Assembly (NCBI RefSeq): GCF_014822185.1
Contig: NZ_QVLR01000098.1
Span: forward strand, 62,001 to 126,000
From: Azoarcus sp. Aa7
GTDB taxonomy: Bacteria > Pseudomonadota > Gammaproteobacteria > Burkholderiales > Rhodocyclaceae
DNA: 64,000 nt
Direction of reading: 5' to 3'
Notes under the pieces: model-generated
Seen by the model: only the letters and a program-made list of their open reading frames with translations
What the model was told of the DNA's origin: nothing
Databases searched by the model: none
In this document: positions 1 through 64,000 of the stretch, piece by piece
Position numbering within the stretch: the stretch's first letter is position 1
Layout: each line of letters opens with the position of its first letter
Made by a program: the position numbers and the translations under genes

Positions 1-75
1 TCGAGAGAGCGCTTGCCGTGTGGTCGCAGTGATGTTGGCGGGCGGCGCTGTTTGATCAGAATCTCGAGTCCTCAT
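1..75 (-). CDS. partial CDS, unidentified, runs off the left edge
   Basis: An ATG at 73-75 (minus strand) opens a reading frame that stays open to the window edge and begins MRTRDSDQTAPPANITATTR. A purine-rich GGAAAGGAAG stretch lies about 8 nt upstream, a good ribosome binding site. It overlaps the 3' end of ccmD by 20 bp in another frame. From its place after ccmC-ccmD it may be another cytochrome c biogenesis gene, but the 24 visible residues do not identify a family. Without an in-frame start nearer the ccmD stop, this is the best candidate for the next gene of the operon. Confidence 0.4.
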   Translation of the reverse strand, partial: MRTRDSDQTAPPANITATTRQALSR

Positions 76-262
76 TTCGCGGCTTCCTTTCCTTTCTTGC
101 AATTTTGGCATAACGGCCAAGATGCTCAAGGATGGAACGACGCGTCAATGCGATGACTGCAATTTCCGTGAAGATGACAACGACTGCGACGAGATAGGCG
201 CTCCAGACGTACAGGCCGTCCCCGCCCATCGCCCAGAATTCGCTCCAACTGCCCCAGTTCAT
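56..262 (-). CDS. ccmD: CcmD, heme exporter accessory protein
   Basis: A 68-residue protein beginning MNWGSWSEFWAMGGDGLYVW, with one hydrophobic segment (about residues 18-40) followed by a basic tail rich in R and K. Size, the early aromatic Trp/Tyr-rich stretch and the single membrane span fit CcmD, which in System I holds heme-loaded CcmE with CcmC and helps release it from the CcmABCD complex. The ATG at 260-262 overlaps the ccmC stop by 4 bp (ATGA), which fixes this start over an in-frame upstream Met. Identification rests mainly on context and topology because CcmD sequences are short and variable. Confidence 0.82.
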   Translation of the reverse strand: MNWGSWSEFWAMGGDGLYVWSAYLVAVVVIFTEIAVIALTRRSILEHLGRYAKIARKERKPRNEDSRF

Positions 263-1032
263 GGTTGTGCCCCCAAGTTCCGCACAACCCACTCGCTGTT
301 GCGTTCGCGCTTGAGTATCACATTGCGCAGGCGGGCGAGCGTCGCCGCAACGGCGTAGGCGAGCAGGCCCAGGCCCATCAGGAGTATACCTGCGGCGATG
401 GCCGGATTTTCCGGAGCCGACAGGCTTTGCGGCGCGCTGCCGTACATTGCGCTCCAGCGAAAGACCGCGAAGTAGAGCAGCGGCAATCCGAATGCTCCAA
501 CCAAGGCCAATAGGCCGCTGGCGCGGTCCGCGCGACGTGTGTCATCGATGCCTTCCTGCAGGGCAACGTAGCCGAGAAAGAGGAAGAGCACCAGCAGTTC
601 CGCGGTGAGACGCGCCTCCCATACCCACCACGCACCCCAGATCGGTTTGCCCCAGAGGGAGCCAGTCCACAGTGCGAGGAACGCAAACAGTGCTCCCGTC
701 GGTGCGAGTGCCGAAGCGATCATCGACAGGAAGCGCTGCCGTCGCAAAAGACCATAGCCTGCCGTGCCCGCGGTAACGAAGTAGATCGCGACGGACAGCC
801 AGACTGACGGGGTATGTATGAAAGCAATGCGGTAGTGCTCATGCTGGTGCGGGTCCGTCCGGGCGACGGCCAGACCGACGAACAAGCCAATCGAGCAGAG
901 CACCGCGGCAGCACCGGCAAACCACGGTAACAGCCGTCCCGCATGAACGTACCCACGCTGCGGGGTCGCTTCCGACCATGCGGCCAAAGGCGGCGATTCG
1001 TCCGAGCTGAGGGTGCTGCTGAGTGCGGGCAT
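259..1032 (-). CDS. ccmC: CcmC-like heme handling protein with altered conserved residues
   Basis: 257 residues with six hydrophobic segments, matching CcmC, the inner-membrane protein that loads heme onto CcmE. The tryptophan-rich WWD signature is present at about residues 129-143, but reads WVWEARLT where the family has WVWDARLT (Asp to Glu). The first conserved heme-ligand His is present (FIHTPSVW, His73). The second, in the E. coli context WNTLHQGS (His184), aligns here with WSAMYGSA, so the His is replaced by Tyr197. It has no strong Shine-Dalgarno and begins a short unit ccmC-ccmD(-next gene). Fold assignment is firm; whether it handles heme in the standard way is uncertain. Confidence 0.85.
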   Translation of the reverse strand: MPALSSTLSSDESPPLAAWSEATPQRGYVHAGRLLPWFAGAAAVLCSIGLFVGLAVARTDPHQHEHYRIAFIHTPSVWLSVAIYFVTAGTAGYGLLRRQRFLSMIASALAPTGALFAFLALWTGSLWGKPIWGAWWVWEARLTAELLVLFLFLGYVALQEGIDDTRRADRASGLLALVGAFGLPLLYFAVFRWSAMYGSAPQSLSAPENPAIAAGILLMGLGLLAYAVAATLARLRNVILKRERNSEWVVRNLGAQP

Positions 1033-1258
1033 CTTGTCGTGCGTGTTCGATGGCGGGGCGTATTACTGATCTAGCAATCGGCATGCCGGCCTGCTGTCGC
1101 GCGAAATCGGGCGCAGACCCGCAAGCTGCTGCGTTTCAAGGTGCGGAGTCAGGGCTTCGGAAGGACGGCGTTCCTGAGTTCAGGAATTCCGTCCATTCGG
1201 GGCCGGATCTGGGGCGTGTCGGCCCCGGAGACATGCTTGAGCGCGGCGTGGAAAAGGC
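1033..1258. other. intergenic leader upstream of ccmC with a long hairpin
   Basis: 226 bases without a credible gene. It holds a strong imperfect hairpin at 1163-1194: an inner perfect 7-bp palindrome TTCCTGA-GT-TCAGGAA at 1171-1186, flanked by GGACGG and CCGTCC. A second, weaker inverted repeat (GGGGCCG / CGGCCCC) lies at 1199-1226. There is no T tract, so a simple terminator is not obvious. Confidence 0.5.
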
Positions 1259-2191
1259 TTATCCGGGGATATAGATGCCGGCGCTGCGGATCGCCTTGAC
1301 GAGTTCGCTGGTCGACTGTTCGAGCAGTTTGATACCTGCTTCGAAGTCCTTGCGCGATGCGGCAGCTTCGGCCTCGCCGCGGAGCGCTCCGGCGCTCGTG
1401 AGGAATTCCGTGACGCGCGGGCTCATCGGGGCCCCGGCGAGTTTTTCCTCGAGCAGTACCTTTACGAGCATCTTGTGCGTCTCGTTGCGGTCGATCTCGT
1501 AGTGGTATTCCTCTTCCTTCGATGCGAAGTTGAGCGAACGTACCAGTGTGTCGCCGGATCGCATCGAGCTGACCGATGCCTTCGCAAGGAGATATGCCTG
1601 TTCCAGAATCGTCCGGCCGCTTGCATATTGGCCGGCTGCCGCCTTGCGCTCCGCGTCGGCGATGAGGGCCTCGACCTGACGGCTGCTTTCCTGCGATTCC
1701 TTGTTACCCTTTTCCGACGCAATTCGCTGCTGCGCGGAAAGCAGAGCGCGGACACTCTCGAGTTTGTTCTTGTAGTCCGTTTCGACTTTCTTTCCTGTAA
1801 CGCTTTCCGGTGCGGCAAGCCGTGCCGCTTCAAACATGGTCTTGCTCGCTGCCGAGAGCAGGCTGGAGGCCTTTGTGAGATCGCCCGCGTCGAAGGCGCT
1901 CTTCGCCTGCGAGTACTGTTCCTTGGCTGCTTGGCGCTTCTCGATGGCGGCGGCCTCGCCACTGGATTCGATCTGGCGCGCGGCAGTGGATTTTTCGATC
2001 AGCGTGCCAACCGATTCGAAGCGGCGTTCGAGCTGGGTTCGGTCGGGCTCGTTGGCCTGGAGGCGGGTCGATGCGCTGCTCGGCGGTACGGGCTCGGTCT
2101 GCGCCATCGTCGCGCCGCCGGAGGCGAGCGTGAGTACCAGTGCAAGCGCAGCATGCCCAGGAATCGCATTACGGTAGTTAGATTTCATCAT
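1259..2191 (-). CDS. secreted helical protein of unknown function
   Basis: 310 residues. The start chosen is the first of two adjacent ATGs at 2186-2191, preceded by AGGAG with 6-nt spacing; a longer reading frame upstream lacks this. Residues 1-30 form a signal peptide (hydrophobic ALALVLTLASGGA, then MAQ). The mature part is almost entirely charged and Ala-rich helix (EKRQAAKEQYSQAKSAFDAG, SSRQVEALIADAERKAAAGQ), suggestive of helical repeats or a coiled coil in the periplasm. No Cys and no heme motif. It is the last gene of the unit of two triheme cytochromes, so it may bind or space them. I do not recognise a named family. Confidence 0.75.
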   Translation of the reverse strand: MMKSNYRNAIPGHAALALVLTLASGGATMAQTEPVPPSSASTRLQANEPDRTQLERRFESVGTLIEKSTAARQIESSGEAAAIEKRQAAKEQYSQAKSAFDAGDLTKASSLLSAASKTMFEAARLAAPESVTGKKVETDYKNKLESVRALLSAQQRIASEKGNKESQESSRQVEALIADAERKAAAGQYASGRTILEQAYLLAKASVSSMRSGDTLVRSLNFASKEEEYHYEIDRNETHKMLVKVLLEEKLAGAPMSPRVTEFLTSAGALRGEAEAAASRKDFEAGIKLLEQSTSELVKAIRSAGIYIPG

Positions 2192-2233
2192 TGCGGACTC
2201 CTGGGCATGCATGTTGTTGACTGCAAATACGAC

Positions 2234-2893
2234 TTACTGACCCGTGCGGGCGACCGGGCCGTCCTTCTTCTTCGAGTGGCACAGTCGGCACTCGGACACC
2301 GGGAAGGCAACCTTGCCGTGGCATACGCCGCACTTCTGCCCGAGAAGGATGGCCGCCATGCTGATCTGGTTGGCGCCCTTTTGCGGGATGAAGATTGCGG
2401 GGTGACAGTTGGAGCAGTCAAGCCACTCGGTGTGCTGCTTGTGCGGGTAGACGACGTCCGGCATCGATCCCTTGACTTCGCGGACGATGTTCAGATCCAT
2501 TACGACCGGTACCGCGTTTGCATCCACACGGTCCCAGCGCGGGTTGATCGCGCGATCTTCGAGGGCCTTGACCCAATTGACGCGGTTGCCGGCGTTGCTA
2601 CGGGGAAGCGTTTCGAAGGCGGACAGCGGTGGCATCAGCGCTGCGGTGCCTTCGCTGGCGGGGTCGTGGATGCCGTCCTGCGACGGGGGCAGGTTGCGCT
2701 GATTGGCCGGCTTGAGCAGGCGGTTGAAGCGGTTGACGTCGGTCGCGGGGGCGGCTGCAGCCGGTGCGGCCGCCGGGGGCGCGGCCGGGGTAGCCGCTGG
2801 CTTGCCCTTGGCGTCCTGGGCAATGGCAGGCGCCGAGCCGAACAGGGCGGCGGCGAACACGGTCAGGAGCAGGGTTGGAATACGGCGGGTCAT
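2234..2893 (-). CDS. triheme c7-type cytochrome, long form
   Basis: 219 residues. A signal peptide (about residues 1-26, cleavage near AIAQ) is followed by an Ala/Pro linker (about 28-52) and a C-terminal triheme domain. Heme motifs: CSNCH at 160-164, CGVCH at 188-192, CRLCH at 202-206, with extra His (PHKQH) before the first motif as likely distal ligands. This spacing is that of the c7/c3-like triheme domain of periplasmic electron-transfer proteins. Its start overlaps the stop of the preceding triheme gene by 4 bp. It is a clear paralogue of the protein at 9913-10569 (shared INPR, EWLDCSNCH, CGVCHG, AFP motifs). Confidence 0.9.
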   Translation of the reverse strand: MTRRIPTLLLTVFAAALFGSAPAIAQDAKGKPAATPAAPPAAAPAAAAPATDVNRFNRLLKPANQRNLPPSQDGIHDPASEGTAALMPPLSAFETLPRSNAGNRVNWVKALEDRAINPRWDRVDANAVPVVMDLNIVREVKGSMPDVVYPHKQHTEWLDCSNCHPAIFIPQKGANQISMAAILLGQKCGVCHGKVAFPVSECRLCHSKKKDGPVARTGQ

Positions 2894-3321
2894 TTCTTGC
2901 TACCTCCTTGCCCGACGGGAACTGCCAGTTTCTGGATGGTGCTTTCGTGCACTTGCGTGGGGGTGTTGGGTTTGCCGGAATGGCACAGGTCGCAGTTCTC
3001 GACCGACCAGGCGACTTCGCCGTTGTGGCATGCGCCGCAGAACTGGCCGTCAATGATCTTCAGCATCGTGATCTCGTTGCCGCCCGCCTTGAACTGGAAG
3101 CCGAGGTCCGCGTGGCAGACCTTGCAGCGGAAGCGGATCCGGTGGAACCAGTGCGGAAAGATCGCTGGCCGCATGCCGGCCGCGTCGGCATAGTTGTTGA
3201 TGACGATGTCGCCGTACTCGGCGCGGCTGTCGGACGGGGTCCACAGCGTGATGGCCACTACGGCAAACAGCAGCGCAGTGAGCCCACGACGGACTCTTGT
3301 TACCCACGGGACCTGCTTCAT
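2890..3321 (-). CDS. triheme c7-type cytochrome, short form
   Basis: 143 residues with a signal peptide (about 1-34, cleavage near SRAE) and a compact triheme domain: CKVCH at 66-70, CGACH at 95-99, CDLCH at 110-114. His-rich FPHWFHRIRFRCKVCH gives likely axial ligands. It is nearly the same protein as the one at 9518-9916: both share AGMRP, FPHWFHRIRFRCKVCH and AWSVENCDLCHSGK. It heads a three-gene unit with the long triheme cytochrome and the helical secreted protein. Role by family: periplasmic electron transfer. Confidence 0.92.
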   Translation of the reverse strand: MKQVPWVTRVRRGLTALLFAVVAITLWTPSDSRAEYGDIVINNYADAAGMRPAIFPHWFHRIRFRCKVCHADLGFQFKAGGNEITMLKIIDGQFCGACHNGEVAWSVENCDLCHSGKPNTPTQVHESTIQKLAVPVGQGGSKK

Positions 3322-3693
3322 AGTTCAACCCTCTTCATAACGTGATCCGTTCCTGCCAGCCAAAATTGCACGAGTTACAGTCGGCTGGCAACCAAACGAG
3401 TGTAATCGTCCCCTTCGCTGCTCCGGACTCGCGGGGCATTGGAGGGGCATGCTTCCGCACCGTGGTCACCCCGTCTCACGACGCTTGCCTCCCTGCCTGG
3501 GTCACCTCGGCACGCCGGACCGGTCCTATAAGCAATATTCAGGCCCAATATCTATTACCATCGGAGTATCGGTAAGAAAAGCTGCGGTCTGAAGGGCCTC
3601 GCCATTTCGGCTGCGGGAATGTAACGGATTGTATCGTTTGCGGGAACTCCTTCCCGAATCCGGGAATTTTCGGGCAGATCGCGTCGGGGCGGG
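3322..3693. promoter_or_regulatory. intergenic region upstream of the triheme operon
   Basis: 372 bases between the TPR gene and the triheme pair, both on the minus strand. No convincing coding frame. It probably holds the promoter of the triheme operon. It contains the palindrome TTCCCGAATCCGGGAA (3651-3666), which closely matches motifs at 1171-1186 and 15502-15517. No clear -35/-10 pair could be assigned by eye. Confidence 0.5.
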
Positions 3694-4341
3694 CTAGTGC
3701 TTACCGGGGGGCGGTTCAGGGGCTTTCTGCCTTTCCGCTTGATTCTGCTGAAGCTCCGAGCGCCATTCCCACAGTGCTGCCTCCGCCCGCGGCCGGAATG
3801 GGTCGTCCATCGGCGCGAGGTGGAGGTAGGCCTGCATGGCGCCCATCGCGCCGGGCCGGTCACCGAGTTCGTCGAGGGTTGTCGCGAGCCCGTAGTACGC
3901 ATTGACCTGATCACGCCGCAATTCGATTGCCGATTCGAAAAAATCGCGAGCCTGTTTCCATTGCTCGAGTCCGATCAGCGCGAACCCCATATTCACGTGA
4001 GCTTCGGGAAGGCGGGGGGCCAGGGTCAGTACCTGATGAAACGCCGTGAGTGCATATTCATACTGACGCATCTGAAGCATCGCGACGCCCTGCTCGAATC
4101 GCGACCGAACGTCGTTCAGCGTTGCATCGGCGGCCGAGGGCGGGCGGGGCTTCGCCCTGAGCAGGTCCGCGTATGCGAGGCGTGCCTGGTGGGGGATCCC
4201 ACGGGGCGGGGTCGGATCCAAGGCCAGCAGGGCGCCGAGGCCCAGGGTCGCAAGTACCGTGACGGCTATTGCGCGGCGGCGAACATCGCGGCGGCTGCGG
4301 GAGAGCTGTGCCGGGAGGTCGGGGCTGTGTGTGTTCTGCAT
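3694..4341 (-). CDS. membrane-anchored TPR protein
   Basis: 215 residues beginning MQNTHSPDLPAQLSRSRRDV. An N-terminal basic stretch and one transmembrane segment (about 22-42) are followed by a periplasmic part with at least two TPR-like helical hairpins (ALTAFHQVLTLAPRLPEAHV, ARDFFESAIELRRDQVNAYY), typical of protein-protein scaffolds, and a Gln/Pro-rich tail. The ATG at 4339-4341 overlaps the preceding COX1-like gene by 76 bp; no later start keeps the membrane anchor. As last gene of the ResB-CcsA unit it could act like the TPR assembly factors (CcmH/CcmI, NrfG) that hold apocytochromes for heme ligation; that is inference. Confidence 0.78.
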   Translation of the reverse strand: MQNTHSPDLPAQLSRSRRDVRRRAIAVTVLATLGLGALLALDPTPPRGIPHQARLAYADLLRAKPRPPSAADATLNDVRSRFEQGVAMLQMRQYEYALTAFHQVLTLAPRLPEAHVNMGFALIGLEQWKQARDFFESAIELRRDQVNAYYGLATTLDELGDRPGAMGAMQAYLHLAPMDDPFRPRAEAALWEWRSELQQNQAERQKAPEPPPGKH

Positions 4342-5585
4342 AATCTGAGAATTCGGGGTACGGCAATGCATGCAAAGTATCCGACGCCCGCTATCGTGAT
4401 TGCGCCGCCGGTCCCGGTAAGGGCTGCGGCGAGAATTGCGGCCGGGTCTGCGCCCTCTCCGCTGAACGCGACCTTGCGGGGGGCGCCGAGAATCCCGCTC
4501 CAGGCAAGACCGCAGATCAGGGTCGTGATTCCGAAGGTATATACGGAGAGCGGCCGGGTGCTTGGGGGAGGGGAATGCTCGGCGTCTGTGGCAGGCGATA
4601 TGCGGGCAAGAACGGCCGCCATCTGGGCGAGCGTGAACGCGCCGATTGTACCGTGATAATGGGCCGGCACCATGGTCGTCTGGCTGTCGATCGCGGTTCC
4701 TGCAAGGATGCCGATGCAATATAGTCCGAGTGATGCGATAAAACTGTCCGCGCTGCGGGCCTCCTCGCGCGACAGCAGGAGAAGACCGAAGGCCAGTGCT
4801 GCCGGCCAGTTTGTCCATCTCATGGTGTCGGTATGGAGCGAATGGAGCGCGTCGTGATCCAGTCCTGAGAACAGAAGGGCGGGAGCGATGATTGCGGGCA
4901 GGGATGCGGCGACGAAGAAGGGGATGGCAATCCGAGGCGGTACGCTCGTCATGCCTGTGCGCTCTGACAGACGGAGCCACATTGCCATCATGAGGGTGAC
5001 GAAGCCGAACTGGAGAATGTGCCCGGCGCCCCAGAGGGCGTCGACAAGCCCCATCCCCTGGTGCAGGGCGAGTGCGAGATAGAGGGCCCCCATGCAGAAT
5101 GGCCAGCGCGCGATCGCAAAACCCCATTCAGCGGCGTCGCGCGGGCGAACCAGGGATATTGCGCCCGTACAGAGTCCCGCAGAGACGAACACTGCAAGAG
5201 ACCCGAGAAATACGGGGTGGTCGACATAGGGGAAGTAGTTGGCGAGGACTGGATGCCCCGGGGCAAACAGACCGGACGCGACGATTCCGATGGCTCCGGC
5301 CGCGCCTGCGACGAGAAGGGCTTGTGCCGTACGATGGCGGCTTGACGGCAGGGCCTCGGTCCACATCGCGCCGGACATCGCAAAATACCAAAGCAAGGTG
5401 GCGAGATTGACGTGCACGACGAGGGCGCGCGGGAAGCTGTCCGGCGGTACCAGAGATGTGAGGACCGGCGTTCGGGCGAGTACGAGCGCCGCGGCCGCCA
5501 CAGCGGAAAGTCCCAGCGATGACGCGGCGAGCAGCAGCCAGCGCTGTGATACGCCCGGGGGGGTACGGAACCCTGTTGTCATCAT
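4266..5585 (-). CDS. orphan heme-copper oxidase subunit I-like membrane protein
   Basis: 439 residues with about 12 hydrophobic segments. Ligand-type motifs follow heme-copper oxidase subunit I order: His58 in VVHVNLATLLW (low-spin heme position), His189 in WGAGHILQF (CuB position), His244/248/251 in GLDHDALHSLHTDT (second CuB helix region), and His309/His311 in PAHYHGTIG (the H-x-H of the two hemes). The Tyr that in A/B-type oxidases sits four residues after the first CuB His is Phe here (HILQF). No subunit II or III gene is nearby. Start is the first of two adjacent ATGs, overlapping the ccsA stop by 4 bp. It may be an NO reductase/oxidase relative or a quinol/cytochrome redox module; activity cannot be judged. 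Confidence 0.7.
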   Translation of the reverse strand: MMTTGFRTPPGVSQRWLLLAASSLGLSAVAAAALVLARTPVLTSLVPPDSFPRALVVHVNLATLLWYFAMSGAMWTEALPSSRHRTAQALLVAGAAGAIGIVASGLFAPGHPVLANYFPYVDHPVFLGSLAVFVSAGLCTGAISLVRPRDAAEWGFAIARWPFCMGALYLALALHQGMGLVDALWGAGHILQFGFVTLMMAMWLRLSERTGMTSVPPRIAIPFFVAASLPAIIAPALLFSGLDHDALHSLHTDTMRWTNWPAALAFGLLLLSREEARSADSFIASLGLYCIGILAGTAIDSQTTMVPAHYHGTIGAFTLAQMAAVLARISPATDAEHSPPPSTRPLSVYTFGITTLICGLAWSGILGAPRKVAFSGEGADPAAILAAALTGTGGAITIAGVGYFACIAVPRILRLCRTHTAPTSRHSSPAAAAMFAAAQ

Positions 5586-6394
5586 ACGGCTCCCTGATGA
5601 GGGGCTGCCGAGATGAACGGCACGCCGAAGAAGGTCAGAAAGGCCGTGACGAATACCGCAAGGATCAGGCCGGCATGTACCGGGGGGAGCAGCCGGTATG
5701 CCAGCCGGGCGTGGATCGTGAACGCGACGGTGAGCCAGGTGATGAACGCCCAGGTTTCGAGGGGATCCCAGGCCCAGTACCGGCCCCAGGCGTCCTGCGC
5801 CCAGATGGCGCCGGCGATGAGCATCAGTGTGTGGAAGATCAGTCCGATCGCCATGCAGCGGAAGGCAAGTTCGTCGAGCTGGGAGGTGGGGGGCAACTGC
5901 TGCAAGCGCGTGATTCCGATGCCGGCGTGACGCAGCAGGATCACGCAGGACAGGCCGACCGCAACCAGAACCGCGCCAAGGAACACCTTGCCCAAGCCGA
6001 TATGGATAAAGAGCCAGGGGGTGTTGTAGGTCGGCGGGTAGTGCCCCTCGCCGGGATGGGTGACCATCAGCCAGCCGAACATGATGAACATCAGCGGCAG
6101 CACGATCGCTGCGGTTGCGCGAATCCGCGGGATGCGCCAGTAGGCGAGGGCGTAGGCACACATCAGGCTCCAGATGTTCGAGCAGAGTATCTCGAACATC
6201 GTGATGAACGGTCCGTGTCCGAGACGCTCCCAGCGCAGACCCATGGACACGGTCTGCAACACGAGCCCGGTCAGCGTCAGTCCGAGGACCGTGCGTTCAG
6301 GCCGTTTGCCGAGCACGACGCCGACGACGGCGACGATGCCGGCGAGCACGTATGCAGTTACTGCGGCCCAGAGTATCTGAAGTTCTCGTTCCAC
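5582..6394 (-). CDS. ccsA: CcsA/ResC-family cytochrome c biogenesis protein
   Basis: 270 residues from a GTG start 1 nt after the resB stop; an in-frame ATG 69 nt earlier would give a long overlap and is less likely. Polytopic, with the periplasmic WWD heme-binding signature (WAQDAWGRYWAWDPLETW, about residues 205-222) flanked by conserved His in FHTLML and TIHARL. With ResB (CcsB) it forms the System II cytochrome c synthase, which exports heme and attaches it to CxxCH motifs in the periplasm. Its place in the middle of a multiheme cytochrome cluster suggests it serves those cytochromes. Confidence 0.9.
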   Translation of the reverse strand: MERELQILWAAVTAYVLAGIVAVVGVVLGKRPERTVLGLTLTGLVLQTVSMGLRWERLGHGPFITMFEILCSNIWSLMCAYALAYWRIPRIRATAAIVLPLMFIMFGWLMVTHPGEGHYPPTYNTPWLFIHIGLGKVFLGAVLVAVGLSCVILLRHAGIGITRLQQLPPTSQLDELAFRCMAIGLIFHTLMLIAGAIWAQDAWGRYWAWDPLETWAFITWLTVAFTIHARLAYRLLPPVHAGLILAVFVTAFLTFFGVPFISAAPHQGAV

Positions 6395-6395
6395 G

Positions 6396-7475
6396 TCATG
6401 CGTCCCACGGTTTTGCTGCGAATCTTTGCCAAAAATGTACGCCCAGACTGGCGATGGCCACAATGCAGGCGGCGAGCAGCCACGGCAAGGTCCAGTCGTA
6501 GAACACGCGATACCCCATCCAACTGCGCAGGCCGTCGAATTCGAGGCGACCGTCGGGCAGCTCGATCGAGTCGCCCGGGTGCATCTCGTGGCGCTCGCTG
6601 CCGATGCGTACGATCAGTTTGTATCGTTCAGGCAGACGGAAACTGGTGTGGCGCTCGGGATCGAGTACGACCTCGTCGAAGTCGAGCATCACCCATACGG
6701 GCACGCTGCTGGCAGGAGGCGTCCATTCCGCTGCCTGGCTGTATTGATTGCCGGGGTATGGAGGCAGCTGTACCGACCCGTACATCGCCTCGCCGGCCTT
6801 TGGCAGCCAGCGGAACGTGGGGGCGAAGCCCTTGTTGAAGGTCGTGTAGAAACGGTAGTTTTCGACTATCAGCGGGTCCTGATCGCCGATCTCCGCTTCA
6901 TGCCAGTGGCCCTGCCTGTCCGCCCACGCAACCAGGTTTTGCGTGGCCCCCCGTTGCAGTCCGGGGGCATACGCGATCGTGAATCCCTTATTGACGAAAC
7001 TGACCTCCGGCAGGTTTCCGGCATGCCACGGACCCTGCTCGGAGACCGCCAGAACGCCATCGAAGGCGGTGCCGACGGTAACTCCCGCGTGTCCGTTCAG
7101 ATATGTCAGCCGGCCTGCCGCGACGAGTAGCAGCAGAACGATGAGGCAGAGGTGAAAGACCAGCAGCGCGATCTGACGCCTGAATACGCCATTGGTTGCA
7201 ACGGCAGCCAGCAGGTTGAGGGCGAGCAGCAGCAGGGGTATGACCAACGGCCAGGTTCGCGCCCCCTCCCGAAGATAAGCGAAGGCCGTTCCCGCTCCGA
7301 GCAGCGCGATCAGCCACGGCGTGAGATGCAGGGATGCCAGCTTGCGCAGAACGTTTGCTGGAGGGGGTACGGATCGGGCCTGCCCGTCGTCACTCCTGTT
7401 GAGGGGGGAAGGCTGCTGCCGCGAGTCCCATGCTGTCGTCGTGTGCCCGCGTTCCGTTGCTCCGTCGCCAATCAT
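6396..7475 (-). CDS. resB: ResB (CcsB)-family cytochrome c biogenesis protein
   Basis: 359 residues starting at an ATG that overlaps the preceding NHL gene stop by 4 bp (ATGA). Layout fits ResB: N-terminal transmembrane segments (HLTPWLIALLGAG, WPLVIPLLLLALNLLAAVA, IALLVFHLCLIVLLLLVAAG), a large periplasmic domain (about 110-320), and a final membrane span (LPWLLAACIVAIASLGVHFW). Partner of CcsA in System II, where it is thought to present the apocytochrome and keep its cysteines reduced. Immediately upstream of ccsA, as in many betaproteobacteria. It has a low-complexity N-terminal extension of about 45 residues. Confidence 0.88.
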   Translation of the reverse strand: MIGDGATERGHTTTAWDSRQQPSPLNRSDDGQARSVPPPANVLRKLASLHLTPWLIALLGAGTAFAYLREGARTWPLVIPLLLLALNLLAAVATNGVFRRQIALLVFHLCLIVLLLLVAAGRLTYLNGHAGVTVGTAFDGVLAVSEQGPWHAGNLPEVSFVNKGFTIAYAPGLQRGATQNLVAWADRQGHWHEAEIGDQDPLIVENYRFYTTFNKGFAPTFRWLPKAGEAMYGSVQLPPYPGNQYSQAAEWTPPASSVPVWVMLDFDEVVLDPERHTSFRLPERYKLIVRIGSERHEMHPGDSIELPDGRLEFDGLRSWMGYRVFYDWTLPWLLAACIVAIASLGVHFWQRFAAKPWDA

Positions 7476-8563
7476 TCCGAGTCGCCCTTGGCTCCGCCAA
7501 GGTATTGAAAGATCGTTACGCGGCCGTTGAACGTGTCGGCAACGAACACCCGGTTGAACGCATCGACCCATACTCCGGACGGTAGGTAAAAATTGCCGGT
7601 ACCCTGGCCGACGCCCCCGATCGGCATCAGGAAGTCGCCGGTTTCGTTAAACACGAGCAAGTTGTCGTAATAGGATTCCACCACGTAAATGTTGTTTTCG
7701 CTGTCGACGCCGACTCCCTTGGGGCGGACCAGATTGCCATAGTACAGGCCACGTTTTCCCACGATCTCGGGGGGCGAATCGCCGGCCAGAGGCAGTATCT
7801 GCACGCGGCTGTTCATGGTGTCGGTAACGTAGAGATTTCCGCCGCCAATCGCGAGATGTGTCGGGAAGTTGAACTCGCCAGGAGCCTCCCCCCGTTCGCC
7901 GATCACCCGATCAAGGCGCCCGTCGGCGCCGAAAACCTTGATGTCGTGGGCGTAAGTGTCGGCGACGTAAAGCAGCCCGGTGGCCGGGTCGCGCGCCAGT
8001 CCCGTCGGACGTTGAAGCACCCCCGCCCCGATCGGAGGCAATGGATTTCCTTGCGCGTCAAGGTGGGCTACGAGTTGCAACTCCGCATCCGCAACCCAGA
8101 TACCTCCTCCGTCGGCAAGTGCTACGCCGATCGGAGCGACAAAGCGGCGCGTGTCAACCGCATGATCCCAGACCTTCAGTTCTCCTGCGGGTTTGTCAAA
8201 TACGAAAACGGCCGCACGGCTTACATCGGTGACGAAAATCCGCTCTTGCGCGTCCGCGACAACGGCTTGCGGTCGTTGAAGCACATTGGGCTTTTCCTCC
8301 TCGAAGAGACCGACGGCCCAGGCAAGAAATCCGACGAATCCGGTCGCAGTATCTTCGCGCACGAAATTTTCTTCGCCGGTAAGCTGGCCCGCGAACTGAT
8401 AACGGGGGATCTCCGGTTCCGCAGGCCACATGAGCCGCTTCCCTTCCGGGGCGTCGAGCAGGCCGTAGTGGAGGCGCGCCGGTATTGACTGCGTCGCACA
8501 GCCGCTCAGTGCGATCGAGAGAGTCAGCACCAACCAGTAAAAACGGGAGTGACTGGGCTTCAA
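7472..8563 (-). CDS. NHL-repeat beta-propeller lipoprotein
   Basis: 363 residues from a TTG start (TTGA overlap with the preceding gene, GGAGA 5 nt upstream), giving MKPSHSRFYWLVLTLSIALS then Cys22: a clear lipobox (ALSGC) for anchoring to a membrane. The mature part has repeated NHL-type blades (PTGLARDPATGLLYVADTYA, PTHLAIGGGNLYVTDTMNSR, PKGVGVDSENNIYVVESYYD, PSGVWVDAFNRVFVADTFNG), expected to make a six-bladed propeller. NHL propellers are protein or ligand binding scaffolds; no catalytic residues are evident. It sits between a second NHL protein and resB in one coupled unit with the triheme cytochromes. Confidence 0.87.
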   Translation of the reverse strand: MKPSHSRFYWLVLTLSIALSGCATQSIPARLHYGLLDAPEGKRLMWPAEPEIPRYQFAGQLTGEENFVREDTATGFVGFLAWAVGLFEEEKPNVLQRPQAVVADAQERIFVTDVSRAAVFVFDKPAGELKVWDHAVDTRRFVAPIGVALADGGGIWVADAELQLVAHLDAQGNPLPPIGAGVLQRPTGLARDPATGLLYVADTYAHDIKVFGADGRLDRVIGERGEAPGEFNFPTHLAIGGGNLYVTDTMNSRVQILPLAGDSPPEIVGKRGLYYGNLVRPKGVGVDSENNIYVVESYYDNLLVFNETGDFLMPIGGVGQGTGNFYLPSGVWVDAFNRVFVADTFNGRVTIFQYLGGAKGDSE

Positions 8564-9510
8564 GGCGTTCTCCGTTGCGGCGGAATAATCGCATAGACAC
8601 CGATCCGGCCTGCAGGACCATCGGAAATATATGCGCGATAGACGTCGATAGAGATCGCCGTGATTTCTATCAGCCCCAGCTGTCGCGGTTCGATCGACGC
8701 AAGCAGTTGTCCGCTGGCGAAGACTTTCAGGCGGTTGTCGCCGCGGTCGACGACCCACGTACGGCCATGGGTGTCGATCGCCAGGTCTGCGGGGGACATC
8801 AGTGTGCTTTCACCATAACGGGCGATGATCGCGCCTTCGCGGTCGAAATCGATGATGCAGCGGCACTGAGGATCGATACCGGTAACCCGCTCGCGACTGG
8901 CGGCCAGCAATGTCGCGCCCGGGAACTCCCCGGCAAAGCCGTCGCCACGTCCGACCAGCGGTTCGCTCATCCTTCCCGACGGATGGAATGCAAAAACGCC
9001 GCCTGCTGCGTCGGATATCCAGACGCGGTTGAGCGTCGGTTCGATGACGATGTCTGCGGGCTGGAGGATGTCATATTTGGCGCTGAAGCCCGCGATGCGA
9101 CGGCCGTCGCGCGTCAGCCGGGTGATCTCGCCCCGGTCCGGACGCAGCACGTACACGCTCCCGTCCGGTCCTGCCTTCAGGCGTGTCCCGGGCAGGGGGG
9201 CGATCTCGCCCAAGGGCGTCACCGCCTGGGTGACCGTGTCTACGCGCAGCAGGAGACGTTGGGCGTTGTCCGCCACATAGAGGTCCGGTCCGTTTGCGGC
9301 GACCGCAGACGGGTGAACCAGTTTGATGTAGGGACCGAGAGGCGTCTGACCATGTACGGGACTGGCTGGAGCGGAGAAGCCGCCTGTGATGACACTCTGC
9401 GGCATGAGCAGCTCGTTTGCCCCTCCGTGCGGTGCGGCATCGACGGGGGCTTGTGCGTGTACCCCAAGGACGACCGACAGCAAGACTCCCCCGATTATCT
9501 TCTTCCACAT
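8560..9510 (-). CDS. secreted NHL-repeat beta-propeller protein
   Basis: 316 residues starting MWKKIIGGVLLSVVLGVHAQ, a Sec signal peptide with cleavage near HAQA; no lipobox. Propeller-type blades are more degenerate than in its neighbour but recognisable (PSAVAANGPDLYVADNAQRL, PADIVIEPTLNRVWISDAAG, PADLAIDTHGRTWVVDRGDN). Two Cys close together (DPQCRCIID) could form a disulfide or bind metal; there is no CxxCH. The start lies 7 bp after the short triheme gene and its stop overlaps the next NHL gene, so it is coupled to both. Likely extracytoplasmic scaffold for the cytochromes. Confidence 0.83.
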   Translation of the reverse strand: MWKKIIGGVLLSVVLGVHAQAPVDAAPHGGANELLMPQSVITGGFSAPASPVHGQTPLGPYIKLVHPSAVAANGPDLYVADNAQRLLLRVDTVTQAVTPLGEIAPLPGTRLKAGPDGSVYVLRPDRGEITRLTRDGRRIAGFSAKYDILQPADIVIEPTLNRVWISDAAGGVFAFHPSGRMSEPLVGRGDGFAGEFPGATLLAASRERVTGIDPQCRCIIDFDREGAIIARYGESTLMSPADLAIDTHGRTWVVDRGDNRLKVFASGQLLASIEPRQLGLIEITAISIDVYRAYISDGPAGRIGVYAIIPPQRRTP

Positions 9511-9517
9511 GATTTGC

Positions 9518-9916
9518 TCACCAGCGGCCCGGGCCAAGGGTTTCATGCCCGCCGAAAATCCCCGGCGGCAGCCCCGCCTTGCCCGAGTGGCACAGATCGC
9601 AATTTTCGACAGACCATGCAGTTTCTCCGTCATGACATGCGCCGCAAAAGCGGCCGTCGATGATGTCTGTCATCTTGATCTGGTTTGCTCCCGCGCGCAT
9701 CTTGAAGCCCAGTTCGGCGTGGCAGACTTTGCAGCGAAAACGGATGCGATGAAACCAGTGCGGAAAAACAACCGGCCGCATTCCGGCCGCCTCGGCCATT
9801 CTGTTCAAAACGACGTCAGCATACTCCGCGAATACTGGCGGCGCAGCGAAAATTACGGACAGCTCGAGCAGTATCGCGGCCACGATCAATACGAGGGGGC
9901 GCCTCCGCTCGGTCAT
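9518..9916 (-). CDS. triheme c7-type cytochrome, short form (second copy)
   Basis: 132 residues: signal peptide (about 1-30, cleavage VFAEY) and a triheme domain with CKVCH at 62-66, CGACH at 91-95 and CDLCH at 106-110. Paralogue of the protein at 2890-3321, identical over several blocks around the hemes. Start ATG overlaps the preceding long-form triheme gene by 4 bp. Here the short form follows the long form, the reverse of the order at 2.2-3.3 kb. Role: periplasmic electron carrier, probably feeding or draining the outer-membrane barrel encoded upstream. Confidence 0.92.
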   Translation of the reverse strand: MTERRRPLVLIVAAILLELSVIFAAPPVFAEYADVVLNRMAEAAGMRPVVFPHWFHRIRFRCKVCHAELGFKMRAGANQIKMTDIIDGRFCGACHDGETAWSVENCDLCHSGKAGLPPGIFGGHETLGPGRW

Positions 9917-10569
9917 TTGCCCTTGCCCTCCTTTCTGGGCGCCGACGGCCGCTCGTTCGTCGGCGCAGGGGGTGGGGCGGGGGTGGGCGCTGCCGCCTTG
10001 GCCGCTTCTTCCCGCTCCAGTTCCGCCAGGGCGTCGGCGCGCTTCACGCTGTGGCAGCGCGCGCACTCGGTCAGCGGAAACGCCACCGCACCGTGGCACA
10101 CACCGCACTGCTCGCCCTGGAGTATCAGAAACATGCTTATCTTGGATGCGCCGCGCTGTTTCTTGAACAAGTGATCATGGCAATTGCTGCAGTCGAGCCA
10201 CTCGTTATGGATGCTATGCGGGAAGCGCACAACCGGCATCCCGCCATTGAGATTCAGCAGAACATCCTTGTCGTACTTTTCGCTGACGAGCGGCTTGCGG
10301 AGACTCGCACGCGGGTTGATCTGGCCTTCCTTCAAAGCATGCACCCAGCGCACCTGGTTTCCGGCATTGTCAGGCGACAGCGGGAGCAGGGCGTCGGCCG
10401 GCTGTTGCAGTATCCTGACTGCCGGACCGCTCGGGTCGCGAAGGCCGTCTTTGGCGAGCGGTGCCCAGACCCGTTCATCGGCCGGCGATGGCCGCGCGAA
10501 GGCAAGCATCAGGATGAGCAGGCACTTCGCACAACGAGTGGAGGGGACGCGGGGCAGGCGAACGAACAT
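9913..10569 (-). CDS. triheme c7-type cytochrome, long form (second copy)
   Basis: 218 residues from the ATG at 10567-10569; a TTG 21 nt upstream is possible but adds nothing. Signal peptide about 1-30 (CLLILMLAFA core). Heme motifs CSNCH at 127-131, CGVCH at 155-159, CARCH at 169-173, preceded by FPHSIH for axial ligands. A C-terminal Lys/Glu then Ala/Pro-rich tail (about 180-218) is absent from the copy at 2234-2893, which instead has its Ala/Pro linker at the N-terminus. Same family as that copy. 108 bp downstream of the barrel gene and translationally coupled to the short triheme gene. Confidence 0.9.
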   Translation of the reverse strand: MFVRLPRVPSTRCAKCLLILMLAFARPSPADERVWAPLAKDGLRDPSGPAVRILQQPADALLPLSPDNAGNQVRWVHALKEGQINPRASLRKPLVSEKYDKDVLLNLNGGMPVVRFPHSIHNEWLDCSNCHDHLFKKQRGASKISMFLILQGEQCGVCHGAVAFPLTECARCHSVKRADALAELEREEAAKAAAPTPAPPPAPTNERPSAPRKEGKGK

Positions 10570-10677
10570 GATGACGGCGCACCGGTTCAAGCGGATCGGT
10601 CCGGAAGATTATCGGATTTAGTCGGTCCGCTGTGCCGAAGGTTGCATCTGACGGTTTCGTTCGGCGGTCAGGCGCCA

Positions 10678-13134
10678 TCAGAAGGAGCCGAAGTCGCGGC
10701 TGACCCTGAAGAATATGAGCTGATTGCGCCGCCCTTCGATTTCGGCGACCCGGTACTGAAGCTCCGTATCGAGTCGTCCGATCCGGTAAAGCAGACGCTG
10801 GTCGAGCTCCAGCGTCGCGCGATCCTGTTCCCTCGAGGCATCGGCATTGCCGAAGCGGCGCGAATCGTCGCGGCTGGTATTGGCGCGGAAATCGAGCCGA
10901 TAGCGAAGCCCCCGGACGCCCATGACGCGCCGGTGGCCATATCCAAGTCCCCCGCCGAGGCCGGTACTGCCGCCGCGCGTGGAAGTGTCCACCAGTACCG
11001 GACGGCCGAATTCGTCGCTGACGACGACCACTTCATTGCGGTCGGACGACTGCCGCGACATCTGCCAGGTCAGGTTCGAGTTGAGCTCGGAGTAGGCGTT
11101 GATGCGCCAGAATCCCGTCAGCTGGACGTTCAGCATCTGAAACGACGACGTGGTTTCGCCCGTTGTCCGGCTGTCGGAAAGGTTGGCGCTCAAGTACCCT
11201 GACAGCGCCTCGCCGGAATTCGCCTGGAGACTGACGCTGGCCCCGTGGGTAAGTGACGTTGCGTCCGAGCTTCCGATTCCGGTGGCCCTCGATTTCGTGA
11301 GCGATTGATTCAGGCTGCTGTACAGGGTTGTCTTTTCTGGGAGTTGCCAGCTTCGGGTCAACGTGTGCCCGAGCGAACCGCTGACGGTGCGGGCGGAATC
11401 CCCGTCTCCGGTCGTGCTGTTCGACGCCGAGAGCGATGAGAACCAGACGTAGTCGAAATTACCGAATCGCAGCGGGTCTCCGCTATAGCTTGCGCCAATC
11501 GATTCGTTCGAGCTCATTTGGTTGCTGGTGTCGAAATTCAGCCCTGCCGAGCCGAACAGACTCAAGTTGCGGCTCGCCTGATAGCTGAGGCTTGCCGCGG
11601 CGCCGAATGTGCGGTTGTCAAACGTGGTGCCGTCAAAGGTGTTGTTCGTCTGGAAATAGCGGACGTTCGCCGAGCCCCGCCACTTCGATTCAGAAGGTGC
11701 CCAGTTCGCGTAGCTGAAAATCTGGGCACTCTGCGTCTTTGCATTCAGGGTTGCCCCCCCGGTCTCCAGGTCGAACTGTTGGCCGGTAAAGCTGGCGCTG
11801 GTGTTGAATTGGAGCTCCTCGCTGTAGGTGAAGCTGTGCCCGCCTCCAACGAAGAAACTCGTAGTCGTCTGATCGACGGCCTGACTCTTCGAGAAGTCGC
11901 CGCTGATGTTGAAGGACTGTCGGTCAAGTGTGTTCGAGAAGTTGCCGTACACCCTATCGACGGTGTCGGAGCCGAAATTTCCGGTGATCTCGCTGCGGTC
12001 GTAGCCACCCGCCGCCGACCATTGTCCGATCTGCGGGCGGTAGTTCTGGCGAAGTGCCAGACGGCGCTGCTGAATGTTGGAATCCGAAAAGCTGCCATCG
12101 CTGCGACTGTCGGCGAGTGACAGTGATGCAGAGAACGGGAAGCGGCTCTGTGGAAAGACATTCAGCGATCCCGATCCGGTAACGGACGTCCCCATCAGAT
12201 TGTTCGAAGCCGCTCCTCCTGAATCCTGCGAGCGCACCGTGGTGAGGGCAAAGTCGCCGGATACCAGGGCGATGTATGGTTTCCATATATAGGAACTGGC
12301 TCGCAACCGCGCCTCATAGACCTGGCTGGTCGAACCGCTCGAATTATCCGACCGATAATTTCGCAAACCGGCGGAAAGTGCCCCGCCCCAGCGAATTGGA
12401 GCGAGTCCCCAGCCAAGATTGCGCGACGCGGCGCTGGCGGGGGGAGGTTCCGTGCCCGCCACCCGCGGTTGGCTCGGGAGCAGATCGGTATCCAGTTCGT
12501 CCGCGGGAAGGAAATCGTCGCTGCCGACAACCTTGGCATCGGCAGTTCCTTGTCTGGGTGTGCCGGTGTTCTGGTCGGAGGCAGGAGGCAAGGTCGGCGT
12601 GCCCGCCGCTGCGACCTTCAAATTCCGGGCAATATCGACGGACCGGGCGGTGGGGTCGTTCTTCTCGATTGCAATTCTGCGCCGCGGAAGTGCAGCCGAT
12701 TCCCTTCCGGAAAATCGATCTTCCGGTCGCGGCCCCGTTGGAGGGATCGAAGGGGCCGTGCCGGACGCCGGGGAGGAGGGTAGGGTCGGCAACGGAGGGA
12801 GGGCAGGAGCGTTGAGCGGGAGCTGAAAATTCCACGCCAGCGTCAGCGGCGCCAGCTCGGGATTCGTCTGTTCCGTGTCAGGCGGGAGGGCTGCCGATTC
12901 GGTCGCGCCTGACTCGCCGTCGCGCTGCAGGCTGGCGAGAATGGTTGTCAAGCGCAGACGCGGGTGAGCGGGTGATTCCGCTGGAGCCGCTTGTCCGGCA
13001 ATCGCCGGCATGGCTGTCGCTCCAAGCAGAATTCCCCCACACAACGGCGGAATCCCTCGACGGCAAACGTCAAGGAGGAAGCGCGCCGCGTGGTCGGCGG
13101 TGACCGCTTTCGGGGCAGCTCCGATGGCCGACAT
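10678..13134 (-). CDS. large outer-membrane beta-barrel protein (candidate cytochrome-conduit porin)
   Basis: 818 residues. A signal-like segment (about 27-47, ending AMPAIAGQA) is followed by a long Pro/Ser-rich periplasmic region (about 48-225) and a barrel (about 230-818) of alternating polar/hydrophobic strands with Tyr/Phe girdles (SAGLRNYRSDN, YEARLRASSYIW, LNVQLTGFWRINAYSELNSN). It ends in Phe (RVSRDFGSF), the usual outer-membrane insertion signature. The length would give roughly 26-30 strands, as in porins that enclose multiheme cytochromes (MtrB, Geobacter conduit barrels), though sequence motifs of those were not seen. 13 bp downstream of a SurA/PpiC-type isomerase and just upstream of triheme cytochromes. 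Confidence 0.75.
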   Translation of the reverse strand: MSAIGAAPKAVTADHAARFLLDVCRRGIPPLCGGILLGATAMPAIAGQAAPAESPAHPRLRLTTILASLQRDGESGATESAALPPDTEQTNPELAPLTLAWNFQLPLNAPALPPLPTLPSSPASGTAPSIPPTGPRPEDRFSGRESAALPRRRIAIEKNDPTARSVDIARNLKVAAAGTPTLPPASDQNTGTPRQGTADAKVVGSDDFLPADELDTDLLPSQPRVAGTEPPPASAASRNLGWGLAPIRWGGALSAGLRNYRSDNSSGSTSQVYEARLRASSYIWKPYIALVSGDFALTTVRSQDSGGAASNNLMGTSVTGSGSLNVFPQSRFPFSASLSLADSRSDGSFSDSNIQQRRLALRQNYRPQIGQWSAAGGYDRSEITGNFGSDTVDRVYGNFSNTLDRQSFNISGDFSKSQAVDQTTTSFFVGGGHSFTYSEELQFNTSASFTGQQFDLETGGATLNAKTQSAQIFSYANWAPSESKWRGSANVRYFQTNNTFDGTTFDNRTFGAAASLSYQASRNLSLFGSAGLNFDTSNQMSSNESIGASYSGDPLRFGNFDYVWFSSLSASNSTTGDGDSARTVSGSLGHTLTRSWQLPEKTTLYSSLNQSLTKSRATGIGSSDATSLTHGASVSLQANSGEALSGYLSANLSDSRTTGETTSSFQMLNVQLTGFWRINAYSELNSNLTWQMSRQSSDRNEVVVVSDEFGRPVLVDTSTRGGSTGLGGGLGYGHRRVMGVRGLRYRLDFRANTSRDDSRRFGNADASREQDRATLELDQRLLYRIGRLDTELQYRVAEIEGRRNQLIFFRVSRDFGSF

Positions 13135-13147
13135 TAGACTCTATGGA

Positions 13148-14215
13148 TTACTTCGTTCCCGCCGACGTCTTCTTGGCGAGTGCCGAGTAGCGTTGTGTAT
13201 TCAGCTCGATCTTTGCCTTCTTGCGCAGCTGATCGCGCAGGTTGTGCCATGCTTCGTCGCTCAGATCGCGCGCGAGAAGGTCTGCCGCGCGCGCTTTGAC
13301 GGTTTCGAAGTCATGGTGTTTTGGCGGTTGCAAGGCATCGTAATGGAACAGCGCGATTCCTTGAAGCACGCGTGTCGGAGGCGAGAGATCGCCGGGCTTC
13401 ATGGCGTCGATTTTCTCCTGAATTCCTTCCGGCAGCATGCCTTTGTGCATATAACCCAGATCGCCGCCATTGGCGGATGATTCATGAGCCGAGCGGTCGC
13501 GTGCCAGCTGGGCGAAATCCGCTCCCCCTTCGGTGAGCTTCAGTCGCAGCGCTCCGGCCGCGGTTTCGGCCTCGTCCCATGCCTTGGTCGGGGACGACGG
13601 ATCGACCGGCAGCAGAATAAGCGAGATGCGCATCTTCTCCGGCTCCGTGAATTTTTCCGGATGCGCCTTGTAGTACGCGAGCACCTTGTCCTGCGACGGC
13701 GGCGCGATGTTGCGCGCGGCTGTCTCGATGGCGGCCAGCATGTCGTCTTCTTCAAGGCGCTGGCGCAGTGGGGGCAGTATCTGGGCACGTTCCTGCTGCC
13801 ACCGTGCGCTCGCTGCGTAACGTTTCTCGTAGTTGGCGATCTTCTCGTCAACTACTTTCGCGTCGGGCTTCATGCCCCGTCGCTTGATTTCCTCGAGCAG
13901 CAGAATCCGGTCGATCATGTTGTTGGCGACGTCGCGCACCAGTTGCTCGATCTCGCCTTCCGGAGGAGTGCCGTGATAGAACTTTTGCCGGATCGCTTCC
14001 CGGACGGACGTGTCGAATTCCGCCGAGCTGATCACCTTGCCATTGACAACGGCCGCGAACGGAGGCGACACGTGCGGGTCGGCTGCCCGCTGTGAGCTTG
14101 TCGCCGTTGCCGGAGGCTTTGCCGCGTCGGTCTTTGCACTATCGCCGGCATGGGCGCCGAAGGAGACGAGCGTACAGGCGAGAGCGCCGGTAAGGGTGCG
14201 AGCGAAAATTTTCAT
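13148..14215 (-). CDS. periplasmic SurA/PpiC-type peptidyl-prolyl isomerase
   Basis: 355 residues beginning MKIFARTLTGALACTLVSFG, a Sec signal peptide. An N-terminal chaperone-like helical region (about 45-160; VVNGKVISSAEFDTSVREAI) precedes one parvulin domain (about 180-285) with the typical FAQLARDRSAHESSANGGDL and MLPEGIQEKIDAMKPGDLSP blocks. Such proteins help fold outer-membrane barrels and secreted proteins. It is coupled to the large barrel gene (13-bp gap), so it is probably its dedicated chaperone. Start chosen at the ATG that gives the signal peptide; an upstream in-frame start would prefix 27 non-signal residues. Confidence 0.88.
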   Translation of the reverse strand: MKIFARTLTGALACTLVSFGAHAGDSAKTDAAKPPATATSSQRAADPHVSPPFAAVVNGKVISSAEFDTSVREAIRQKFYHGTPPEGEIEQLVRDVANNMIDRILLLEEIKRRGMKPDAKVVDEKIANYEKRYAASARWQQERAQILPPLRQRLEEDDMLAAIETAARNIAPPSQDKVLAYYKAHPEKFTEPEKMRISLILLPVDPSSPTKAWDEAETAAGALRLKLTEGGADFAQLARDRSAHESSANGGDLGYMHKGMLPEGIQEKIDAMKPGDLSPPTRVLQGIALFHYDALQPPKHHDFETVKARAADLLARDLSDEAWHNLRDQLRKKAKIELNTQRYSALAKKTSAGTK

Positions 14216-14303
14216 GACGGATTCTAGTCTTGCCGGTCTGATTGCGTCGATTACGGGGTGTGTCGAAATTTGACATGATTCGTCCGATTCCGACAAAAAG
14301 AAA

Positions 14304-14328
14304 GGTCAGGCGACCATGTCACCTGACC
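14304..14328 (-). terminator. hairpin terminator after the tetraheme cytochrome gene
   Basis: Perfect 7-bp stem GGTCAGG / CCTGACC with a partly paired loop, 66 bp beyond the stop of the minus-strand tetraheme gene. Reading the minus strand the stem is followed by TTTCTTTTT; the plus strand also has five T after the stem, so it could act in both directions. Confidence 0.75.
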
Positions 14329-14393
14329 CTTTTTCCGACCGCGACGGAGCCGTTACGCTATGGTGCGAGCGACCCCGCGCGCGGTCTTTGCCC

Positions 14394-15230
14394 TTACTTG
14401 GTGTGGCAAGCCAGGCAGATTTTGCTGCCGGAGGTGGTCACACGCATGAAGCTGACGCCGTCGGTGCCCTTCGGTTCGACGTGGGGATCGTGGCAGGACG
14501 CGCACTCGACCGACGGGCCCTTGACCGAGCCACCGGAGAAGTCACGGGTGTAGAGGATGATGTCGGTCTTGGAGCGGACGCTGTCCACCGTGCTCGTGTC
14601 GATCCAGAACACCTGCGCGCTGTTGATCGTCTTCGTCTTCAGGCCGGCGGTGGAACCCGTGAAGTCGGTGTCGCGGCAGCTGCCATTCACGGTCGTGCCG
14701 GTGCCGGTGATGCCGCCGCCGCAGTACTGGATGCCGATCGGGTGATCGTTGCGGAGGTTCTGGCCGAGGTTCGCGATCGCATTGCCGGTCACGCCGATGA
14801 TCTCACCGCCTGCACTCCAGACGTAGGCTTGGTTCGCGCCGCCCGACGTGTAGCCGCCGCTGCCCGGGGCGTTGACCAGGTTGTCCATCGCCTGGGTGCC
14901 GTCGTGGCACGACAGACAGGCGGCGGAGACGGAACCGACGCCGAGCACTTCGCCGTCGATCGTCGACGAGTTTGCCGTCGAATAGGTCGTGTAGCCGCTG
15001 GCGGCGGGCAGGCCCTTGTTCCACAACGGAGCCTCGACGCTGGTGTTTGCAGCGTGCGGCGTGTGGCAGAAGACGCAGATCTGCTCGGTGCTGGTCTGCT
15101 TGTTCGGACCGGTGCCCGTGGAGGTCAGGTTGTGCTTCGTGTTGGAAATACCCGTCAACGCGGCACTCGCGGCGCTTGCGACGAGCGCGAGCGACGCGAG
15201 AGCGAGTGTCTGCTTGATGATTTTTTTCAT
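14394..15230 (-). CDS. secreted tetraheme cytochrome c
   Basis: 278 residues: signal peptide (about 1-24, cleavage near ASAA) and four heme motifs CVFCH 52-56, CLSCH 105-109, CASCH 243-247, CLACH 272-276. The N-terminal block ISNTKHNLTSTG then QICVFCHTPHAANT is shared with the cytochromes at 16759-17517 and 37037-39625, and belongs to the doubled-CxxCH cytochrome families. A long Gly/Thr/Ser-rich stretch (about 115-235) separates hemes 2 and 3. Two further Cys (170, 185) are not in CxxCH and may form a disulfide. Single-gene unit with its own AT-rich leader and terminator. Probably periplasmic or extracellular electron carrier. Confidence 0.9.
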   Translation of the reverse strand: MKKIIKQTLALASLALVASAASAALTGISNTKHNLTSTGTGPNKQTSTEQICVFCHTPHAANTSVEAPLWNKGLPAASGYTTYSTANSSTIDGEVLGVGSVSAACLSCHDGTQAMDNLVNAPGSGGYTSGGANQAYVWSAGGEIIGVTGNAIANLGQNLRNDHPIGIQYCGGGITGTGTTVNGSCRDTDFTGSTAGLKTKTINSAQVFWIDTSTVDSVRSKTDIILYTRDFSGGSVKGPSVECASCHDPHVEPKGTDGVSFMRVTTSGSKICLACHTK

Positions 15231-15526
15231 GGTAACCCCCGATGGATGGTTGTACGGTTTGCGAGTCAAGCGGGAGGCTACCTGGGACTACGGCGGCCGC
15301 CTGTGATGACCGTCAAAACTAAATTCAATGCTGCGAGCTATCTAAGCAGATTCCGGTCCACTTTTTCGGTGCAATTAAGTAAGTCATTGCAAATAAACAA
15401 AAATATTGGATTACAACGGAATCTGGGTGGATTGCAAGGCGCTAGCGTGTCCCGAGGGCTGGCCTCTCTTGTGCTGAAAATCGAGAAGTGACAGCGGAAT
15501 ATTCCTGAACTCGGGAATCGGGGGCG
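15231..15526. promoter_or_regulatory. AT-rich leader upstream of the tetraheme gene
   Basis: 296 bases with no gene. The part at about 15310-15420 is strikingly A/T rich (runs such as AAATAAACAAAAATATT) compared with the flanks, as expected of a strong promoter or a nucleoid-protein target. The palindromic motif TTCCTGAACTCGGGAA lies at 15502-15517. The gene has a G-rich ribosome site (GGGGGTTACC) directly before ATG. Confidence 0.5.
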
Positions 15527-16678
15527 TCAAGGCTTCGGTGCGGCCGTGCGATTCACCAGGAATCCCTGGTCCGCGGGAAGGTCGTAGGGCCGGAATACGT
15601 CGATCTTCGAGAACCACTGGTCGACGAAGAATACCCGTCCATCCTCATCCACTGCGATGCCGGAGGGAAGGATGTACTGGGCGGGGCCGCCCTGCTCGGA
15701 GCGGCTGCCGATGAACATCAGCAGTTCCCCGTCGGGGTCGAAGATCTGGAAATTGCCGAATGCGGCGTCGGCAACGTAGACGTTGCCGTCCTTGTCCGTT
15801 GCGATTTCCTTGGGGCGGGCGAAATTACCCAGCTGGCGGCCTACTGCGCCGAAGCTGCTGTGGAAGGTTCCGTCCTCATTGAATATCTGCACGCGGAAAT
15901 TGCCGCCATCCACGACGTAGAGGCGGCCGTCCTTGCCGATGGCCATGTCGCGCGGGAGGTTGAATTCGCCGGGTTCCGAGCCGCGCTTGCCGATGTCGCG
16001 GATATGGCGGCCGGTAGCCGTTTCGAAAACGCGGATGCGGTGGTTTTCGGACTTGACGCCGCCGATGTCCACCACATAGATCCGCTGGCCGGACGGGTCG
16101 ACGGTTACGCTGGAGATGCGATCGAAGAGGTCGCTGCCGCCGATCTTGCGGAGGAATTTTCCGTCGCGGTTGTAGATGAAGATCATCTTGTGCGTAGCGT
16201 CCGCGACGTAGAGGCGTCCGGCGCGGTCGACGTCCAGCCCCAGCGGTTTGGCAAGCTGGCCGGGTTCCTCTTCGCCGATCGTGAAGTACTTGCCGGCCGG
16301 GACGTCGAAGACCTTCACCCTCAGTTCCGCGGTATCAGATACGAAGACGCGTCCGCGATGTACCGCCACGGCGTAAGGTTTGGACATGAAGTGCCCGGTG
16401 CGCTGCGCGCCGGTGACGATCCGCCGGAACGCATCGTCGCTGGTGTCGCTCTCGACGTCGGCAGAACTGGTGATCGTGCGCTCGTATATGAAACGCGGTT
16501 CGTCGGGAGGGCCGGGAAATACGAGCGTGCGTTTTTTCGGCTGGATGGCGGTGGTGTCGCCGATCTGGGCGCAGCCGCCGAACATCATGGCGCTGCTGGC
16601 GGCGACCATACAGGCCAGGAGAAGCGCGCGTCTGCGCGGCGCGCGAGCGGCATCACTGCTGCGTTTGGACAGATTCAT
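15527..16678 (-). CDS. NHL-repeat beta-propeller lipoprotein
   Basis: 383 residues starting at the ATG that gives MNLSKRSSDAARAPRRRALL and a lipobox MFGGC (Cys36). The mature protein has at least five regular NHL blades (PLGLDVDRAGRLYVADATHK, PRDMAIGKDGRLYVVDGGNF, PKEIATDKDGNVYVADAAFG, PSGIAVDEDGRVFFVDQWFS), so a propeller at the membrane surface. It is a paralogue of the lipoprotein at 7472-8563. Flanked by two tetraheme cytochrome genes on the same strand, it may dock or orient them. No enzymatic motif seen. Confidence 0.87.
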   Translation of the reverse strand: MNLSKRSSDAARAPRRRALLLACMVAASSAMMFGGCAQIGDTTAIQPKKRTLVFPGPPDEPRFIYERTITSSADVESDTSDDAFRRIVTGAQRTGHFMSKPYAVAVHRGRVFVSDTAELRVKVFDVPAGKYFTIGEEEPGQLAKPLGLDVDRAGRLYVADATHKMIFIYNRDGKFLRKIGGSDLFDRISSVTVDPSGQRIYVVDIGGVKSENHRIRVFETATGRHIRDIGKRGSEPGEFNLPRDMAIGKDGRLYVVDGGNFRVQIFNEDGTFHSSFGAVGRQLGNFARPKEIATDKDGNVYVADAAFGNFQIFDPDGELLMFIGSRSEQGGPAQYILPSGIAVDEDGRVFFVDQWFSKIDVFRPYDLPADQGFLVNRTAAPKP

Positions 16679-16758
16679 GGGGTGGCCGGAAAGAATGGAG
16701 GGTCTCGACAATGGTAACGTGTGACGGAAAATCGTTAGCAGCTTCCGTGCGAGGGGCG

Positions 16759-17517
16759 CTACTTGATGTGGCAGGTCATGCAAAGTTCGCTCGGGTTGCT
16801 TTCCGCGCGCAGGAAAAGCGGACGAACCGTGTGAGGGTCGTGGCAGCTCGCGCATTCGACAAAGGGAATTTCCATCTGATCCTCGGCGTCGATCCGCACG
16901 TAAAGCGGCACGTCGAGGCGTCCGCGCTGAACCGAGGCGGCGTCCTTCGATACCCACCAGACGGGACGGTTGTCGATGACGCCGCGGGTGGCCTGGCGGA
17001 ATCCGTCGTCGAATTTCAGCTGCTTTGCGGTATTGATGAGCTTGCCTCCCCGTTGCAGGTCCTCGCGGATCTTCTTGCGCTGCTCGGGTGTCAGGGCGCC
17101 TCGATATGGCACTGCGAACGGGTGGTCTATGCTGCCCCCGGCGATGCCGAATGCCTGCGACGAGTCATGGCACGACAGGCAGGCGATGGACTGGGAGCCG
17201 ACCGCTTCGCTGCCTTCCTTGCCGATGCGGCCGATGTCATCGAACATCAGGAAGGTGTTGTCCTTCGGTACGGAGCTTTGCCACTTCGGCTGGGCGGCGT
17301 CGTCCTGGTTCGTGTCGCTCGGCGTATGGCAGAAGACGCAGATCTGGCGGGGGTCTACGTTCTGGGTGGTGCCGTACTGGATCAGGTTGTGCTTGCTGTT
17401 CCGCATGTCGATCCGCTGCGCTTGCGCAGGGGCAGTGCCGATCAGGGTGCTGGCGACCATCAGTGCGCTTAGCGCGGCAATGAGGCGGCAGGAGGCGAGG
17501 GGGCGCGCGGTTGGCAA
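16759..17517 (-). CDS. secreted tetraheme cytochrome c
   Basis: 252 residues from a TTG start (AAAGAG about 7 nt upstream), giving a good signal peptide to about residue 34 (APAQAQ). Heme motifs CVFCH 60-64, CLSCH 113-117, CASCH 222-226, CMTCH 246-250, the same number, order and spacing type as the protein at 14394-15230, including the RNSKHNL block before heme 1. Between hemes 2 and 3 it has a charged helical segment rather than the Gly/Thr-rich stretch of its paralogue. Likely periplasmic or surface electron carrier working with the neighbouring NHL lipoprotein. Confidence 0.9.
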   Translation of the reverse strand: MPTARPLASCRLIAALSALMVASTLIGTAPAQAQRIDMRNSKHNLIQYGTTQNVDPRQICVFCHTPSDTNQDDAAQPKWQSSVPKDNTFLMFDDIGRIGKEGSEAVGSQSIACLSCHDSSQAFGIAGGSIDHPFAVPYRGALTPEQRKKIREDLQRGGKLINTAKQLKFDDGFRQATRGVIDNRPVWWVSKDAASVQRGRLDVPLYVRIDAEDQMEIPFVECASCHDPHTVRPLFLRAESNPSELCMTCHIK

Positions 17518-17593
17518 TTGTCGCTCTTTACGTCGTCCGTTTTTCCAAACGGTGGAACCTCGTTCTCAAGTTCGGGATCCGATTCGGGCAGCC

Positions 17594-17896
17594 CTAGCGG
17601 GACTGCGAAACCATGTATTCGACAGCGGCCCGAACCTGGCTGTCGGCGAGACCCGGATTGCCGCCCTTGGGCGGCATGCCGCCCTTGCCGCGGAGTGCCG
17701 ACTGCTGCAGGGCCTCGAGTCCAGCCGGAAGGCGAGGAGCCCAGGCGTTGCGGTCGCCGAGAATCGGGGCGCCAGCCACCCCGGTTGCATGACAGGCGCG
17801 GCAAATTTGAGTATAAACCGCCTTGCCGTCGGTGGCCGATACTTCGGTTGCCAGGACAAGGAACGCCAGGCCGACCGGTGCAAGAATGTATTTCAT
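17594..17896 (-). CDS. small monoheme class I cytochrome c (c5-like)
   Basis: 100 residues: signal peptide (about 1-21, cleavage VSATD) and one heme motif CRACH at 32-36, with the sixth-ligand Met in GKGGMPPKGGN (about residue 74). Size, the GAPILGD stretch and the GGMPPKGG loop are typical of cytochrome c5, a soluble electron shuttle. It diverges from the diheme cytochrome gene across a 146-bp region and is the first gene of the minus-strand cytochrome series. Confidence 0.9.
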   Translation of the reverse strand: MKYILAPVGLAFLVLATEVSATDGKAVYTQICRACHATGVAGAPILGDRNAWAPRLPAGLEALQQSALRGKGGMPPKGGNPGLADSQVRAAVEYMVSQSR

Positions 17897-18042
17897 TTTG
17901 GTCCCGTCGATAAATCGCGAAGCTGGCCCGAGGCGGTAAGCATGGTTGGATCGGTAATCGAAGCAACCGACATGCCAGTATCGCGCATCGGTCGGTTCGG
18001 TTCTTGCATCAAGGCTGCAGTTTTTCGACTCAGGGGTATCTT
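17897..18042. promoter_or_regulatory. divergent promoter region between cytochrome genes
   Basis: 146 bases between the c5-like gene (minus) and the diheme gene (plus); it must hold both promoters. No FNR-type or other recognised operator could be confirmed by eye. AGGGG before the GTG at 18043 serves as ribosome site. Confidence 0.5.
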
Positions 18043-18897
18043 GTGAATCAGAACAAGCAATTCACGCCGGTCCTGCGCGCATGCGCTATCGGTTTCGGTG
18101 TGGCGCTGAGCTTCGGCGCCAGCGGCAGCACGATCAAGGCCGACGTGCTTTATCACGAATACTGTTCGGTGTGTCATGGCGACCGCGGCGACGGGAACTC
18201 CCGCGCCATGAAAAGCCTGAATCCGCCGCCCAGGGACCTGACGAAGGCGGGAGCTGCCCTGCCGCGCGACTACATCCTGCACGTGATTACCCACGGCAAG
18301 CCGAATACGGCGATGGTGGGTTACAAGTCCCGCCTGAACGCCGAGCAGCTCGCGGCGCTGGCCGACTACGTGCATAACGATATCGTGAATCGTGGGGCGG
18401 CCATCTCCGCCGGCATGATCAAGGGCATTTCCGGCACGTCGGGAACGACCGGTGGCGGTACGGCCCCGGCGGTGCCCGCTGCGGGCGGTGGAAGCGCCCC
18501 CGTCCCCCCGATCGCAGCTCCCGTTCCGCCCGTGAAGCCGGTGGCGCCCGAGGAGCGCGCGGACATGGCTGCGCCGTATCCGTCGGGACTGAAGGGTGAG
18601 GCGGCAAAGGGCAAGGAGTTCTACGACAAGAATTGTGCCGAATGCCATGGGGTGAAGGGGGATGGCCAGGGGCCGCGTGCCTACTTCATTCGTCCGGTGC
18701 CGCGTGATTTCCTCCATGAGCGTTCCCGTCTGACGCTGAACCGTCCGGCGATCTACGCTGCCGTCTTCTTCGGACGCAATGGCACCGAGATGCCTGCCTG
18801 GAGCAAGGTGCTGAGCGAGCAGGAAATTGCCAACGTTTCCGAGTACGTGTTTCAGACCTTCATCCGTTCGGGTGACAAGGCAGCCAAGGCGAAATGA
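18043..18897 (+). CDS. diheme cytochrome c (two class I domains)
   Basis: 284 residues from GTG at 18043, supported by AGGGG 6 nt upstream; a TTG start 39 nt earlier is less likely. Signal peptide to about residue 30. Two class I domains: first heme CSVCH at 41-45 with MVGYKSRLN as the Met loop, second heme CAECH at 198-202 with TEMPAWS as the Met loop. They are joined by a long Gly/Ala/Pro linker (about 130-170). Overlaps the next gene by 4 bp (ATGA). Periplasmic electron transfer is expected; the flexible linker suggests shuttling between partners. Confidence 0.9.
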   Translation: MNQNKQFTPVLRACAIGFGVALSFGASGSTIKADVLYHEYCSVCHGDRGDGNSRAMKSLNPPPRDLTKAGAALPRDYILHVITHGKPNTAMVGYKSRLNAEQLAALADYVHNDIVNRGAAISAGMIKGISGTSGTTGGGTAPAVPAAGGGSAPVPPIAAPVPPVKPVAPEERADMAAPYPSGLKGEAAKGKEFYDKNCAECHGVKGDGQGPRAYFIRPVPRDFLHERSRLTLNRPAIYAAVFFGRNGTEMPAWSKVLSEQEIANVSEYVFQTFIRSGDKAAKAK

Positions 18898-19901
18898 GTC
18901 GTAGTATCTGGGTGGGAGGGCTGGTTGCGGTGTTGTTCGCGATCCAGCCCGTTGTTCCGGCGATCGCCGCCGATGCACGCAATGACAGCGCCCGGCACGA
19001 GGCCGGGCGCAAGATCTACAATTTCCGCTGCTATTTCTGTCACGGTTATTCCGGCGATGCGAAGACCCTGGCAGCGACCTATCTGACCCCGAAGCCGCGC
19101 GATTTCACGAAGGACGTGGAGCAGTCGATCGCGAAGGAGCAGATGATTGCGGCCGTACGGGACGGCAAGCCCGGTACCGCGATGAAGGGGTTCAAGGGAA
19201 TCATCTCCGAGAGCGATATCGAGAAGGTGGTCGATTTCGTGCGCCTGGAGTTCATTCGCAACAAGGCGGTGAACACGCGCTATCACACGCCGGAGAATGG
19301 GTGGCCGAACCATGAACGAAACAGGCTTGCCTTCCCTTTTGCGACAGGGCAGATACCGCTAGATCGCGCGTGGGAGGCGCTCAGCCCGTCCGAACAGAAG
19401 GGCAAGCGGCTGTTCCTGACGACATGCATCTCGTGCCACGATCATGCGCGGACCGAGGATCCCGGCCCGGTGTGGGGCGGGCGGCCGTTGTCCTATCCGC
19501 GCAATCATTTCGATCCGGGTGATTTTTCGGCGCAGCCGCCGACCAGGGCGGATGCGATCGCTAGCGCCAGTCCTTATGCATTGCACGATGTGGTGCCGCA
19601 GGTGTCGGGGTTGTCGCCCACGGAAAAGCGGGGTGAAACGCTGTTTCAGACGAACTGCGCGTTCTGCCATGGTGCGACGGGTACTGGACGGAACTGGATC
19701 GGAAGCTTCATGGAGCCGCATCCGCGTGACCTGACCGACCCGAAGTTCATGCAGAACATGACACGTCAACGTCTGGCGCACACAATCCGTGAAGGCTTGC
19801 CGAATACATCGATGCCCGCATGGAAATCGGTGCTCAAGGACGACGAGATCCAGGCGATCATTGCCTACGTGTCACGTGTCTTTCATCCGGTGAAGCAGTA
19901 A
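18894..19901 (+). CDS. triheme cytochrome c (three class I domains)
   Basis: 335 residues with a signal peptide (about 1-26, cleavage AIAAD). Heme motifs CYFCH 46-50, CISCH 178-182, CAFCH 255-259. Domains 1 and 3 carry matching GKPGTAMKGF and GLPNTSMPAWKS Met loops and share the PKPRDFT / PHPRDLT blocks, so the protein arose by internal duplication; the middle heme lies in a shorter segment. Coupled to the diheme gene upstream, with which it probably forms a periplasmic electron chain. Confidence 0.88.
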   Translation: MSRSIWVGGLVAVLFAIQPVVPAIAADARNDSARHEAGRKIYNFRCYFCHGYSGDAKTLAATYLTPKPRDFTKDVEQSIAKEQMIAAVRDGKPGTAMKGFKGIISESDIEKVVDFVRLEFIRNKAVNTRYHTPENGWPNHERNRLAFPFATGQIPLDRAWEALSPSEQKGKRLFLTTCISCHDHARTEDPGPVWGGRPLSYPRNHFDPGDFSAQPPTRADAIASASPYALHDVVPQVSGLSPTEKRGETLFQTNCAFCHGATGTGRNWIGSFMEPHPRDLTDPKFMQNMTRQRLAHTIREGLPNTSMPAWKSVLKDDEIQAIIAYVSRVFHPVKQ

Positions 19902-19918
19902 TTTCCCCAAATCGGACT

Positions 19919-19950
19919 GCCGGACTGTCAGAGCAATTCGGCTGTCCGGG
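19919..19950. terminator. weak inverted repeat between convergent genes
   Basis: GCCGGAC and GTCCGGG arms around an 18-nt loop between the convergent triheme cytochrome and TPR glycosyltransferase genes. No T tract follows on either strand, so the terminator role is tentative. Confidence 0.3.
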
Positions 19951-19959
19951 CTGCTCCCC

Positions 19960-22068
19960 CTAGCGCGCCGCGTTCGTCTCGAGCGCTCCGATGATTTGGG
20001 CGGCGCGCATCTCGGCTGGATCGAGGGCGAGCGACCGTCGGGCGGCGTTCAGTGCTTCTGCGTGCCGCCCGAGTTTCATCAGGGTTTCCGCTCGGCCGTA
20101 GTGCGCGCGCGCATTGTCCGGCATCCCGGTTGCGGCGGAGTCGAAGTCGGCAAGTGCCGCGTCGAGTCTACCGCTGCGCAGGTATGCAAAGGCGCGGTGC
20201 AGGAGGGCCGCACCGTGCGCGGGATTCATGCGCAGCGCGCGGCCAAAGGCTTCGATGGCTTCGTCGTAGCGGCCGAGTCGGCCGTATGCGGCGCCGAGAA
20301 GGTCGAAGTATTCGGCCGTCGCGATGGCCGGGTCGCGTCCGCGCGCGCCTTCGAGCGCCGTGACGGTAGCGTCGGGGCGGCCCGTGGCGAAGTACACATC
20401 GGCGAGCTCGCGGAGCGGGAGAGGGGTGCGTGCGTTCAGCCGGTTCGCGGCAGTCAGCCACCGTATCGCTTCGTCGTATCTTCCGGCTGCGGCGTGGAGG
20501 GCTCCCAGGGCATACGGGCCGCGATAGTCGTCCGGTTCCAGTTCTATGAATCGTCGGTAGTCGGCTTCGGCCGCGGCAAAGTCGCCAAGTTTGCGGTGAC
20601 TGGAGCCGCGATTGAGGTGGGCGATGGCACGATTGGGCTCGAGGCTCAAGGCGCGGGTGTAGGCGGCGATGGCTTCGAGGCTGCGGTCCTGGTCCTCGTA
20701 GGCGGTGGCGAGATTCGTCCAGGCTCGCGGCACGCCCGGTGCGTGGCGTACAGCATGCTCGTAGAGGGTAACGGGGGTCCGCCAGGTGGGGATCCGGTAA
20801 AGCGTCGTGGTGAAAAGGCCGGTGGTGATCAGACCGGCCAAGCCGATTGCTGCGGCGCGAAATCGCCGTTCCGCGAGTTTCATCAGTCCGAGGCCCGCCA
20901 GCCCGGCGAGCCCTGCCGAGGGCAGGTACATCCGGTGTTCGAATACGATCTCCAGCGCTATGACGCTGCTTTCGACTGCCAGCGTGGCGGGAACCCAGAG
21001 CACGAGGAAGCCGACGGCCGGAAAGCGGCTGCGCAGCGCGAGCCAGATTCCGGAAACGATCCAGAGCAGGATTCCGGCCAGTGCCAGCGGTGTCGTCCAT
21101 GGGGTCCAGAGGTCCGTCGATAGCGCGAACTCATGCTCGATCGAAAATCGCTCCGGTAGCGGCATGAGCATCTGGCCGAGGTGGAAGAAGATCACCCGGG
21201 GTTGCGTGAGGAGCCGTTCCGACAGGGTGAAGTCCCTGTGGGTATAGCCTGGCACGACATAGTTCCAGACCGGGCCCTGAAACACCGCAAGATCAAGGAT
21301 GACGTAGATGGTGATCAGGAGCGGGAGGGCGAGAATCGCCATGTCCGCGCGGGAGCGGATCCTTTCGCCGGCCCCCCTGCACAGGGTGTATTCGGCGAGC
21401 AGGATCAGTGCGGGCAGGATGTATGCATTTTCCTTGGAAAACCATGCAGCGATTGCTGCAAGTATCGCGACCGGATACCAGAGGCCGTGACGTCCGGTCA
21501 GTCTGCCCCTGGCATACGCGATCACGGTAATCAGCATGAATAGCGCGACCATGGACGCCATGCGCTGGACAACGTAGGTCACTGCCTGCACCTGGATTGG
21601 GTGTATGGCCCAGATCGCGGTCGCGGCGGAGGCGAAGATCCATGACGTGAGCGGGGGCGCGCCGCTGCGCTGGAATACCAGCAGGAGGAGCGCGAGCGTC
21701 GCAATGGCGGTGGCCGCGTGGATGATGATGTTCGTGATCAGGAAAGGTGCGGGGCTGCCGTTTCCGCGCCACCAGTCGATCGCGAAGCTTACGTTGGGAA
21801 GGACGCGCTGGGGGAGCAGGCCGTCCCGCGCGGCGCGGATGATGGCATCGATGCCCGGGTCGGTCATGTGCACCGGTCCGTGCCGTACGATGTTGGCAGC
21901 GTCGTCGAAATGGAAGCTGTTCTGCGGGGCTGCGTGGTAGGCGAGCCCGATCAGGATGATCAGGGTGGCGACCAGGCCAGCCCGGAGCAGCCAATGAGGG
22001 CGCTCGCGGTCAGCGGCAAGGGGGGCGGAGGTCTGGTTCATCGAGCTATTGCGGTCGGCATGTCTCAC
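19960..22068 (-). CDS. TMTC-like membrane glycosyltransferase with TPRs (copy 3)
   Basis: 702 residues. The GTG start overlaps the preceding paralogue's stop by 4 bp (GTGA); an ATG 27 nt further in is possible. About ten membrane segments (residues 25-420) include the first-loop motif NSFHFDDAANIV, whose Asp pair matches the catalytic loop of GT-C/PMT-type glycosyltransferases, and SKENA and FEHRMYLPSAG blocks conserved in all three paralogues. The C-terminal third (about 440-695) is a run of seven or so TPRs, the longest of the three. TMTC-type proteins transfer sugar from a lipid carrier to secreted proteins; the target here is unknown. Confidence 0.8.
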   Translation of the reverse strand: MRHADRNSSMNQTSAPLAADRERPHWLLRAGLVATLIILIGLAYHAAPQNSFHFDDAANIVRHGPVHMTDPGIDAIIRAARDGLLPQRVLPNVSFAIDWWRGNGSPAPFLITNIIIHAATAIATLALLLLVFQRSGAPPLTSWIFASAATAIWAIHPIQVQAVTYVVQRMASMVALFMLITVIAYARGRLTGRHGLWYPVAILAAIAAWFSKENAYILPALILLAEYTLCRGAGERIRSRADMAILALPLLITIYVILDLAVFQGPVWNYVVPGYTHRDFTLSERLLTQPRVIFFHLGQMLMPLPERFSIEHEFALSTDLWTPWTTPLALAGILLWIVSGIWLALRSRFPAVGFLVLWVPATLAVESSVIALEIVFEHRMYLPSAGLAGLAGLGLMKLAERRFRAAAIGLAGLITTGLFTTTLYRIPTWRTPVTLYEHAVRHAPGVPRAWTNLATAYEDQDRSLEAIAAYTRALSLEPNRAIAHLNRGSSHRKLGDFAAAEADYRRFIELEPDDYRGPYALGALHAAAGRYDEAIRWLTAANRLNARTPLPLRELADVYFATGRPDATVTALEGARGRDPAIATAEYFDLLGAAYGRLGRYDEAIEAFGRALRMNPAHGAALLHRAFAYLRSGRLDAALADFDSAATGMPDNARAHYGRAETLMKLGRHAEALNAARRSLALDPAEMRAAQIIGALETNAAR

Positions 22069-23741
22069 CGGGTGCAGTCGGGGGTGACGCCCAGGGCACA
22101 GGCGCGACGTCGAGCGGTTCGGGCTTCGAGCGGCCGTCCGGTGCGTTCGTACAGTTCCCCGAGGTAATGTTGGGCGGCCGCTTCGCGCGACGAGATGGAG
22201 ATCGCATGCTTCAGGTCCGTCTCGGCGCCCGGGATATCCCCTTGCAGATAGCGTGCGACGCCGCGATTGGTCCAGGGCGCGGCGTAACGGTCATTTAGCG
22301 CAATGGCGCGATCGAATGCCACCAGCGCTCGTTCGTAGCGCTCCCGCGTCAACCGTTCGTCGCGGCGCTGTCCCAGATTTGCGATACCGAGAAGGTTCCA
22401 TGCGCGGGCCGATCCGGGGGCGAGCCGGACGGCCTGCTCATACAGGCTGGCCTCGGTGCGCCATTGCGGAATTCGTTCGCTGGTCGACCACAGTGCAAAC
22501 CCTGTTGCAAGGAGGTAAATGGCCCAGACGCCGGCGGTGCGGAGGGTCGGTCCGCGCGACGCATGCAGGAGCCCGATCGCGGCGAGTCCGGCGAAACCGA
22601 CAGCGGGCATGTACATCCGGTGCTCGAACACCATCTCGAGCGGGACGAACGAGCTCTCGATGAGGAGCGTGGCCGGAATCCAGAGAAAGAAGAAGCCGAC
22701 GCGGCGGGTGTCCTGGCGGGCTGCGAGCCATGCTCCGGCGCCGCTCCAGGTCAGGATGACGGCCATCGGCAGCCAGAAATGCCATGAGCCGGCAGAACGA
22801 ACGATCTCGACGTCGTGTTCGATCGAGAACCGGTCGGGCAGGGGCCAGAGGATCTGCGAAACGTGAAAGAGCACGACCTTGGGTTGCGTGAGCAGCCGTT
22901 CGCTCAGGGTAAAGCTGCGGCCTTCGTAGCCGCTCAGTGCCCATCGACTGACCGGGCCGCCCAGCAGCATGTCTGCCAGGAGGCCGATCACTGCGATTAT
23001 GGGGATTGCGAGCAGCAGGCGGTCGCGCGGGCGCTGGATGAGGGATGTCCCGTTGCGGATGATGAGGAGTTCGGCTAGGAGGATCAGGAATGGCGTGATC
23101 CAGGCGTTTTCCTTGGACAGGGCGGCGAGTGTCAGGCTGATCGCGGACAGTGTTCCCCAGAGGGCCGCACTGCGGCCCTTCGATGTACGAGCCTTGAGGT
23201 AGGTCCAGATGCACAGCACGGCAAACAGGGTCGCCAGCTCGGTCATGCGTTGAACGGCGTAGCTAACGGCCTGGACATGGATCGGCTGCGCCGACCACCA
23301 CAGGGCTGCCGCCGCGCAGGCGACGACTGCCGGCGTGGTCGGGCGCGTCGAGTGCGCGAGTGCGCGCAGCAGGAGTGCAAAGATCGCCCAGGTCGCGAGT
23401 ACGTGAATGATCAGGTTGGTGGTCAGAAACGCGCCCGGCGCGCCGCCTCCGCGCCACCAGTCCACCGCGAAGCTGACCGACGCGACCGGGCGGCGCGGAA
23501 GAAAGGCGCCCCGGACGGACTCGAGCAGCCCGTCGAGATCGAACTGCTTCATGTGCAGCGATGCGTTGTCGACGATGTTGGGCCAGTCGTCGAAGTGGAA
23601 TGCGTTCTGGTCTATCCCGTGATAGGCGAGGACGGTGGCGATGGCCAAGAGGAGTGCAGCGATCGCAGAATGGAGCAGCTGCGAGCCGGTGCTGGCGGGG
23701 ATGCCGGGTGTTTGCCGACGGGTGAAGAGTCGTTCGATCAT
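22065..23741 (-). CDS. TMTC-like membrane glycosyltransferase with TPRs (copy 2)
   Basis: 558 residues from an ATG overlapping the preceding paralogue's stop by 4 bp. Multi-span membrane part with NAFHFDDWPNIV in the first external loop, DWWRGGG, QPIHVQAVSYAVQRM, SKENAWITPFL, TLSERLLTQPKVVLFH and FEHRMYMPAVG. A short C-terminal TPR part (about 435-550) ends in a Cys-containing tail (ACALGVTPDC) that the first copy also has. Closest relative is copy 1. Probably an O-glycosyltransferase of the inner membrane acting at the periplasmic face. Confidence 0.8.
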   Translation of the reverse strand: MIERLFTRRQTPGIPASTGSQLLHSAIAALLLAIATVLAYHGIDQNAFHFDDWPNIVDNASLHMKQFDLDGLLESVRGAFLPRRPVASVSFAVDWWRGGGAPGAFLTTNLIIHVLATWAIFALLLRALAHSTRPTTPAVVACAAAALWWSAQPIHVQAVSYAVQRMTELATLFAVLCIWTYLKARTSKGRSAALWGTLSAISLTLAALSKENAWITPFLILLAELLIIRNGTSLIQRPRDRLLLAIPIIAVIGLLADMLLGGPVSRWALSGYEGRSFTLSERLLTQPKVVLFHVSQILWPLPDRFSIEHDVEIVRSAGSWHFWLPMAVILTWSGAGAWLAARQDTRRVGFFFLWIPATLLIESSFVPLEMVFEHRMYMPAVGFAGLAAIGLLHASRGPTLRTAGVWAIYLLATGFALWSTSERIPQWRTEASLYEQAVRLAPGSARAWNLLGIANLGQRRDERLTRERYERALVAFDRAIALNDRYAAPWTNRGVARYLQGDIPGAETDLKHAISISSREAAAQHYLGELYERTGRPLEARTARRRACALGVTPDCTR

Positions 23742-25585
23742 TTCGTCAGGGGCTTCCTTCCGCAGTTTCGGGTGATGCCCAGTCGGCACGCGTGCTCCCG
23801 TGCGGTCGCGGCGTCTGCTGTGCGACCGCGCGTTTCGTAGATACGGCCGAGATAATCGAACGCTACCGCTTCTCGGGGCGAAAGTTCGGTTGCCTTCTCG
23901 AAATCGGCCATCGCGGCATCAATGTCGCCGCGCAGAAACCGGGCGGTGCCGCGGTTGGTCCAGCATTGCGCGTATTTCGGGTCGATTGCTATGGCGCGAT
24001 CGAAATCCTGAATTGCGCTTTCCAGGTGCCCCGAGCTCAGCTGGAGGAGGCCGCGATTGTTGTAGCCGAGCACCTGTTTCGGGAACCGGCGGATGGTTTC
24101 CTCGTAAACCGCTCTTGCCTCTTCGGTTCGCCCCATCGCCTCCAGGATGACTCCGCGGTTGACGAACGGGAAGCCGTTGCCCCAGTTCGAATCGATTGCA
24201 TTTGCACGGTCGATGGCTGCCAGTGCGAGATCCGGTCTGCCGCCTCCGAGATATTCCCGTCCCAGCTGATTCCACAGGCGTACCGACTCCGGGGCGTGTC
24301 GGGTCGAGTTTTCCAGCAGGCTGATAGCCGTTCGCCATTGCGGTAGGCGCTCGTGCGTGGACCACATCGCGAAGAGGGTCGCCATGGCGGCGAGTGAACA
24401 GGCTGCGACCGAAAGGGATGGGGATGACCTCCGGGCTCCGGCAAGGGCGATGAGGCCGGCAAAGCCCACCGACGGGAGGTACATGCGGTGCTCGAAGATC
24501 ATTTCGAGAGGGATCACGGAGCTCTCGATCAGGAGCGTCACGGGGATCCAGAGCATGAAGAAACCGGCAATGCGCGAACCCGGCAGCAACGCGTATCGCA
24601 CGCCGGCGGAGCACCAGCCGAGAATTACGAGCAGCGGCAGCCAGAATTGCCATGATGCTGCGCTGCGGATGATTTCCACGTCGTGTTCGAGTGAAAAGCG
24701 CCCAGGAAGCGGCCACAGGATCTGCGAAACGTGAAAGAGCACGACCTTGGGCTGGGTCAGCAGCCGCTCGCCGAGAGTGAAATCGTGATTGCCGTAACCG
24801 GACAGGCCCCAGCGGCTGAGCGGACCGTCGAGCGCGATATCGACGAGCGCCACGAGCACGGCGAGGCCCGGCAATGCGAGTAGTGGGCGGTCCGCATTGG
24901 TCCGGATCAGCGGCTTGTTGTGCCTCAGTACGAGAAATTCGGCCATCAGCACGAGAGCAGGGGTGATCCAGGCGTTTTCCTTGGACAGGGCTGCAAGGAT
25001 CAGGCTTGTAAACGAGAGCGCGCCCCACGCAGTTCTTGCGCTGCCGCGGGCGAGCCGCGCGCGCAGGTAGGCCCATACGCAGATGAGCGCGAACAGGGCG
25101 GCGAACTCGGTCATGCGCTGGACTGCGTAACTGACCGCCTGGACATGGATGGGCTGAAGGGCCCACCAGGCTGCGGCAGTCCCGGCTGCCAGTATCGTGC
25201 GAACGTCTGCGCGGCCGTCTTCGCGGCCGAGGCTCACAGCCTGCAGCAGCAGCGCGAGAACTGCCCAGCCTGCAAAGACATGCAGTGCGAGGTTCGTGAG
25301 CAGGAAAGGGGCCGGGGTGCCGTTGCCGCGCCACCAGTCGATCGCGAAGCTTATCGATGGCACGGGGCGGTGCGGCAGGAAGCTGCCGCGGGCCGCGTCG
25401 AGCAGGCCTTTCAGGCTGAACTGCGTCATCTGCACGGACGCGCTGTCGACGATGTTCGACCAGTCGTCGAAATGAAAGCTGTTCAGGCCGATGTCGCGAT
25501 AGGCGAACAGTATCGTGGCTGTCAGCACGATACCTGTTGCCAGAAGGACGAGCTGCTCCTGAAGTCTGAGTTCGCGGCTTGTCAC
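23738..25585 (-). CDS. TMTC-like membrane glycosyltransferase with TPRs (copy 1)
   Basis: 615 residues from a GTG start; first gene of the three-copy operon. Membrane part with NSFHFDDWSNIV, DWWRGNG, QPIHVQAVSYAVQRM, SKENAWITPAL, TLGERLLTQPKVVLFH, SLEHDVEIIRS and FEHRMYLPSVG, followed by five or so TPRs (about 425-595), and a Cys-containing tail (ACRLGITRNC). Catalytic loop Asp pair is intact. Next to a divergent glycan-assembly locus, which could supply the lipid-linked sugar; the acceptor protein may be a secreted protein such as a pilin or a cytochrome, but that is inference. Confidence 0.8.
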   Translation of the reverse strand: MTSRELRLQEQLVLLATGIVLTATILFAYRDIGLNSFHFDDWSNIVDSASVQMTQFSLKGLLDAARGSFLPHRPVPSISFAIDWWRGNGTPAPFLLTNLALHVFAGWAVLALLLQAVSLGREDGRADVRTILAAGTAAAWWALQPIHVQAVSYAVQRMTEFAALFALICVWAYLRARLARGSARTAWGALSFTSLILAALSKENAWITPALVLMAEFLVLRHNKPLIRTNADRPLLALPGLAVLVALVDIALDGPLSRWGLSGYGNHDFTLGERLLTQPKVVLFHVSQILWPLPGRFSLEHDVEIIRSAASWQFWLPLLVILGWCSAGVRYALLPGSRIAGFFMLWIPVTLLIESSVIPLEMIFEHRMYLPSVGFAGLIALAGARRSSPSLSVAACSLAAMATLFAMWSTHERLPQWRTAISLLENSTRHAPESVRLWNQLGREYLGGGRPDLALAAIDRANAIDSNWGNGFPFVNRGVILEAMGRTEEARAVYEETIRRFPKQVLGYNNRGLLQLSSGHLESAIQDFDRAIAIDPKYAQCWTNRGTARFLRGDIDAAMADFEKATELSPREAVAFDYLGRIYETRGRTADAATAREHACRLGITRNCGRKPLTK

Positions 25586-25812
25586 GGGGCGATGGATGGT
25601 AGTGTGGGCTGCACGGGTTGTGGGAACGCCTGGAGACAGGGGTCGGTAACAAGCAAACCCCGTTCCATCCGGCTATATTGGCATATCCGATCCCGGGCAG
25701 GTCCGGATCATGCTTGCTCGTGCGTGCCGATGTATCATTGCCCGCCAGTCAATGACAAGGAAATGCCGGTTGCTGCTTCGCCGGTACGAACGCATAGCGC
25801 ACCGGAAAACTC
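25586..25812. promoter_or_regulatory. divergent promoter region of the TMTC operon and glycan locus
   Basis: 227 bases between the divergent GTG-started glycosyltransferase operon and the plus-strand glycan locus. An inverted repeat GATCCCGGG / TCCGGATC-like stretch lies near 25689-25710. No further assignment is possible by eye. Confidence 0.4.
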
Positions 25813-26679
25813 ATGTCCCGTAATATCAGTGTGATTTTGCCTGCCAAGAACGAGGCGCCAGTGGTTGGCCGTGTCATCGCGGCGATCCGGACTCGATTGC
25901 CCGAGGCGGAAGTGATCGTGGTCAACGACGGTTCGACGGATGGAACCGCCGAGGAGGCGCGGCAGGCCGGCGCTCAGGTCATCAGCCATCCATACAGCAT
26001 GGGAAACGGGGCGGCAATCAAGAGTGGTGCCCGGGCCGCCCGTGGGGAGGTGCTGGTCTTCATGGATGCGGACGGGCAGCACGATCCGGCCGACATTCCC
26101 CGCCTGCTCGCGCGTCTCGACGAGGGTTACGACATGGTCGTCGGTGCCCGTGACGGCGGCTCGCAGGCCAGTGTCGGACGGGGGATTGCGAACGGATTCT
26201 ACAACCGCCTCGCCAGTTACATGACCGGTCACCGCATCGATGACCTGACTTCGGGCTTGCGTGCCGCACGGGCGCATCGCTTCCGCGAGTTTCTCTACCT
26301 CTTGCCGAACGGGTTTTCGTATCCCACGACGAGCACGATGGCGTTCTTTCGCGCGGGATATCCCGTTGCCTATCTGCCGATCATGGCCGCGAAGCGGGTC
26401 GGGAAGAGCCATGTGAAGATTCTCAAGGATGGCATGCGTTTTCTCCTGATCATCTTCAAGATCGGCACGCTGTATTCCCCACTCAAGCTGTTTGCGCCGG
26501 TGGTGCTGATGCAGGCGCTGTTGGGGCTTGGCTATTACGCCTACACGTTTGTCGCCCACGGGCGGCTGTCGCTGGCGACGATCTTCCTGCTCACGTCTGC
26601 AGTGACGACCTTCCTGATCGGCCTGGTTTCCGAACAGATCACGCAACTGATGTACCGGCCTGCCGCCGAGGACAAATGA
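25813..26679 (+). CDS. polyprenyl-phosphate glycosyltransferase (GT2, DPM1/ArnC-like)
   Basis: 288 residues. GT2 fold with SVILPAKNEA at the N-terminus, VVNDGSTDGT (nucleotide binding) and the MDADGQHDP metal-binding DxD-type motif near residue 82. Two hydrophobic segments at the C-terminus (about 216-275) anchor it to the membrane, as in ArnC/GtrB types that charge undecaprenyl phosphate with a sugar. Its product could serve the neighbouring TMTC-like enzymes, which use lipid-phosphate sugars. It overlaps the next methyltransferase by 4 bp. Confidence 0.85.
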   Translation: MSRNISVILPAKNEAPVVGRVIAAIRTRLPEAEVIVVNDGSTDGTAEEARQAGAQVISHPYSMGNGAAIKSGARAARGEVLVFMDADGQHDPADIPRLLARLDEGYDMVVGARDGGSQASVGRGIANGFYNRLASYMTGHRIDDLTSGLRAARAHRFREFLYLLPNGFSYPTTSTMAFFRAGYPVAYLPIMAAKRVGKSHVKILKDGMRFLLIIFKIGTLYSPLKLFAPVVLMQALLGLGYYAYTFVAHGRLSLATIFLLTSAVTTFLIGLVSEQITQLMYRPAAEDK

Positions 26680-27605
26680 GTACGAATCCACGCGAGGCGG
26701 CAGGGGCAGTGGCGGGCGCACGGGACGGTGCAGCGCACGGTGGATCGGGGGACGAGGTCCGCCGCGGCGAGCGCTTTGCCTTTGGCGAAAACTGGTCGCG
26801 GTTCCTCGAGGTGCTCGATGAGGACCGCATCCGTGAGGCCGAGCGTTCCCTGCAGGACATGCTGGGCATGCAGCGGCTCGATGGTCTGAGCTTCCTCGAC
26901 GTCGGCAGCGGCAGCGGGTTGTTCTCGCTGGCAGCGTGGCGCCTCGGCGCCCGGGTGCGCTCTTTCGATTACGACTCTCGCTCGGTGGCGACGACGCGGG
27001 AGATGCGCCGACGCTATGGCCGTGACGACGAGTCCTGGGTGGTGGAAGAAGGATCGGTGCTCGACCGCGTCTATCTCGGCGGCCTGGGGAAGTTCGACAT
27101 CGTCTACTCGTGGGGTGTCCTGCACCACACCGGAAGCATGTGGGAGGCGATGGCCAACGTCGTCCCGCAGGTGGGAGGCGGCGGACAGCTGTTCATCGCG
27201 CTGTACAACGATCAGGGGCTGGTGTCCCGCTTCTGGGCAGGGGTTAAGCGGCTGTACTGTTCGGGGTGGCCAGGGCGCATGTTCGTCATCCCGGTGTTCT
27301 TTGCGATCTTCGCCGCCGCTGGTCTGGCGAGTGATCTGCTGGGGGGGCGGAATCCCCTGGCGCGTTATTCCGAATACCGCAGGAAGAGGGGGATGTCCCT
27401 GACACACGACTGGCTCGACTGGCTCGGCGGGTATCCGTATGAGACGGCGAAGCCGGGAGATGTCTTCGATTTCTTTTCCGGGCGCGGTTTCACGTTGAGG
27501 AAGCTCGTGACGCGCGCTTCGCTCGGTTGCAACGAGTTCGTCTTCCATCGCGAAACGGAGGCCGGGTGCGGGCACGGCGCGAGCGCGGGCCGCGCTGAAC
27601 CGTGA
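26676..27605 (+). CDS. SAM-dependent methyltransferase, class I
   Basis: 309 residues. SAM-binding motif I FLDVGSGSGLFSLAAWRLGA at about 73-92, acidic motif II SFDYDS, and motif YSWGVLHHTGSMWEAM for the post-II region. A hydrophobic segment (about 202-225) may lie at the membrane. Probably modifies a glycan intermediate; the substrate cannot be read from sequence. ATGA overlap upstream and GTGA overlap downstream place it in one operon with its neighbours. Confidence 0.82.
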   Translation: MSTNPREAAGAVAGARDGAAHGGSGDEVRRGERFAFGENWSRFLEVLDEDRIREAERSLQDMLGMQRLDGLSFLDVGSGSGLFSLAAWRLGARVRSFDYDSRSVATTREMRRRYGRDDESWVVEEGSVLDRVYLGGLGKFDIVYSWGVLHHTGSMWEAMANVVPQVGGGGQLFIALYNDQGLVSRFWAGVKRLYCSGWPGRMFVIPVFFAIFAAAGLASDLLGGRNPLARYSEYRRKRGMSLTHDWLDWLGGYPYETAKPGDVFDFFSGRGFTLRKLVTRASLGCNEFVFHRETEAGCGHGASAGRAEP

Positions 27606-28345
27606 AATCGGTGATCCGGATTCTGCAGCGCTGGCTCCGCCCGCTGGAACGTACCCCGCTGCACCCGCAGTGGCTGGTCCTGCGTCATCGGCGGGACATC
27701 GTGACGTGGGTGGAAAAGCAGGCCGAAGGAATTCTCGTCGATGTGGGGTGTGGCAATGGCCGTCTGCGCCGTGCGCTTCCGCCGTCCGTCCGGTACGTGG
27801 GGATCGACTATCCCGCGACCGTCGCCCTCGGTTATACGGGCACGGCCGACATGCTGGGTGATGCAGCGGCCTTGCCGATAGCCGATGCGAGCGTGGACGT
27901 CGTTGCGCTGCTGGATGTGCTGGAGCACCTGCCCGACCCGGTCCTGGCGGTTGCGGAGGCCGCCCGCGTACTGCGTGAGGGCGGCAGGTGTCTGGTGCAT
28001 GTGCCGTTTCTTTATCCTATACATGATGCACCATATGATCACTGCCGCTGGACCCGCCACGGATTGCAGGTGCTGCTGGAGCGGCAGGGGCTGGAGATCG
28101 TCGATCTGCAGGAGTCTCAAGGCGATATCGAGAGCGCGACCGCCGTCTTGTCCATAGCCTTGGCGAAGGGGGCTGTCGATGTGATCGCGAAGCGGGGTGT
28201 GGCGATGTTGCTCGTGCCGATCATGTTGGTGCTCATCCCGTTGTTGAACATTCTGGGCTGCGTGATCGGGAAGTTTGCGCGGTCAGTGCGGATTATGCCA
28301 TTCGGTTATATGGTGACGCTGGAAAAGCGGCGCGCGGCGTGCTGA
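27602..28345 (+). CDS. SAM-dependent methyltransferase, class I (Methyltransf_11-like)
   Basis: 247 residues from a GTG start overlapping the previous stop (GTGA). Motif I ILVDVGCGNGRLRRALP, then VDVVALLDVLEHLPDP and VLREGGRCLVHVP are typical of Methyltransf_11-type enzymes. A hydrophobic C-terminal stretch (about 200-225) suggests membrane association. Likely a sugar or lipid-linked glycan methyltransferase in the same operon. Confidence 0.82.
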   Translation: MKSVIRILQRWLRPLERTPLHPQWLVLRHRRDIVTWVEKQAEGILVDVGCGNGRLRRALPPSVRYVGIDYPATVALGYTGTADMLGDAAALPIADASVDVVALLDVLEHLPDPVLAVAEAARVLREGGRCLVHVPFLYPIHDAPYDHCRWTRHGLQVLLERQGLEIVDLQESQGDIESATAVLSIALAKGAVDVIAKRGVAMLLVPIMLVLIPLLNILGCVIGKFARSVRIMPFGYMVTLEKRRAAC

Positions 28346-28476
28346 GGTTCCGACGGTCGGATTGAGCGGCACATGTCTCCAGCGAGCGGTGTCGCGTGTC
28401 CTGCCGTCGGCGTTACCCCGGCGATGCGGTTCGGAAATCTGGCGGACATGTGGCAATTGATATGGATAGTCGAGAA

Positions 28477-29583
28477 ATGAGCAAACCTTTGTATGTCACC
28501 AAGCCGGAATTGGCTCCGCTCGACGAATTCATCCCCTTGCTGGAGGAAATATGGGATAGCCGGGTGGTCACGAACTGCGGCCCGTTCCACGCGCGGTTCG
28601 AACGCGCCTTGTGCGACTACCTGGGCGTCGAACGCGTGGCGCTGTTCGCGAACGGAACCCTCGGTCTGGTCACTGCGCTGCAGGCACTGAGAATTACGGG
28701 CGAGGTGATTACAACACCGTACTCCTTTGTTGCGACTGCCCACTCCCTGTTGTGGAACAAGTTGACGCCGGTCTTCGTCGACATCGATCCTGTGACGTTC
28801 AATATGGATCCGGACAAGATCGAGTCGGCCATTACGCCGCAGACGACCGCAATACTGCCGGTGCACTGTTATGGACAGCCATGCGATGTCGAACGTATCC
28901 AGCGGATCGCGGATAACTACGGACTCCGTGTCATCTACGACGCGGCCCACGCATTCGGAGTGAGCAGGGGGGGGCGGAGCATCCTGGATCACGGTGACCT
29001 TTCGGTGCTCAGCTTTCATGCGACCAAGGTCTTCAATACCTTCGAGGGCGGGGCTATCGTCTGTCGTGACGAGAAGACGAAGCAGCGCATCGACCACCTG
29101 AAGAATTTCGGCTTTGTCGATGAGGTCACCGTGGTCGCACCCGGCATCAACGGCAAGATGAGCGAGATCAACGCTGCGTTCGGCATGCTTCAGCTGGGCT
29201 ACGTCGATGAAGCGATAAGGCGGCGCCGGGAGATCGACGGGCGATACCGCGCGGCCCTGCGGGACATGCCCGGTATCCATTGTCCGCCGCTGGGCGGCGA
29301 AACCCACAATTACTCATATTTCCCGATACTGGTGCGCCCGGATTGTCGTATCTCGCGAGATGCGTTGTACGCCCGTTTTCGGGCCGCGGACATATATGCA
29401 CGGAGGTATTTCTATCCGCTGATCAGCGACTTCCCGATGTATCGGGGTCTCCCGTCGGCGGCCAGGACGAATCTGCCGGTTGCGGCAAGGATTTCGGAAG
29501 AAGTCCTGTGCCTGCCGATATATCCGCAGTTGTCCGAACAGGATGTCGATCGGGTCATTGCCGTGGTGAAGGAGGCGGTGTGA
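28477..29583 (+). CDS. DegT/DnrJ/EryC1-family sugar aminotransferase
   Basis: 368 residues from the ATG giving MSKPLYVTKPELAP; an ATG 15 nt upstream is an alternative. PLP lysine is Lys184 in SFHATKVFNTFEGG, cofactor Asp155 in YDAAHAFG, with the AYSFVATAHS-like ITTPYSFVATAHS block upstream. Such enzymes transaminate nucleotide-linked 3- or 4-keto sugars. The next gene is a PglD/NeuD-type acetyltransferase overlapping by 4 bp, so the pair probably makes an N-acetylated aminosugar such as an acetamido-deoxyhexose. Confidence 0.88.
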   Translation: MSKPLYVTKPELAPLDEFIPLLEEIWDSRVVTNCGPFHARFERALCDYLGVERVALFANGTLGLVTALQALRITGEVITTPYSFVATAHSLLWNKLTPVFVDIDPVTFNMDPDKIESAITPQTTAILPVHCYGQPCDVERIQRIADNYGLRVIYDAAHAFGVSRGGRSILDHGDLSVLSFHATKVFNTFEGGAIVCRDEKTKQRIDHLKNFGFVDEVTVVAPGINGKMSEINAAFGMLQLGYVDEAIRRRREIDGRYRAALRDMPGIHCPPLGGETHNYSYFPILVRPDCRISRDALYARFRAADIYARRYFYPLISDFPMYRGLPSAARTNLPVAARISEEVLCLPIYPQLSEQDVDRVIAVVKEAV

Positions 29584-30263
29584 CGCGGGCTGTTACCCCG
29601 ATTGCCATCTACGGAGCGGGAGGTTTCGGGCGAGAGGTCCTGCAACTGGTGCGCGACATCAACGCCGTGCGGAAGACCTTCGATGTGCGCGGGTTCATTG
29701 TCGATGGCGGTTTTGAGGCGCCCGAGAGCATTCAGGGACTGCCCGTGCTCGGGGGGGTCGAGTGGTTCGTCGCGCATGGCGACGCCAGGCTCGTGATTGC
29801 GGTCGGTTCGTCGGCCGGACGATCGCGCATTGCCGCGAGGATCGACGCGGTGTGCCCTGACCGCTACACGACACTTGTCCATCCGCGGGCATGGGTGGGG
29901 GAACATGTGGTCATCGGCGCGGGATCGATCGTCTGCGCCGGAGCATTGATCACCACCGATATACGGATCGGCCGCCATGTGCACGTGAACATCGGGACAA
30001 CGGTGGGCCATGATGCTCTGCTCGACGATTTCGTCACGCTCAACCCCGGCGTGAATGTTTCCGGCAATGTGGCGCTGGGGCGCGGAGTGGAGGTCGGGAC
30101 CGGGTCGGTGTTGATTCCGCACGTCGGGGTCGAGGAATGGTCGATCATCGGTGCCGGATCGACCGTGGTCCGCTCGCTGGCGGCCAATGTTACGGCAGTC
30201 GGGGCGCCCGCGCGCGTAATCAAGGTGCGGGAGCACGGTTGGCAGGACACTGGTCAGTCTTGA
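29580..30263 (+). CDS. PglD/NeuD-type sugar O/N-acetyltransferase
   Basis: 227 residues from GTG at 29580 (GTGA overlap). N-terminal Rossmann-like part (IAIYGAGGFGREVLQLV) binds the nucleotide sugar; the C-terminal half is a left-handed beta-helix of hexapeptide repeats (WVGEHVVIGAGSIVCAGALI, VHVNIGTTVGHDALLDDF, VEVGTGSVLIPHVGV), with the catalytic-type His in TTVGHDALL. Partner of the preceding aminotransferase. A TTGA overlap leads into the flippase gene. Confidence 0.88.
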   Translation: MTRAVTPIAIYGAGGFGREVLQLVRDINAVRKTFDVRGFIVDGGFEAPESIQGLPVLGGVEWFVAHGDARLVIAVGSSAGRSRIAARIDAVCPDRYTTLVHPRAWVGEHVVIGAGSIVCAGALITTDIRIGRHVHVNIGTTVGHDALLDDFVTLNPGVNVSGNVALGRGVEVGTGSVLIPHVGVEEWSIIGAGSTVVRSLAANVTAVGAPARVIKVREHGWQDTGQS

Positions 30264-31768
30264 GCCTGAAAAGGAACGTCATCGCCAGTCTCGTCGGCCA
30301 AGGCTGCGTCATGATCCTCGGGTTCGTGATGGTGCCGACGTATCTGCGCTATATGGGAGCAGAGGCTTTCGGTCTGGTCGGCCTGTTCACCATGTTGCAG
30401 GCCTGGTTCAACCTGCTCGACGTCGGCCTCACTTCGACCCTTGCGCGCGAGACGGCGCGATTCCGCGGTGGCGGACTCGATCCGGCGAGGTTTGGCAACC
30501 TGGTTCGGGCTCTCGAGGTCGTTTTCGTTGCCGTGGCGATAGCTGGTGCGGGCGGCGTGTGTCTGGCCGCGGAGGCGATCGCGACCCGCTGGCTGAACGT
30601 CGAGCACCTCGCGTACGAAGAGGTCAGCTACGCGCTGCAGGCAATGGCGGTTGCGGTGGCGCTCCGCTGGGTCGGCGGTCTTTATCGCGGGCTGATATCG
30701 GGGTCGGAACGCCTGGTCTGGCTCAGCGCCTATACGACCGCCGGCGCCATTCTGCGCTATGCCGGTGTAATTCCCGTGCTGGTATTCGTCGGGGCGGGTC
30801 CGAGAGTCTTCTTCACGTTCCAGTTGATGGCGGCACTGCTGGAATTCTTCGTGATCTGGAGAAAGCAACGCGCGGTTTTTCCTCGCATCTCCAGCAGGCT
30901 TGCGGTCGATAATCCATGGACAGCAATAAAGCCGGTGCTCGGATTTTCCCTTGTCCTGGCCCTGACTTCCTCGATCGGCAGTCTGTTGACTCAAATCGAC
31001 CGTTTCGTGCTGTCCAGGCTGCTGCCGCTGTCCGAATACGGCTATTTCAGTCTTGCGGTGCTCGTGGCAAGCGGGGTGATCGCCATCAGTGGCGCTGTCG
31101 GCGCAGCGGTTCTGCCGCGGCTCGCGAGAATCGAGGCGGAAGGCGATGGTGTGAAGTTCAGACGTCTATATCGTGAGGCGACACGAGCGGTCGTCGCCAT
31201 TGCGACTGCGGCAGCGGTGACTCTCGGATTGTTTGCCGAAGTGTTCGTCACGGTATGGACAGGCGAAGCGGATCGCGCGAGCCACATTGCTCCGATCCTG
31301 AAGGCGTATGCCGCCGGTAATGCAGTATTTTCGGTGTCGGCATTTGCATACTACCTGCAGTATGCGAAGGGTGACCTCCGCCTGCACTTGATCGGAAACA
31401 TCATCTTCCTTGTCGTTCTGGTGCCCCTGATCATCCTGGGGGTGTCGAGGTTCGGGGGGCTCGGAGCAGGCTACGCATGGCTGGCGGCGAATCTCGGATA
31501 TCTGCTGCTGTGGGTGCCCCTTGTTCATCGCAGACTATCTCCGGGGCTGCATTGGCGCTGGTTCATGGTGGATGTGCTTCCCGGAACTCTTGCCGTCGGC
31601 GGTGTGGCGATTGCGTTATCTTTCGTCTTCCCGGTGGAGGGCGGAGCGGTGATGCAGGTGGCGATGATTTGTGCGGCGGGCATCCTCGCGCTGGCTTCCG
31701 GCCTGTTCGTCGCGTGGATCCTGGGGCGTTCGGATAGCGCCGGTTCGGTGGCGCGAGATCCGGGATAA
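30260..31768 (+). CDS. Wzx-type polysaccharide flippase
   Basis: 502 residues from TTG at 30260 (TTGA overlap with the acetyltransferase stop). Twelve to fourteen hydrophobic segments across the whole length, opening SLKRNVIASLVGQGCVMILG then FVMVPTYLRYMGAEAFGLVG, the usual opening of the polysaccharide biosynthesis/export (MOP) family. Moves lipid-linked glycan units to the periplasmic face. No polymerase (Wzy) gene is recognisable in the window. Confidence 0.85.
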   Translation: MSLKRNVIASLVGQGCVMILGFVMVPTYLRYMGAEAFGLVGLFTMLQAWFNLLDVGLTSTLARETARFRGGGLDPARFGNLVRALEVVFVAVAIAGAGGVCLAAEAIATRWLNVEHLAYEEVSYALQAMAVAVALRWVGGLYRGLISGSERLVWLSAYTTAGAILRYAGVIPVLVFVGAGPRVFFTFQLMAALLEFFVIWRKQRAVFPRISSRLAVDNPWTAIKPVLGFSLVLALTSSIGSLLTQIDRFVLSRLLPLSEYGYFSLAVLVASGVIAISGAVGAAVLPRLARIEAEGDGVKFRRLYREATRAVVAIATAAAVTLGLFAEVFVTVWTGEADRASHIAPILKAYAAGNAVFSVSAFAYYLQYAKGDLRLHLIGNIIFLVVLVPLIILGVSRFGGLGAGYAWLAANLGYLLLWVPLVHRRLSPGLHWRWFMVDVLPGTLAVGGVAIALSFVFPVEGGAVMQVAMICAAGILALASGLFVAWILGRSDSAGSVARDPG

Positions 31769-31810
31769 GACCAGGTGCGGAACTGATATGTGTTGTGGAA
31801 GACTCTCCGC

Positions 31811-32752
31811 GTGAGTGAACAGCGACCTCTGGTGAGCGTGGTATGCGTTGCATACAACCACGAAAGATTCATTGCGGACGCGCTCTCGTCGTTCCTCGAT
31901 CAGGAGGCGGACTTCAGCTTCGAGATCATCGTCCATGACGATGCATCGAGTGATGGGACGGACACGATCGTACGGAATTTCTGCGAAAGATTTCCCGGAC
32001 GGATCAGGTACATCAGGCAGGCCCAAAACATCTATTCGCAGGGAACGCTGATATTCGACACAGCCTGCTCCTACGCGCGCGGAGAATTCATCGCCCTGTG
32101 CGAGGGCGACGATTTCTGGGTGCGAAAAGACAAGCTGAAATTGCAGGTTGATTTTCTGCGGCGCAATCCGGAATGCGGCGTGGTGTTTGGCGATGTGAAC
32201 GTCTTGATGGAAGAGTCCGGAAAACTGCTTCGCGCGCATGATCGATCACGCGGATATCTTCCGCCCGTCGGCGACGTTCGCACGAAACTGCTGCGGTATA
32301 ACCCGTACAAGACCTGCACGGCGCTGTTCCGGCGCGAGGCGATGAGCGGGTATGCGGGACATGCGAGAAAATTGCATGCGCGCATGGAGGATTACGTCCT
32401 TTGGCTGCATATCGCCGAACGCCATGAGTTCGGGTATATCCCGGAGGTGCTGGCGACATACCGCGTGTTGCGAAGCAGCGCATCGCATTTTGCCGATATC
32501 GGCGGGAAGATCCGGTTCGCGCGAAGCGGATACAAGGTTGCCGTGCACTTCAATCGCGTCATGAGTTTTCCGCTGCAGAAGCGCGCATTGCGCGAGAGCT
32601 ACTGCTTCACGGTGTTCATGCACTGCCTGCACACGCGCCGTTTCGCCGATGCGGTGAGATTCGTTCTTCCGACTCCGGGTTTCTTCAGGGCTGTCCTCGC
32701 CTCGGCATGGCGCGGGGTGTCGAGCATGAGGCGGCGCCTGTCGGATCGTTGA
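31811..32752 (+). CDS. GT2 glycosyltransferase
   Basis: 313 residues from GTG at 31811 (MSEQRPLVSVVCVAYNHERF), preceded by GGAAG about 9 nt upstream; an upstream GTG at 31790 adds seven residues. GT-A fold motifs: SVVCVAYNHE, IIVHDDASSDGTDTIV and the metal-binding CEGDDFWV. The C-terminal third is basic. It closes the plus-strand part of the glycan locus. Confidence 0.85.
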   Translation: MSEQRPLVSVVCVAYNHERFIADALSSFLDQEADFSFEIIVHDDASSDGTDTIVRNFCERFPGRIRYIRQAQNIYSQGTLIFDTACSYARGEFIALCEGDDFWVRKDKLKLQVDFLRRNPECGVVFGDVNVLMEESGKLLRAHDRSRGYLPPVGDVRTKLLRYNPYKTCTALFRREAMSGYAGHARKLHARMEDYVLWLHIAERHEFGYIPEVLATYRVLRSSASHFADIGGKIRFARSGYKVAVHFNRVMSFPLQKRALRESYCFTVFMHCLHTRRFADAVRFVLPTPGFFRAVLASAWRGVSSMRRRLSDR

Positions 32753-32787
32753 GAGGCGTGTACACGGTGCCTGGCGCGGGCGATGGG

Positions 32788-33885
32788 TCAGATGCGCAGG
32801 GCCGCGAGGTAGGCATCGATGGCCTTGCCATCCCGGGCGTGTCGCCTTTCCGCCGGGATGTTCGGTTTCACCAAGGCCCGCTGGATGTGTTCGGCGAGTT
32901 GCTTCGGGTCGGCGGGCGCGACCAGATCGGGGCGGCCGACTTCACTCATCTCGCTCACCGACGGATCGTACTTGGTGGATATCGTGGGCAGCCCGAGCGT
33001 CAGCGCTTCAAGCAGCGCATTCGGGTGCCCTTCCCAGAGTGAACTCAACACGAACAGATCTGCCCGTGCCATCCAGCGCCAGGGGTTGGCGTCGAAGCCG
33101 GGCAGGTGGGTACGCGTGTCGATGCCGAGTTCGGTCGCCAGTGCTTCGAGGCGCGGACGCTCGGGACCTTCGCCGACGATGATGAGGCGGGTCGGCATTT
33201 CGGCGGGGAGCAGCGCGAAGGCGCGCAGCAGGGTGGCGTAATCCTTCTGCGGAATCAGACGTCCTGCGGAAATCACCACCTTGAGATTCGGGTCTTCGAG
33301 CCACGGGTGGGCGAGCGGTTCGCTTCCCCGTGCCCGGATGCGTTCGGCGTCGACCGGGTTGGGGATGCAGTGGATCTTGCCGGACGGGACGGCGAGATCG
33401 CGGACGAGCTGGGCGGCCATGACCTCGGTGAGGGCGATCACGGCATCGGCCCGGGGATACAGCCAGCGCATGGCTCGGCGACGCAACGTGCTGGTGTGGT
33501 TTTCCAGCGTGACGGCTTCGCGGATCGCAAGCCGCAGGGGGATGCCGGCGGCGCGGCGGGCAAGAATGGCGACGAGGTTGGCGCCGGTGATGGTGCTGAG
33601 CAGGGCGTCGGGGCGTTCTCCTTTCAGCCACGCGCCGAGGCGGCGTATCGACGAGAGGGTGAAGCCGAGCTGGCCGAGGCCGTGCGCTCGGGCGGCGAGA
33701 TCGACGAGCCGGACGTTGTCGGGAGTTTCTGTGAGGAGGGGGCCGGTCGCCTGCAGCAGGACGAGGTCGACACGGTGACCGCGGGTGGCGAATTCACGCG
33801 CGAGCAGGAGCATCACGCGCTGGGCGCCGCCCGCCTCGAGTTCGGGCAGGAGGAGGGCGATGTGGCGGCCCGGGGGGGGGCTCAC
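32788..33885 (-). CDS. GT4 glycosyltransferase
   Basis: 365 residues from GTG at 33883-33885 (GTGA overlap with the amidotransferase stop). N-terminal acceptor domain starts HIALLLPELEAGGAQRVMLL; the C-terminal GT-B domain has ISAGRLIPQKDYATLLRAF and the nucleotide-sugar motif SLWEGHPNALLEAL. Nine consecutive C lie just after the start codon (33872-33880 as G on the plus strand). Glycan assembly at the cytoplasmic face. Confidence 0.87.
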   Translation of the reverse strand: MSPPPGRHIALLLPELEAGGAQRVMLLLAREFATRGHRVDLVLLQATGPLLTETPDNVRLVDLAARAHGLGQLGFTLSSIRRLGAWLKGERPDALLSTITGANLVAILARRAAGIPLRLAIREAVTLENHTSTLRRRAMRWLYPRADAVIALTEVMAAQLVRDLAVPSGKIHCIPNPVDAERIRARGSEPLAHPWLEDPNLKVVISAGRLIPQKDYATLLRAFALLPAEMPTRLIIVGEGPERPRLEALATELGIDTRTHLPGFDANPWRWMARADLFVLSSLWEGHPNALLEALTLGLPTISTKYDPSVSEMSEVGRPDLVAPADPKQLAEHIQRALVKPNIPAERRHARDGKAIDAYLAALRI

Positions 33886-35735
33886 GGGCGCTGGCGCTTC
33901 CACAGCAGGTAGGCGTACAGCGCCCACAGGCGGTAGCCGTGGTCGCGGCTGCCGCTCCGGTGTTCGGCGATCAGCGTCGAGACGGCTGCCGGGTGCAGCG
34001 GGCCGCCGGTATCCTCGTGGGCGAGGGCGAGCAGACGCTCGCCCAGGTCGCCGCGGAACCACGCGTGGATGGGGACGCCGAAGCCTTGCTTGCGGCGGCG
34101 CCACAGCGACGCGGGGAGGCGGTCGGCGAAACTTTCATGCAGCATCCGCTTGCCGCGGGTGCCGCGCCGGTGCCAGGTACGTGGCAAGGAGAAGGCGAGT
34201 TCGACCACTTCCCGGTCGAGGAAGGGGGCGCGCGTTTCCAGCGAATGCGCCATGCTGGCGCGATCGACCTTGACCAGGATGTCCTGCGGAAGGTAGATCA
34301 GCGCGTCCGCGAACATCATGCGGGCGATGTCGTCGGGCGCGGTGCTTTCCGGGATGCCGGGCGGCGGATGGCCGCGGCCGTCGAGGTCCGGCGCCAGCCG
34401 GTGCAGCTGGGCGGGCGCGAACATCAGCGGCGCGAAATAGGGTGTTTCGGCCTGCTGCCGGCCGACGACGTCCATGAACAGGTGCGCTTTCTTGAGCACG
34501 CTGCGGCTGTGATGCGCGGTGGGTTCGGGCAGGGCGCGCACGGCCCGTTCGGCGAGGTGGCGCAGGCCCGCAGGCAGGCGCGAATACCAGCGCAGGATGT
34601 TGCGTGCCTGATAGCGCTGGTAGCCGCTGAACAGTTCGTCGCCGCCGTCGCCCGAGAGGGCCACCTTGACCCGCTGCGCCGCGACGCGGGAAACGAGGGC
34701 GGTGGGCAGCAGGGACGCGTCGGCGAAGGGCTGCCCGACATGGTTCAGCAGCAGGCGTTCGAGCTCGGGTTCGTCCCAGCCGGCGAGCACCTCCTCGTAG
34801 TGGTCGGTGCCGAGGCTGTCGGCGGCGAGGCGTGCATAGCGCCGTTCGTCGAATGCGGCCTCGGTGAAGCCGATCGTGAAGGTCTTCAGCGGCAGTCCGA
34901 GCTCCTGCCGCACGAGTGCGCAGACCAGGGTCGAGTCGACGCCCCCGGACAGGAAGGCGCCGACTTCGACGTCCGCGACCATGCGGCGTCTGACGGCCGC
35001 GGTCATCGCCGTGCGCAATGCCCGTTGTGCGGCGGAAGGATCACCGTCGAAGCGGCGTACCCGCAGCTGCCACCAGGCGCGTTGGTCCAGAGTGCCTCCG
35101 GGGTGCCAGTGGCCGACGTGGCCGGGAAGGATCTCGCGCACTTCGCGCCAGGCGCTGCGGCCGGGCATCGTGTAGCCGTAGCGCAGGTAGTCGGCGGTGC
35201 TGTCGATGTCCTCGTGCCACGGGTCGTCGCTGAGCTGGCGCAGGGCCGGCAATTCCGAGGCGCATGCCAATCCCCCGTCCGGGAGAGCCTGCACGAAGAG
35301 CGGTTTCTTGCCCATGCGGTCGCGGCCGAGGATGAGCGTCTTCTCCTGCGCGTCCCAGAATGCGAAGGCCCACATGCCTTCGAGCCCTTCGAGAAAGCGT
35401 TCGCCCTCGAGGATGAGGCCGGCGAGCAGGACTTCGGTGTCTCCGTGGGTGCGGAAGTGCCAGCGCGGCGCGAGCCGGTGGCGGACTTCAGCGTAGTTGT
35501 AGATCTCGCCGTTGTAGGCCAGGACGTAGCGGGCGCTCGGGTCCTGCATCGGCTGGGGGCTGCCGGCAAGGTCGATGATCGACAGCCTCCGGTGTCCGAG
35601 AACCGCACCGCCGGCGTGTTCGATGCGCCCGTCGTCGGGGCCGCGATGATGCATGGCCGCGAGCGACTGGTCCATCCGCTGCATGGCGTGATCCGCGGAG
35701 ACTCGGCGGTCATGGAGGAAGGCAAGGCCGCACAT
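33882..35735 (-). CDS. asnB: asparagine synthase-type glutamine amidotransferase
   Basis: 617 residues. Class II glutaminase domain starts MCGLAF, so Cys2 becomes the N-terminal nucleophile; RLSIIDL, NGEIYNY and GDTEVLL follow. The synthetase domain has the ATP pyrophosphatase loop LSGGVDST (about 265) and SGDGGDELFSGYQRY. In polysaccharide loci such AsnB homologues often amidate uronic-acid sugars rather than make asparagine; context favours that. Start codon overlaps the preceding glycosyltransferase stop by 1 bp. Confidence 0.88.
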   Translation of the reverse strand: MCGLAFLHDRRVSADHAMQRMDQSLAAMHHRGPDDGRIEHAGGAVLGHRRLSIIDLAGSPQPMQDPSARYVLAYNGEIYNYAEVRHRLAPRWHFRTHGDTEVLLAGLILEGERFLEGLEGMWAFAFWDAQEKTLILGRDRMGKKPLFVQALPDGGLACASELPALRQLSDDPWHEDIDSTADYLRYGYTMPGRSAWREVREILPGHVGHWHPGGTLDQRAWWQLRVRRFDGDPSAAQRALRTAMTAAVRRRMVADVEVGAFLSGGVDSTLVCALVRQELGLPLKTFTIGFTEAAFDERRYARLAADSLGTDHYEEVLAGWDEPELERLLLNHVGQPFADASLLPTALVSRVAAQRVKVALSGDGGDELFSGYQRYQARNILRWYSRLPAGLRHLAERAVRALPEPTAHHSRSVLKKAHLFMDVVGRQQAETPYFAPLMFAPAQLHRLAPDLDGRGHPPPGIPESTAPDDIARMMFADALIYLPQDILVKVDRASMAHSLETRAPFLDREVVELAFSLPRTWHRRGTRGKRMLHESFADRLPASLWRRRKQGFGVPIHAWFRGDLGERLLALAHEDTGGPLHPAAVSTLIAEHRSGSRDHGYRLWALYAYLLWKRQRP

Positions 35736-36958
35736 CAGGATATCCGCCTGTGTGTGAGAAGTTCCTGGAACAATCGCGTGTAGCGTTCCGCCGCGCGATC
35801 CCAGGTGAGGCCTTCATCGATGATGAACTGGCGGGCCCGATCAGCAAGTATCGTCCGTATGGCGGGGTCGCCAAGGCGTAGCAGGCAAACGGTCAGGCCA
35901 TCGACATTGCCCGGCGCGAACAGCAAGCCGCGGGAGTCGGCGCCGATGAGTTCCCGCAGGCCGTCGATGTCGCTCGCGACCACCGGCCGGGCCGCCGCGA
36001 AAGCTTCCAGGACGACGTTGGGTCGTCCTTCGGCGAGGCTGGGGAGTACGAAGATGTCACAGTCGGCAAGCAATGCCGGCAGGCGTTCAGGGGGCTGGAA
36101 CGGGAGGAAACGAACCCGCCGTGCGACGCCGATCGTGTCCGCGAGCTGTCGGAGTGCCGGCTCCTCGCCGCCTTCGCCCACGATGGTCAGGGTGTAGTGC
36201 CCTGGCAGGGCAGCCAGCGCCCGGATGAGGGTGCCGACCGACTTTCGCGGGATCAGGCTGGCGACGCACAGCAGGCGTAGCTCTCCGGTGTCTGACCGGG
36301 CGGGTGGCACATCGAGGAAGTCTTGTGCAACGCCGTTGGGAATCGTGACGAGCTTGTCCGCGATGGCGGGAACGCTGCTGCGCAGCGCGTCGGCCATCGC
36401 TTCGCTGACGGTGACGACGCGATCGCACAGCCGGCCACATAGGCCGAGCATCACACGAAACAGGCGCCCCTTGCCGACGCGGTTTGCATCTTCGCCGCGT
36501 AGCGTGACGACGACCGGAATGCCTCGGGCGCGTCCGGTCAGACCGGCCGCGATGCCGCAGATCGACCAGTTGGCGAACAGGATCTGCGTCGCGCGGGAGT
36601 GGCGCCAGCAGGAGACAAGCATCGCGAGAAGAAATGGCGGCACAAGGATGAGGTTTGACCGGCTGGCGCCCAGTGCGGCCGGGATTCCGCCGGCACCGTG
36701 CGCGAGCGTCTGCAGCCCGCGCGGTGCGTAGCGGAAAGTCGTCGCGAATGGTGCGACAGCGTCGGGGGGGGACGCCGCCGCGTCGGCGGGGGCGAGCACG
36801 CGCAGAGCGCAGTGCCGGTCAAGCGCTGCGGCCAGCCGTTGAACGAAGATTCCGCTGACCGAACCGGCACGCAACGGATACGAGGTGGTGAGCAGCAGGA
36901 CGGAGATCCTGGGGGGCGTATCGCTTCCCCGACCGTGTGCGGGATATTGTCGGGTCAT
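35735..36958 (-). CDS. GT4 glycosyltransferase
   Basis: 407 residues from ATG at 36956-36958; a TTG 15 nt earlier is in frame. GT-B enzyme with TTSYPLRAGSVSGIFVQRLA at the N-terminus, VVTLRGEDANR, VASLIPRKSVGTLIRALAAL and the nucleotide-sugar motif SLAEGRPNVVLEAFAAARPV. First gene of the minus-strand GT4-AsnB-GT4 unit; its leader begins at the hairpin 36979-37026. Confidence 0.87.
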   Translation of the reverse strand: MTRQYPAHGRGSDTPPRISVLLLTTSYPLRAGSVSGIFVQRLAAALDRHCALRVLAPADAAASPPDAVAPFATTFRYAPRGLQTLAHGAGGIPAALGASRSNLILVPPFLLAMLVSCWRHSRATQILFANWSICGIAAGLTGRARGIPVVVTLRGEDANRVGKGRLFRVMLGLCGRLCDRVVTVSEAMADALRSSVPAIADKLVTIPNGVAQDFLDVPPARSDTGELRLLCVASLIPRKSVGTLIRALAALPGHYTLTIVGEGGEEPALRQLADTIGVARRVRFLPFQPPERLPALLADCDIFVLPSLAEGRPNVVLEAFAAARPVVASDIDGLRELIGADSRGLLFAPGNVDGLTVCLLRLGDPAIRTILADRARQFIIDEGLTWDRAAERYTRLFQELLTHRRIS

Positions 36959-36978
36959 TGCGAGCGGGAGCAAGGACG

Positions 36979-37026
36979 GTTCAAAGCGGCGGAGCGGGCG
37001 GTCAGGGCTGCTCCGCCGTTTTGAAC
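36979..37026 (-). terminator. 17-bp hairpin, probable terminator of the 11-heme cytochrome gene
   Basis: Arms GTTCAAAGCGGCGGAGC (36979-36995) and GCTCCGCCGTTTTGAAC (37010-37026) pair over 17 bp with one G-T wobble, around a 14-nt loop. It starts 10 bp after the cytochrome stop and 21 nt before the next glycosyltransferase ATG, so it separates two minus-strand units or could act in the latter's leader. Confidence 0.75.
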
Positions 37027-37036
37027 GGCCGGGAAA

Positions 37037-39625
37037 TCAGGGCGGGTTGGAGCAAGTGCTGATCATCCAGTTCTTGCCGGTGCCTGATGTGTTGGTGGTG
37101 CCGCCCTGGCTGTTGGCGATGATTGTCGAACCGCTGGCCGCGCCGCAATCGCCCGCGGACCAGTTGCCGCTTTGGGCGAAGGTGACGATCTTCAGCTTCG
37201 CGTTGGCGTAGTAAGGGCCGACGTTGTATGTACTGCTGCTGCCGTTGGTCGCTACTTGCTTGCTCGCGGTCTGACCGGCTTCCGGCCCGATGTCGTTGAG
37301 GTTCACCAGCAGCATCTTGTTCTTCCAGCCGTGGGGAACGGCGACGTGGCACCAGGTGCAGTACAGCTTCCCGATCTTGTCGGTGTGGAAGTTATGAAGG
37401 TTGCCTTTGCCGGAAGAGCCATCATAGAAACCGGAACGTCGGCCCGAATCGCTGCGAGTCGTATATACGGCCGAGTCGTGGCACTTGAAGCACAGCATGT
37501 TGGAGGTTTCGCCGCTGTCGCGGCCGGTGGCGCCCATGGTGGGGCCCCATACGCCCTTGAGAATGAAGTTGTTCGCCGAGCCGTGCGGCCCCCATACGCC
37601 CGAATCGGGCGTGATCGGAGGGGTGCCGCTTCCGCTGGCGTTCGAGCCGTGGCAGTCGGTGCAATACATCGTCTGGGTGCCGACATTATTGGTCCACGGC
37701 GAGCGCCACGGGCTCGTGTCGGTGATGCCGCGGGCGGACAGGTTGCGTCCCGTCGGCGCGATCACGGGGTGCCAGGCGCGGTAGTTGCCGGTCAGGTAGT
37801 TGGTCCCGGCGCCGGTGCCGCCGGTCGCGTTGTTGGGCTGGAATTCGCGTGCCTGGTTGGTATAGCGGGTGTAACTGGTCCGGACTCCGTCCGGGTTGGA
37901 CGGGGTCAGATTGCTGGTGGTGCCCAGTTCGGGGCGCTTGGTGCCGCTCGGATAGGTGTTGTCGTCGGGGTAGCCGTAGTCGGAGTGACACTTGAGGCAG
38001 ATCTGGTATTCCCGCGTCACCCACGCGCTCGTGACGGCCGTGGCGGCCCCGGTTCCGCCATCCCCTTTCTTTTCCGTGTAGCTGTTGGGCAGATCGAAGA
38101 AGCTGGTGCCGCTATACACCGGTTCGACACCGAAGGCGCCGCGCAGCGCGCCGGACGCGATGTTGCCGTTGCTGGTGGTGCTGGGCGTTGCGCCGCCCGG
38201 TATGTGCGTGCGCTTGGTGTTGTCGCCTGACGTATTGAACAGGTTGTTGCGCGTGACGCGGTGCGGATTGTGGCAGTCGGTGCACTCGGCGTGGCGCTTG
38301 GTCAGATCGGTCTGGCCAAGGGTTGCCTGATCCTCGACGAAGTCGCTGTTCTTGATGTCGTGCGATTCGACCCCGGACGCCTGTTCGGATGATGCTATTG
38401 GCATGCGCCGTGCGAGGGTGGTGAAATCGGTCTTGATGTCCGGGACGGCGCCGTTCCCCGCGTTCAGAATGCTGTTGGCCGAGTTCGTGTGGCACTGGTA
38501 GCAGGTTTCCTCGATCGCCGAGACGCCGTTGGGGGCGAATTCCGAGCCCCAACCCAGTTTGTAGCTGCCTGCGCCGGTGCCGCCGCTGGTGCCGAGGACC
38601 CCCTCGCGCAGCAGGCGGCGCGTGCCTTGCACCGCGTGGGTGTCGTGGCAGTTGAGGCAACCGGCCTCCCAGACCTTGATGCTCGCTTTCCCGCCAAGGA
38701 GGAATTCGCGCCGGTTCGCGGCGTCGGTCTTGTAGGTTTCGTCGGCAATGGTTTCCGATGCGTGCGAGGACTGCGACCATGCTGTGCCGAGTTTGTTGTG
38801 GCAGCCGAGACAGATCTGGTCGGTGGCGGGGAGGAACTCGGCCCCGGCCGGGTTCACCGTCTGCAAACGGTTCAGGCGCAGGAACTTCGGGACGTCCAGG
38901 TGCGGGTCGTGGCAGGTGGTGCACTGGACCTGGCCGGCGCCGGCTGTGCCCGTAGGCTGCAGCGGCAGTGCCGGTCTGACGCCGGCGCTGCGGATGCCGA
39001 TGACGGGGCTGGTGCTGGAGCCCTGAGGATAGCGCTGTTGCGCGTCCATGTCGCGCAACTCGCCGTCGGCGGTGGCGAGGGCGTTATCGTAGGTAAATGA
39101 GATCGGGTGGTCGTTGCGCAGGTCGATGCCGAGGTTGCGCGTGAAGCCCGTGGTCGTCCCCTGTCCGGTGGGCATCTTGCCGGCGTCGGTGCCGGACATC
39201 GTCACCGAAACGTTGGTCTTGCCGCCGAGTACGCCGACCGTTCCGATCGCCATCGTGCCGTCGTGACAGGACAGGCAGAGCTTGGAACTGCCGCCGGGCT
39301 GCGACAGTGCGCCCCCGAGGATGGTCTGGGCGTCGAGCGAGTTGGAGGTGTAGGGCGTGTAGGTCGCGCTCGACAGGGTGCGGTTCCACAGCGGCGCCGG
39401 CGCGGCGGTGTTCGCGGCGTGCGGGGTGTGGCAGAAGACGCAGATCTGGTTTTCCGTCGTGGCCTTGACGGTCCCCGAGCCGGACGAGGACAGGTTGTGC
39501 TTGGTATTGGAGATCTTCGACTGCTGGGCTTCGGCAGGCGCGATGCCGCCTGCGAGCGACAGCACGCATACGAAGAGAGTCAGGATTTGCCGGAAACCGG
39601 TGGCGGGGCGACTGTAATTTTTCAT
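37037..39625 (-). CDS. secreted 11-heme cytochrome c
   Basis: 862 residues from the ATG giving MKNYSRPATGFRQILTLFVC with signal cleavage near AEAQ. Eleven CxxCH motifs in order: CVFCH, CLSCH, CTTCH, CLGCH, CLNCH, CYQCH, CTDCH, CLKCH, CTDCH, CFKCH, CTWCH. The opening SKISNTKHNLSSSGSG and QICVFCHTPHAANT match the tetraheme proteins, so hemes 1-4 look like the tetraheme module with seven more hemes added. Long Gly/Ser/Thr/Asn-rich spacers and a heme-free C-terminal domain with two Cys (about 775-862) are features of surface cytochromes. It stands alone between glycan genes. Likely periplasmic or cell-surface electron transfer. Confidence 0.92.
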   Translation of the reverse strand: MKNYSRPATGFRQILTLFVCVLSLAGGIAPAEAQQSKISNTKHNLSSSGSGTVKATTENQICVFCHTPHAANTAAPAPLWNRTLSSATYTPYTSNSLDAQTILGGALSQPGGSSKLCLSCHDGTMAIGTVGVLGGKTNVSVTMSGTDAGKMPTGQGTTTGFTRNLGIDLRNDHPISFTYDNALATADGELRDMDAQQRYPQGSSTSPVIGIRSAGVRPALPLQPTGTAGAGQVQCTTCHDPHLDVPKFLRLNRLQTVNPAGAEFLPATDQICLGCHNKLGTAWSQSSHASETIADETYKTDAANRREFLLGGKASIKVWEAGCLNCHDTHAVQGTRRLLREGVLGTSGGTGAGSYKLGWGSEFAPNGVSAIEETCYQCHTNSANSILNAGNGAVPDIKTDFTTLARRMPIASSEQASGVESHDIKNSDFVEDQATLGQTDLTKRHAECTDCHNPHRVTRNNLFNTSGDNTKRTHIPGGATPSTTSNGNIASGALRGAFGVEPVYSGTSFFDLPNSYTEKKGDGGTGAATAVTSAWVTREYQICLKCHSDYGYPDDNTYPSGTKRPELGTTSNLTPSNPDGVRTSYTRYTNQAREFQPNNATGGTGAGTNYLTGNYRAWHPVIAPTGRNLSARGITDTSPWRSPWTNNVGTQTMYCTDCHGSNASGSGTPPITPDSGVWGPHGSANNFILKGVWGPTMGATGRDSGETSNMLCFKCHDSAVYTTRSDSGRRSGFYDGSSGKGNLHNFHTDKIGKLYCTWCHVAVPHGWKNKMLLVNLNDIGPEAGQTASKQVATNGSSSTYNVGPYYANAKLKIVTFAQSGNWSAGDCGAASGSTIIANSQGGTTNTSGTGKNWMISTCSNPP

Positions 39626-39872
39626 TCCAGTACTTTGGTCTCGGGTGCGCACACGGAATTCGGGCAACTCGCAGTCACGTGTCGCACATTGGATCTGGTC
39701 GCTTGCGAACCGCTTGCGTGGGGCATCCGGGCAGGAGTCGCGCGCGCGGGGGATTATTCCCGGGCTCCCGTTCGGTGGCGTGCCGGCATGGGCGCAGTTC
39801 ATGACGACGGCAATAGTATTCCCGCCATTATCGGGCAGTGCGGCGCGAATGAAAAGCGCGGCGGAAAGAGGC

Positions 39873-41279
39873 TTACATGTCGTTTCCCGAAGGTGTTTCA
39901 AGGTAGCGGAAATATTGCCGGTCGGCGCCGACGAGGTGCTGGGCGACGACGTCGTAGGCGAGGAACCGGAATACCTCCGCGATCGGGAGTTCGGCGTCCT
40001 GCCGGACGCGTTCGAACAGCCGGGCGGCCTGCGCGAGCAGGCGTCCGTGCTCGGCCGCATGCGCGTCGCGGGCGGGAAAGCCGATGGCGTCGTGCAATTG
40101 CTCTTCTTCAGCGAAGTGTGCGGTGATGTCCTCGACGAGGACTTCCATCGCCTCGAGGACTTCTGCGCGGGACGCGTGCGACATCACGGCGTGCAGAAGC
40201 CGGTTGGCGTGTTCGAACAGCTGGCGGTGCTGGCGGTCCACCCGGTCGTTGCCGCTGCAGTAGCTTTCGCGCCACACCAGTTCGACCGGCGAACATGCCT
40301 GACGGGTACCGTCGCTCGCGAACGCGGAATAGGGGTCGGCGACGACGCGATTGCGTCCGCTGTCCTTGGCCCGGTACATCGCACGGTCGGCGCGTGCGAG
40401 CCAGTGCTCGAAGCCTTCGCTGCAGTGGTATTCGGCGACGCCGACGCTGATGGTCACCGGTCGTGCGCTCGACAGTTGCGCCTCGGCCACGCGTGCGCAC
40501 AGTTTCTGCGCCAGTTGTTCGGCTTCGCGCAGGGCGGTATCGGGGGCGAGCACGATGAATTCCTCGCCGCCCCAGCGCGTGACGGTGTCGGCGCGGCGGA
40601 TGTCGCCGCGGATGCAGCGGACGAGTTCGACGAGCACGTAGTCGCCGACGGCGTGGCCGAACTGGTCGTTGATTTCCTTGAAGTGGTCGACATCGAGCAC
40701 CAGCAGGGAGACGGCATGGCCGTGGCGCTCGGCGCGGGACATTTCCAGCAGGGCGGCGTCTTCGAGATGGCGGCGGTTCCACGCGCCGGTCAGCCGGTCG
40801 GTGTAGGCGAGGCGTTCCATCTGTTCGAGGGCGTGCAGGAGCTCGGCGTGGCGCGCCTCGGCGTACTCGGCCGGGTTGGCGACGGTGCCCGCGCGTGCGC
40901 CGATTTCGGTGGCGATCATCCCTGACGCGATGACCTCGCCGTCGCCGGCACGCAGCGGAAAGCGCGTGACGAGGAAGCGGCGCGACCTCAGTCCCACGAT
41001 GGCTTCCTCTTCGTTGTGCGTGATCTCGACGGACGCGCCGTTGCCGATGCGCAGGGTCCGGGACACGCCAGCGGTGTGCAGCACGTCGTCTTCGTGCCGA
41101 CCCTGCAGCGATTCGGCCGGGAGATCCAGCATCTGCGCGAAGGACTCGTTCGCGTAGAGATAGGTGCCGTCGTTGCCGCGAATGGCAATCAGGGCGGGCG
41201 ACTGGGCTACGAGCGAATGCAGGAGCGACGCGCGGGCGTTGCGAGCCGGGTTTTCCGTTGAGGCCAGTGTTTCGCTCAT
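39873..41279 (-). CDS. diguanylate cyclase with PAS and C-terminal bacteriohemerythrin domains
   Basis: 468 residues from ATG giving MSETLASTENPARNARASLL. A PAS domain (about 20-130) is followed by a GGDEF domain with active-site WGGEEF and an intact inhibitory I-site RRAD five residues upstream, so it should make c-di-GMP. The C-terminal domain (about 330-460) has hemerythrin-type ligand motifs DRQHRQLFEHANRLL, HFAEEEQL, HAAEHGRLL and DVVAQHLVGADRQY, expected to hold a di-iron O2-binding site. Output is probably set by O2 or redox. Divergent from the GT9 operon. Confidence 0.88.
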   Translation of the reverse strand: MSETLASTENPARNARASLLHSLVAQSPALIAIRGNDGTYLYANESFAQMLDLPAESLQGRHEDDVLHTAGVSRTLRIGNGASVEITHNEEEAIVGLRSRRFLVTRFPLRAGDGEVIASGMIATEIGARAGTVANPAEYAEARHAELLHALEQMERLAYTDRLTGAWNRRHLEDAALLEMSRAERHGHAVSLLVLDVDHFKEINDQFGHAVGDYVLVELVRCIRGDIRRADTVTRWGGEEFIVLAPDTALREAEQLAQKLCARVAEAQLSSARPVTISVGVAEYHCSEGFEHWLARADRAMYRAKDSGRNRVVADPYSAFASDGTRQACSPVELVWRESYCSGNDRVDRQHRQLFEHANRLLHAVMSHASRAEVLEAMEVLVEDITAHFAEEEQLHDAIGFPARDAHAAEHGRLLAQAARLFERVRQDAELPIAEVFRFLAYDVVAQHLVGADRQYFRYLETPSGNDM

Positions 41280-41571
41280 TCGACCAGATTCCGAGTGCGT
41301 GAACAATAACCGCACTCCCATCAATGGCTTGCGATCAGCGGCATTTTAGCGGGATCGGGGCGTGTTTGGCGTGATCCCGGTCACGTGTATTCTGCCCGCG
41401 AGAGCAGGCGACGGCGTGTGCAAAGCGCGGTATAGTCCGCTCCGTTCGAAATCACCGGAATTGCCTGTTTGTACGCGTATTTCATCCGATTGCGCACGCA
41501 TGCCCATGACATGAATGCGAGGCCGGCGCAGGCGACGTGGCCGAACGGCGGTCTTCGTCGGGAGGGTGGTC
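41280..41571. promoter_or_regulatory. divergent region between the cyclase and the GT9 operon
   Basis: 292 bases. Short frames here are not credible genes. It should hold both promoters; the GT9 gene has GGGAGGG 5 nt before its GTG. A near-TATAGT run lies in GCGGTATAGTCCGC at 41427-41440, which is also a short hairpin. Confidence 0.4.
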
Positions 41572-42837
41572 GTGCCCGGACCTGAGGCGATGCGCCGCAT
41601 GGATCGCTGGCTCGGTGTGCCGCTGTGTGCCGCGCTGTCGGGAATGCGCAGGGCGGCACGAGTGTGGCGGCGGACGCGTGCGCAGGATCAGGCGGTGCGT
41701 CGCGTGCTCTTCGTGCAACTGGCCGAATCCGGCAGCATGGTCCTTGCGGATCCGGCGATGCGGGCACTGACAGCGCGCAGCGGCGCGCAGGCGTATTGCC
41801 TGACCTTTGCGCACAATCGCGACAGCCTCGCGATTGCCGGCACGGTGCCGCCCGAGCGCGTGTTCGTGATCCGCACGGGTTCGCTGCGCGTGCTGGCGGC
41901 GGATGCCTGGCGTTTCCTGCGGGACGTGCGCCGGGTGCGCATCGATGCGCTCGTCGATCTCGAGCTGTTCTCCCGCCTGACCGCGGCCTTGTGCTTGCTG
42001 ACGGGGGTGCGCCGGCGCGCGGGTTTCCACCGCTTCGAAGGGGTCGGGCTGTACCGCGGCGACCTGTACACGCATCCGCTGGCCTTCAACCCGCAGCTGC
42101 ACATGGCGCAGAACTATCTGATGCTGGTCGAGGCCTTGTTCGCCGAGGATGTGCCGCCCGCGCCGCGTCTGGCGGCGGCGATGCTGGTGCCGCGCGTGCG
42201 CCGGCGCGAGCTGGGTGCGGACGAACTCGCGGTGGTGCGGGAAAGGCTGGGCCGCTTGCGCGGCTGTCCGGTCGGCGACGAACGCCTCGTCTTCGTTAAC
42301 GCCAACGCGAGCGCGATGCTGCCGCAGCGGCGCTGGCCGCAGGCGCACTTCGCGGCACTGGTGCGTGCGACGCTCTCGCGCTATGCGGACGTGCGCGTGC
42401 TGCTGATCGGTGCCGAGGACGACAGGGCGACGACGGCGGCGATTGCGGCCGAGGTCGGAGATGTCCGCTGCGTCGATATCGCGGGGCACTTCGCCCTCGG
42501 CGAATTGCCGGCGCTATTTACGCTCGGCGCCGCGCTCGTCAGCAACGACTCGGGGCCCGCGCACTTCGCCGCCGTTACGGCCCTGCCCGTGATCGCCCTG
42601 TTCGGCCCCGAGACGCCGGTGCTGTTCCGTCCGCTGGGGGAGGCGACCGTGATCAGTGCGGGGCTGGCCTGTTCGCCGTGTGTGAATGCGGGCAATCAGC
42701 GGCGCACGCGGTGCACCGATAACCAGTGCATGCAGCGGATTTCCGTTGCAGAGGTGTTCGGTGCATTGTGCCGCGTGCTCGATCTCCGGCCGGCGCTGCT
42801 GGCGCAAAGCGACGATCTGGCCGGAGTCGGGGCGTGA
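41572..42837 (+). CDS. GT9 heptosyltransferase-family protein
   Basis: 421 residues from GTG at 41572, chosen because GGAGGG lies 5 nt upstream; a longer frame begins with an arginine-rich stretch without such a site. After a basic N-terminus, the GT9 core has VRRVLFVQLAESGSMVLADP, VNANASAMLPQRRWP and the signature SNDSGPAHFAAVTALPVIAL followed by FGPETP. A C-terminal Cys-rich patch (CSPCVNAGNQRRTRC) is unusual and also seen in some GT9 proteins of O-glycan loci. First of three coupled genes (GTGA overlap). Confidence 0.82.
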   Translation: MPGPEAMRRMDRWLGVPLCAALSGMRRAARVWRRTRAQDQAVRRVLFVQLAESGSMVLADPAMRALTARSGAQAYCLTFAHNRDSLAIAGTVPPERVFVIRTGSLRVLAADAWRFLRDVRRVRIDALVDLELFSRLTAALCLLTGVRRRAGFHRFEGVGLYRGDLYTHPLAFNPQLHMAQNYLMLVEALFAEDVPPAPRLAAAMLVPRVRRRELGADELAVVRERLGRLRGCPVGDERLVFVNANASAMLPQRRWPQAHFAALVRATLSRYADVRVLLIGAEDDRATTAAIAAEVGDVRCVDIAGHFALGELPALFTLGAALVSNDSGPAHFAAVTALPVIALFGPETPVLFRPLGEATVISAGLACSPCVNAGNQRRTRCTDNQCMQRISVAEVFGALCRVLDLRPALLAQSDDLAGVGA

Positions 42838-44039
42838 TTCCGCGCCGGCGCATTCCGCTGGAGTGGGGCGATCTCGGGGAGGCCTTGCGCGCACCTTGGG
42901 TGTCGGCCGATGCCGCAGCGGCGCAGGTGGCGGCATTCGAGCGCGCATTCGCCGCCGCGGTCGGTGTGCCGCATGCGATCGCGACCGCGAGCGGCCGCGA
43001 TGCACTCGGCCTGATCCTGGACGGGCTGGGGCTCGGCGAGGGCGACGAGCTGGTGATCCCGGCCTATACGCTGGGTGAACTGGTACCGCTGATTCGCGCT
43101 CGCGGCATCGTGCCGGTGCCGGCCGACGTGGATCCGTCCAACTTCAACATGAGGGCCGACAGCGTCGCCGCCCGCATCGGGCCGCGCACGCGCGCGATCT
43201 TCGTCGTGCATCTGCTCGGCGCGCCGTGCGACATCCGCGGCATCTGCGCTCTGGCCGATGCGCACGGCATTGCGGTGGTCGAGGACTGCGCGCATGCGTT
43301 CGGGGCGTCGATCGACGGCCGTCCGGCCGGAAGTTTCGGCCGCGCCGCGCTGTTCAGCCTGGAGGCGACGAAGGCGGTGGCGGCGTTCGGCGGTGGCGTC
43401 CTGACGACGGCGGACGAGGCGCTGGCGGCCGCGACGCGGGCGCGTCTGGCCGGGCGCGCACGACGCGAGTGGCCGCAGGTGCGCAAGATGCTGTTGAAGG
43501 TTGTCGAAGAGCTTGCGGTGAGGAGCCCCGCCTATGCGATCGCCGCGCGCATGATGTTTTCGACGCACCGCGCCGGCGGTTTCGACCGGCTCTATCGTCA
43601 GGCGCACGACCGCGTGCGCGGCACGGCGGCTGCGTTCAGCGGCTTCCAGGCGCGGCTGGGCCTGCGCAAGCTGCAGCGGGCACAGGCGCGGCAGAAGCGC
43701 CTCGATGCGCAGTGGGAGGTGCTCGCGCGCAGCCTGCCGCCGCGTTTTGTCACCCAGCGGCGCGGTGATTTCGGCCGGCCGGCGTTCTACAATTTCGTCG
43801 CGCGCTTTCAGGGCGACATCGGCGCCCTGCGTGCCGCGGCGCAGCGGCACGGCCTGGACCTGGGCATAGGCGGGGAGGTGATGGACGATACCGCGGCGAT
43901 GCTCGGTTTCGCCGATTGCCCGGGGGCCGCGACGGCGGCGACGCAGGCAGTGCTGATTCCGCTCTATGAGGGCATGTCCGAGCGGCGTCTGCGGCGCATG
44001 GTCGCCATTCTCTGCCGGCTTGCGGAGGAGCTCGGATGA
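42834..44039 (+). CDS. DegT/DnrJ/EryC1-family aminotransferase
   Basis: 401 residues from GTG at 42834 overlapping the GT9 stop. PLP lysine is Lys180 in FSLEATKAVAAFGGG and the cofactor Asp is Asp151 in VVEDCAHAFGAS. Differs clearly from the paralogue at 28477, notably in a longer C-terminal region with Arg-rich helices. As these enzymes usually act on nucleotide keto-sugars, the trio probably makes or attaches an unusual aminosugar. ATGA overlap to the radical SAM gene. Confidence 0.82.
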   Translation: MIPRRRIPLEWGDLGEALRAPWVSADAAAAQVAAFERAFAAAVGVPHAIATASGRDALGLILDGLGLGEGDELVIPAYTLGELVPLIRARGIVPVPADVDPSNFNMRADSVAARIGPRTRAIFVVHLLGAPCDIRGICALADAHGIAVVEDCAHAFGASIDGRPAGSFGRAALFSLEATKAVAAFGGGVLTTADEALAAATRARLAGRARREWPQVRKMLLKVVEELAVRSPAYAIAARMMFSTHRAGGFDRLYRQAHDRVRGTAAAFSGFQARLGLRKLQRAQARQKRLDAQWEVLARSLPPRFVTQRRGDFGRPAFYNFVARFQGDIGALRAAAQRHGLDLGIGGEVMDDTAAMLGFADCPGAATAATQAVLIPLYEGMSERRLRRMVAILCRLAEELG

Positions 44040-45457
44040 ACGGATCGGGGCATCCCGTCGTCGTATTGCGCATCGACCGCGAGGCGGGGCGCCACACCGG
44101 TCATCCGCGCCACCTGCATCCGGCGCTCGACCTGATGTACGTGCAGGCCGGGCTGGAGGAGGCCCTGAAGGTCGCGGTGCCGCTGCTCGATGGCTGGCTG
44201 GGGGATTTTTCCGTCGACGCGTTCGTCGAGAGGGTGCTGGCCTTGAAACCGCGTGTCGCGGTGATCCGCGCCGTGACCTGGTGCCTGGAGGAGTCGGTGC
44301 GCGTTGCCGCGGCGTTGCGCGCGGCCGGCGTCGTCACGATCGCGGTCGGGCAGCAGGTGCAGCACGTCGCGCGGACGCGGTTTCGCGGCTGGAGCGAGGC
44401 CTACGAGCTTGCTGTGCCGGGCGAACCCGAGGAGGAGGCGCCGCGCCTGGCGTTGCGCGTGCTGGCGGGCGAGGATCTTGCAGCCCTGCGCGAGGAATGC
44501 CGGTTGCGCATGGATGGGGGCGAAATCGTGCTCGTGGGTGCGCCGGATGCGCTGCCGCGGCCGCGCTTCGGGCGTGATGCGCTGAAGGCGTATGCGTTCC
44601 CGTTCCCGGTGCGCGGGCGGCCGGTGGTGCGTTGGGGCTACGTGCTCACTGCGTGGGGCTGTCCGCGGCCGTGCCGCCACTGTACGGCCATTGTGCGCAA
44701 GAGCGTCGGACGGGACTTGCGGGTGCGCTCGGTCGGCGACGTGGTCGACGAGGTGCTCGCGCTGAAGGCCGCGGGCGCGCAGGCGATCGCCTTCGAGGAC
44801 GATTCCCTGCTGGTGCATCGCGGTCGCTTCATGCAGCTGGCGGACGAACTGGTGCGTCGCGGCGTCGAGCTGCCGTGGATGGCGAATGCGCGCCCCGACG
44901 AGCTCGACGAGGAGCGGGTGGCCGCGGCGGCGGCGGCCGGTGCGGTGCTGCTGAAGGTGGGTGTCGACAGCGGTTCGGCGCGGCTGATCGAGCGCCTGGG
45001 CAAGACTGCGGATGGCGCGGGCTGGGTCGCGGCGACGGAATCGGCCTTCGAGCGACTGGACCGGGCCGGTATCGGCTCGGTGGCCCTGTTCATGGTCGGC
45101 ATGCCGGACGAGACCGAGGACGATGCGGAGGCTACGCTGGCGTTGGCGCGGCGCATCAGCCCCGATTACCTGCAGATGCAGATCTATCGCCCGTATCCGG
45201 ACGTGCCCTTGTGGGGCGAGCTGCCGCAGCAATTGCGCACGCATGGCGCCGAATACCATTACCTGACGCCGGCGAGCAGCTGCAGCCGCATTCCGCCGGC
45301 GGCGTTGACGGCCCTGCAGCGCCGCTTCTACCGGTCCTTCTACCTGCGCCCGGGATTCGTTGTGCGCCACCTCGCGCGCCATTGGCGCCACTACCTGTCG
45401 GCGGCCGGGCTGGCGCGCGCGCCCGGTGCGCTGGGGTACCTGCTGCGCGGTGCGTGA
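44036..45457 (+). CDS. radical SAM protein with B12-binding-like N-terminus
   Basis: 473 residues. The 4Fe-4S cluster motif is Cys209-x3-Cys213-x2-Cys216 (GCPRPCRHC) and the SAM-barrel follows (AIAFEDDSLLVHRGRFMQLA, VGVDSGSARLIERLGK, VALFMVGMPDETEDD). The N-terminal 1-130 has the Rossmann-like layout of cobalamin-binding domains (PRVAVIRAVTWCLEESVRVA) but no DxHxxG motif, so B12 may not bind. Similar proteins modify sugars, lipids or peptides; the substrate is unknown. Last gene of the GT9-aminotransferase-radical SAM operon. Confidence 0.82.
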   Translation: MNGSGHPVVVLRIDREAGRHTGHPRHLHPALDLMYVQAGLEEALKVAVPLLDGWLGDFSVDAFVERVLALKPRVAVIRAVTWCLEESVRVAAALRAAGVVTIAVGQQVQHVARTRFRGWSEAYELAVPGEPEEEAPRLALRVLAGEDLAALREECRLRMDGGEIVLVGAPDALPRPRFGRDALKAYAFPFPVRGRPVVRWGYVLTAWGCPRPCRHCTAIVRKSVGRDLRVRSVGDVVDEVLALKAAGAQAIAFEDDSLLVHRGRFMQLADELVRRGVELPWMANARPDELDEERVAAAAAAGAVLLKVGVDSGSARLIERLGKTADGAGWVAATESAFERLDRAGIGSVALFMVGMPDETEDDAEATLALARRISPDYLQMQIYRPYPDVPLWGELPQQLRTHGAEYHYLTPASSCSRIPPAALTALQRRFYRSFYLRPGFVVRHLARHWRHYLSAAGLARAPGALGYLLRGA

Positions 45458-45476
45458 GCCCGGCGCGCGGCCGGGC
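45458..45476. terminator. GC hairpin between convergent genes
   Basis: Perfect 7-bp stem GCCCGGC / GCCGGGC with a GCGCG loop directly after the radical SAM stop and 11 bp from the DUF2249 stop. No T tract; likely intrinsic terminator by position. Confidence 0.45.
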
Positions 45477-45487
45477 CCGTAACGGGT

Positions 45488-45850
45488 TCAGTGGCCCGAG
45501 CAGCCGCAGCCGCCGCCGCCTCCGCCGCCGCAACCGCCGCCACTCTGACGGGCCGGTGCCGGTGCCGGTGCCGCAGCGGGTTCGGAGTCGCGGGCCTGGA
45601 GCTGGATGCGGAAGTCGATGACGATGTTGCCCGGTTCGCGCGCCACATACGCGATCACAACCTGCGAGCCGTAGCGCTGCTGGATCTGGCCAAGCAGCGG
45701 CAGGGGGTCGTGGTCATTCACGAAGCGCATCGTCTCGCCATCCTCGAGGGATTCGAGTGCGCCGAAGATCGCGGCGTGGCGGAAGCGTTTGGCGACGCCG
45801 CGGGCGTCGAAGGGAAAGACGGTGTTGTCGAGGATGGGCAGCTCGCTCAT
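45488..45850 (-). CDS. DUF2249 domain protein with Gly/Cys-rich tail
   Basis: 120 residues. The core (about 8-85) has ETMRFVNDHDPLPLLGQIQQ and the following GNIVIDF segment, typical of DUF2249. It then has an Ala/Pro linker and a tail beginning SGGGCGG, with three Cys among glycines and a terminal His, which looks able to bind a metal or cluster. DUF2249 proteins are common in denitrifiers and near Fe-S or NO-related genes; function is not established. GGAGA 9 nt upstream supports the ATG. Confidence 0.8.
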   Translation of the reverse strand: MSELPILDNTVFPFDARGVAKRFRHAAIFGALESLEDGETMRFVNDHDPLPLLGQIQQRYGSQVVIAYVAREPGNIVIDFRIQLQARDSEPAAAPAPAPARQSGGGCGGGGGGGCGCSGH

Positions 45851-46221
45851 GAGTCGGATCTCCGGGTTGGGGTGGTGAAAGCGCTACGAATGGGTACAAA
45901 AGGAGTGCAAAAGGGGGTGCCGCAGGGTTCCGATCGTAGGGGGCGCCGGGGGGCTGCGCCTTGAGCCAGAATAAGAATCGACCCGTGGCCTCGGGGTGGC
46001 GGGGAGGGGGCGCCTGGTGCGCGCGATATGACAATGCGCAGGTTTTTATTCCGTGTGTTATCTTTAGATAAAACAAGAACATATTTGAGCAAAAAGGATG
46101 AAGCGACTTGGGCGAAGTCCTTTCGGGTGCAGGAGGCCCGAGGAGACGGGGATTATCGCTGTGCGCCGCCGCGGCATGCGGGGCGGTCTTGCGGGCGCGT
46201 GCCGCGATCATCGAGGGGCCG
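45851..46221. promoter_or_regulatory. divergent leader with AT-rich palindrome
   Basis: 371 bases between the DUF2249 gene and the GGDEF-EAL gene. A short A/T-rich stretch at 46040-46100 stands out; it holds the perfect palindrome TTATCTTTAGATAA (46058-46071), a possible operator. Weak frames in this region, including one from a TTG at 46108 in frame with the large gene, are not supported by a ribosome site. Confidence 0.45.
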
Positions 46222-49200
46222 ATGCGCGCTAGCCGCCCGTCGGCGCCCCCGGTGCCGGATGCGCGGAAACGCATGCGTCTGGGCTTGCGCGGACGCTATA
46301 CCCTTTATGGCGCCGCGCTGACCACGCTGGTCGTGGTCGTGATGGTGGCGCTGTCGTATTTCAATGCGCGTACCCTGGTGCACGGGATTGCCGCGGGGCA
46401 CCTCGCGCAGATCGCCAGTTCCGTGTCGGACCGCATCGAACGCACGCTGGATCTCGCGCGCCGCGAGCTGGTCGCGCTTGCTGCGCAGCCGCTGCTGTCG
46501 AACGCACTGCTCGACTCGCAGGGACGCGACGCCTACCTGAGGCCCTTCCTCGCCCGGCACACGCTGCCGGTATCCATCGACTACAACCTGGTCGTGACCG
46601 ACTACCGCGGTGAGCCCGTCGCCGCGCGCAAGGCACCGCGGAGCTTCCGTGGCGAGGCATGGTTGGCGGACAAGGTGTTGCGCGGGGAAACCCATGCCGC
46701 CATCGAGCGGCTCGACTCCGATGCCGTGCTGCGTGTCGCGGTCCCCATCCTGGTCAATGCCACCGGCACCTTCGAGGGGGCGCTGGTGTTCGAGGCGAAT
46801 CTCAGCCAGTGGTTGCGGAGTGCCGGTTCGCCCTTCGATCTGCACGACGACGGTCTGACGGAGGTGGCCCTGACCGCGGGAGGCGGCATGGTCATGCAGC
46901 GCAGTTTTCCGGGCAATTCGGCGCGGCTGGTGTCGAGTTCGCATGCGGTGAACCCGGGGTTGCCCCTGTCGGACCCCTTGCTGGTGCGTGTGAGCATGGA
47001 TGCCGAGGTGTTCGAGCGACCGATCGAGGCGCTGCTCGCCGAGCACGTGGCATGGGGCCTGGTTGCGATCCTGCTGGTCGGTGCGGCGAGCCGCGCGCTC
47101 GCACGCGCGCAGACGCGCCGCATCGAGGAGCTTGCCAGCGAGGCGCGCGAGGTGGCGCTCACCGGGCGTCCGCGGCAGGGCTTCAGTGCGGGGCTTTTCG
47201 GCAACGACGAGGTGGGGGATGTTGCGGCGAGCCTCGTGCGCCTGCTCGAGGAACTGAAGGCGCACGAAAGCGAGCTGGAATCCCTGGTCGAGGAGCGCAC
47301 CGCCGACCTGAACCGTGCGCAGGCGATTGCGCAGGTCGGCAGCTGGGTGTACCTGCCGCGGGTGCCGAGGCTCGAATTGTCGGCCGAGACGCGCCGGCTC
47401 TTCGGGTTGTCGGCCGATCTGAAGCTGTCGTGGCCGATCCTGCTGGAGGCTGTGCATCCCGAGGATCGCGAGATGGTGCGGAAGGCGTGGAAGCGGGTGA
47501 TCGCCGGGGAGTCCTTCGATATCGAGCACCGGGTGCTCCTGCACGGGGAGGTCCGCTGGGTGCGAGAGATCGCGGAGCGCATCGCGCTGCCGGGCGAGCC
47601 GCCGCGCTGCGTGGGCACGGTGGAGGATGTCACGGAACGGCGCCAGAGCGAGGCGCGCATGCGCGAGGCGATGGTGGTGTTCTCGGCGTCGAGCCAGGGC
47701 ATCATGACGATGGACGCGCAAGGCACGATCACGTCGGTCAACCCCGCTTTCTGCCGCATCACCGGACACCCGGCCGAGGAAGTCATCGGTCAACAGTCCA
47801 CCATCTTCCGTTCCGTGCGCCAGGACGATGCCCTTCACGACGCAATGTGGTCGACGCTGAAGTCGTGCGGCGAGTGGGAGGGGGAGGTGTGGAACCGGCG
47901 CCGCAGCGGCGAAATCTACCCGCAATGGCTGACGATGTCGGCGGTGCGCGGCGAGGGGGACGGGGTCGTCGAATATGTCGCGATGTTCAGCGACATCACG
48001 GAGCGCAAGCAGCACGAGGACGAGATCTGGCGCCAGGCGAACTTCGACGCGCTGACGGGGCTGGCGAACCGCAGCCTGCTGTACGACCGTCTCGATCGCG
48101 TGCTTGCGCATGCGCGCCGCAATGGTTGCAAGGCGGGACTGCTGTTCCTGGACCTCGACGGATTCAAGTGGGTGAACGACACGCTCGGCCACGACGTCGG
48201 CGACGAGCTGCTGGTCGAGGTTGCGCGTCGCCTGAAGGCTTGCGTGCGCGAGCAGGACACGGTGGCGCGACTGGGCGGCGACGAGTTCACGATCGTGATC
48301 GGCGAGCTGCAGGACATCGAGGATCTGCGCACCGTCGGCGAGAAGGTACTGGGCGTGCTGGAGGAGCCGATCGCGCTGGCGGGTACGCGGCACCAGATAT
48401 CGGGCAGCATGGGCATCACGGTGTTCCCCGACGACGGCGAGGACGTGCACAGCCTGTTGCGCAATGCCGACATCGCGATGTACAAGTCCAAGCAGAACGG
48501 CAAGAACCGCTTCCACTTCTACGCACGCGAGATGCAGTGCGACGCGCTCAAGCGCATGCAGGTCGAGGCGGACCTGCGCACGGCGCTCGCGCACGACGAA
48601 TTCACCCTCGAGTACCAGCCCATCGTCGCCGCCGACAGCGGCGAACTGTTCGGCGCCGAGGCGCTGATCCGCTGGACGCACCCGCAGCTCGGCGCGGTGT
48701 CGCCCGCCGATTTCGTGCCGGTGGCGGAGGACAGCGGCCTGATCGTGCCGATCGGCGCGTGGGTGTTGCGCGAGGCCGTGCGCCAGATGCACGCCTGGCG
48801 CCTGCTCGGCCATACCCTGCCGCATCTGGCCGTCAACGTGTCGGGCGTGCAGTTCCGCGATCCGGCGCTGCCCGATCTGGTCGCCGAGGTGATGGACGCT
48901 TACGCGGTGGTGTCGGGGGCGCTGACGCTGGAGATCTGCGAGTCGGTGATGGTCGACGCCAACAGCGCCACCGAGAAGCGCATGCGCGCGCTGAAGGAGC
49001 AGGGCGTCGCGTATTCGCTCGACGATTTCGGCACGGGGTTTTCATCGCTGTCCTACCTGAAGCGCTTTCCGGTCGACATCGTCAAGATCGACCGCAGCTT
49101 CGTGCGCGATTGCGCCGACGACCGCAGCGACGCGCACCTGGTCGCGGCCATCATCAACATGGCGCACAGCCTCGACCTGAAGGTCGTCGCGGAAGGCGTG

Positions 49201-49359
49201 GAGACGCAGGCGCAGGCGGATTTCCTGCGCGAGCGGGGGTGCGATTACCTGCAGGGCTACCTGATTGCCAGGCCGCTGCGCGCGGAAGCCTTCGAGGGCT
49301 TGCTGCGCCGCACGGTGCCGCAGGCCAGGCGTGCGGGGCTGGCGCTGGCGGCGGGGTAA
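46222..49359 (+). CDS. membrane GGDEF-EAL c-di-GMP protein with dCache-like sensor and PAS domains
   Basis: 1045 residues from ATG at 46222, preceded by GAGG at 5 nt; longer in-frame starts have no ribosome site. A transmembrane helix (about 26-48) and a second one (about 290-315) bracket a periplasmic dCache/CHASE-type sensor; a HAMP-like segment and two PAS domains follow (about 380-640). GGDEF has active LGGDEF and I-site REQD; EAL domain has EALIRW and DDFGTGFSSLSYL metal and catalytic motifs. Both enzyme activities look intact, so it may make or hydrolyse c-di-GMP depending on the signal. Unrelated to its neighbours by operon. Confidence 0.9.
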   Translation: MRASRPSAPPVPDARKRMRLGLRGRYTLYGAALTTLVVVVMVALSYFNARTLVHGIAAGHLAQIASSVSDRIERTLDLARRELVALAAQPLLSNALLDSQGRDAYLRPFLARHTLPVSIDYNLVVTDYRGEPVAARKAPRSFRGEAWLADKVLRGETHAAIERLDSDAVLRVAVPILVNATGTFEGALVFEANLSQWLRSAGSPFDLHDDGLTEVALTAGGGMVMQRSFPGNSARLVSSSHAVNPGLPLSDPLLVRVSMDAEVFERPIEALLAEHVAWGLVAILLVGAASRALARAQTRRIEELASEAREVALTGRPRQGFSAGLFGNDEVGDVAASLVRLLEELKAHESELESLVEERTADLNRAQAIAQVGSWVYLPRVPRLELSAETRRLFGLSADLKLSWPILLEAVHPEDREMVRKAWKRVIAGESFDIEHRVLLHGEVRWVREIAERIALPGEPPRCVGTVEDVTERRQSEARMREAMVVFSASSQGIMTMDAQGTITSVNPAFCRITGHPAEEVIGQQSTIFRSVRQDDALHDAMWSTLKSCGEWEGEVWNRRRSGEIYPQWLTMSAVRGEGDGVVEYVAMFSDITERKQHEDEIWRQANFDALTGLANRSLLYDRLDRVLAHARRNGCKAGLLFLDLDGFKWVNDTLGHDVGDELLVEVARRLKACVREQDTVARLGGDEFTIVIGELQDIEDLRTVGEKVLGVLEEPIALAGTRHQISGSMGITVFPDDGEDVHSLLRNADIAMYKSKQNGKNRFHFYAREMQCDALKRMQVEADLRTALAHDEFTLEYQPIVAADSGELFGAEALIRWTHPQLGAVSPADFVPVAEDSGLIVPIGAWVLREAVRQMHAWRLLGHTLPHLAVNVSGVQFRDPALPDLVAEVMDAYAVVSGALTLEICESVMVDANSATEKRMRALKEQGVAYSLDDFGTGFSSLSYLKRFPVDIVKIDRSFVRDCADDRSDAHLVAAIINMAHSLDLKVVAEGVETQAQADFLRERGCDYLQGYLIARPLRAEAFEGLLRRTVPQARRAGLALAAG

Positions 49360-49391
49360 GGAATTGCGAAGGGGCTGCTGAGGGGCCGGGT

Positions 49392-50453
49392 TCAGTCCGT
49401 GTATTCGAAGCGCACGCGCTTGACGTTGCACAGCAGCTCGTAGGAGATCGTGTTCGCCGCCTCGGCGATGCGGTTCACCGGTACGTTGTTGCCCCACAGC
49501 TCGACGCGGCTGCCCAGCTTGGCGTCGGGCAGGTCGGTGAGATCGACGGTGAGCATGTCCATCGACACGCGGCCGATCAGGCGCGTGCGGATGCCGTCGA
49601 CGGCGACCGGCGTGCCGTCGGGCACCGTGCGTGGATAGCCGTCGGCGTAGCCCATCGCGACGAGGCCGACGCGGGTGGGGCGTTCGGCGCGGAAGCGCGC
49701 GCCGTAGCCGAGCGGGGCGCCGGCGGGAATCTCGCGGATCGCCATGATCGCGCTCTCGAGCGTCATCACCGGGCGCAGGCCGTTGGGTTCGCCGGGCATC
49801 GGGTCGGCGCCGTACAGCAGGATGCCCGGGCGTGCCCAGTCGCGATGGGCGTCGGGCCAGCCGAGGATCGCGCCGGAATTCGCGAGGCTGCGCGGGCCGG
49901 GCAGGTCGCGGGCGGCGGCATCGAAGGCGGCGACCTGTTCGGGCGTGGACAGGACGTGCGGTTCGTCGGCGCGCGCGAAGTGGGTCATCAGCGTGATGCT
50001 GCCGACCCTGCCGTTGTCCTTGAGGCGTTGCCAGGCGGCGCGCAGTTCGTGCGGCATGAAGCCGGCGCGGTTCATGCCGCTGTTGACCTTGAGCCACACG
50101 TCCAGCGGCAGCGCGGGTTTCGCGTGGTCGATGATGCGGATCTGCTCGGCGTGGTGCACAACCATCCACAGGTCGTGGCGCACGACTTCGTCGAGTTCGT
50201 CGGCATCGAAGATGCCCTCGAGCAGCAGGATGGGCTGCTCGATGCCGGCCGCACGCAGTTCCAGCGCTTCCTCGAGGAAGGCGACGGCGAAGCCGTCGAC
50301 CTCCGGGGCGAGGGCGCGCGCGCAGGCGACGGCGCCGTGGCCGTAGGCGTTGGCCTTGACGACGGCGAGCGCCCGGCCGCCGTGGCGGCTGCGGGCGAGG
50401 CGGTAGTTGTGACGCAGGGCGTCGAGATCGATCAGTGCGCGGGCGGGTCTCAT
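49392..50453 (-). CDS. dadX: alanine racemase, catabolic
   Basis: 353 residues. PLP lysine Lys33 in [11 protein letters not shown]; catalytic Tyr in the [20 protein letters not shown] block (about residue 253). Length matches the DadX/Alr family. Interconverts L- and D-alanine so that DadA can oxidise the D-form. Start overlaps the dadA stop by 4 bp, forming a dadA-dadX operon, so catabolic DadX rather than biosynthetic Alr. Confidence 0.93.
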
Positions 50454-51751
50454 GCGGCGGGGGACAGGTTAAGGCCTTGCGAGCGTGAAGCCGCTACTTT
50501 GCCATAACGCGCGAGTCCCAGATCGGAATGACGGATCGCCGGCTGGCGGCCGGTGACCAGATCGGCCACCAGTTGCCCGGAGCCGCAGGCCATCGTCCAG
50601 CCCAGGGTGCCGTGGCCGGTGTTGAGGTAGAGCTGCGGATAGGCGGTCTCGCCGACGATCGGGGTGCCGTCCGGCGTCATCGGGCGCAGGCCGGTCCAGA
50701 ATTCGGCCGCGGGAAGGTCGCCGCCGCCGGGGAAGAGGTCGCCGACGACCATTTCCAGCGTCTCGCGGCGGCGCGGGTTGAGCGCGAGGTCGAAGCCCGC
50801 GAGTTCGGCCATGCCGCCGACGCGGATGCGGTCGTCGAAGCGGGTGATGGCAATCTTGTAGGTTTCGTCGAGCACGGTGGACACCGGGGCCTTCGCGGCG
50901 TCGACGAGCGGCACGGTGAGCGAGTAGCCCTTCAGCGGGTAGACCGGCAGGTCGAGGCCCAGCGGCTTGAGCATCTTGCGCGAGTAGCTGCCCAGCGCGA
51001 GCACGTAGCGGTCGGCCGCGAGCACTTCGTCGCCGACCTGCACGCCGATGACGTCGCCGCCGCCCACCAGCACTTCGCGGATGTCCTGGCCGAAACGGAA
51101 CTCGACGCCCAGTTCGCGCGCCTTCTCGGCGAGTCGGGTGGTGAACAGCTGGCAGTCGCCGGTTTCGTCATTGGGCAGGCGCAGGCCGCCGGCGAGCTTG
51201 TCGCGCACCGCGGCGAGCGCCGGTTCGGCACCGGCGAGGGTGTCGCGATCGAGCATCTGGAAAGGTACGCCGCATTCCTTCAGCACCTCGATGTCGCGCG
51301 CCGCGGCATCGACCTGGGCCTGGCTGCGGAAGAGCTGCAGCGTGCCGTTCGTGCGCTCTTCGTACGTGAGGCCGGTGTCGGCACGCAGCGCGCGCAGGAC
51401 GTCGCGGCTGTACTCGGACAGGCGCATCATGCGTTCCTTGTTCACGGCGTAGCGGTCGGCGGTGCAGTTCTTCAGCATCTCGGCCATCCAGCGCAGCTGG
51501 AACAGGCTGCCGTCGGCGCGGATCGCGAGCGGCGCGTGGCGCTGGAACAGCCACTTGATCGCCTTCAGCGGGATGCCGGGCGCGGCCCACGGGGTGGAGT
51601 AGCCGGGCGAGACCTGGCCGGCGTTGGCGTAGCTGGTCTCGAGCGCCGGGGCGGGCTGGCGGTCGATGACCGTGACCTGGGCGCCGCTGCGGGCGAGGTA
51701 GTACGCGGTGGTGGTGCCGACGACGCCGCTGCCGAGGACGAGAACGCGCAT
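50450..51751 (-). CDS. dadA: D-amino acid dehydrogenase, small subunit
   Basis: 433 residues. N-terminal dinucleotide-binding fold [20 protein letters not shown], with [16 protein letters not shown] and the FAD-linked C-terminal block [20 protein letters not shown], all characteristic of DadA. It oxidises D-alanine to pyruvate and ammonia, passing electrons to the membrane quinone pool. Divergent from an Lrp-family regulator gene across 134 bp. Confidence 0.95.
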
Positions 51752-51885
51752 GACTGTCTCCGTGGATTTCGGTTCATTGAATATCGCCAGTCTAGTGATG
51801 GTTTGGTAGTGAAATTCACCTGAATTGACGCGTGATGAAGTGAATTACCGTATATTCGGGCGGTGTTTACCTCCGGAATAGTGAA
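51752..51885. promoter_or_regulatory. divergent dadA / Lrp-regulator control region with palindromic boxes
   Basis: 134 bases. GTGAAATTCAC at 51809-51819 is a palindrome with 5-bp arms, and the related GTGAATTAC lies at 51840-51848, about 30 bp away, near the Lrp-regulator start. Boxes of this AT-rich type, repeated at helical spacing, are expected of AsnC/Lrp regulators. The regulator and dadA presumably share this region. Confidence 0.55.
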
Positions 51886-52350
51886 ATGCGCGAACTCGAC
51901 CGCATCGACCGCCGCATCCTCGATCTGCTGCAGAAGGACGGCCGGATTTCGATGACCGATCTGGCGGCGAAGATCGGCCTGTCGGCGACGCCCTGCACCG
52001 AGCGCGTGCGGCGCCTGGAGCGCGAGGGCGTGATCACCGGCTACCACGCGCACGTGAATCCGCATGCGCTGGGCAAGAACCTGCTGGTGTTCGTCGAGAT
52101 CAAGCTGTCGGCGAAGTCGGGCGAGGTGTTCGACCGCGTGAAGAAGGAGCTGAGCTTCGTGCCCGAGGTGATGGAGTGCCATCTCGTGTCGGGCGACTTC
52201 GACTACCTCGTGAAGGCGCGCATCACCGAGATGGGCGAATACCGGCGCCTGCTCGGCAACATCCTGCTCAAGCTGCCGTCGGCGGCCGAGTCGCGCAGCT
52301 ACGTGGTGATGGAGGAGCTGAAGGAGACGCTGTACATCGCCGCCGAGTGA
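51886..52350 (+). CDS. dadR: Lrp/AsnC-family regulator, probable regulator of dad genes
   Basis: 154 residues: winged HTH (about 5-60; DGRISMTDLAAKIGLSATPC, RVRRLEREGVITGY) then the AsnC effector-binding RAM domain (about 68-150). Size and divergence from dadAX match the alanine-responsive DadR of pseudomonads and related bacteria. Symbol is assigned by context. Confidence 0.85.
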   Translation: MRELDRIDRRILDLLQKDGRISMTDLAAKIGLSATPCTERVRRLEREGVITGYHAHVNPHALGKNLLVFVEIKLSAKSGEVFDRVKKELSFVPEVMECHLVSGDFDYLVKARITEMGEYRRLLGNILLKLPSAAESRSYVVMEELKETLYIAAE

Positions 52351-52356
52351 GGCGCC

Positions 52357-53085
52357 TCAGATCAGGCCCGGGATTTCGGGACGGAACAGCGAGTCGGCGA
52401 TCGGGGTGTCGTATTCGACCGATTCGATGACCGAGCGGCCGATGTAGCGGCCCATCGCATAGTGGTGTTCGACGGCGGCGTAGAGGCGGCCGTCCGTGGT
52501 GCGGAAATCCTCGTACACGGTGCCGAACACCATCTCGCTGCCGCCCGGGTGGACGAGGATGCCGCGCGAGCGCAGGATGCGCCCGGACTCCGGATCGACT
52601 TCGGCGACCATGCGCAGGTTGTCGCCGAGCGGCATTTCGACGAAGTGCAGGCGCACGTCGCCGAGGCGTTGCTCGCCGCCGTCGCGCAGCTGCTCGCGTG
52701 CGGCGAGCAGGTTCCACGGCAGGGCGACGCGTGCCGCCTGCAGGATCAACGCGCCGCGGAAGGCTTCGCTCATCGGCTTGCTGCTTTGCCAGGCCGCGGG
52801 ACCGTCGATGATGCGGGTCTCTACGCCGGAACGGTAACGGATCTCGATGCGGAAGCGTTCGGCGCCGCGATAGGCGCGCAGCAGCGTGCCCTCGCCGCGG
52901 CTGTGCGAGAGCGTGCGGCCGCGCTGCAGGATGGAGTTCGGCAGCGTGATCGTGCCGTAGGCGCGCTCGATGCGTTCGAGCAGCGGTCCGAGTTCGCCCG
53001 CGCCTGCCGTGCCGGCGAAGGCCAGCACCGCCGCGGCCAGGAGCAGCCGCAGCCAGGACGCAGGGCCGGCGGACCCGCAGCGCAT
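52357..53085 (-). CDS. secreted LolA/LolB-like protein
   Basis: 242 residues with a signal peptide (about 1-28, GTAGAGEL). The mature part has a beta-rich layout with two or more TLPNSILQRGRTL-like strands, RFRIEIRYRSGVETRIIDG and AAWQSSKP, resembling the LolA/outer-membrane lipoprotein-sorting fold that binds lipid acyl groups. Lacks a lipobox. Downstream of the EF-hand gene by 4 bp, so the two are coupled. Function unknown. Confidence 0.65.
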   Translation of the reverse strand: MRCGSAGPASWLRLLLAAAVLAFAGTAGAGELGPLLERIERAYGTITLPNSILQRGRTLSHSRGEGTLLRAYRGAERFRIEIRYRSGVETRIIDGPAAWQSSKPMSEAFRGALILQAARVALPWNLLAAREQLRDGGEQRLGDVRLHFVEMPLGDNLRMVAEVDPESGRILRSRGILVHPGGSEMVFGTVYEDFRTTDGRLYAAVEHHYAMGRYIGRSVIESVEYDTPIADSLFRPEIPGLI

Positions 53086-53089
53086 CGCC

Positions 53090-53419
53090 TTATTCCTTCT
53101 TCCAGCGGTCGTGACCGATGAATTCTTCCCAGTCGAGAAAGCCGTCGCGGTTCTTGTCGTTCTGGTCGAAGTTCTCGCTCTGGTAGGTGAAGCGGCCGGC
53201 GACTTCCTCGCGCGACAGCTTGCCGTCCTTGTCGGTGTCGGCGCTGTCGAAGCGCTCGATGGCCTTCTGGCGCGCGGCGCGGCCGACCTCGCCGAGGTGG
53301 TCGTTGCGGTCGAGCGAGGGGATGCGCGACTGGGCCGTCGCGGTGAGCGGGGTGGCCAGGGGGGCCGCCAGCGCGAGCGCGAGCAGGGTGGCGGCCAGGG
53401 GGTGTGCGGGGGAGTTCAT
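53090..53419 (-). CDS. secreted EF-hand protein
   Basis: 109 residues: signal peptide (about 1-29, TATAQ) and two canonical EF-hand loops, DTDKDGKLSREE at 61-72 and DKNRDGFLDWEE at 88-99, with D/N, D, D, G, E at the calcium positions. Calcium-binding periplasmic protein; partner unknown, but coupled to the LolA-like gene downstream. Confidence 0.88.
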   Translation of the reverse strand: MNSPAHPLAATLLALALAAPLATPLTATAQSRIPSLDRNDHLGEVGRAARQKAIERFDSADTDKDGKLSREEVAGRFTYQSENFDQNDKNRDGFLDWEEFIGHDRWKKE

Positions 53420-53825
53420 GATCGGTTCGATACGGGGGGCGGGGAACGGCGCCGATGCGCGGTGGGCGCCGGGGTGTCGGAAGGATGTTCCGCCAAATCG
53501 CCGGCGCTGGCAATCGCGAACGGGCGAATATCCCCGGCCGGGAAGGCCGGAGGTGTTCCACCCTGTAACAACTGTGCCGTCGGCCGCTTGCGCGCTGTGT
53601 CAAAGCGGATCAATTTTGTGTGGCGATATGGGGGTAATGCGTAGCGAAAATCGCTAAAAAGGCAGCGAAAGTGCGGTAATCCGGAATTGGCCCGGAGTTT
53701 GCGAAGTGCGCCCAGGCCCGCCCACCGGCGCGGCTGTACGCACCGGTTGTCGCCCTTCGGGACGGGGGCGCGGGGGCGGAACGCAAACAGACAAGGCAGC
53801 AAAACCAGAGGCCAAGGAGGAAACA
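53420..53825. promoter_or_regulatory. divergent region upstream of the porin
   Basis: 406 bases between the EF-hand gene (minus) and the porin gene (plus). No convincing coding frame. It must contain both promoters. The porin has a strong ribosome site AAGGAGG 6 nt before its ATG. The stretch at 53640-53680 has repeated GCGAAA units (GCGAAAATCGC, GCGAAAGTGC). Confidence 0.5.
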
Positions 53826-55004
53826 ATGACTATTCGTGCGAAATCGGGTGTGTTGGGGCGGACGGCGGTCGCGGGCGCACTGTGCGCGCTGGGGTTGGGG
53901 CAGGCCCACGCGGTGAGCTTCTCGCAGGGCGACTCGACGATCGACATCAACGGCACGATCAACGGCTTCTATTCGAGCCGCACGCAGGAGGTGGACGGGG
54001 TCAAGACGCGCGAATCGGCGCTGACCAACGGCCTGCTGCCGGGCTGGATCAATTTCGTGTTCACGACCAAGGTCGAGGGGCTGGACATCAAGGCGCATGT
54101 CGGCTTCGCGCCCGGCATCAACGACAAGTCGGACGTCGTCGGCCTGCCCACGAACCCGGGCTGCGGCGGTGCGAGCGGCTGTGACAGCCCCTTCTCGCAG
54201 ATCGACACGCGCAACCTGTACTTCCAGTTCGGCGCGCCGGACTGGGGCACCGTGAAGCTGGGCCGCGACATCGGCCTGTTCGGCCAGAAGATCATCCTGT
54301 CCGACATGACGCTGCTGGGCCTGGGCGGCAACAGCTACGCGGCGACGCCGTTCAACACCACCTTCGGCATGATCGGCCACGGCTACATGTACACCGGTTT
54401 CCAGCCGCAGATCACCTACACGACGCCGACGATGGGCGGCTTCTCGGCCTCGGCAGGCATCTTCGATCCGAACAGGTTCGCCGGCGACGAGACCAAGGAT
54501 CCGGGCTTCCAGGCGATGCTGAACTACGACTGGAAGGCGGGCGCGAGCACGACCGGTTCGCTGTGGGCCGGCTACGTCCACCAGGGCACGAGCGGCGACG
54601 GCAGCTTCGACGCGAACGGTTACGAGCTCGGCGCGAAGATCGGCATCGGCAACTTCGAGGCGGTGGCCTACGGCTTCGACGCGAAGGGGCTGGGGCTGTC
54701 GACGGTCGGCGCGCTGTACTTCTCGCCTTTCGAGAAGACCACGGGCAAGGGCTACTTCGTGCAGGGTACGTACAAGTTCGGCAAGACCAAGGTCGGCCTG
54801 AACTACGGCGAGAACCGCGACAGCAGCGGGCTGCTGAGCGAAACCAACAAGTTCCGCTCGGCGACCCTCGGCGTGTACCACAGCCTGAACAAGTACATCA
54901 CGCTGGTGGCCGAGTACAACCGCGAGAAGGGCTCCGGGGCGGATATCTTCCCGGGCGACCTGAAGACCCGCACGATCTCGCTGGGCGGCATCCTGTTCTT
55001 CTGA
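53826..55004 (+). CDS. outer-membrane porin
   Basis: 392 residues from ATG with AAGGAGG upstream. Signal peptide (about 1-29, GQAHAVSF) then DSTIDINGTINGFYSSRTQE, RNLYFQFGAPDWGTVKLGRD and a final Phe-Phe (ILFF), all typical of 16-stranded trimeric general porins of betaproteobacteria. A Cys pair (GCGGASGCDS) lies in loop 2 or 3. No specific solute can be assigned. Confidence 0.88.
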   Translation: MTIRAKSGVLGRTAVAGALCALGLGQAHAVSFSQGDSTIDINGTINGFYSSRTQEVDGVKTRESALTNGLLPGWINFVFTTKVEGLDIKAHVGFAPGINDKSDVVGLPTNPGCGGASGCDSPFSQIDTRNLYFQFGAPDWGTVKLGRDIGLFGQKIILSDMTLLGLGGNSYAATPFNTTFGMIGHGYMYTGFQPQITYTTPTMGGFSASAGIFDPNRFAGDETKDPGFQAMLNYDWKAGASTTGSLWAGYVHQGTSGDGSFDANGYELGAKIGIGNFEAVAYGFDAKGLGLSTVGALYFSPFEKTTGKGYFVQGTYKFGKTKVGLNYGENRDSSGLLSETNKFRSATLGVYHSLNKYITLVAEYNREKGSGADIFPGDLKTRTISLGGILFF

Positions 55005-55018
55005 GCGTCACGTGTCAG

Positions 55019-55040
55019 CCCCGGCATCATGATGCCGGGG
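55019..55040 (+). terminator. palindromic hairpin after the porin gene
   Basis: A perfect palindrome CCCCGGCATC-ATGATGCCGGGG (55019-55040), 14 bp after the porin stop, followed by GCTT. Likely intrinsic terminator although the T tract is weak. Confidence 0.55.
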
Positions 55041-55091
55041 GCTTGGCCCGGGGCGTTCCCGGGCCGGAGGCGGGGATGGCGGGAATCCCGA

Positions 55092-55129
55092 TATAATCGG
55101 ACGCGCGTCGCGTCGACGGCGCGTCCGAT
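55092..55129 (+). promoter_or_regulatory. torR promoter-like -10 box with leader hairpin
   Basis: TATAAT at 55092-55097 is followed by an 11-bp perfect hairpin with arms ATCGGACGCGC (55096-55106) and GCGCGTCCGAT (55119-55129) and a 12-nt loop containing GTCGAC. The hairpin covers the end of the -10 box and the start of the leader, 34 bp before torR. It may be a promoter with an overlapping operator, or a terminator-like leader; no -35 box is obvious. Confidence 0.45.
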
Positions 55130-55162
55130 GCTTCGTCCATCCTTACAGTTGCCCCGCCGACC

Positions 55163-55882
55163 TTGATCGAGAATCGACCCGTCAGACTCCTTGTCGTCGA
55201 TGACGATCCGGTGACCCGTGCCCGGCTCGAGGCGTATTTCTCGAACGAGGGCTACGAGGTGCTGGCCGCGTCGAACGGCGAGGACATGTGGCGCACCCTT
55301 CACAGCGAGCCCATCGACGTCGTGCTGCTCGACGTCGGCCTGCCGGGCAAGGACGGGCTGGAGCTGGCGCGGGAGCTGCGTGTCCACGACGAGCGCCTGG
55401 GCATCATCCTCGTGACCGGGCGCAGCGACGACATCGACAAGATCGTCGGCCTCGAATCGGGCGCCGACGACTACGTCACCAAGCCCTTCAATTCGCGCGA
55501 ACTGCTCGCGCGCGTGAAGATCGTCCTGCGCGGCAACCGCAACCGGCCTGCGACGCAGGAATCCAATGCCTACCGCTTCGGCCGCTGGACGCTGGACATC
55601 GGCCATCGGCGCCTGGTCGCGAGCGACGGCAGCCGGGAAAGCCTGACCCGCGGCGAGTTCGAGTTGCTGGCGAGCTTGCTGCGCCGGCCGGGCGTGGTGC
55701 TGAGCCGCGACCGCCTGATGCAGACCGTGAGCCACCGCGCCTGGGATCCCAACGACCGGACGATCGACGTGCTGATCTCGCGCCTGCGCGAGAAACTCGA
55801 GGACGATCCGAAGACGCCCGAGCTGATCGTGACCGTGCGTGGCGAGGGTTACCTGTTCGCGGGCGACGTCACGTCCGCTTAG
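55163..55882 (+). CDS. torR: TorR-type response regulator
   Basis: 239 residues from TTG at 55163. OmpR/TorR-type: receiver with phospho-acceptor Asp57 (LLDVGLPGKDG), acidic pocket VVDDDPV and Lys108 (VTKPFN), then a winged-helix DNA-binding domain (about 135-235). It converges on the hybrid kinase gene with a 4-bp overlap at the stops. Together with torS, torT and torA nearby it is the likely activator of the N-oxide reductase genes. No strong ribosome site is visible before this TTG; other starts within the receiver would truncate it. Confidence 0.9.
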   Translation: MIENRPVRLLVVDDDPVTRARLEAYFSNEGYEVLAASNGEDMWRTLHSEPIDVVLLDVGLPGKDGLELARELRVHDERLGIILVTGRSDDIDKIVGLESGADDYVTKPFNSRELLARVKIVLRGNRNRPATQESNAYRFGRWTLDIGHRRLVASDGSRESLTRGEFELLASLLRRPGVVLSRDRLMQTVSHRAWDPNDRTIDVLISRLREKLEDDPKTPELIVTVRGEGYLFAGDVTSA

Positions 55883-58830
55883 TCGGCCGCGTCCTCACCT
55901 CGCGCGGCGAGCCACTCGTCGAGCGCCGCGCAGGCCTGCCGGCAGTCCTCGCTCAGGGTTTCGATCATCGGCGGTAGCGCCGTCCCGTCCGTCGCGGGGT
56001 CCGTTGCGGCGGTCTCCAGGCGGCGCGTTGCCGCCATCACCCGCAGGAAACCCAGATTGCCGGCGGCGCTGCGCAGGCGGTGTGCGCGCTTGCCGAGTGC
56101 CTGCCGGTCCGGCGTGGCGAGATGGCCTTCGAGTTCGATCAGTGCCGTGTCGGCGTCCGCGCGGAAGAGGGGGAGCAGCCGCGCGAGCGTCGCCGCGCCC
56201 AGGCTGTCGAGTTCCCCGGCGAGGTAGTCTTCGTCGAGCACCGGTTCGCCGGATTCGCTGGTCTCGGCTTCGCCGGGGGCGGGTGCCTGGGCGGGGCTGC
56301 CGGCCGTTGCCGCGGCGAGGGCGCGGGCGAGTTGCGCGCGGTCGAAGGGTTTGCTGAGGAAGCGCGCCATGCCGGCGTCGACGTAGCGTGCGGCGGCATC
56401 GGCGGACACGTGCGCCGACATCGCGATGACCGGCACGGCCGCCCAGCGGCCGCCGTCGAGTGCCCGGATGTCGCGCGCCACCTCGACGCCGGATGCGCCC
56501 GGCAGGCTGATGTCCATCAGCACGGCGTCGATCGGCTCGCGGCGCCGGCCCAGCAGCGCGATGGCCTCCTCGCCGTCGCCGGCGACGAGCGGGCGGTGGC
56601 CGAGCGATTCGAGATAGCGCACGCAGACGATGCGGTTGATCTCGTCGTCTTCGACCAGCAGGACGTCGAGCGGGCGCTGCCCGACATCGGGGCGTGCGTC
56701 GGCGGTCTGCTGCGGCAGCGCGTCGGCCAGTTCGAAGGCGATGTCGAAACCGACCTGCGTTCCCTGTCCGGGGACGCTTTCCAGTCCGATGTGGCCGCCC
56801 ATCAGTTCGGCGAGCCGCTGGCAGATCGCCAGCCCGAGGCCGGTGCCGCCGGGGCGGTGGTGCCGGGCGTCCTCGACCTGCACGAAGGGTTTGAAGACTT
56901 CGGTGCATTGCTCGGGCGGGATGCCGATGCCCGTGTCGGTGACGGTGAAATGCAGCCGCGCAGTTCCGTCCGCTGCGGCGGGATCGGCGCGTACGGCTAC
57001 GGTCACCGAACCCTCGTCGGTGAACTTGATCGCGTTGCCGATGACGTTGAGCAGGATCTGGTTGAGCTTGCGCCGGTCGCCGACGAGGATGTCGGGCACG
57101 TCGGGGGCGATGTCGCGCACCAGTGCGATGCCCTTGGCGCGTGCCGCGACGCCTTGTAGTGCGAGCATGTTGTCGATGGTGTCGCGCAGCGCGAAGGGGA
57201 GGTGCTCGAAGTCGAGCTTGCCGGCCTCCAGGCGCGAGAAGCTCAGCATGTCCTCGAGGATCTCCAGCAGCGTCGCGTTGGCGTAGCCGATCATGCGCAC
57301 GTATTCCTGCTGGCGCGCGTCGAGCCCGGTGTCGCGCAGCAGCTGCACGCTGCCGCTGACGCCGGAGAGCGGCGTGCGCAACTCGTGGCTGAGGGTCGCG
57401 AGGAACACGTTCTTCGCGCGGTTGGCTTCTTCCGCCTCGCGTCGCGCGACCGCGTGCTCCGCGACCTCGCGTTCGAGCAGCGTGTTGCTCTGCTGCAGCT
57501 GTTCGGTACGCGCGGCGACCAGATCCTCCAGTTCGTGCTGGTGGCGCAGCAGTTCGCCTTCCAGGCGCACGCGCTCGCGCGCGTTGTCGCGGAACTGTTC
57601 GAGTGCGCGGGCGAGGGGGGTGAGCGGATCGTTGCCGGTGGCGGGGATGGCGACGTCGAGCTTGCCGCTCGCGAGCGCGCGCACCGTGGCTTCCATGCCC
57701 TGCAGGCGGCCGAGGACGTGGTAGCGGAACAGCACCCACAGGGTTGCCATGAGGGCGAAGAACAGGATTGCGCCGACCGCGAGGAAGCCGACGATGCCGC
57801 GTTCGACGGCGCGCTTCGACTGGTCGCCGGCGAGGTCGATCGCTGCGCGTGCGGCGACCACCATGGCCCCCGCCTGCTCGGTGAGCCGTGCCGCCTGCGC
57901 GGCCCCGTCGTCGCGCAGCTGCCGGAAGCTGCGCAGCAGCTCCAGGCGCTCGAGGCGGGTCGCGAACAGGCCGTCCGCCGCCGTCGCGGTCGCGAGCACG
58001 GCGTAATGTGCGGCGCCGCTCGCCTTGCGGCCGGGGTCGATGATGTCGTCCAGGCGGCGGCGCAGGATCTCGCGGTTGCCGTCGAAGCTCGCCTGCAGCG
58101 CCGCGAGCGCATCGGGGGCGTCCTCGCGTTCGAGGCGTTCGAACAGGGTCTTGAGGTTGAAGCAGGCGAGCTGGAACTCGGCCATGCGCTCCATGCGGTC
58201 GAAGTTCACCTCGACCAGGCGATCCAGCGATTCGAACACGCGTTCCCTGGGCGGGTTGCGTTCGATCAGCGGGTAGAGGCTGGAGATCGTCGCCGTCGTC
58301 GAGGTCGAGGCGTTCGCCGCGAGCGACTCCGACAGCATCACCAGCGCCAGCATGGCCTGCTGCTGGGTGGCGAAGAGCTCGCGTTCTCGCTGGTCGAGCG
58401 CGAGGCGGCGGCGCACTGCGTCGGCCTGGCGGGCGAGGTTCGCCGCGATCGCATCGAGCGTGGACGCGACGACAGTGCCGAGGCCAGGTTCGAAGCGCCG
58501 CTGCTCCAGCCTCTGCAGCAGGCCGCGCAGCTCGGCGAGTTGCTCGCCCGAAGTCCGCTGCAGGCGATCGACCTCCTCGGGCGATTCGGCGCGGCCCAGC
58601 CGGTCGACGACCGCGCCGACGCGCATGTTGAGGCGCGCCACCGCCTGCACTGCGTCCATCGCCGGGACCGCGTCGTCGATGATCGCGCGCTGCGTCGCGA
58701 CGACCTGCTGGAAGCTGAACCACGCGATCGCGGCGACCGCGAGCGTGAGCAGCGCGGCCGCGCCCAGCACGAGGACGAGCTTGCCGATCAGGCCGAGGCG
58801 CGCATCGAGGCGTGCGATCCAGGCTTTCAT
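55879..58830 (-). CDS. torS: TorS-type hybrid sensor histidine kinase
   Basis: 983 residues. N-terminal transmembrane helix (about 17-39), a helical periplasmic sensor (about 40-343) and second transmembrane helix (about 345-368), then HAMP. Kinase core with His482 in LSHELRTP, N box NAIKF, G boxes DTGIGIP and GGTGLGLAI; receiver with Asp773 (VLMDISLPG); Hpt with His917 (KRAHRLRSAAGNLGF). So His-Asp-His-Asp relay to TorR, as in E. coli TorS. The four-domain order and the linked torR, torT, torA genes fix the name. Overlaps torR at its 3' end. Confidence 0.93.
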   Translation of the reverse strand: MKAWIARLDARLGLIGKLVLVLGAAALLTLAVAAIAWFSFQQVVATQRAIIDDAVPAMDAVQAVARLNMRVGAVVDRLGRAESPEEVDRLQRTSGEQLAELRGLLQRLEQRRFEPGLGTVVASTLDAIAANLARQADAVRRRLALDQRERELFATQQQAMLALVMLSESLAANASTSTTATISSLYPLIERNPPRERVFESLDRLVEVNFDRMERMAEFQLACFNLKTLFERLEREDAPDALAALQASFDGNREILRRRLDDIIDPGRKASGAAHYAVLATATAADGLFATRLERLELLRSFRQLRDDGAAQAARLTEQAGAMVVAARAAIDLAGDQSKRAVERGIVGFLAVGAILFFALMATLWVLFRYHVLGRLQGMEATVRALASGKLDVAIPATGNDPLTPLARALEQFRDNARERVRLEGELLRHQHELEDLVAARTEQLQQSNTLLEREVAEHAVARREAEEANRAKNVFLATLSHELRTPLSGVSGSVQLLRDTGLDARQQEYVRMIGYANATLLEILEDMLSFSRLEAGKLDFEHLPFALRDTIDNMLALQGVAARAKGIALVRDIAPDVPDILVGDRRKLNQILLNVIGNAIKFTDEGSVTVAVRADPAAADGTARLHFTVTDTGIGIPPEQCTEVFKPFVQVEDARHHRPGGTGLGLAICQRLAELMGGHIGLESVPGQGTQVGFDIAFELADALPQQTADARPDVGQRPLDVLLVEDDEINRIVCVRYLESLGHRPLVAGDGEEAIALLGRRREPIDAVLMDISLPGASGVEVARDIRALDGGRWAAVPVIAMSAHVSADAAARYVDAGMARFLSKPFDRAQLARALAAATAGSPAQAPAPGEAETSESGEPVLDEDYLAGELDSLGAATLARLLPLFRADADTALIELEGHLATPDRQALGKRAHRLRSAAGNLGFLRVMAATRRLETAATDPATDGTALPPMIETLSEDCRQACAALDEWLAARGEDAAD

Positions 58831-59182
58831 CTATGGTGTGCGTCCGGTCGAAGCGGGGCTGGCGGGACGCAGGAAAGTCGCGCGGAAATGATTTTGTCCC
58901 CGCGTTGCGATTGGAATACCATTTTGCGCGCAAGGCGCGGACTCAGGCAACGCGGGTAGGCCTGCCGCATGCACAGCACCATCAGTAAGCGATCTGCGGG
59001 TCGTGTTCGTCGATGCGTGGATTCGTAGGGCGGATGAGCCGAAGGCGTTATTCGCCGAATGGGGTGCATCGATCGCCCGATGCATACGGCGGAAGGCGCT
59101 GTGCTTTTCCGCCCTACGTTTGTGCCATCCGGCGGCGGCAGTCGTGCTGCCGGCGCAGCTGACCTCTTTCGAGAAATCATCC
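58831..59182. promoter_or_regulatory. torS/torT divergent region carrying a palindromic repeat
   Basis: 352 bases with no gene. The torT gene proper starts at 59183; an in-frame upstream extension (59003) codes a non-signal sequence. The central part is occupied by the repeat at 59024-59118. Promoters for both flanking genes must lie on the remaining 190 and 64 bp. Confidence 0.5.
59024..59118. repeat. palindromic interspersed repeat element
   Basis: 95-bp element with complementary ends CGTAGGGCGGA (59024-59034) and TCCGCCCTACG (59108-59118). Inner inverted repeats include TGCATCG / CGATGCA (about 59066-59085). The GTAGGGCGGATgAgCCgaAGGCGTTAT-type end is a common mobile-like palindrome in proteobacterial intergenic regions. 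A half copy (CGTAGGGCGGGATGA) recurs at 60279-60293 after torT. Confidence 0.7.
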
Positions 59183-60262
59183 ATGCGGCGTTTCCCTGTC
59201 GTCATCGCGAGCGCCCTGCTGGGTCTGGCCGGCGGAGCTCCCGCTGCCGCGCCGGCGCAGCGCGAGATCACGCGCTGGGAGGCGCCCTACGACTATTCGC
59301 AGCCCGGCGTCGCGGCGCCTTACGTGCCGGCAAAGCCGGCGACGCGGCGCTGGATGCTGTGCGCGGCCTTCCCGCACATCAAGGACGCCTACTGGTTGGG
59401 CGTGAATTACGGCATGGTCGACGAGGCGCGGCGGCTCGGGGTGCAGTTGCGCCTCGTCGAGGCCGGCGGCTATCCGAACCTGCAGATCCAGCGCGAGCAG
59501 TTCAAGGCCTGCGGCAGCGATCCGGCGGTCGATGCGGTGATTCTCGGCACGGTGTCCTTCGACGGCCTCACCGACGCGATCGGCGAGGTCGCGCGTCGCG
59601 TCCCGGTGCTCGCTACGGTCAATGACATTGCCAGTGAAGGGATCGCGGCGAAGGTCGGCGTGTCGTGGTACGAGATGGGGCGGCTGGCCGGCGAGTACCT
59701 CGTGCGGCGCCACCCGGGGCGCGGCGACGAGATCCCGGTCGCGTGGTTTCCCGGGCCGCAGGGCGCGGGCTGGGTGCCCTTCGTCGATCGTGGCTTTCGC
59801 GAGGCGATCGCGGACAGCCGCATCGCCATCCGTGCGACGGCGTGGGGCGACACCGCGAAGTCGATCCAGCGCAACCTCGTGCAGGGCACGCTCGATCAGC
59901 ACCCGGAGGTGCGCTACGTGGTCGGCAATGCGCTGATGGCCGAGGCGGCGATCAGCGTGCTGCGCGAACGGGGTCTGCAGGAGCGCATCGGCATCGTCGC
60001 GACCTACTTCACGCCGGCGGTGTACCGCGGCATCCTGCGCGGCCGCATCCTCGCGGCACCTTCGGACGCGCCGGTGCTGCAGGGGCGGTTGTCGGTCGGT
60101 CAGGCGGTGGATCTCCTCGAAGGGCGGGCGGTCGCTCGGCATGTCGGCCCGCGCGTGCAGGTCGTCGACCGCGCCGCGCTGAAGCGCATCGAACTCGACG
60201 ATTCGCTGGCGCCGAGCACCTTCCTGCCGCAGTTCCGCTACCCGGCGGCGTCGAAGCGGTAA
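59183..60262 (+). CDS. torT: TorT-type periplasmic N-oxide-sensing binding protein
   Basis: 359 residues from ATG giving MRRFPVVIASALLGLAGGAP, a signal peptide. The mature domain is a type 1 periplasmic binding fold (RRWMLCAAFPHIKDAYWLGV, NLVQGTLDQHPEVRYVVGNA). TorT binds TMAO and activates TorS at the periplasmic face. Located between torS and torA; end converges on torA. Confidence 0.88.
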   Translation: MRRFPVVIASALLGLAGGAPAAAPAQREITRWEAPYDYSQPGVAAPYVPAKPATRRWMLCAAFPHIKDAYWLGVNYGMVDEARRLGVQLRLVEAGGYPNLQIQREQFKACGSDPAVDAVILGTVSFDGLTDAIGEVARRVPVLATVNDIASEGIAAKVGVSWYEMGRLAGEYLVRRHPGRGDEIPVAWFPGPQGAGWVPFVDRGFREAIADSRIAIRATAWGDTAKSIQRNLVQGTLDQHPEVRYVVGNALMAEAAISVLRERGLQERIGIVATYFTPAVYRGILRGRILAAPSDAPVLQGRLSVGQAVDLLEGRAVARHVGPRVQVVDRAALKRIELDDSLAPSTFLPQFRYPAASKR

Positions 60263-60297
60263 AGCCTGGAACTCGGGCCGTAGGGCGGGATGAAAAC

Positions 60298-60347
60298 GCC
60301 CGGCTCGTGGCCGGGCTTCGCGGGGAAGACGCCCCGGTCGGGGCGTC
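60298..60347. terminator. tandem hairpins between convergent torT and torA
   Basis: Two GC-rich hairpins: GCCCGGC-TCGTG-GCCGGGC at 60298-60316 and the perfect GACGCCCC-GGTC-GGGGCGTC at 60328-60347. They lie between the stop of torT and the stop of torA (60353), so they may terminate both. T tracts are weak. Confidence 0.55.
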
Positions 60348-60352
60348 GCCGT

Positions 60353-63013
60353 TCACATCGCCGCCGCGTCCTTCGCGTTCTTCTCGAGGAAGTCGAGCAC
60401 GATCTTCTTCTGCGCGTCGTCGAGGCCGGCGCGCGGGAACATGCTCTGCGTGATGCCGTTCCACTGCTTCTTCGTGTAGTCGCCCGGTTCGCGCGGCACA
60501 TGGCAAAGCGTGCAACGCTCGTAGAAGAGTTTCTCGCCCGGCGTCATGCTTGCCATCGTCGCGCCCTTCAGTGCGGCGGCGCGCTCGAACAGCTTCATGC
60601 CGGCAACGTCGAGCGCGAGCTGGGCGGTCTTCTCGACCGGGGGCGGCTCGTAGGCGCGGTTCTCCGATTCGGCGTCGATGCACTTCTTCAGGCTCGCGAT
60701 GCAGGTGTTGGCGCTGGTCGCCTGGCTCAGACCGCTCGACGCGACGCTGGTCGTGATCATGTTGATCGCGCCGCTGTTGCAGCGTCCGCGTGAGTCGAGC
60801 TGGATCCAGTTGCCTTCCTCGAGGCTCACCACGCCCTTCATGATCTCGTGGGTGACCACGGCCCCGGCGATCAGCGCGCCGCGCTCGTTGTGCAGTTCGA
60901 CGAGGTCGCCGTCCTTGATGCCGTTCGCCTTGGCGTCCTCGATGCTGATGCGCACGTGCTGGCGGCCCTTCACGTTCTCGTACTTGCGCACGTCGGCCTG
61001 GGCCATCTGCGAATGCACGCGGTTGAACGGGTGCGGGCTGACGACGTGCACCTGGCCGGGCTTCGCGTTGCCGAGGTATTCGGCAGGCTCGAGGAATTTC
61101 GGGATCGGCGGGCAGTCGGGGATCTTGAAGCTGTCGATCTCGGAGCAATACACCTCGATCTTGCCGGACTTGGTGTGCAGCGGGTTCTTCACCGGATCGG
61201 TGTAGAAATCGCCGTGGCGCACCCAGCTGCGCATCTTCTCGGGCACATCGATCCTGACGATGCCCTTTTCCCAGAATTCGTCGAAGGGCACGGTCGGATT
61301 CGTCCGGTCGTACGACTCCCGCAGGATCTGCGGCACGGTCTTGCCCTCGCTGAACTGGAAGCCGACGCCCATCAGGTCGCCCAGGCGGCGGAAGATCTCG
61401 AAGTCGTCGAGGCTCTCGCCGTAGGGCTGGATCACCTGGCGCATCGCGTAGATCTTGTCGTTGCTGTAGGTGCCGCCGCTGCTCATGTCGTCGCGTTCGA
61501 GCGCGGACGTCGCCGGCAGCACGATGTCGGCGAAGCGTGACGACGCGCACCACCACGGATCCTGGCAGATCACGGTGCGCACCTTCCGGTTCATCGCGCG
61601 CAACAATTCGTTGGTGTTCTGCTGGTGCGACATGAAGTTGTTGCCCGCGTTGTAGATCAGGTGCACGTCGGGATAGGTATGCGTTGCGCCGTCGCGGGTG
61701 TATTGCTTGCCGGGATTGAGGAGCATTTCGCTGATGCGTGACGCCGGGCAGCGGGACTTCACCGGGTTGCGGCCCTGCGACAGGCCGACCGGCATCGGGT
61801 GGTTCGACTGCGGCATGCCGCCGCCGCCGTAGTGCCAGCTGAAGCCCACGCCCTGGCCGGGCTTGCCGATCTTGCCGAGCATCGCGGCGAAGTTGATGAT
61901 CGCCCAGTGCGTCATCTCGCCGTGGTGCGCGCGTTGCAGCGCCCATGCGCCGGCGAACTGCGTGCGCTTGGTGGCGAAGAGTTCGGCCAGTTCGACGATC
62001 TTCTGCGCCGGGATGCCGGTGATCTTCGCCGCCCACTCGGGCGTCTTCGGCGGCGTGCCGTCGGCGTCCTTGCCGAGCAGGTAGGGCAGGAACTTGTCGA
62101 AACCGACCGTGTACTTGTCGAGATAGGCCTTGTCGTACTTGCCCGTCGTATACACGTGGTAGGACATCGCAAGGAACAGCGCGGTGTCGGTGTTGGGGAC
62201 GATCTTCACCCACTCGGAGCCGAGCGCGGTGTCGGTCGTCGTGTATTGCGGGTTGATCGAGATGAACTTGACGCCGCGTTCCTTGATCAGCTGCCAGCGC
62301 GGGAACATCTGGTGGTCGGCCACCGTGTATTCGATGCGGTTGTTCTTCCACGGGTCGCAGCCGACCCACACCATCACCTCGGTGTGCTCGGCCATCACCT
62401 CCCACGCGGTCTGCGGCGAATACACCTCCATGTCGCCGATGATGTGCGGCAGGCTGATCTGCGAGGCGCCGCCGGAGTAGTCGCCGGTCGTCACCGAATG
62501 CCCGCCGATCAGGCCGAACAAGCGCCCCTGCAGCACCTGCGGGCGCAGCAGGCCGGCATGCGACCAGCCGCCGTAGGAGCTGCTGAAGACGGCCTCGTTG
62601 CCGTGCTGCTCGGCGGTTGTGAGGATCGCGTTGGCGGTGATCGCGAGGATCTCGTCCCAGGTCACGCGCACGAAGGGTTCCTTGCCGCGCAGATGCGGCT
62701 TCACGTCGCCCGTCGGATTCGCGAGGTAGGACTTGCGCACCATCGGATACTGCACGCGGGTCTTGTGATAGACACGGCTGATCAGCCCTTCGGTGAGCAT
62801 CTTCGTGGGCATCGCGTCGATGTCCGAAAGCGGCTGCACGCCGACCAGCACGCCGTTCTTCACCACCGCCCTGAACGGACCCCAGTGGCTCGCGCTCGGG
62901 ATCACGACGGTGTCGGCGCCGAACACCTCGCTCGCACCGAACCAGGCCAGACCATTTGCGGCGACCGCCGAAGCGACGGAAGCCTTCAGAAATTCCCTTC
63001 TCGACATGCTCAT
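60353..63013 (-). CDS. torA: TorA-type N-oxide reductase fused to a TorC-like heme domain
   Basis: 886 residues. Tat signal SRREFLK at 4-10. Molybdopterin oxidoreductase of the DMSO/TMAO reductase family, with the Mo-ligand Ser180 in TTGDYSGGASQ and the family blocks IGDMEVYSPQTAWEVM and WVGCDPWKNNRIEYTVADHQ. The last 70 residues contain CTLCH at 834-838 followed by EPGDYTKKQWNGITQSM and GLDDAQKKIVLDFLEKNA, matching the C-terminal heme domain of TorC. So TorC-type electron input is on the same chain. AAGGAG 8 nt upstream supports the start. No separate torC or torD gene in the window. Confidence 0.92.
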   Translation of the reverse strand: MSMSRREFLKASVASAVAANGLAWFGASEVFGADTVVIPSASHWGPFRAVVKNGVLVGVQPLSDIDAMPTKMLTEGLISRVYHKTRVQYPMVRKSYLANPTGDVKPHLRGKEPFVRVTWDEILAITANAILTTAEQHGNEAVFSSSYGGWSHAGLLRPQVLQGRLFGLIGGHSVTTGDYSGGASQISLPHIIGDMEVYSPQTAWEVMAEHTEVMVWVGCDPWKNNRIEYTVADHQMFPRWQLIKERGVKFISINPQYTTTDTALGSEWVKIVPNTDTALFLAMSYHVYTTGKYDKAYLDKYTVGFDKFLPYLLGKDADGTPPKTPEWAAKITGIPAQKIVELAELFATKRTQFAGAWALQRAHHGEMTHWAIINFAAMLGKIGKPGQGVGFSWHYGGGGMPQSNHPMPVGLSQGRNPVKSRCPASRISEMLLNPGKQYTRDGATHTYPDVHLIYNAGNNFMSHQQNTNELLRAMNRKVRTVICQDPWWCASSRFADIVLPATSALERDDMSSGGTYSNDKIYAMRQVIQPYGESLDDFEIFRRLGDLMGVGFQFSEGKTVPQILRESYDRTNPTVPFDEFWEKGIVRIDVPEKMRSWVRHGDFYTDPVKNPLHTKSGKIEVYCSEIDSFKIPDCPPIPKFLEPAEYLGNAKPGQVHVVSPHPFNRVHSQMAQADVRKYENVKGRQHVRISIEDAKANGIKDGDLVELHNERGALIAGAVVTHEIMKGVVSLEEGNWIQLDSRGRCNSGAINMITTSVASSGLSQATSANTCIASLKKCIDAESENRAYEPPPVEKTAQLALDVAGMKLFERAAALKGATMASMTPGEKLFYERCTLCHVPREPGDYTKKQWNGITQSMFPRAGLDDAQKKIVLDFLEKNAKDAAAM

Positions 63014-63353
63014 GATTGCATCTCCTTCAGTGCCGGTTGCTCGATTGCCTTTTCCGACCCCAATGCTAGGGAGCGTGAATGAACAGCAGGCGCCGATTTG
63101 TCGGTTCTTCGTGGAGATGTGTTAACCACTGTTAACAGCGCGCCCGCGCATTAACACGCGGGTGCCCACGGCTGCCGTGAAACCCTTGCTGCGCAGGGGA
63201 TGTGTGCTTCAGGGCGGTTTTACACAGTCGCAATCTGCATTCACCTTGTTCGGCGCCGCCGTTCATGTCGCCTCCCCATCATGCAATCCGAACGAGTCCG
63301 GAAAAGACGCTGCGACCCGGAAGACATTGCAACCACGATGAGGGAGTTCAATC
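63014..63353. promoter_or_regulatory. torA/torF divergent control region with TorR-like boxes
   Basis: 340 bases. Direct repeats TGTTAACCAC (63120-63129) and TGTTAACAGC (63130-63139), spaced at 10 bp, resemble the decameric direct repeats of TorR sites (E. coli CTGTTCATAT). An inverted third half TTAACAC lies at 63151-63157. Likely TorR operator controlling torA and the divergent porin. Confidence 0.55.
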
Positions 63354-64000
63354 ATGAAAACGCGTTATTCGATGCTGCTGGCAGGCGCTGCGCTGGTGCT
63401 GTCCCAGACCGCGCTGGCGGAGGAAAAACCGGAAGTGCTCGGCGGGACGATCGGCGGCTCGGTGAAATTCGCGACCGACTATGTCTTCCGCGGCGAGTCG
63501 GAGACGGTCAGCGGCGAGATCCCCGCCGTGCAGGCGTCGCTCACCTGGACGCACTCGACCGGCGTGTATCTCGGCTATTTCGGCTCGACCAACAAGTTCG
63601 CGGGCTCGCCCGACATCTACGCCGTCGTCGGCCCCTATCTCGGCAAGTACGGCAGCATCGGCGACAGCGGCTTCAACTACAACGTGATGGCCTTCTCGTA
63701 CCAGTACCCGGGCGCGAACCGCTACAACTACAGCGAGCTGTACATGTACCTCGACCGCAACTTCGGGCCGGTCAACCTGAAGCTGGAAGTGACGCCGACG
63801 CTCGACGACTGGTTCGGCGTGAACGGCTGGAAGGGCGTGAACTACGCGATCCACCCGAAGGTCGCGCTCGGCGATGGCTGGGGCATCGACGGCTCCTTCG
63901 GCTATCAGGAGCTCACCGGGCATGGCGCCGAGGGCTGGACGCACTGGAACGTCGGCGTCACCAAGCAGATGTGGGGGCTCAACTTCGACGTCCGCTACCA
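63354..64000 (+). CDS. torF: TorF-family putative porin (partial, runs off the right edge)
   Basis: Starts MKTRYSMLLAGAALVLSQTA with GAGGGAG upstream; 215 residues visible and the frame is open at the window end. After the signal peptide, GGSVKFATDYVFRGESETVS and IPAVQASLTW are typical of the Gcw_chp/TorF outer-membrane family, with repeated YNYSELYMYLDRNFGPVNLK-type strands. TorF-family barrels are often beside tor genes and presumably let N-oxides or products cross the outer membrane. Confidence 0.85.
   Translation, partial: MKTRYSMLLAGAALVLSQTALAEEKPEVLGGTIGGSVKFATDYVFRGESETVSGEIPAVQASLTWTHSTGVYLGYFGSTNKFAGSPDIYAVVGPYLGKYGSIGDSGFNYNVMAFSYQYPGANRYNYSELYMYLDRNFGPVNLKLEVTPTLDDWFGVNGWKGVNYAIHPKVALGDGWGIDGSFGYQELTGHGAEGWTHWNVGVTKQMWGLNFDVRY

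What the first reader, a model, noticed from the sequence alone, without database searches (positions are those of the whole stretch)
9913..14215. Candidate outer-membrane electron conduit: barrel, dedicated isomerase and triheme wires
A SurA/PpiC-type isomerase (13148-14215) is followed at 13 bp by an 818-residue barrel ending in Phe, then by a long and a short triheme cytochrome, two NHL proteins and the ResB/CcsA heme ligase genes. The barrel is far larger than a general porin (392 residues here) and has a 200-residue periplasmic extension. This layout resembles porin-cytochrome conduits used to move electrons across the outer membrane, but the cytochromes are c7-type trihemes plus tetra- and 11-heme proteins rather than the usual decahemes. 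No such arrangement is known to me as a named system.
Basis: partly seen in the sequence, partly recalled or inferred. Interest (0 to 1): 0.78.

Follow-up and report, generated by a model that had tools for sequence, protein, structure and literature searches.

The report
Probable Uet-type cytochrome nanowire cluster
A bacterium of the genus Aromatoleum carries a conserved gene set that most likely builds electron-conducting protein filaments on its surface, with a dedicated pore and folding helper, linking two systems described separately in the literature.

Summary
In detail: PPIase (13148-14215), 13 bp, 818-aa barrel, two trihemes, two NHL proteins, ResB/CcsA. The arrangement is not nameless: by gene content and order it is the Uet cluster reported in Tenderiales and Gallionella. 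Here it lies in an Aromatoleum genome. In 369 genomes of its class, 39 of 39 with a near-full UetA have the barrel 0.3-1.8 kb away; 39 of 40 with the barrel have UetA. The 11-heme protein (UetJ, 37037-39625) begins with an OmcE module (8 His invariant in 29 of 29). A second tetraheme paralogue has lost one His. The same genome has five MtrB/PioB porins, each beside a decaheme gene; this barrel matches neither that family nor that layout. Best reading: an OmcE-type nanowire system whose barrel and PPIase export and anchor the wire, trihemes feed it, and UetJ ends it. Polymerisation and export are inferred, not shown.

The parts
14394..15230 (-). UetA-type tetraheme, OmcE homologue; proposed filament subunit
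   Evidence: phmmer to 7TFS (OmcE) E=5e-33 and 9YUQ 2.5e-23; profile E=4e-40; eight His kept in 81 of 81 homologues upstream of a PPIase
13148..14215 (-). UetB-type periplasmic PPIase (SurA/PpiC-like)
   Evidence: Pfam Rotamase 3.1e-14, SurA_N_3 1.3e-8; downstream of UetA in 75 of 76 named loci with room
10678..13134 (-). UetC-type outer-membrane beta-barrel, 818 aa, about 28 strands, disordered 1-225
   Evidence: AF2 model; no Pfam/NCBIfam for this protein; 69 of 70 named loci with room; 40 of 369 class genomes
9913..10590 (-). long triheme c7-type cytochrome
   Evidence: PF14522; TIGR04257 60.4 bits, cut-off 40
9518..9916 (-). short triheme c7-type cytochrome
   Evidence: PF14522; TIGR04257 68.9 bits, cut-off 40
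8560..9546 (-). NHL-repeat protein
   Evidence: Pfam NHL 4.6e-7
7472..8563 (-). NHL-repeat protein, possible lipoprotein (start inferred, 4-bp overlap)
   Evidence: Pfam NHL 2.4e-27
6396..7571 (-). ResB (c-type cytochrome maturation)
   Evidence: PF05140
5582..6463 (-). CcsA-type cytochrome c assembly protein
   Evidence: PF01578
4266..5585 (-). conserved hydrophobic protein of unknown family
   Evidence: no Pfam or credible PDB relative; syntenic in relatives
3694..4341 (-). TPR protein
   Evidence: Pfam
2890..3321 (-). second short triheme
   Evidence: 3 CxxCH; 91-100% identical in eight same-genus loci, 81% in the ninth
2234..2893 (-). second long triheme
   Evidence: 3 CxxCH; syntenic
1259..2212 (-). 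coiled-coil-like protein, possible UetF
   Evidence: no Pfam family; family member downstream of UetA in 55 of 58 long named loci, drawn between triheme pairs
259..1032 (-). CcmC/CcsA-like cytochrome c assembly protein
   Evidence: PF01578
15527..16678 (-). NHL-repeat protein, possible lipoprotein, between the two tetrahemes
   Evidence: Pfam NHL 1.7e-29; lipobox-like motif
16759..17517 (-). second OmcE-like tetraheme paralogue, lacks one distal His (HTPS for HTPH)
   Evidence: 7TFS E=1.3e-14; same His absent in 34 of 34 relatives of this kind; own group in the tree
17594..17896 (-). monoheme cytochrome c
   Evidence: 1 CxxCH; syntenic
18004..18897 (+). divergent diheme class-I cytochrome
   Evidence: Cytochrome_CBB3; pair on the opposite strand in 58 of 80 named loci
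18894..19901 (+). divergent triheme class-I cytochrome
   Evidence: Cytochrome_CBB3; same 58 of 80
37037..39625 (-). UetJ-type undecaheme: OmcE module plus seven more hemes
   Evidence: 36% identity to the window UetA along all 278 residues; profile to 7TFS E=1.3e-35; 11 CxxCH in 29 of 29, window included

Best explanation
This is a Uet-type cluster, and it works as a self-contained OmcE-type cytochrome-nanowire system. Proposed path: UetA (14394-15230) is heme-loaded in the periplasm with help of the embedded ResB/CcsA, chaperoned by the adjacent PPIase, and passed out through the wide barrel, where it polymerises by the OmcE mechanism (one heme of each subunit ligated by a His of the next). 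The two pairs of periplasmic trihemes carry electrons to the base of the wire. UetJ, an OmcE module fused to a seven-heme domain, ends the wire or docks it to the donor/acceptor. The His-deficient tetraheme paralogue is a base or cap adaptor. NHL propellers stabilise or tether. Shown: homology, ligand conservation, near-constant pairing and synteny, barrel fold (predicted), UetJ fusion, paralogue groups. Inferred: polymerisation, export through the barrel, roles of UetJ, the paralogue and NHL proteins. Direction of electron flow: unknown.
For: OmcE homology with all 8 heme-ligand His. Pairing: near-full UetA (E<1e-70) in 39 of 369 genomes, all 39 with the barrel on the same strand and contig, gap 320-1842 bp; barrel in 40. 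Gene order kept, where the contig is long enough, in named loci from Beta- and Gammaproteobacteria, Magnetococcales and a MAG labelled Nitrospirae. UetJ begins with an OmcE module, 8 His invariant in 29 of 29. Barrel unlike MtrB/PioB by sequence while the genome has five PF11854 porins each beside a 10-heme gene; 9 of 30 cluster-bearing genomes have no PF11854 match. Geobacter's osc operon is described as having folding, secretion and morphology factors for OmcS wires (PMC13194489 passage).
Against: No filament of a Uet protein is mentioned in anything I read. Homology of the barrel or PPIase to Geobacter Osc proteins was not tested (no Geobacter genome reached). Lumen-facing strand positions are slightly less, not more, conserved than lipid-facing ones (mean entropy 2.55 vs 2.34 bits, p=0.04; sides assigned by hydrophobicity), which does not support a specific passenger. 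Foldseek's second best match is MtrB (6r2q_B, E=3.3e-8, TMq 0.30), as a conduit reading would like, though TonB-dependent barrels score alike. The UetJ model is unusable (pLDDT 48). One locus (L112) has UetA and 6 kb downstream without PPIase or barrel, and eleven genomes have weaker OmcE-like matches and no barrel, so OmcE-like proteins can exist without it. The physiological role of cytochrome filaments is itself disputed (PMC11077965, start of abstract in a listing).
Confidence: 0.55

Rival explanations
1. Static porin-cytochrome conduit, as the Uet papers and the first reader propose: the barrel insulates one or more trihemes or part of UetJ across the outer membrane, and UetA/UetJ act as surface cytochromes without polymerising.
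For: Uet is called a porin-MHC complex in PMC10734462 (passage). A 28-strand barrel (Calpha diameter c.49-56 A by formula) is wider than one of 26 strands. MtrB is Foldseek rank 2.
Against: Neighbouring cytochromes have 3-4 hemes, unlike the decaheme beside each of five PF11854 porins in this genome; no PF11854 match in 72 homologues; the near-constant partner is an OmcE homologue with every heme ligand kept.
Confidence: 0.27
2. Secretion without wires: barrel and PPIase export UetA and UetJ as soluble or surface-bound monomers or short oligomers that shuttle electrons.
For: Gives the same pairing; the osc passage names secretion factors; nothing here shows that UetA polymerises.
Against: Conservation of all eight His, including whichever one is supplied across the OmcE interface to heme 2 (PMC12203936 passage), in 81 of 81 favours the polymer.
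Confidence: 0.13
3. The cluster serves something other than extracellular electron transfer, for example periplasmic electron storage, with the barrel as a bystander.
For: No physiology is known to me for the window strain; Aromatoleum species are denitrifying aromatic degraders (recalled).
Against: Dedicated outer-membrane barrel in tight linkage; the Occ genes of Ca. Dechloromonas occultata, which include an undecaheme, are reported in Mn(III)-dependent extracellular transfer (PMC13264449 and PMC8258643 passages).
Confidence: 0.05

Closest known systems
Uet (undecaheme electron transfer) cluster uetABCDEFGHIJ, Ca. Tenderia electrophaga and Gallionella
   Same: Tetraheme, PPIase, beta-barrel, c7 trihemes, NHL proteins and undecaheme (passages); in other named loci the order tetraheme-PPIase-barrel-tri-tri-coil-tri-tri-NHL-NHL-multiheme agrees with the order of the Uet letters, if letters follow gene order.
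   Different: Four trihemes rather than three. In Aromatoleum the second triheme pair and coil protein lie behind inserted ResB/CcsA and other genes, UetJ is about 20 kb away, and an extra NHL and a His-deficient tetraheme precede UetA. Tenderia proteins were not compared directly.
Occ cluster of Ca. Dechloromonas occultata
   Same: Undecaheme-bearing cytochrome cluster linked to Mn(III) reduction (PMC13264449, PMC8258643 passages) in a genus of the same order (recalled).
   Different: The original paper is not held; gene-by-gene identity not checked.
OmcE filament (PDB 7TFS), Geobacter sulfurreducens
   Same: UetA and the UetJ N-terminal module align with OmcE over the four hemes; all eight His of UetA have a counterpart.
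   Different: UetA is longer (278 vs 232 aa), with a longer stretch between the NDHP and CASCH motifs; no filament shown.
osc (OmcS companion) operon, G. sulfurreducens
   Same: Described set: folding (OscH), secretion (OscE, F, G), morphology (OscD) (passage); I recall OscH as a prolyl isomerase and OscD as a propeller.
MtrAB/PioAB/MtoAB porin-decaheme conduits
   Same: Large outer-membrane barrel beside c-type cytochromes.
   Different: Different barrel family, no adjacent decaheme; five porins of that family sit elsewhere in this genome.

Membership tests
Uet cluster | Tetraheme UetA next to PPIase UetB and barrel UetC | tested here: met
Uet cluster | Triheme c7 cytochromes UetDEG and NHL proteins UetHI | tested here: met
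   four trihemes rather than three
Uet cluster | Undecaheme UetJ | tested here: met
   11 CxxCH, 37037-39625, but about 20 kb away; inside the cluster in G047
Uet cluster | UetF | tested here: inconclusive
   UetF is not described in the passages read; a coiled-coil-like protein sits at the expected place in other loci
Uet cluster | Sequence identity to Ca. Tenderia proteins | not tested
   original paper not held and its sequences not reached
OmcE-type filament cytochrome | Sequence homology to OmcE over four hemes | tested here: met
OmcE-type filament cytochrome | Eight His ligands | tested here: met
   81 of 81 UetA; which His crosses the interface is not known to me
OmcE-type filament cytochrome | Polymerises into filaments | not testable with these tools
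   needs cryo-EM
osc nanowire assembly | PPIase, channel and propeller beside the wire cytochrome (partly recalled) | tested here: met
   same kinds of protein by type only
osc nanowire assembly | Homology to OscD-H | not tested
   no Geobacter genome was reached
MtrAB/PioAB conduit | MtrB/PioB-family barrel (PF11854) | tested here: not met
   0 of 72 homologues; own barrel not among the five hits
MtrAB/PioAB conduit | Decaheme adjacent to the barrel | tested here: not met
   adjacent cytochromes have 3-4 hemes; the five PF11854 porins of the genome each have a 10-heme neighbour

The most novel reading that the evidence does not exclude
The whole Uet family, so far filed as a porin-cytochrome conduit, is a nanowire secretion and wiring system: the barrel is the export and anchor pore of an OmcE-type wire, UetJ is a wire terminus made of an OmcE subunit fused to a seven-heme head, and the tetraheme that has lost exactly one ligand His is the wire's starter or cap.
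Probability: 0.42. Interest if true: 0.82.

Novelty: new member of a known kind. Interest (0 to 1): 0.6.

Why it matters
How cytochrome wires are secreted, where they are anchored and how electrons enter them are listed as unresolved in a 2025 review (PMC12307469, passages). Here is one compact, widely spread gene set in which a wire-type cytochrome, a pore, a folding helper, periplasmic carriers and a probable wire end nearly always travel together. It is present in named species (Aromatoleum tolulyticum, A. toluclasticum, A. toluolicum, Dechloromonas hankyongensis, Piscinibacter defluvii). It offers a defined list of deletions to test wire assembly outside Geobacter.

Tried and rejected
Rejected: barrel as MtrB/PioB; barrel as a known PDB family by sequence (profile best E=0.075, CymD); among 72 barrel homologues only OMP_b-brl (3) and DRY_EERY (1) matched Pfam at 0.01. 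Plasmid-borne UetA: no match. Low-scoring Shiga-toxin-subunit lines for the coil protein lie far under their cut-offs and are chance. The UetJ structure model was too poor to search. A conserved-lumen test came out against the export idea. The first iterative search timed out and was redone more simply. In one search the undecaheme and tetraheme profiles merged, so families were told apart by position, heme count and tree.

Parts given of what was held: barrel alignment A3 has 72 of the 80 long frames then in hand, window included (left out: four second copies of the same genome, L027, L035, L036, L037, and four frames of odd length, L054, L056, L080, L101). UetA alignment A4 has the window and 43 of 80 named loci. 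UetJ and PF11854 were sought in the window's genome and the genomes of 29 of the 80 named loci (the two lists differ by one). One search took only frames with exactly 4 CxxCH and under 480 codons (126); one search shows eight UetA frames left outside the 81, and these also keep all eight His. The paralogues for the tree were picked by the missing His, so 'all lack it' rests: of 45 tetraheme ORFs not found upstream of a PPIase, 34 lack the HTPH His; the 11 that keep it are, by position, five UetA at the scan match and six UetJ N-terminal pieces at locus ends. Three genomes are represented twice among the 93 loci (L024/L035, L025/L036, L027/L037). The E<1e-70 line for near-full UetA was set after seeing the list; at E<1e-20, 51 of 369 genomes match, 11 of them without the barrel.

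Full report
Observation. AlphaFold2 on 72 homologues gives a confident barrel (most of residues 248-816 at pLDDT >=90), 28 strands by my count from DSSP, with residues 1-225 at low confidence. The stretch is one piece of a longer island, 259-19901: two tetrahemes and a third NHL protein upstream, a second triheme pair, a coiled-coil-like protein and more cytochrome c assembly genes downstream.

Where it is. Among 200 relatives searched, the barrel is in 10 of 17 genomes of the genus, 6 more of the family and 2 of the order, so it is patchy. Island GC is 62% against 67.6% at 46-64 kb, but another stretch of the genome (C107) is at 63.7%, so this says little.

The unrecognised gene. The tetraheme at 14394-15230, 178 bp upstream of the isomerase, matches PDB 7TFS, which is OmcE according to PMC12954529 and PMC12203936 (passages), at E=5e-33, and a second solved chain, 9YUQ. 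With a 44-row profile the values are 4e-40 and 3e-38, and nothing else in the PDB passes 0.001. All four CxxCH and four other His (in the KHNL, HTPH, NDHP and CASCHDPH motifs) align with His of OmcE, and all eight are invariant in 81 of 81 homologues that stand upstream of a PPIase. OmcE's heme 2 is ligated by a His from the next subunit (PMC12203936, passage); I could not establish which His.

The set travels together. PPIase follows in 78 of these 80. Counting only loci with enough DNA, 75 of 76 have the PPIase and 69 of 70 the barrel; the one exception to both, L112, is a Gallionellaceae MAG with UetA and 6 kb downstream of it. Of 58 long loci, 53 also show at least three trihemes, NHL and the coil protein downstream; three of the five that fail are Aromatoleum loci with the rearrangement described here. 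In a separate draw of 369 class-level genomes the barrel is in 40 and a near-full UetA in 39; all 39 carry both on one strand of one contig 320-1842 bp apart. The fortieth barrel genome (G395) has no near-full UetA (best OmcE-like match 1.7e-27), but has a UetJ-type match on the barrel's contig; whether the contig ends there was not looked at.

Three OmcE-fold proteins. The 11-heme protein 37037-39625 begins with a module 36% identical to UetA with all eight His, followed by seven hemes. A match was found in 30 of 30 genomes asked, but in one (G089) it is only UetA-sized; the other 29, the window's included, each have a match along the protein with 11 motifs, and the eight His are invariant in the 29-row alignment. 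The profile matches only 7TFS and 9YUQ in the PDB at 0.001. The second tetraheme (16759-17517) keeps seven of the eight His; the HTPH one is absent in 34 of 34 relatives of that kind. A tree puts UetA, this paralogue and the UetJ modules in three groups (support 86/73, 98/93 and 100/98). So the cluster holds a subunit, an extended subunit and a defective subunit of one filament-type family. That is what a wire with specialised ends would need, though it can also be read as plain divergence.

Not an ordinary conduit. No homologue of the barrel matches MtrB/PioB in Pfam (0 of 72). The window's genome has five PF11854 porins elsewhere, each with a 10-heme gene beside it; 9 of 30 genomes bearing the cluster have no PF11854 match, 21 do. 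Foldseek gives generic large barrels, MtrB second, none with TM above 0.5 in the 50 rows shown of 746. Against my reading, lumen-facing positions are not more conserved than lipid-facing ones.

What is known. PMC10734462 (passages) describes Uet: undecaheme UetJ, tetraheme UetA, trihemes UetDEG, isomerase UetB, NHL UetHI, porin UetC, after Eddie et al. 2022 (mSphere, not held). PMC12575090 (passages) names uetABCDEFGHIJ in Tenderiales; PMC13386937 (passages) reports UetJ and its porin in the Leptothrix-Sphaerotilus group. The Occ cluster of Ca. Dechloromonas occultata is known to me through PMC13264449 (undecaheme) and PMC8258643 (occ genes and Mn(III)) (passages). The osc operon for OmcS wires is cited in PMC13194489 (passages); I tried Shen et al. 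2025 under a recalled DOI and it is not held. In the searches made I saw no paper that ties Uet to OmcE, but only listings and passages were read; of the four papers I read passages of all four. Eddie 2022, Szeinbaum 2020, Baquero 2023 and Shen 2025 could not be opened, and OmcE homologues are said to be known across domains (PMC12307469 passage), so I claim no priority. None of the 15 papers listed of 254 mentions Aromatoleum.

Verdict. A correct observation of a system already named, in a genus for which that one search showed no report of it. The new content is the link: the barrel's near-constant partner is an OmcE-type wire cytochrome, and the undecaheme is an extended wire subunit. I hold membership in the Uet kind as near certain by gene content, polymerisation as likely, and export through the barrel as slightly better than even.

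Noticed in passing
genome G000: C60:136083-138074, C56:98814-100766, C14:90195-92033, C57:1586-3508, C92:65648-67906: Five MtrB/PioB-family porins, each beside a 10-heme cytochrome gene: a large conduit repertoire for a genus I recall as denitrifying aromatic degraders.
   Followed up: partly
L145 10034-16629 (G000:C56) and L146 7534-9692 (G000:C107): Further OmcE-like tetraheme, 11-heme and pentaheme genes next to NHL proteins but without barrel, PPIase or triheme matches in the 18-20 kb fetched: OmcE-like plus NHL looks like a unit of its own.
   Followed up: partly
window 19960-25585: Three consecutive hydrophobic proteins with C-terminal TPR repeats beside the cytochrome island; three TPR-family frames stand at the same place in the four Aromatoleum loci L035-L038. 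Could be glycosyltransferases acting on surface proteins, untested.
   Followed up: no
window 25813-44039: Polysaccharide genes (glycosyltransferases, DegT aminotransferases, flippase, heptosyltransferase) among which UetJ lies.
   Followed up: partly
window 39873-41324: PAS-GGDEF-hemerythrin protein just upstream of UetJ on the same strand: possible oxygen- or redox-responsive c-di-GMP control of the undecaheme.
   Followed up: no
window 2890-3321: This short triheme is 98-100% identical in seven of nine same-genus loci, while the barrel of the same island is 47-61% identical in seven of the nine: unusually strong constraint.
   Followed up: no
L078 and L098: Chromatiales loci carry an extra set with 18-heme and 7-8-heme frames and NHL proteins upstream of UetA.
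   Followed up: no
PDB 9YUQ: Sixteen-chain entry of a 'putative multiheme cytochrome c' that is the second OmcE-type relative of UetA; organism and assembly not known to me.
   Followed up: no
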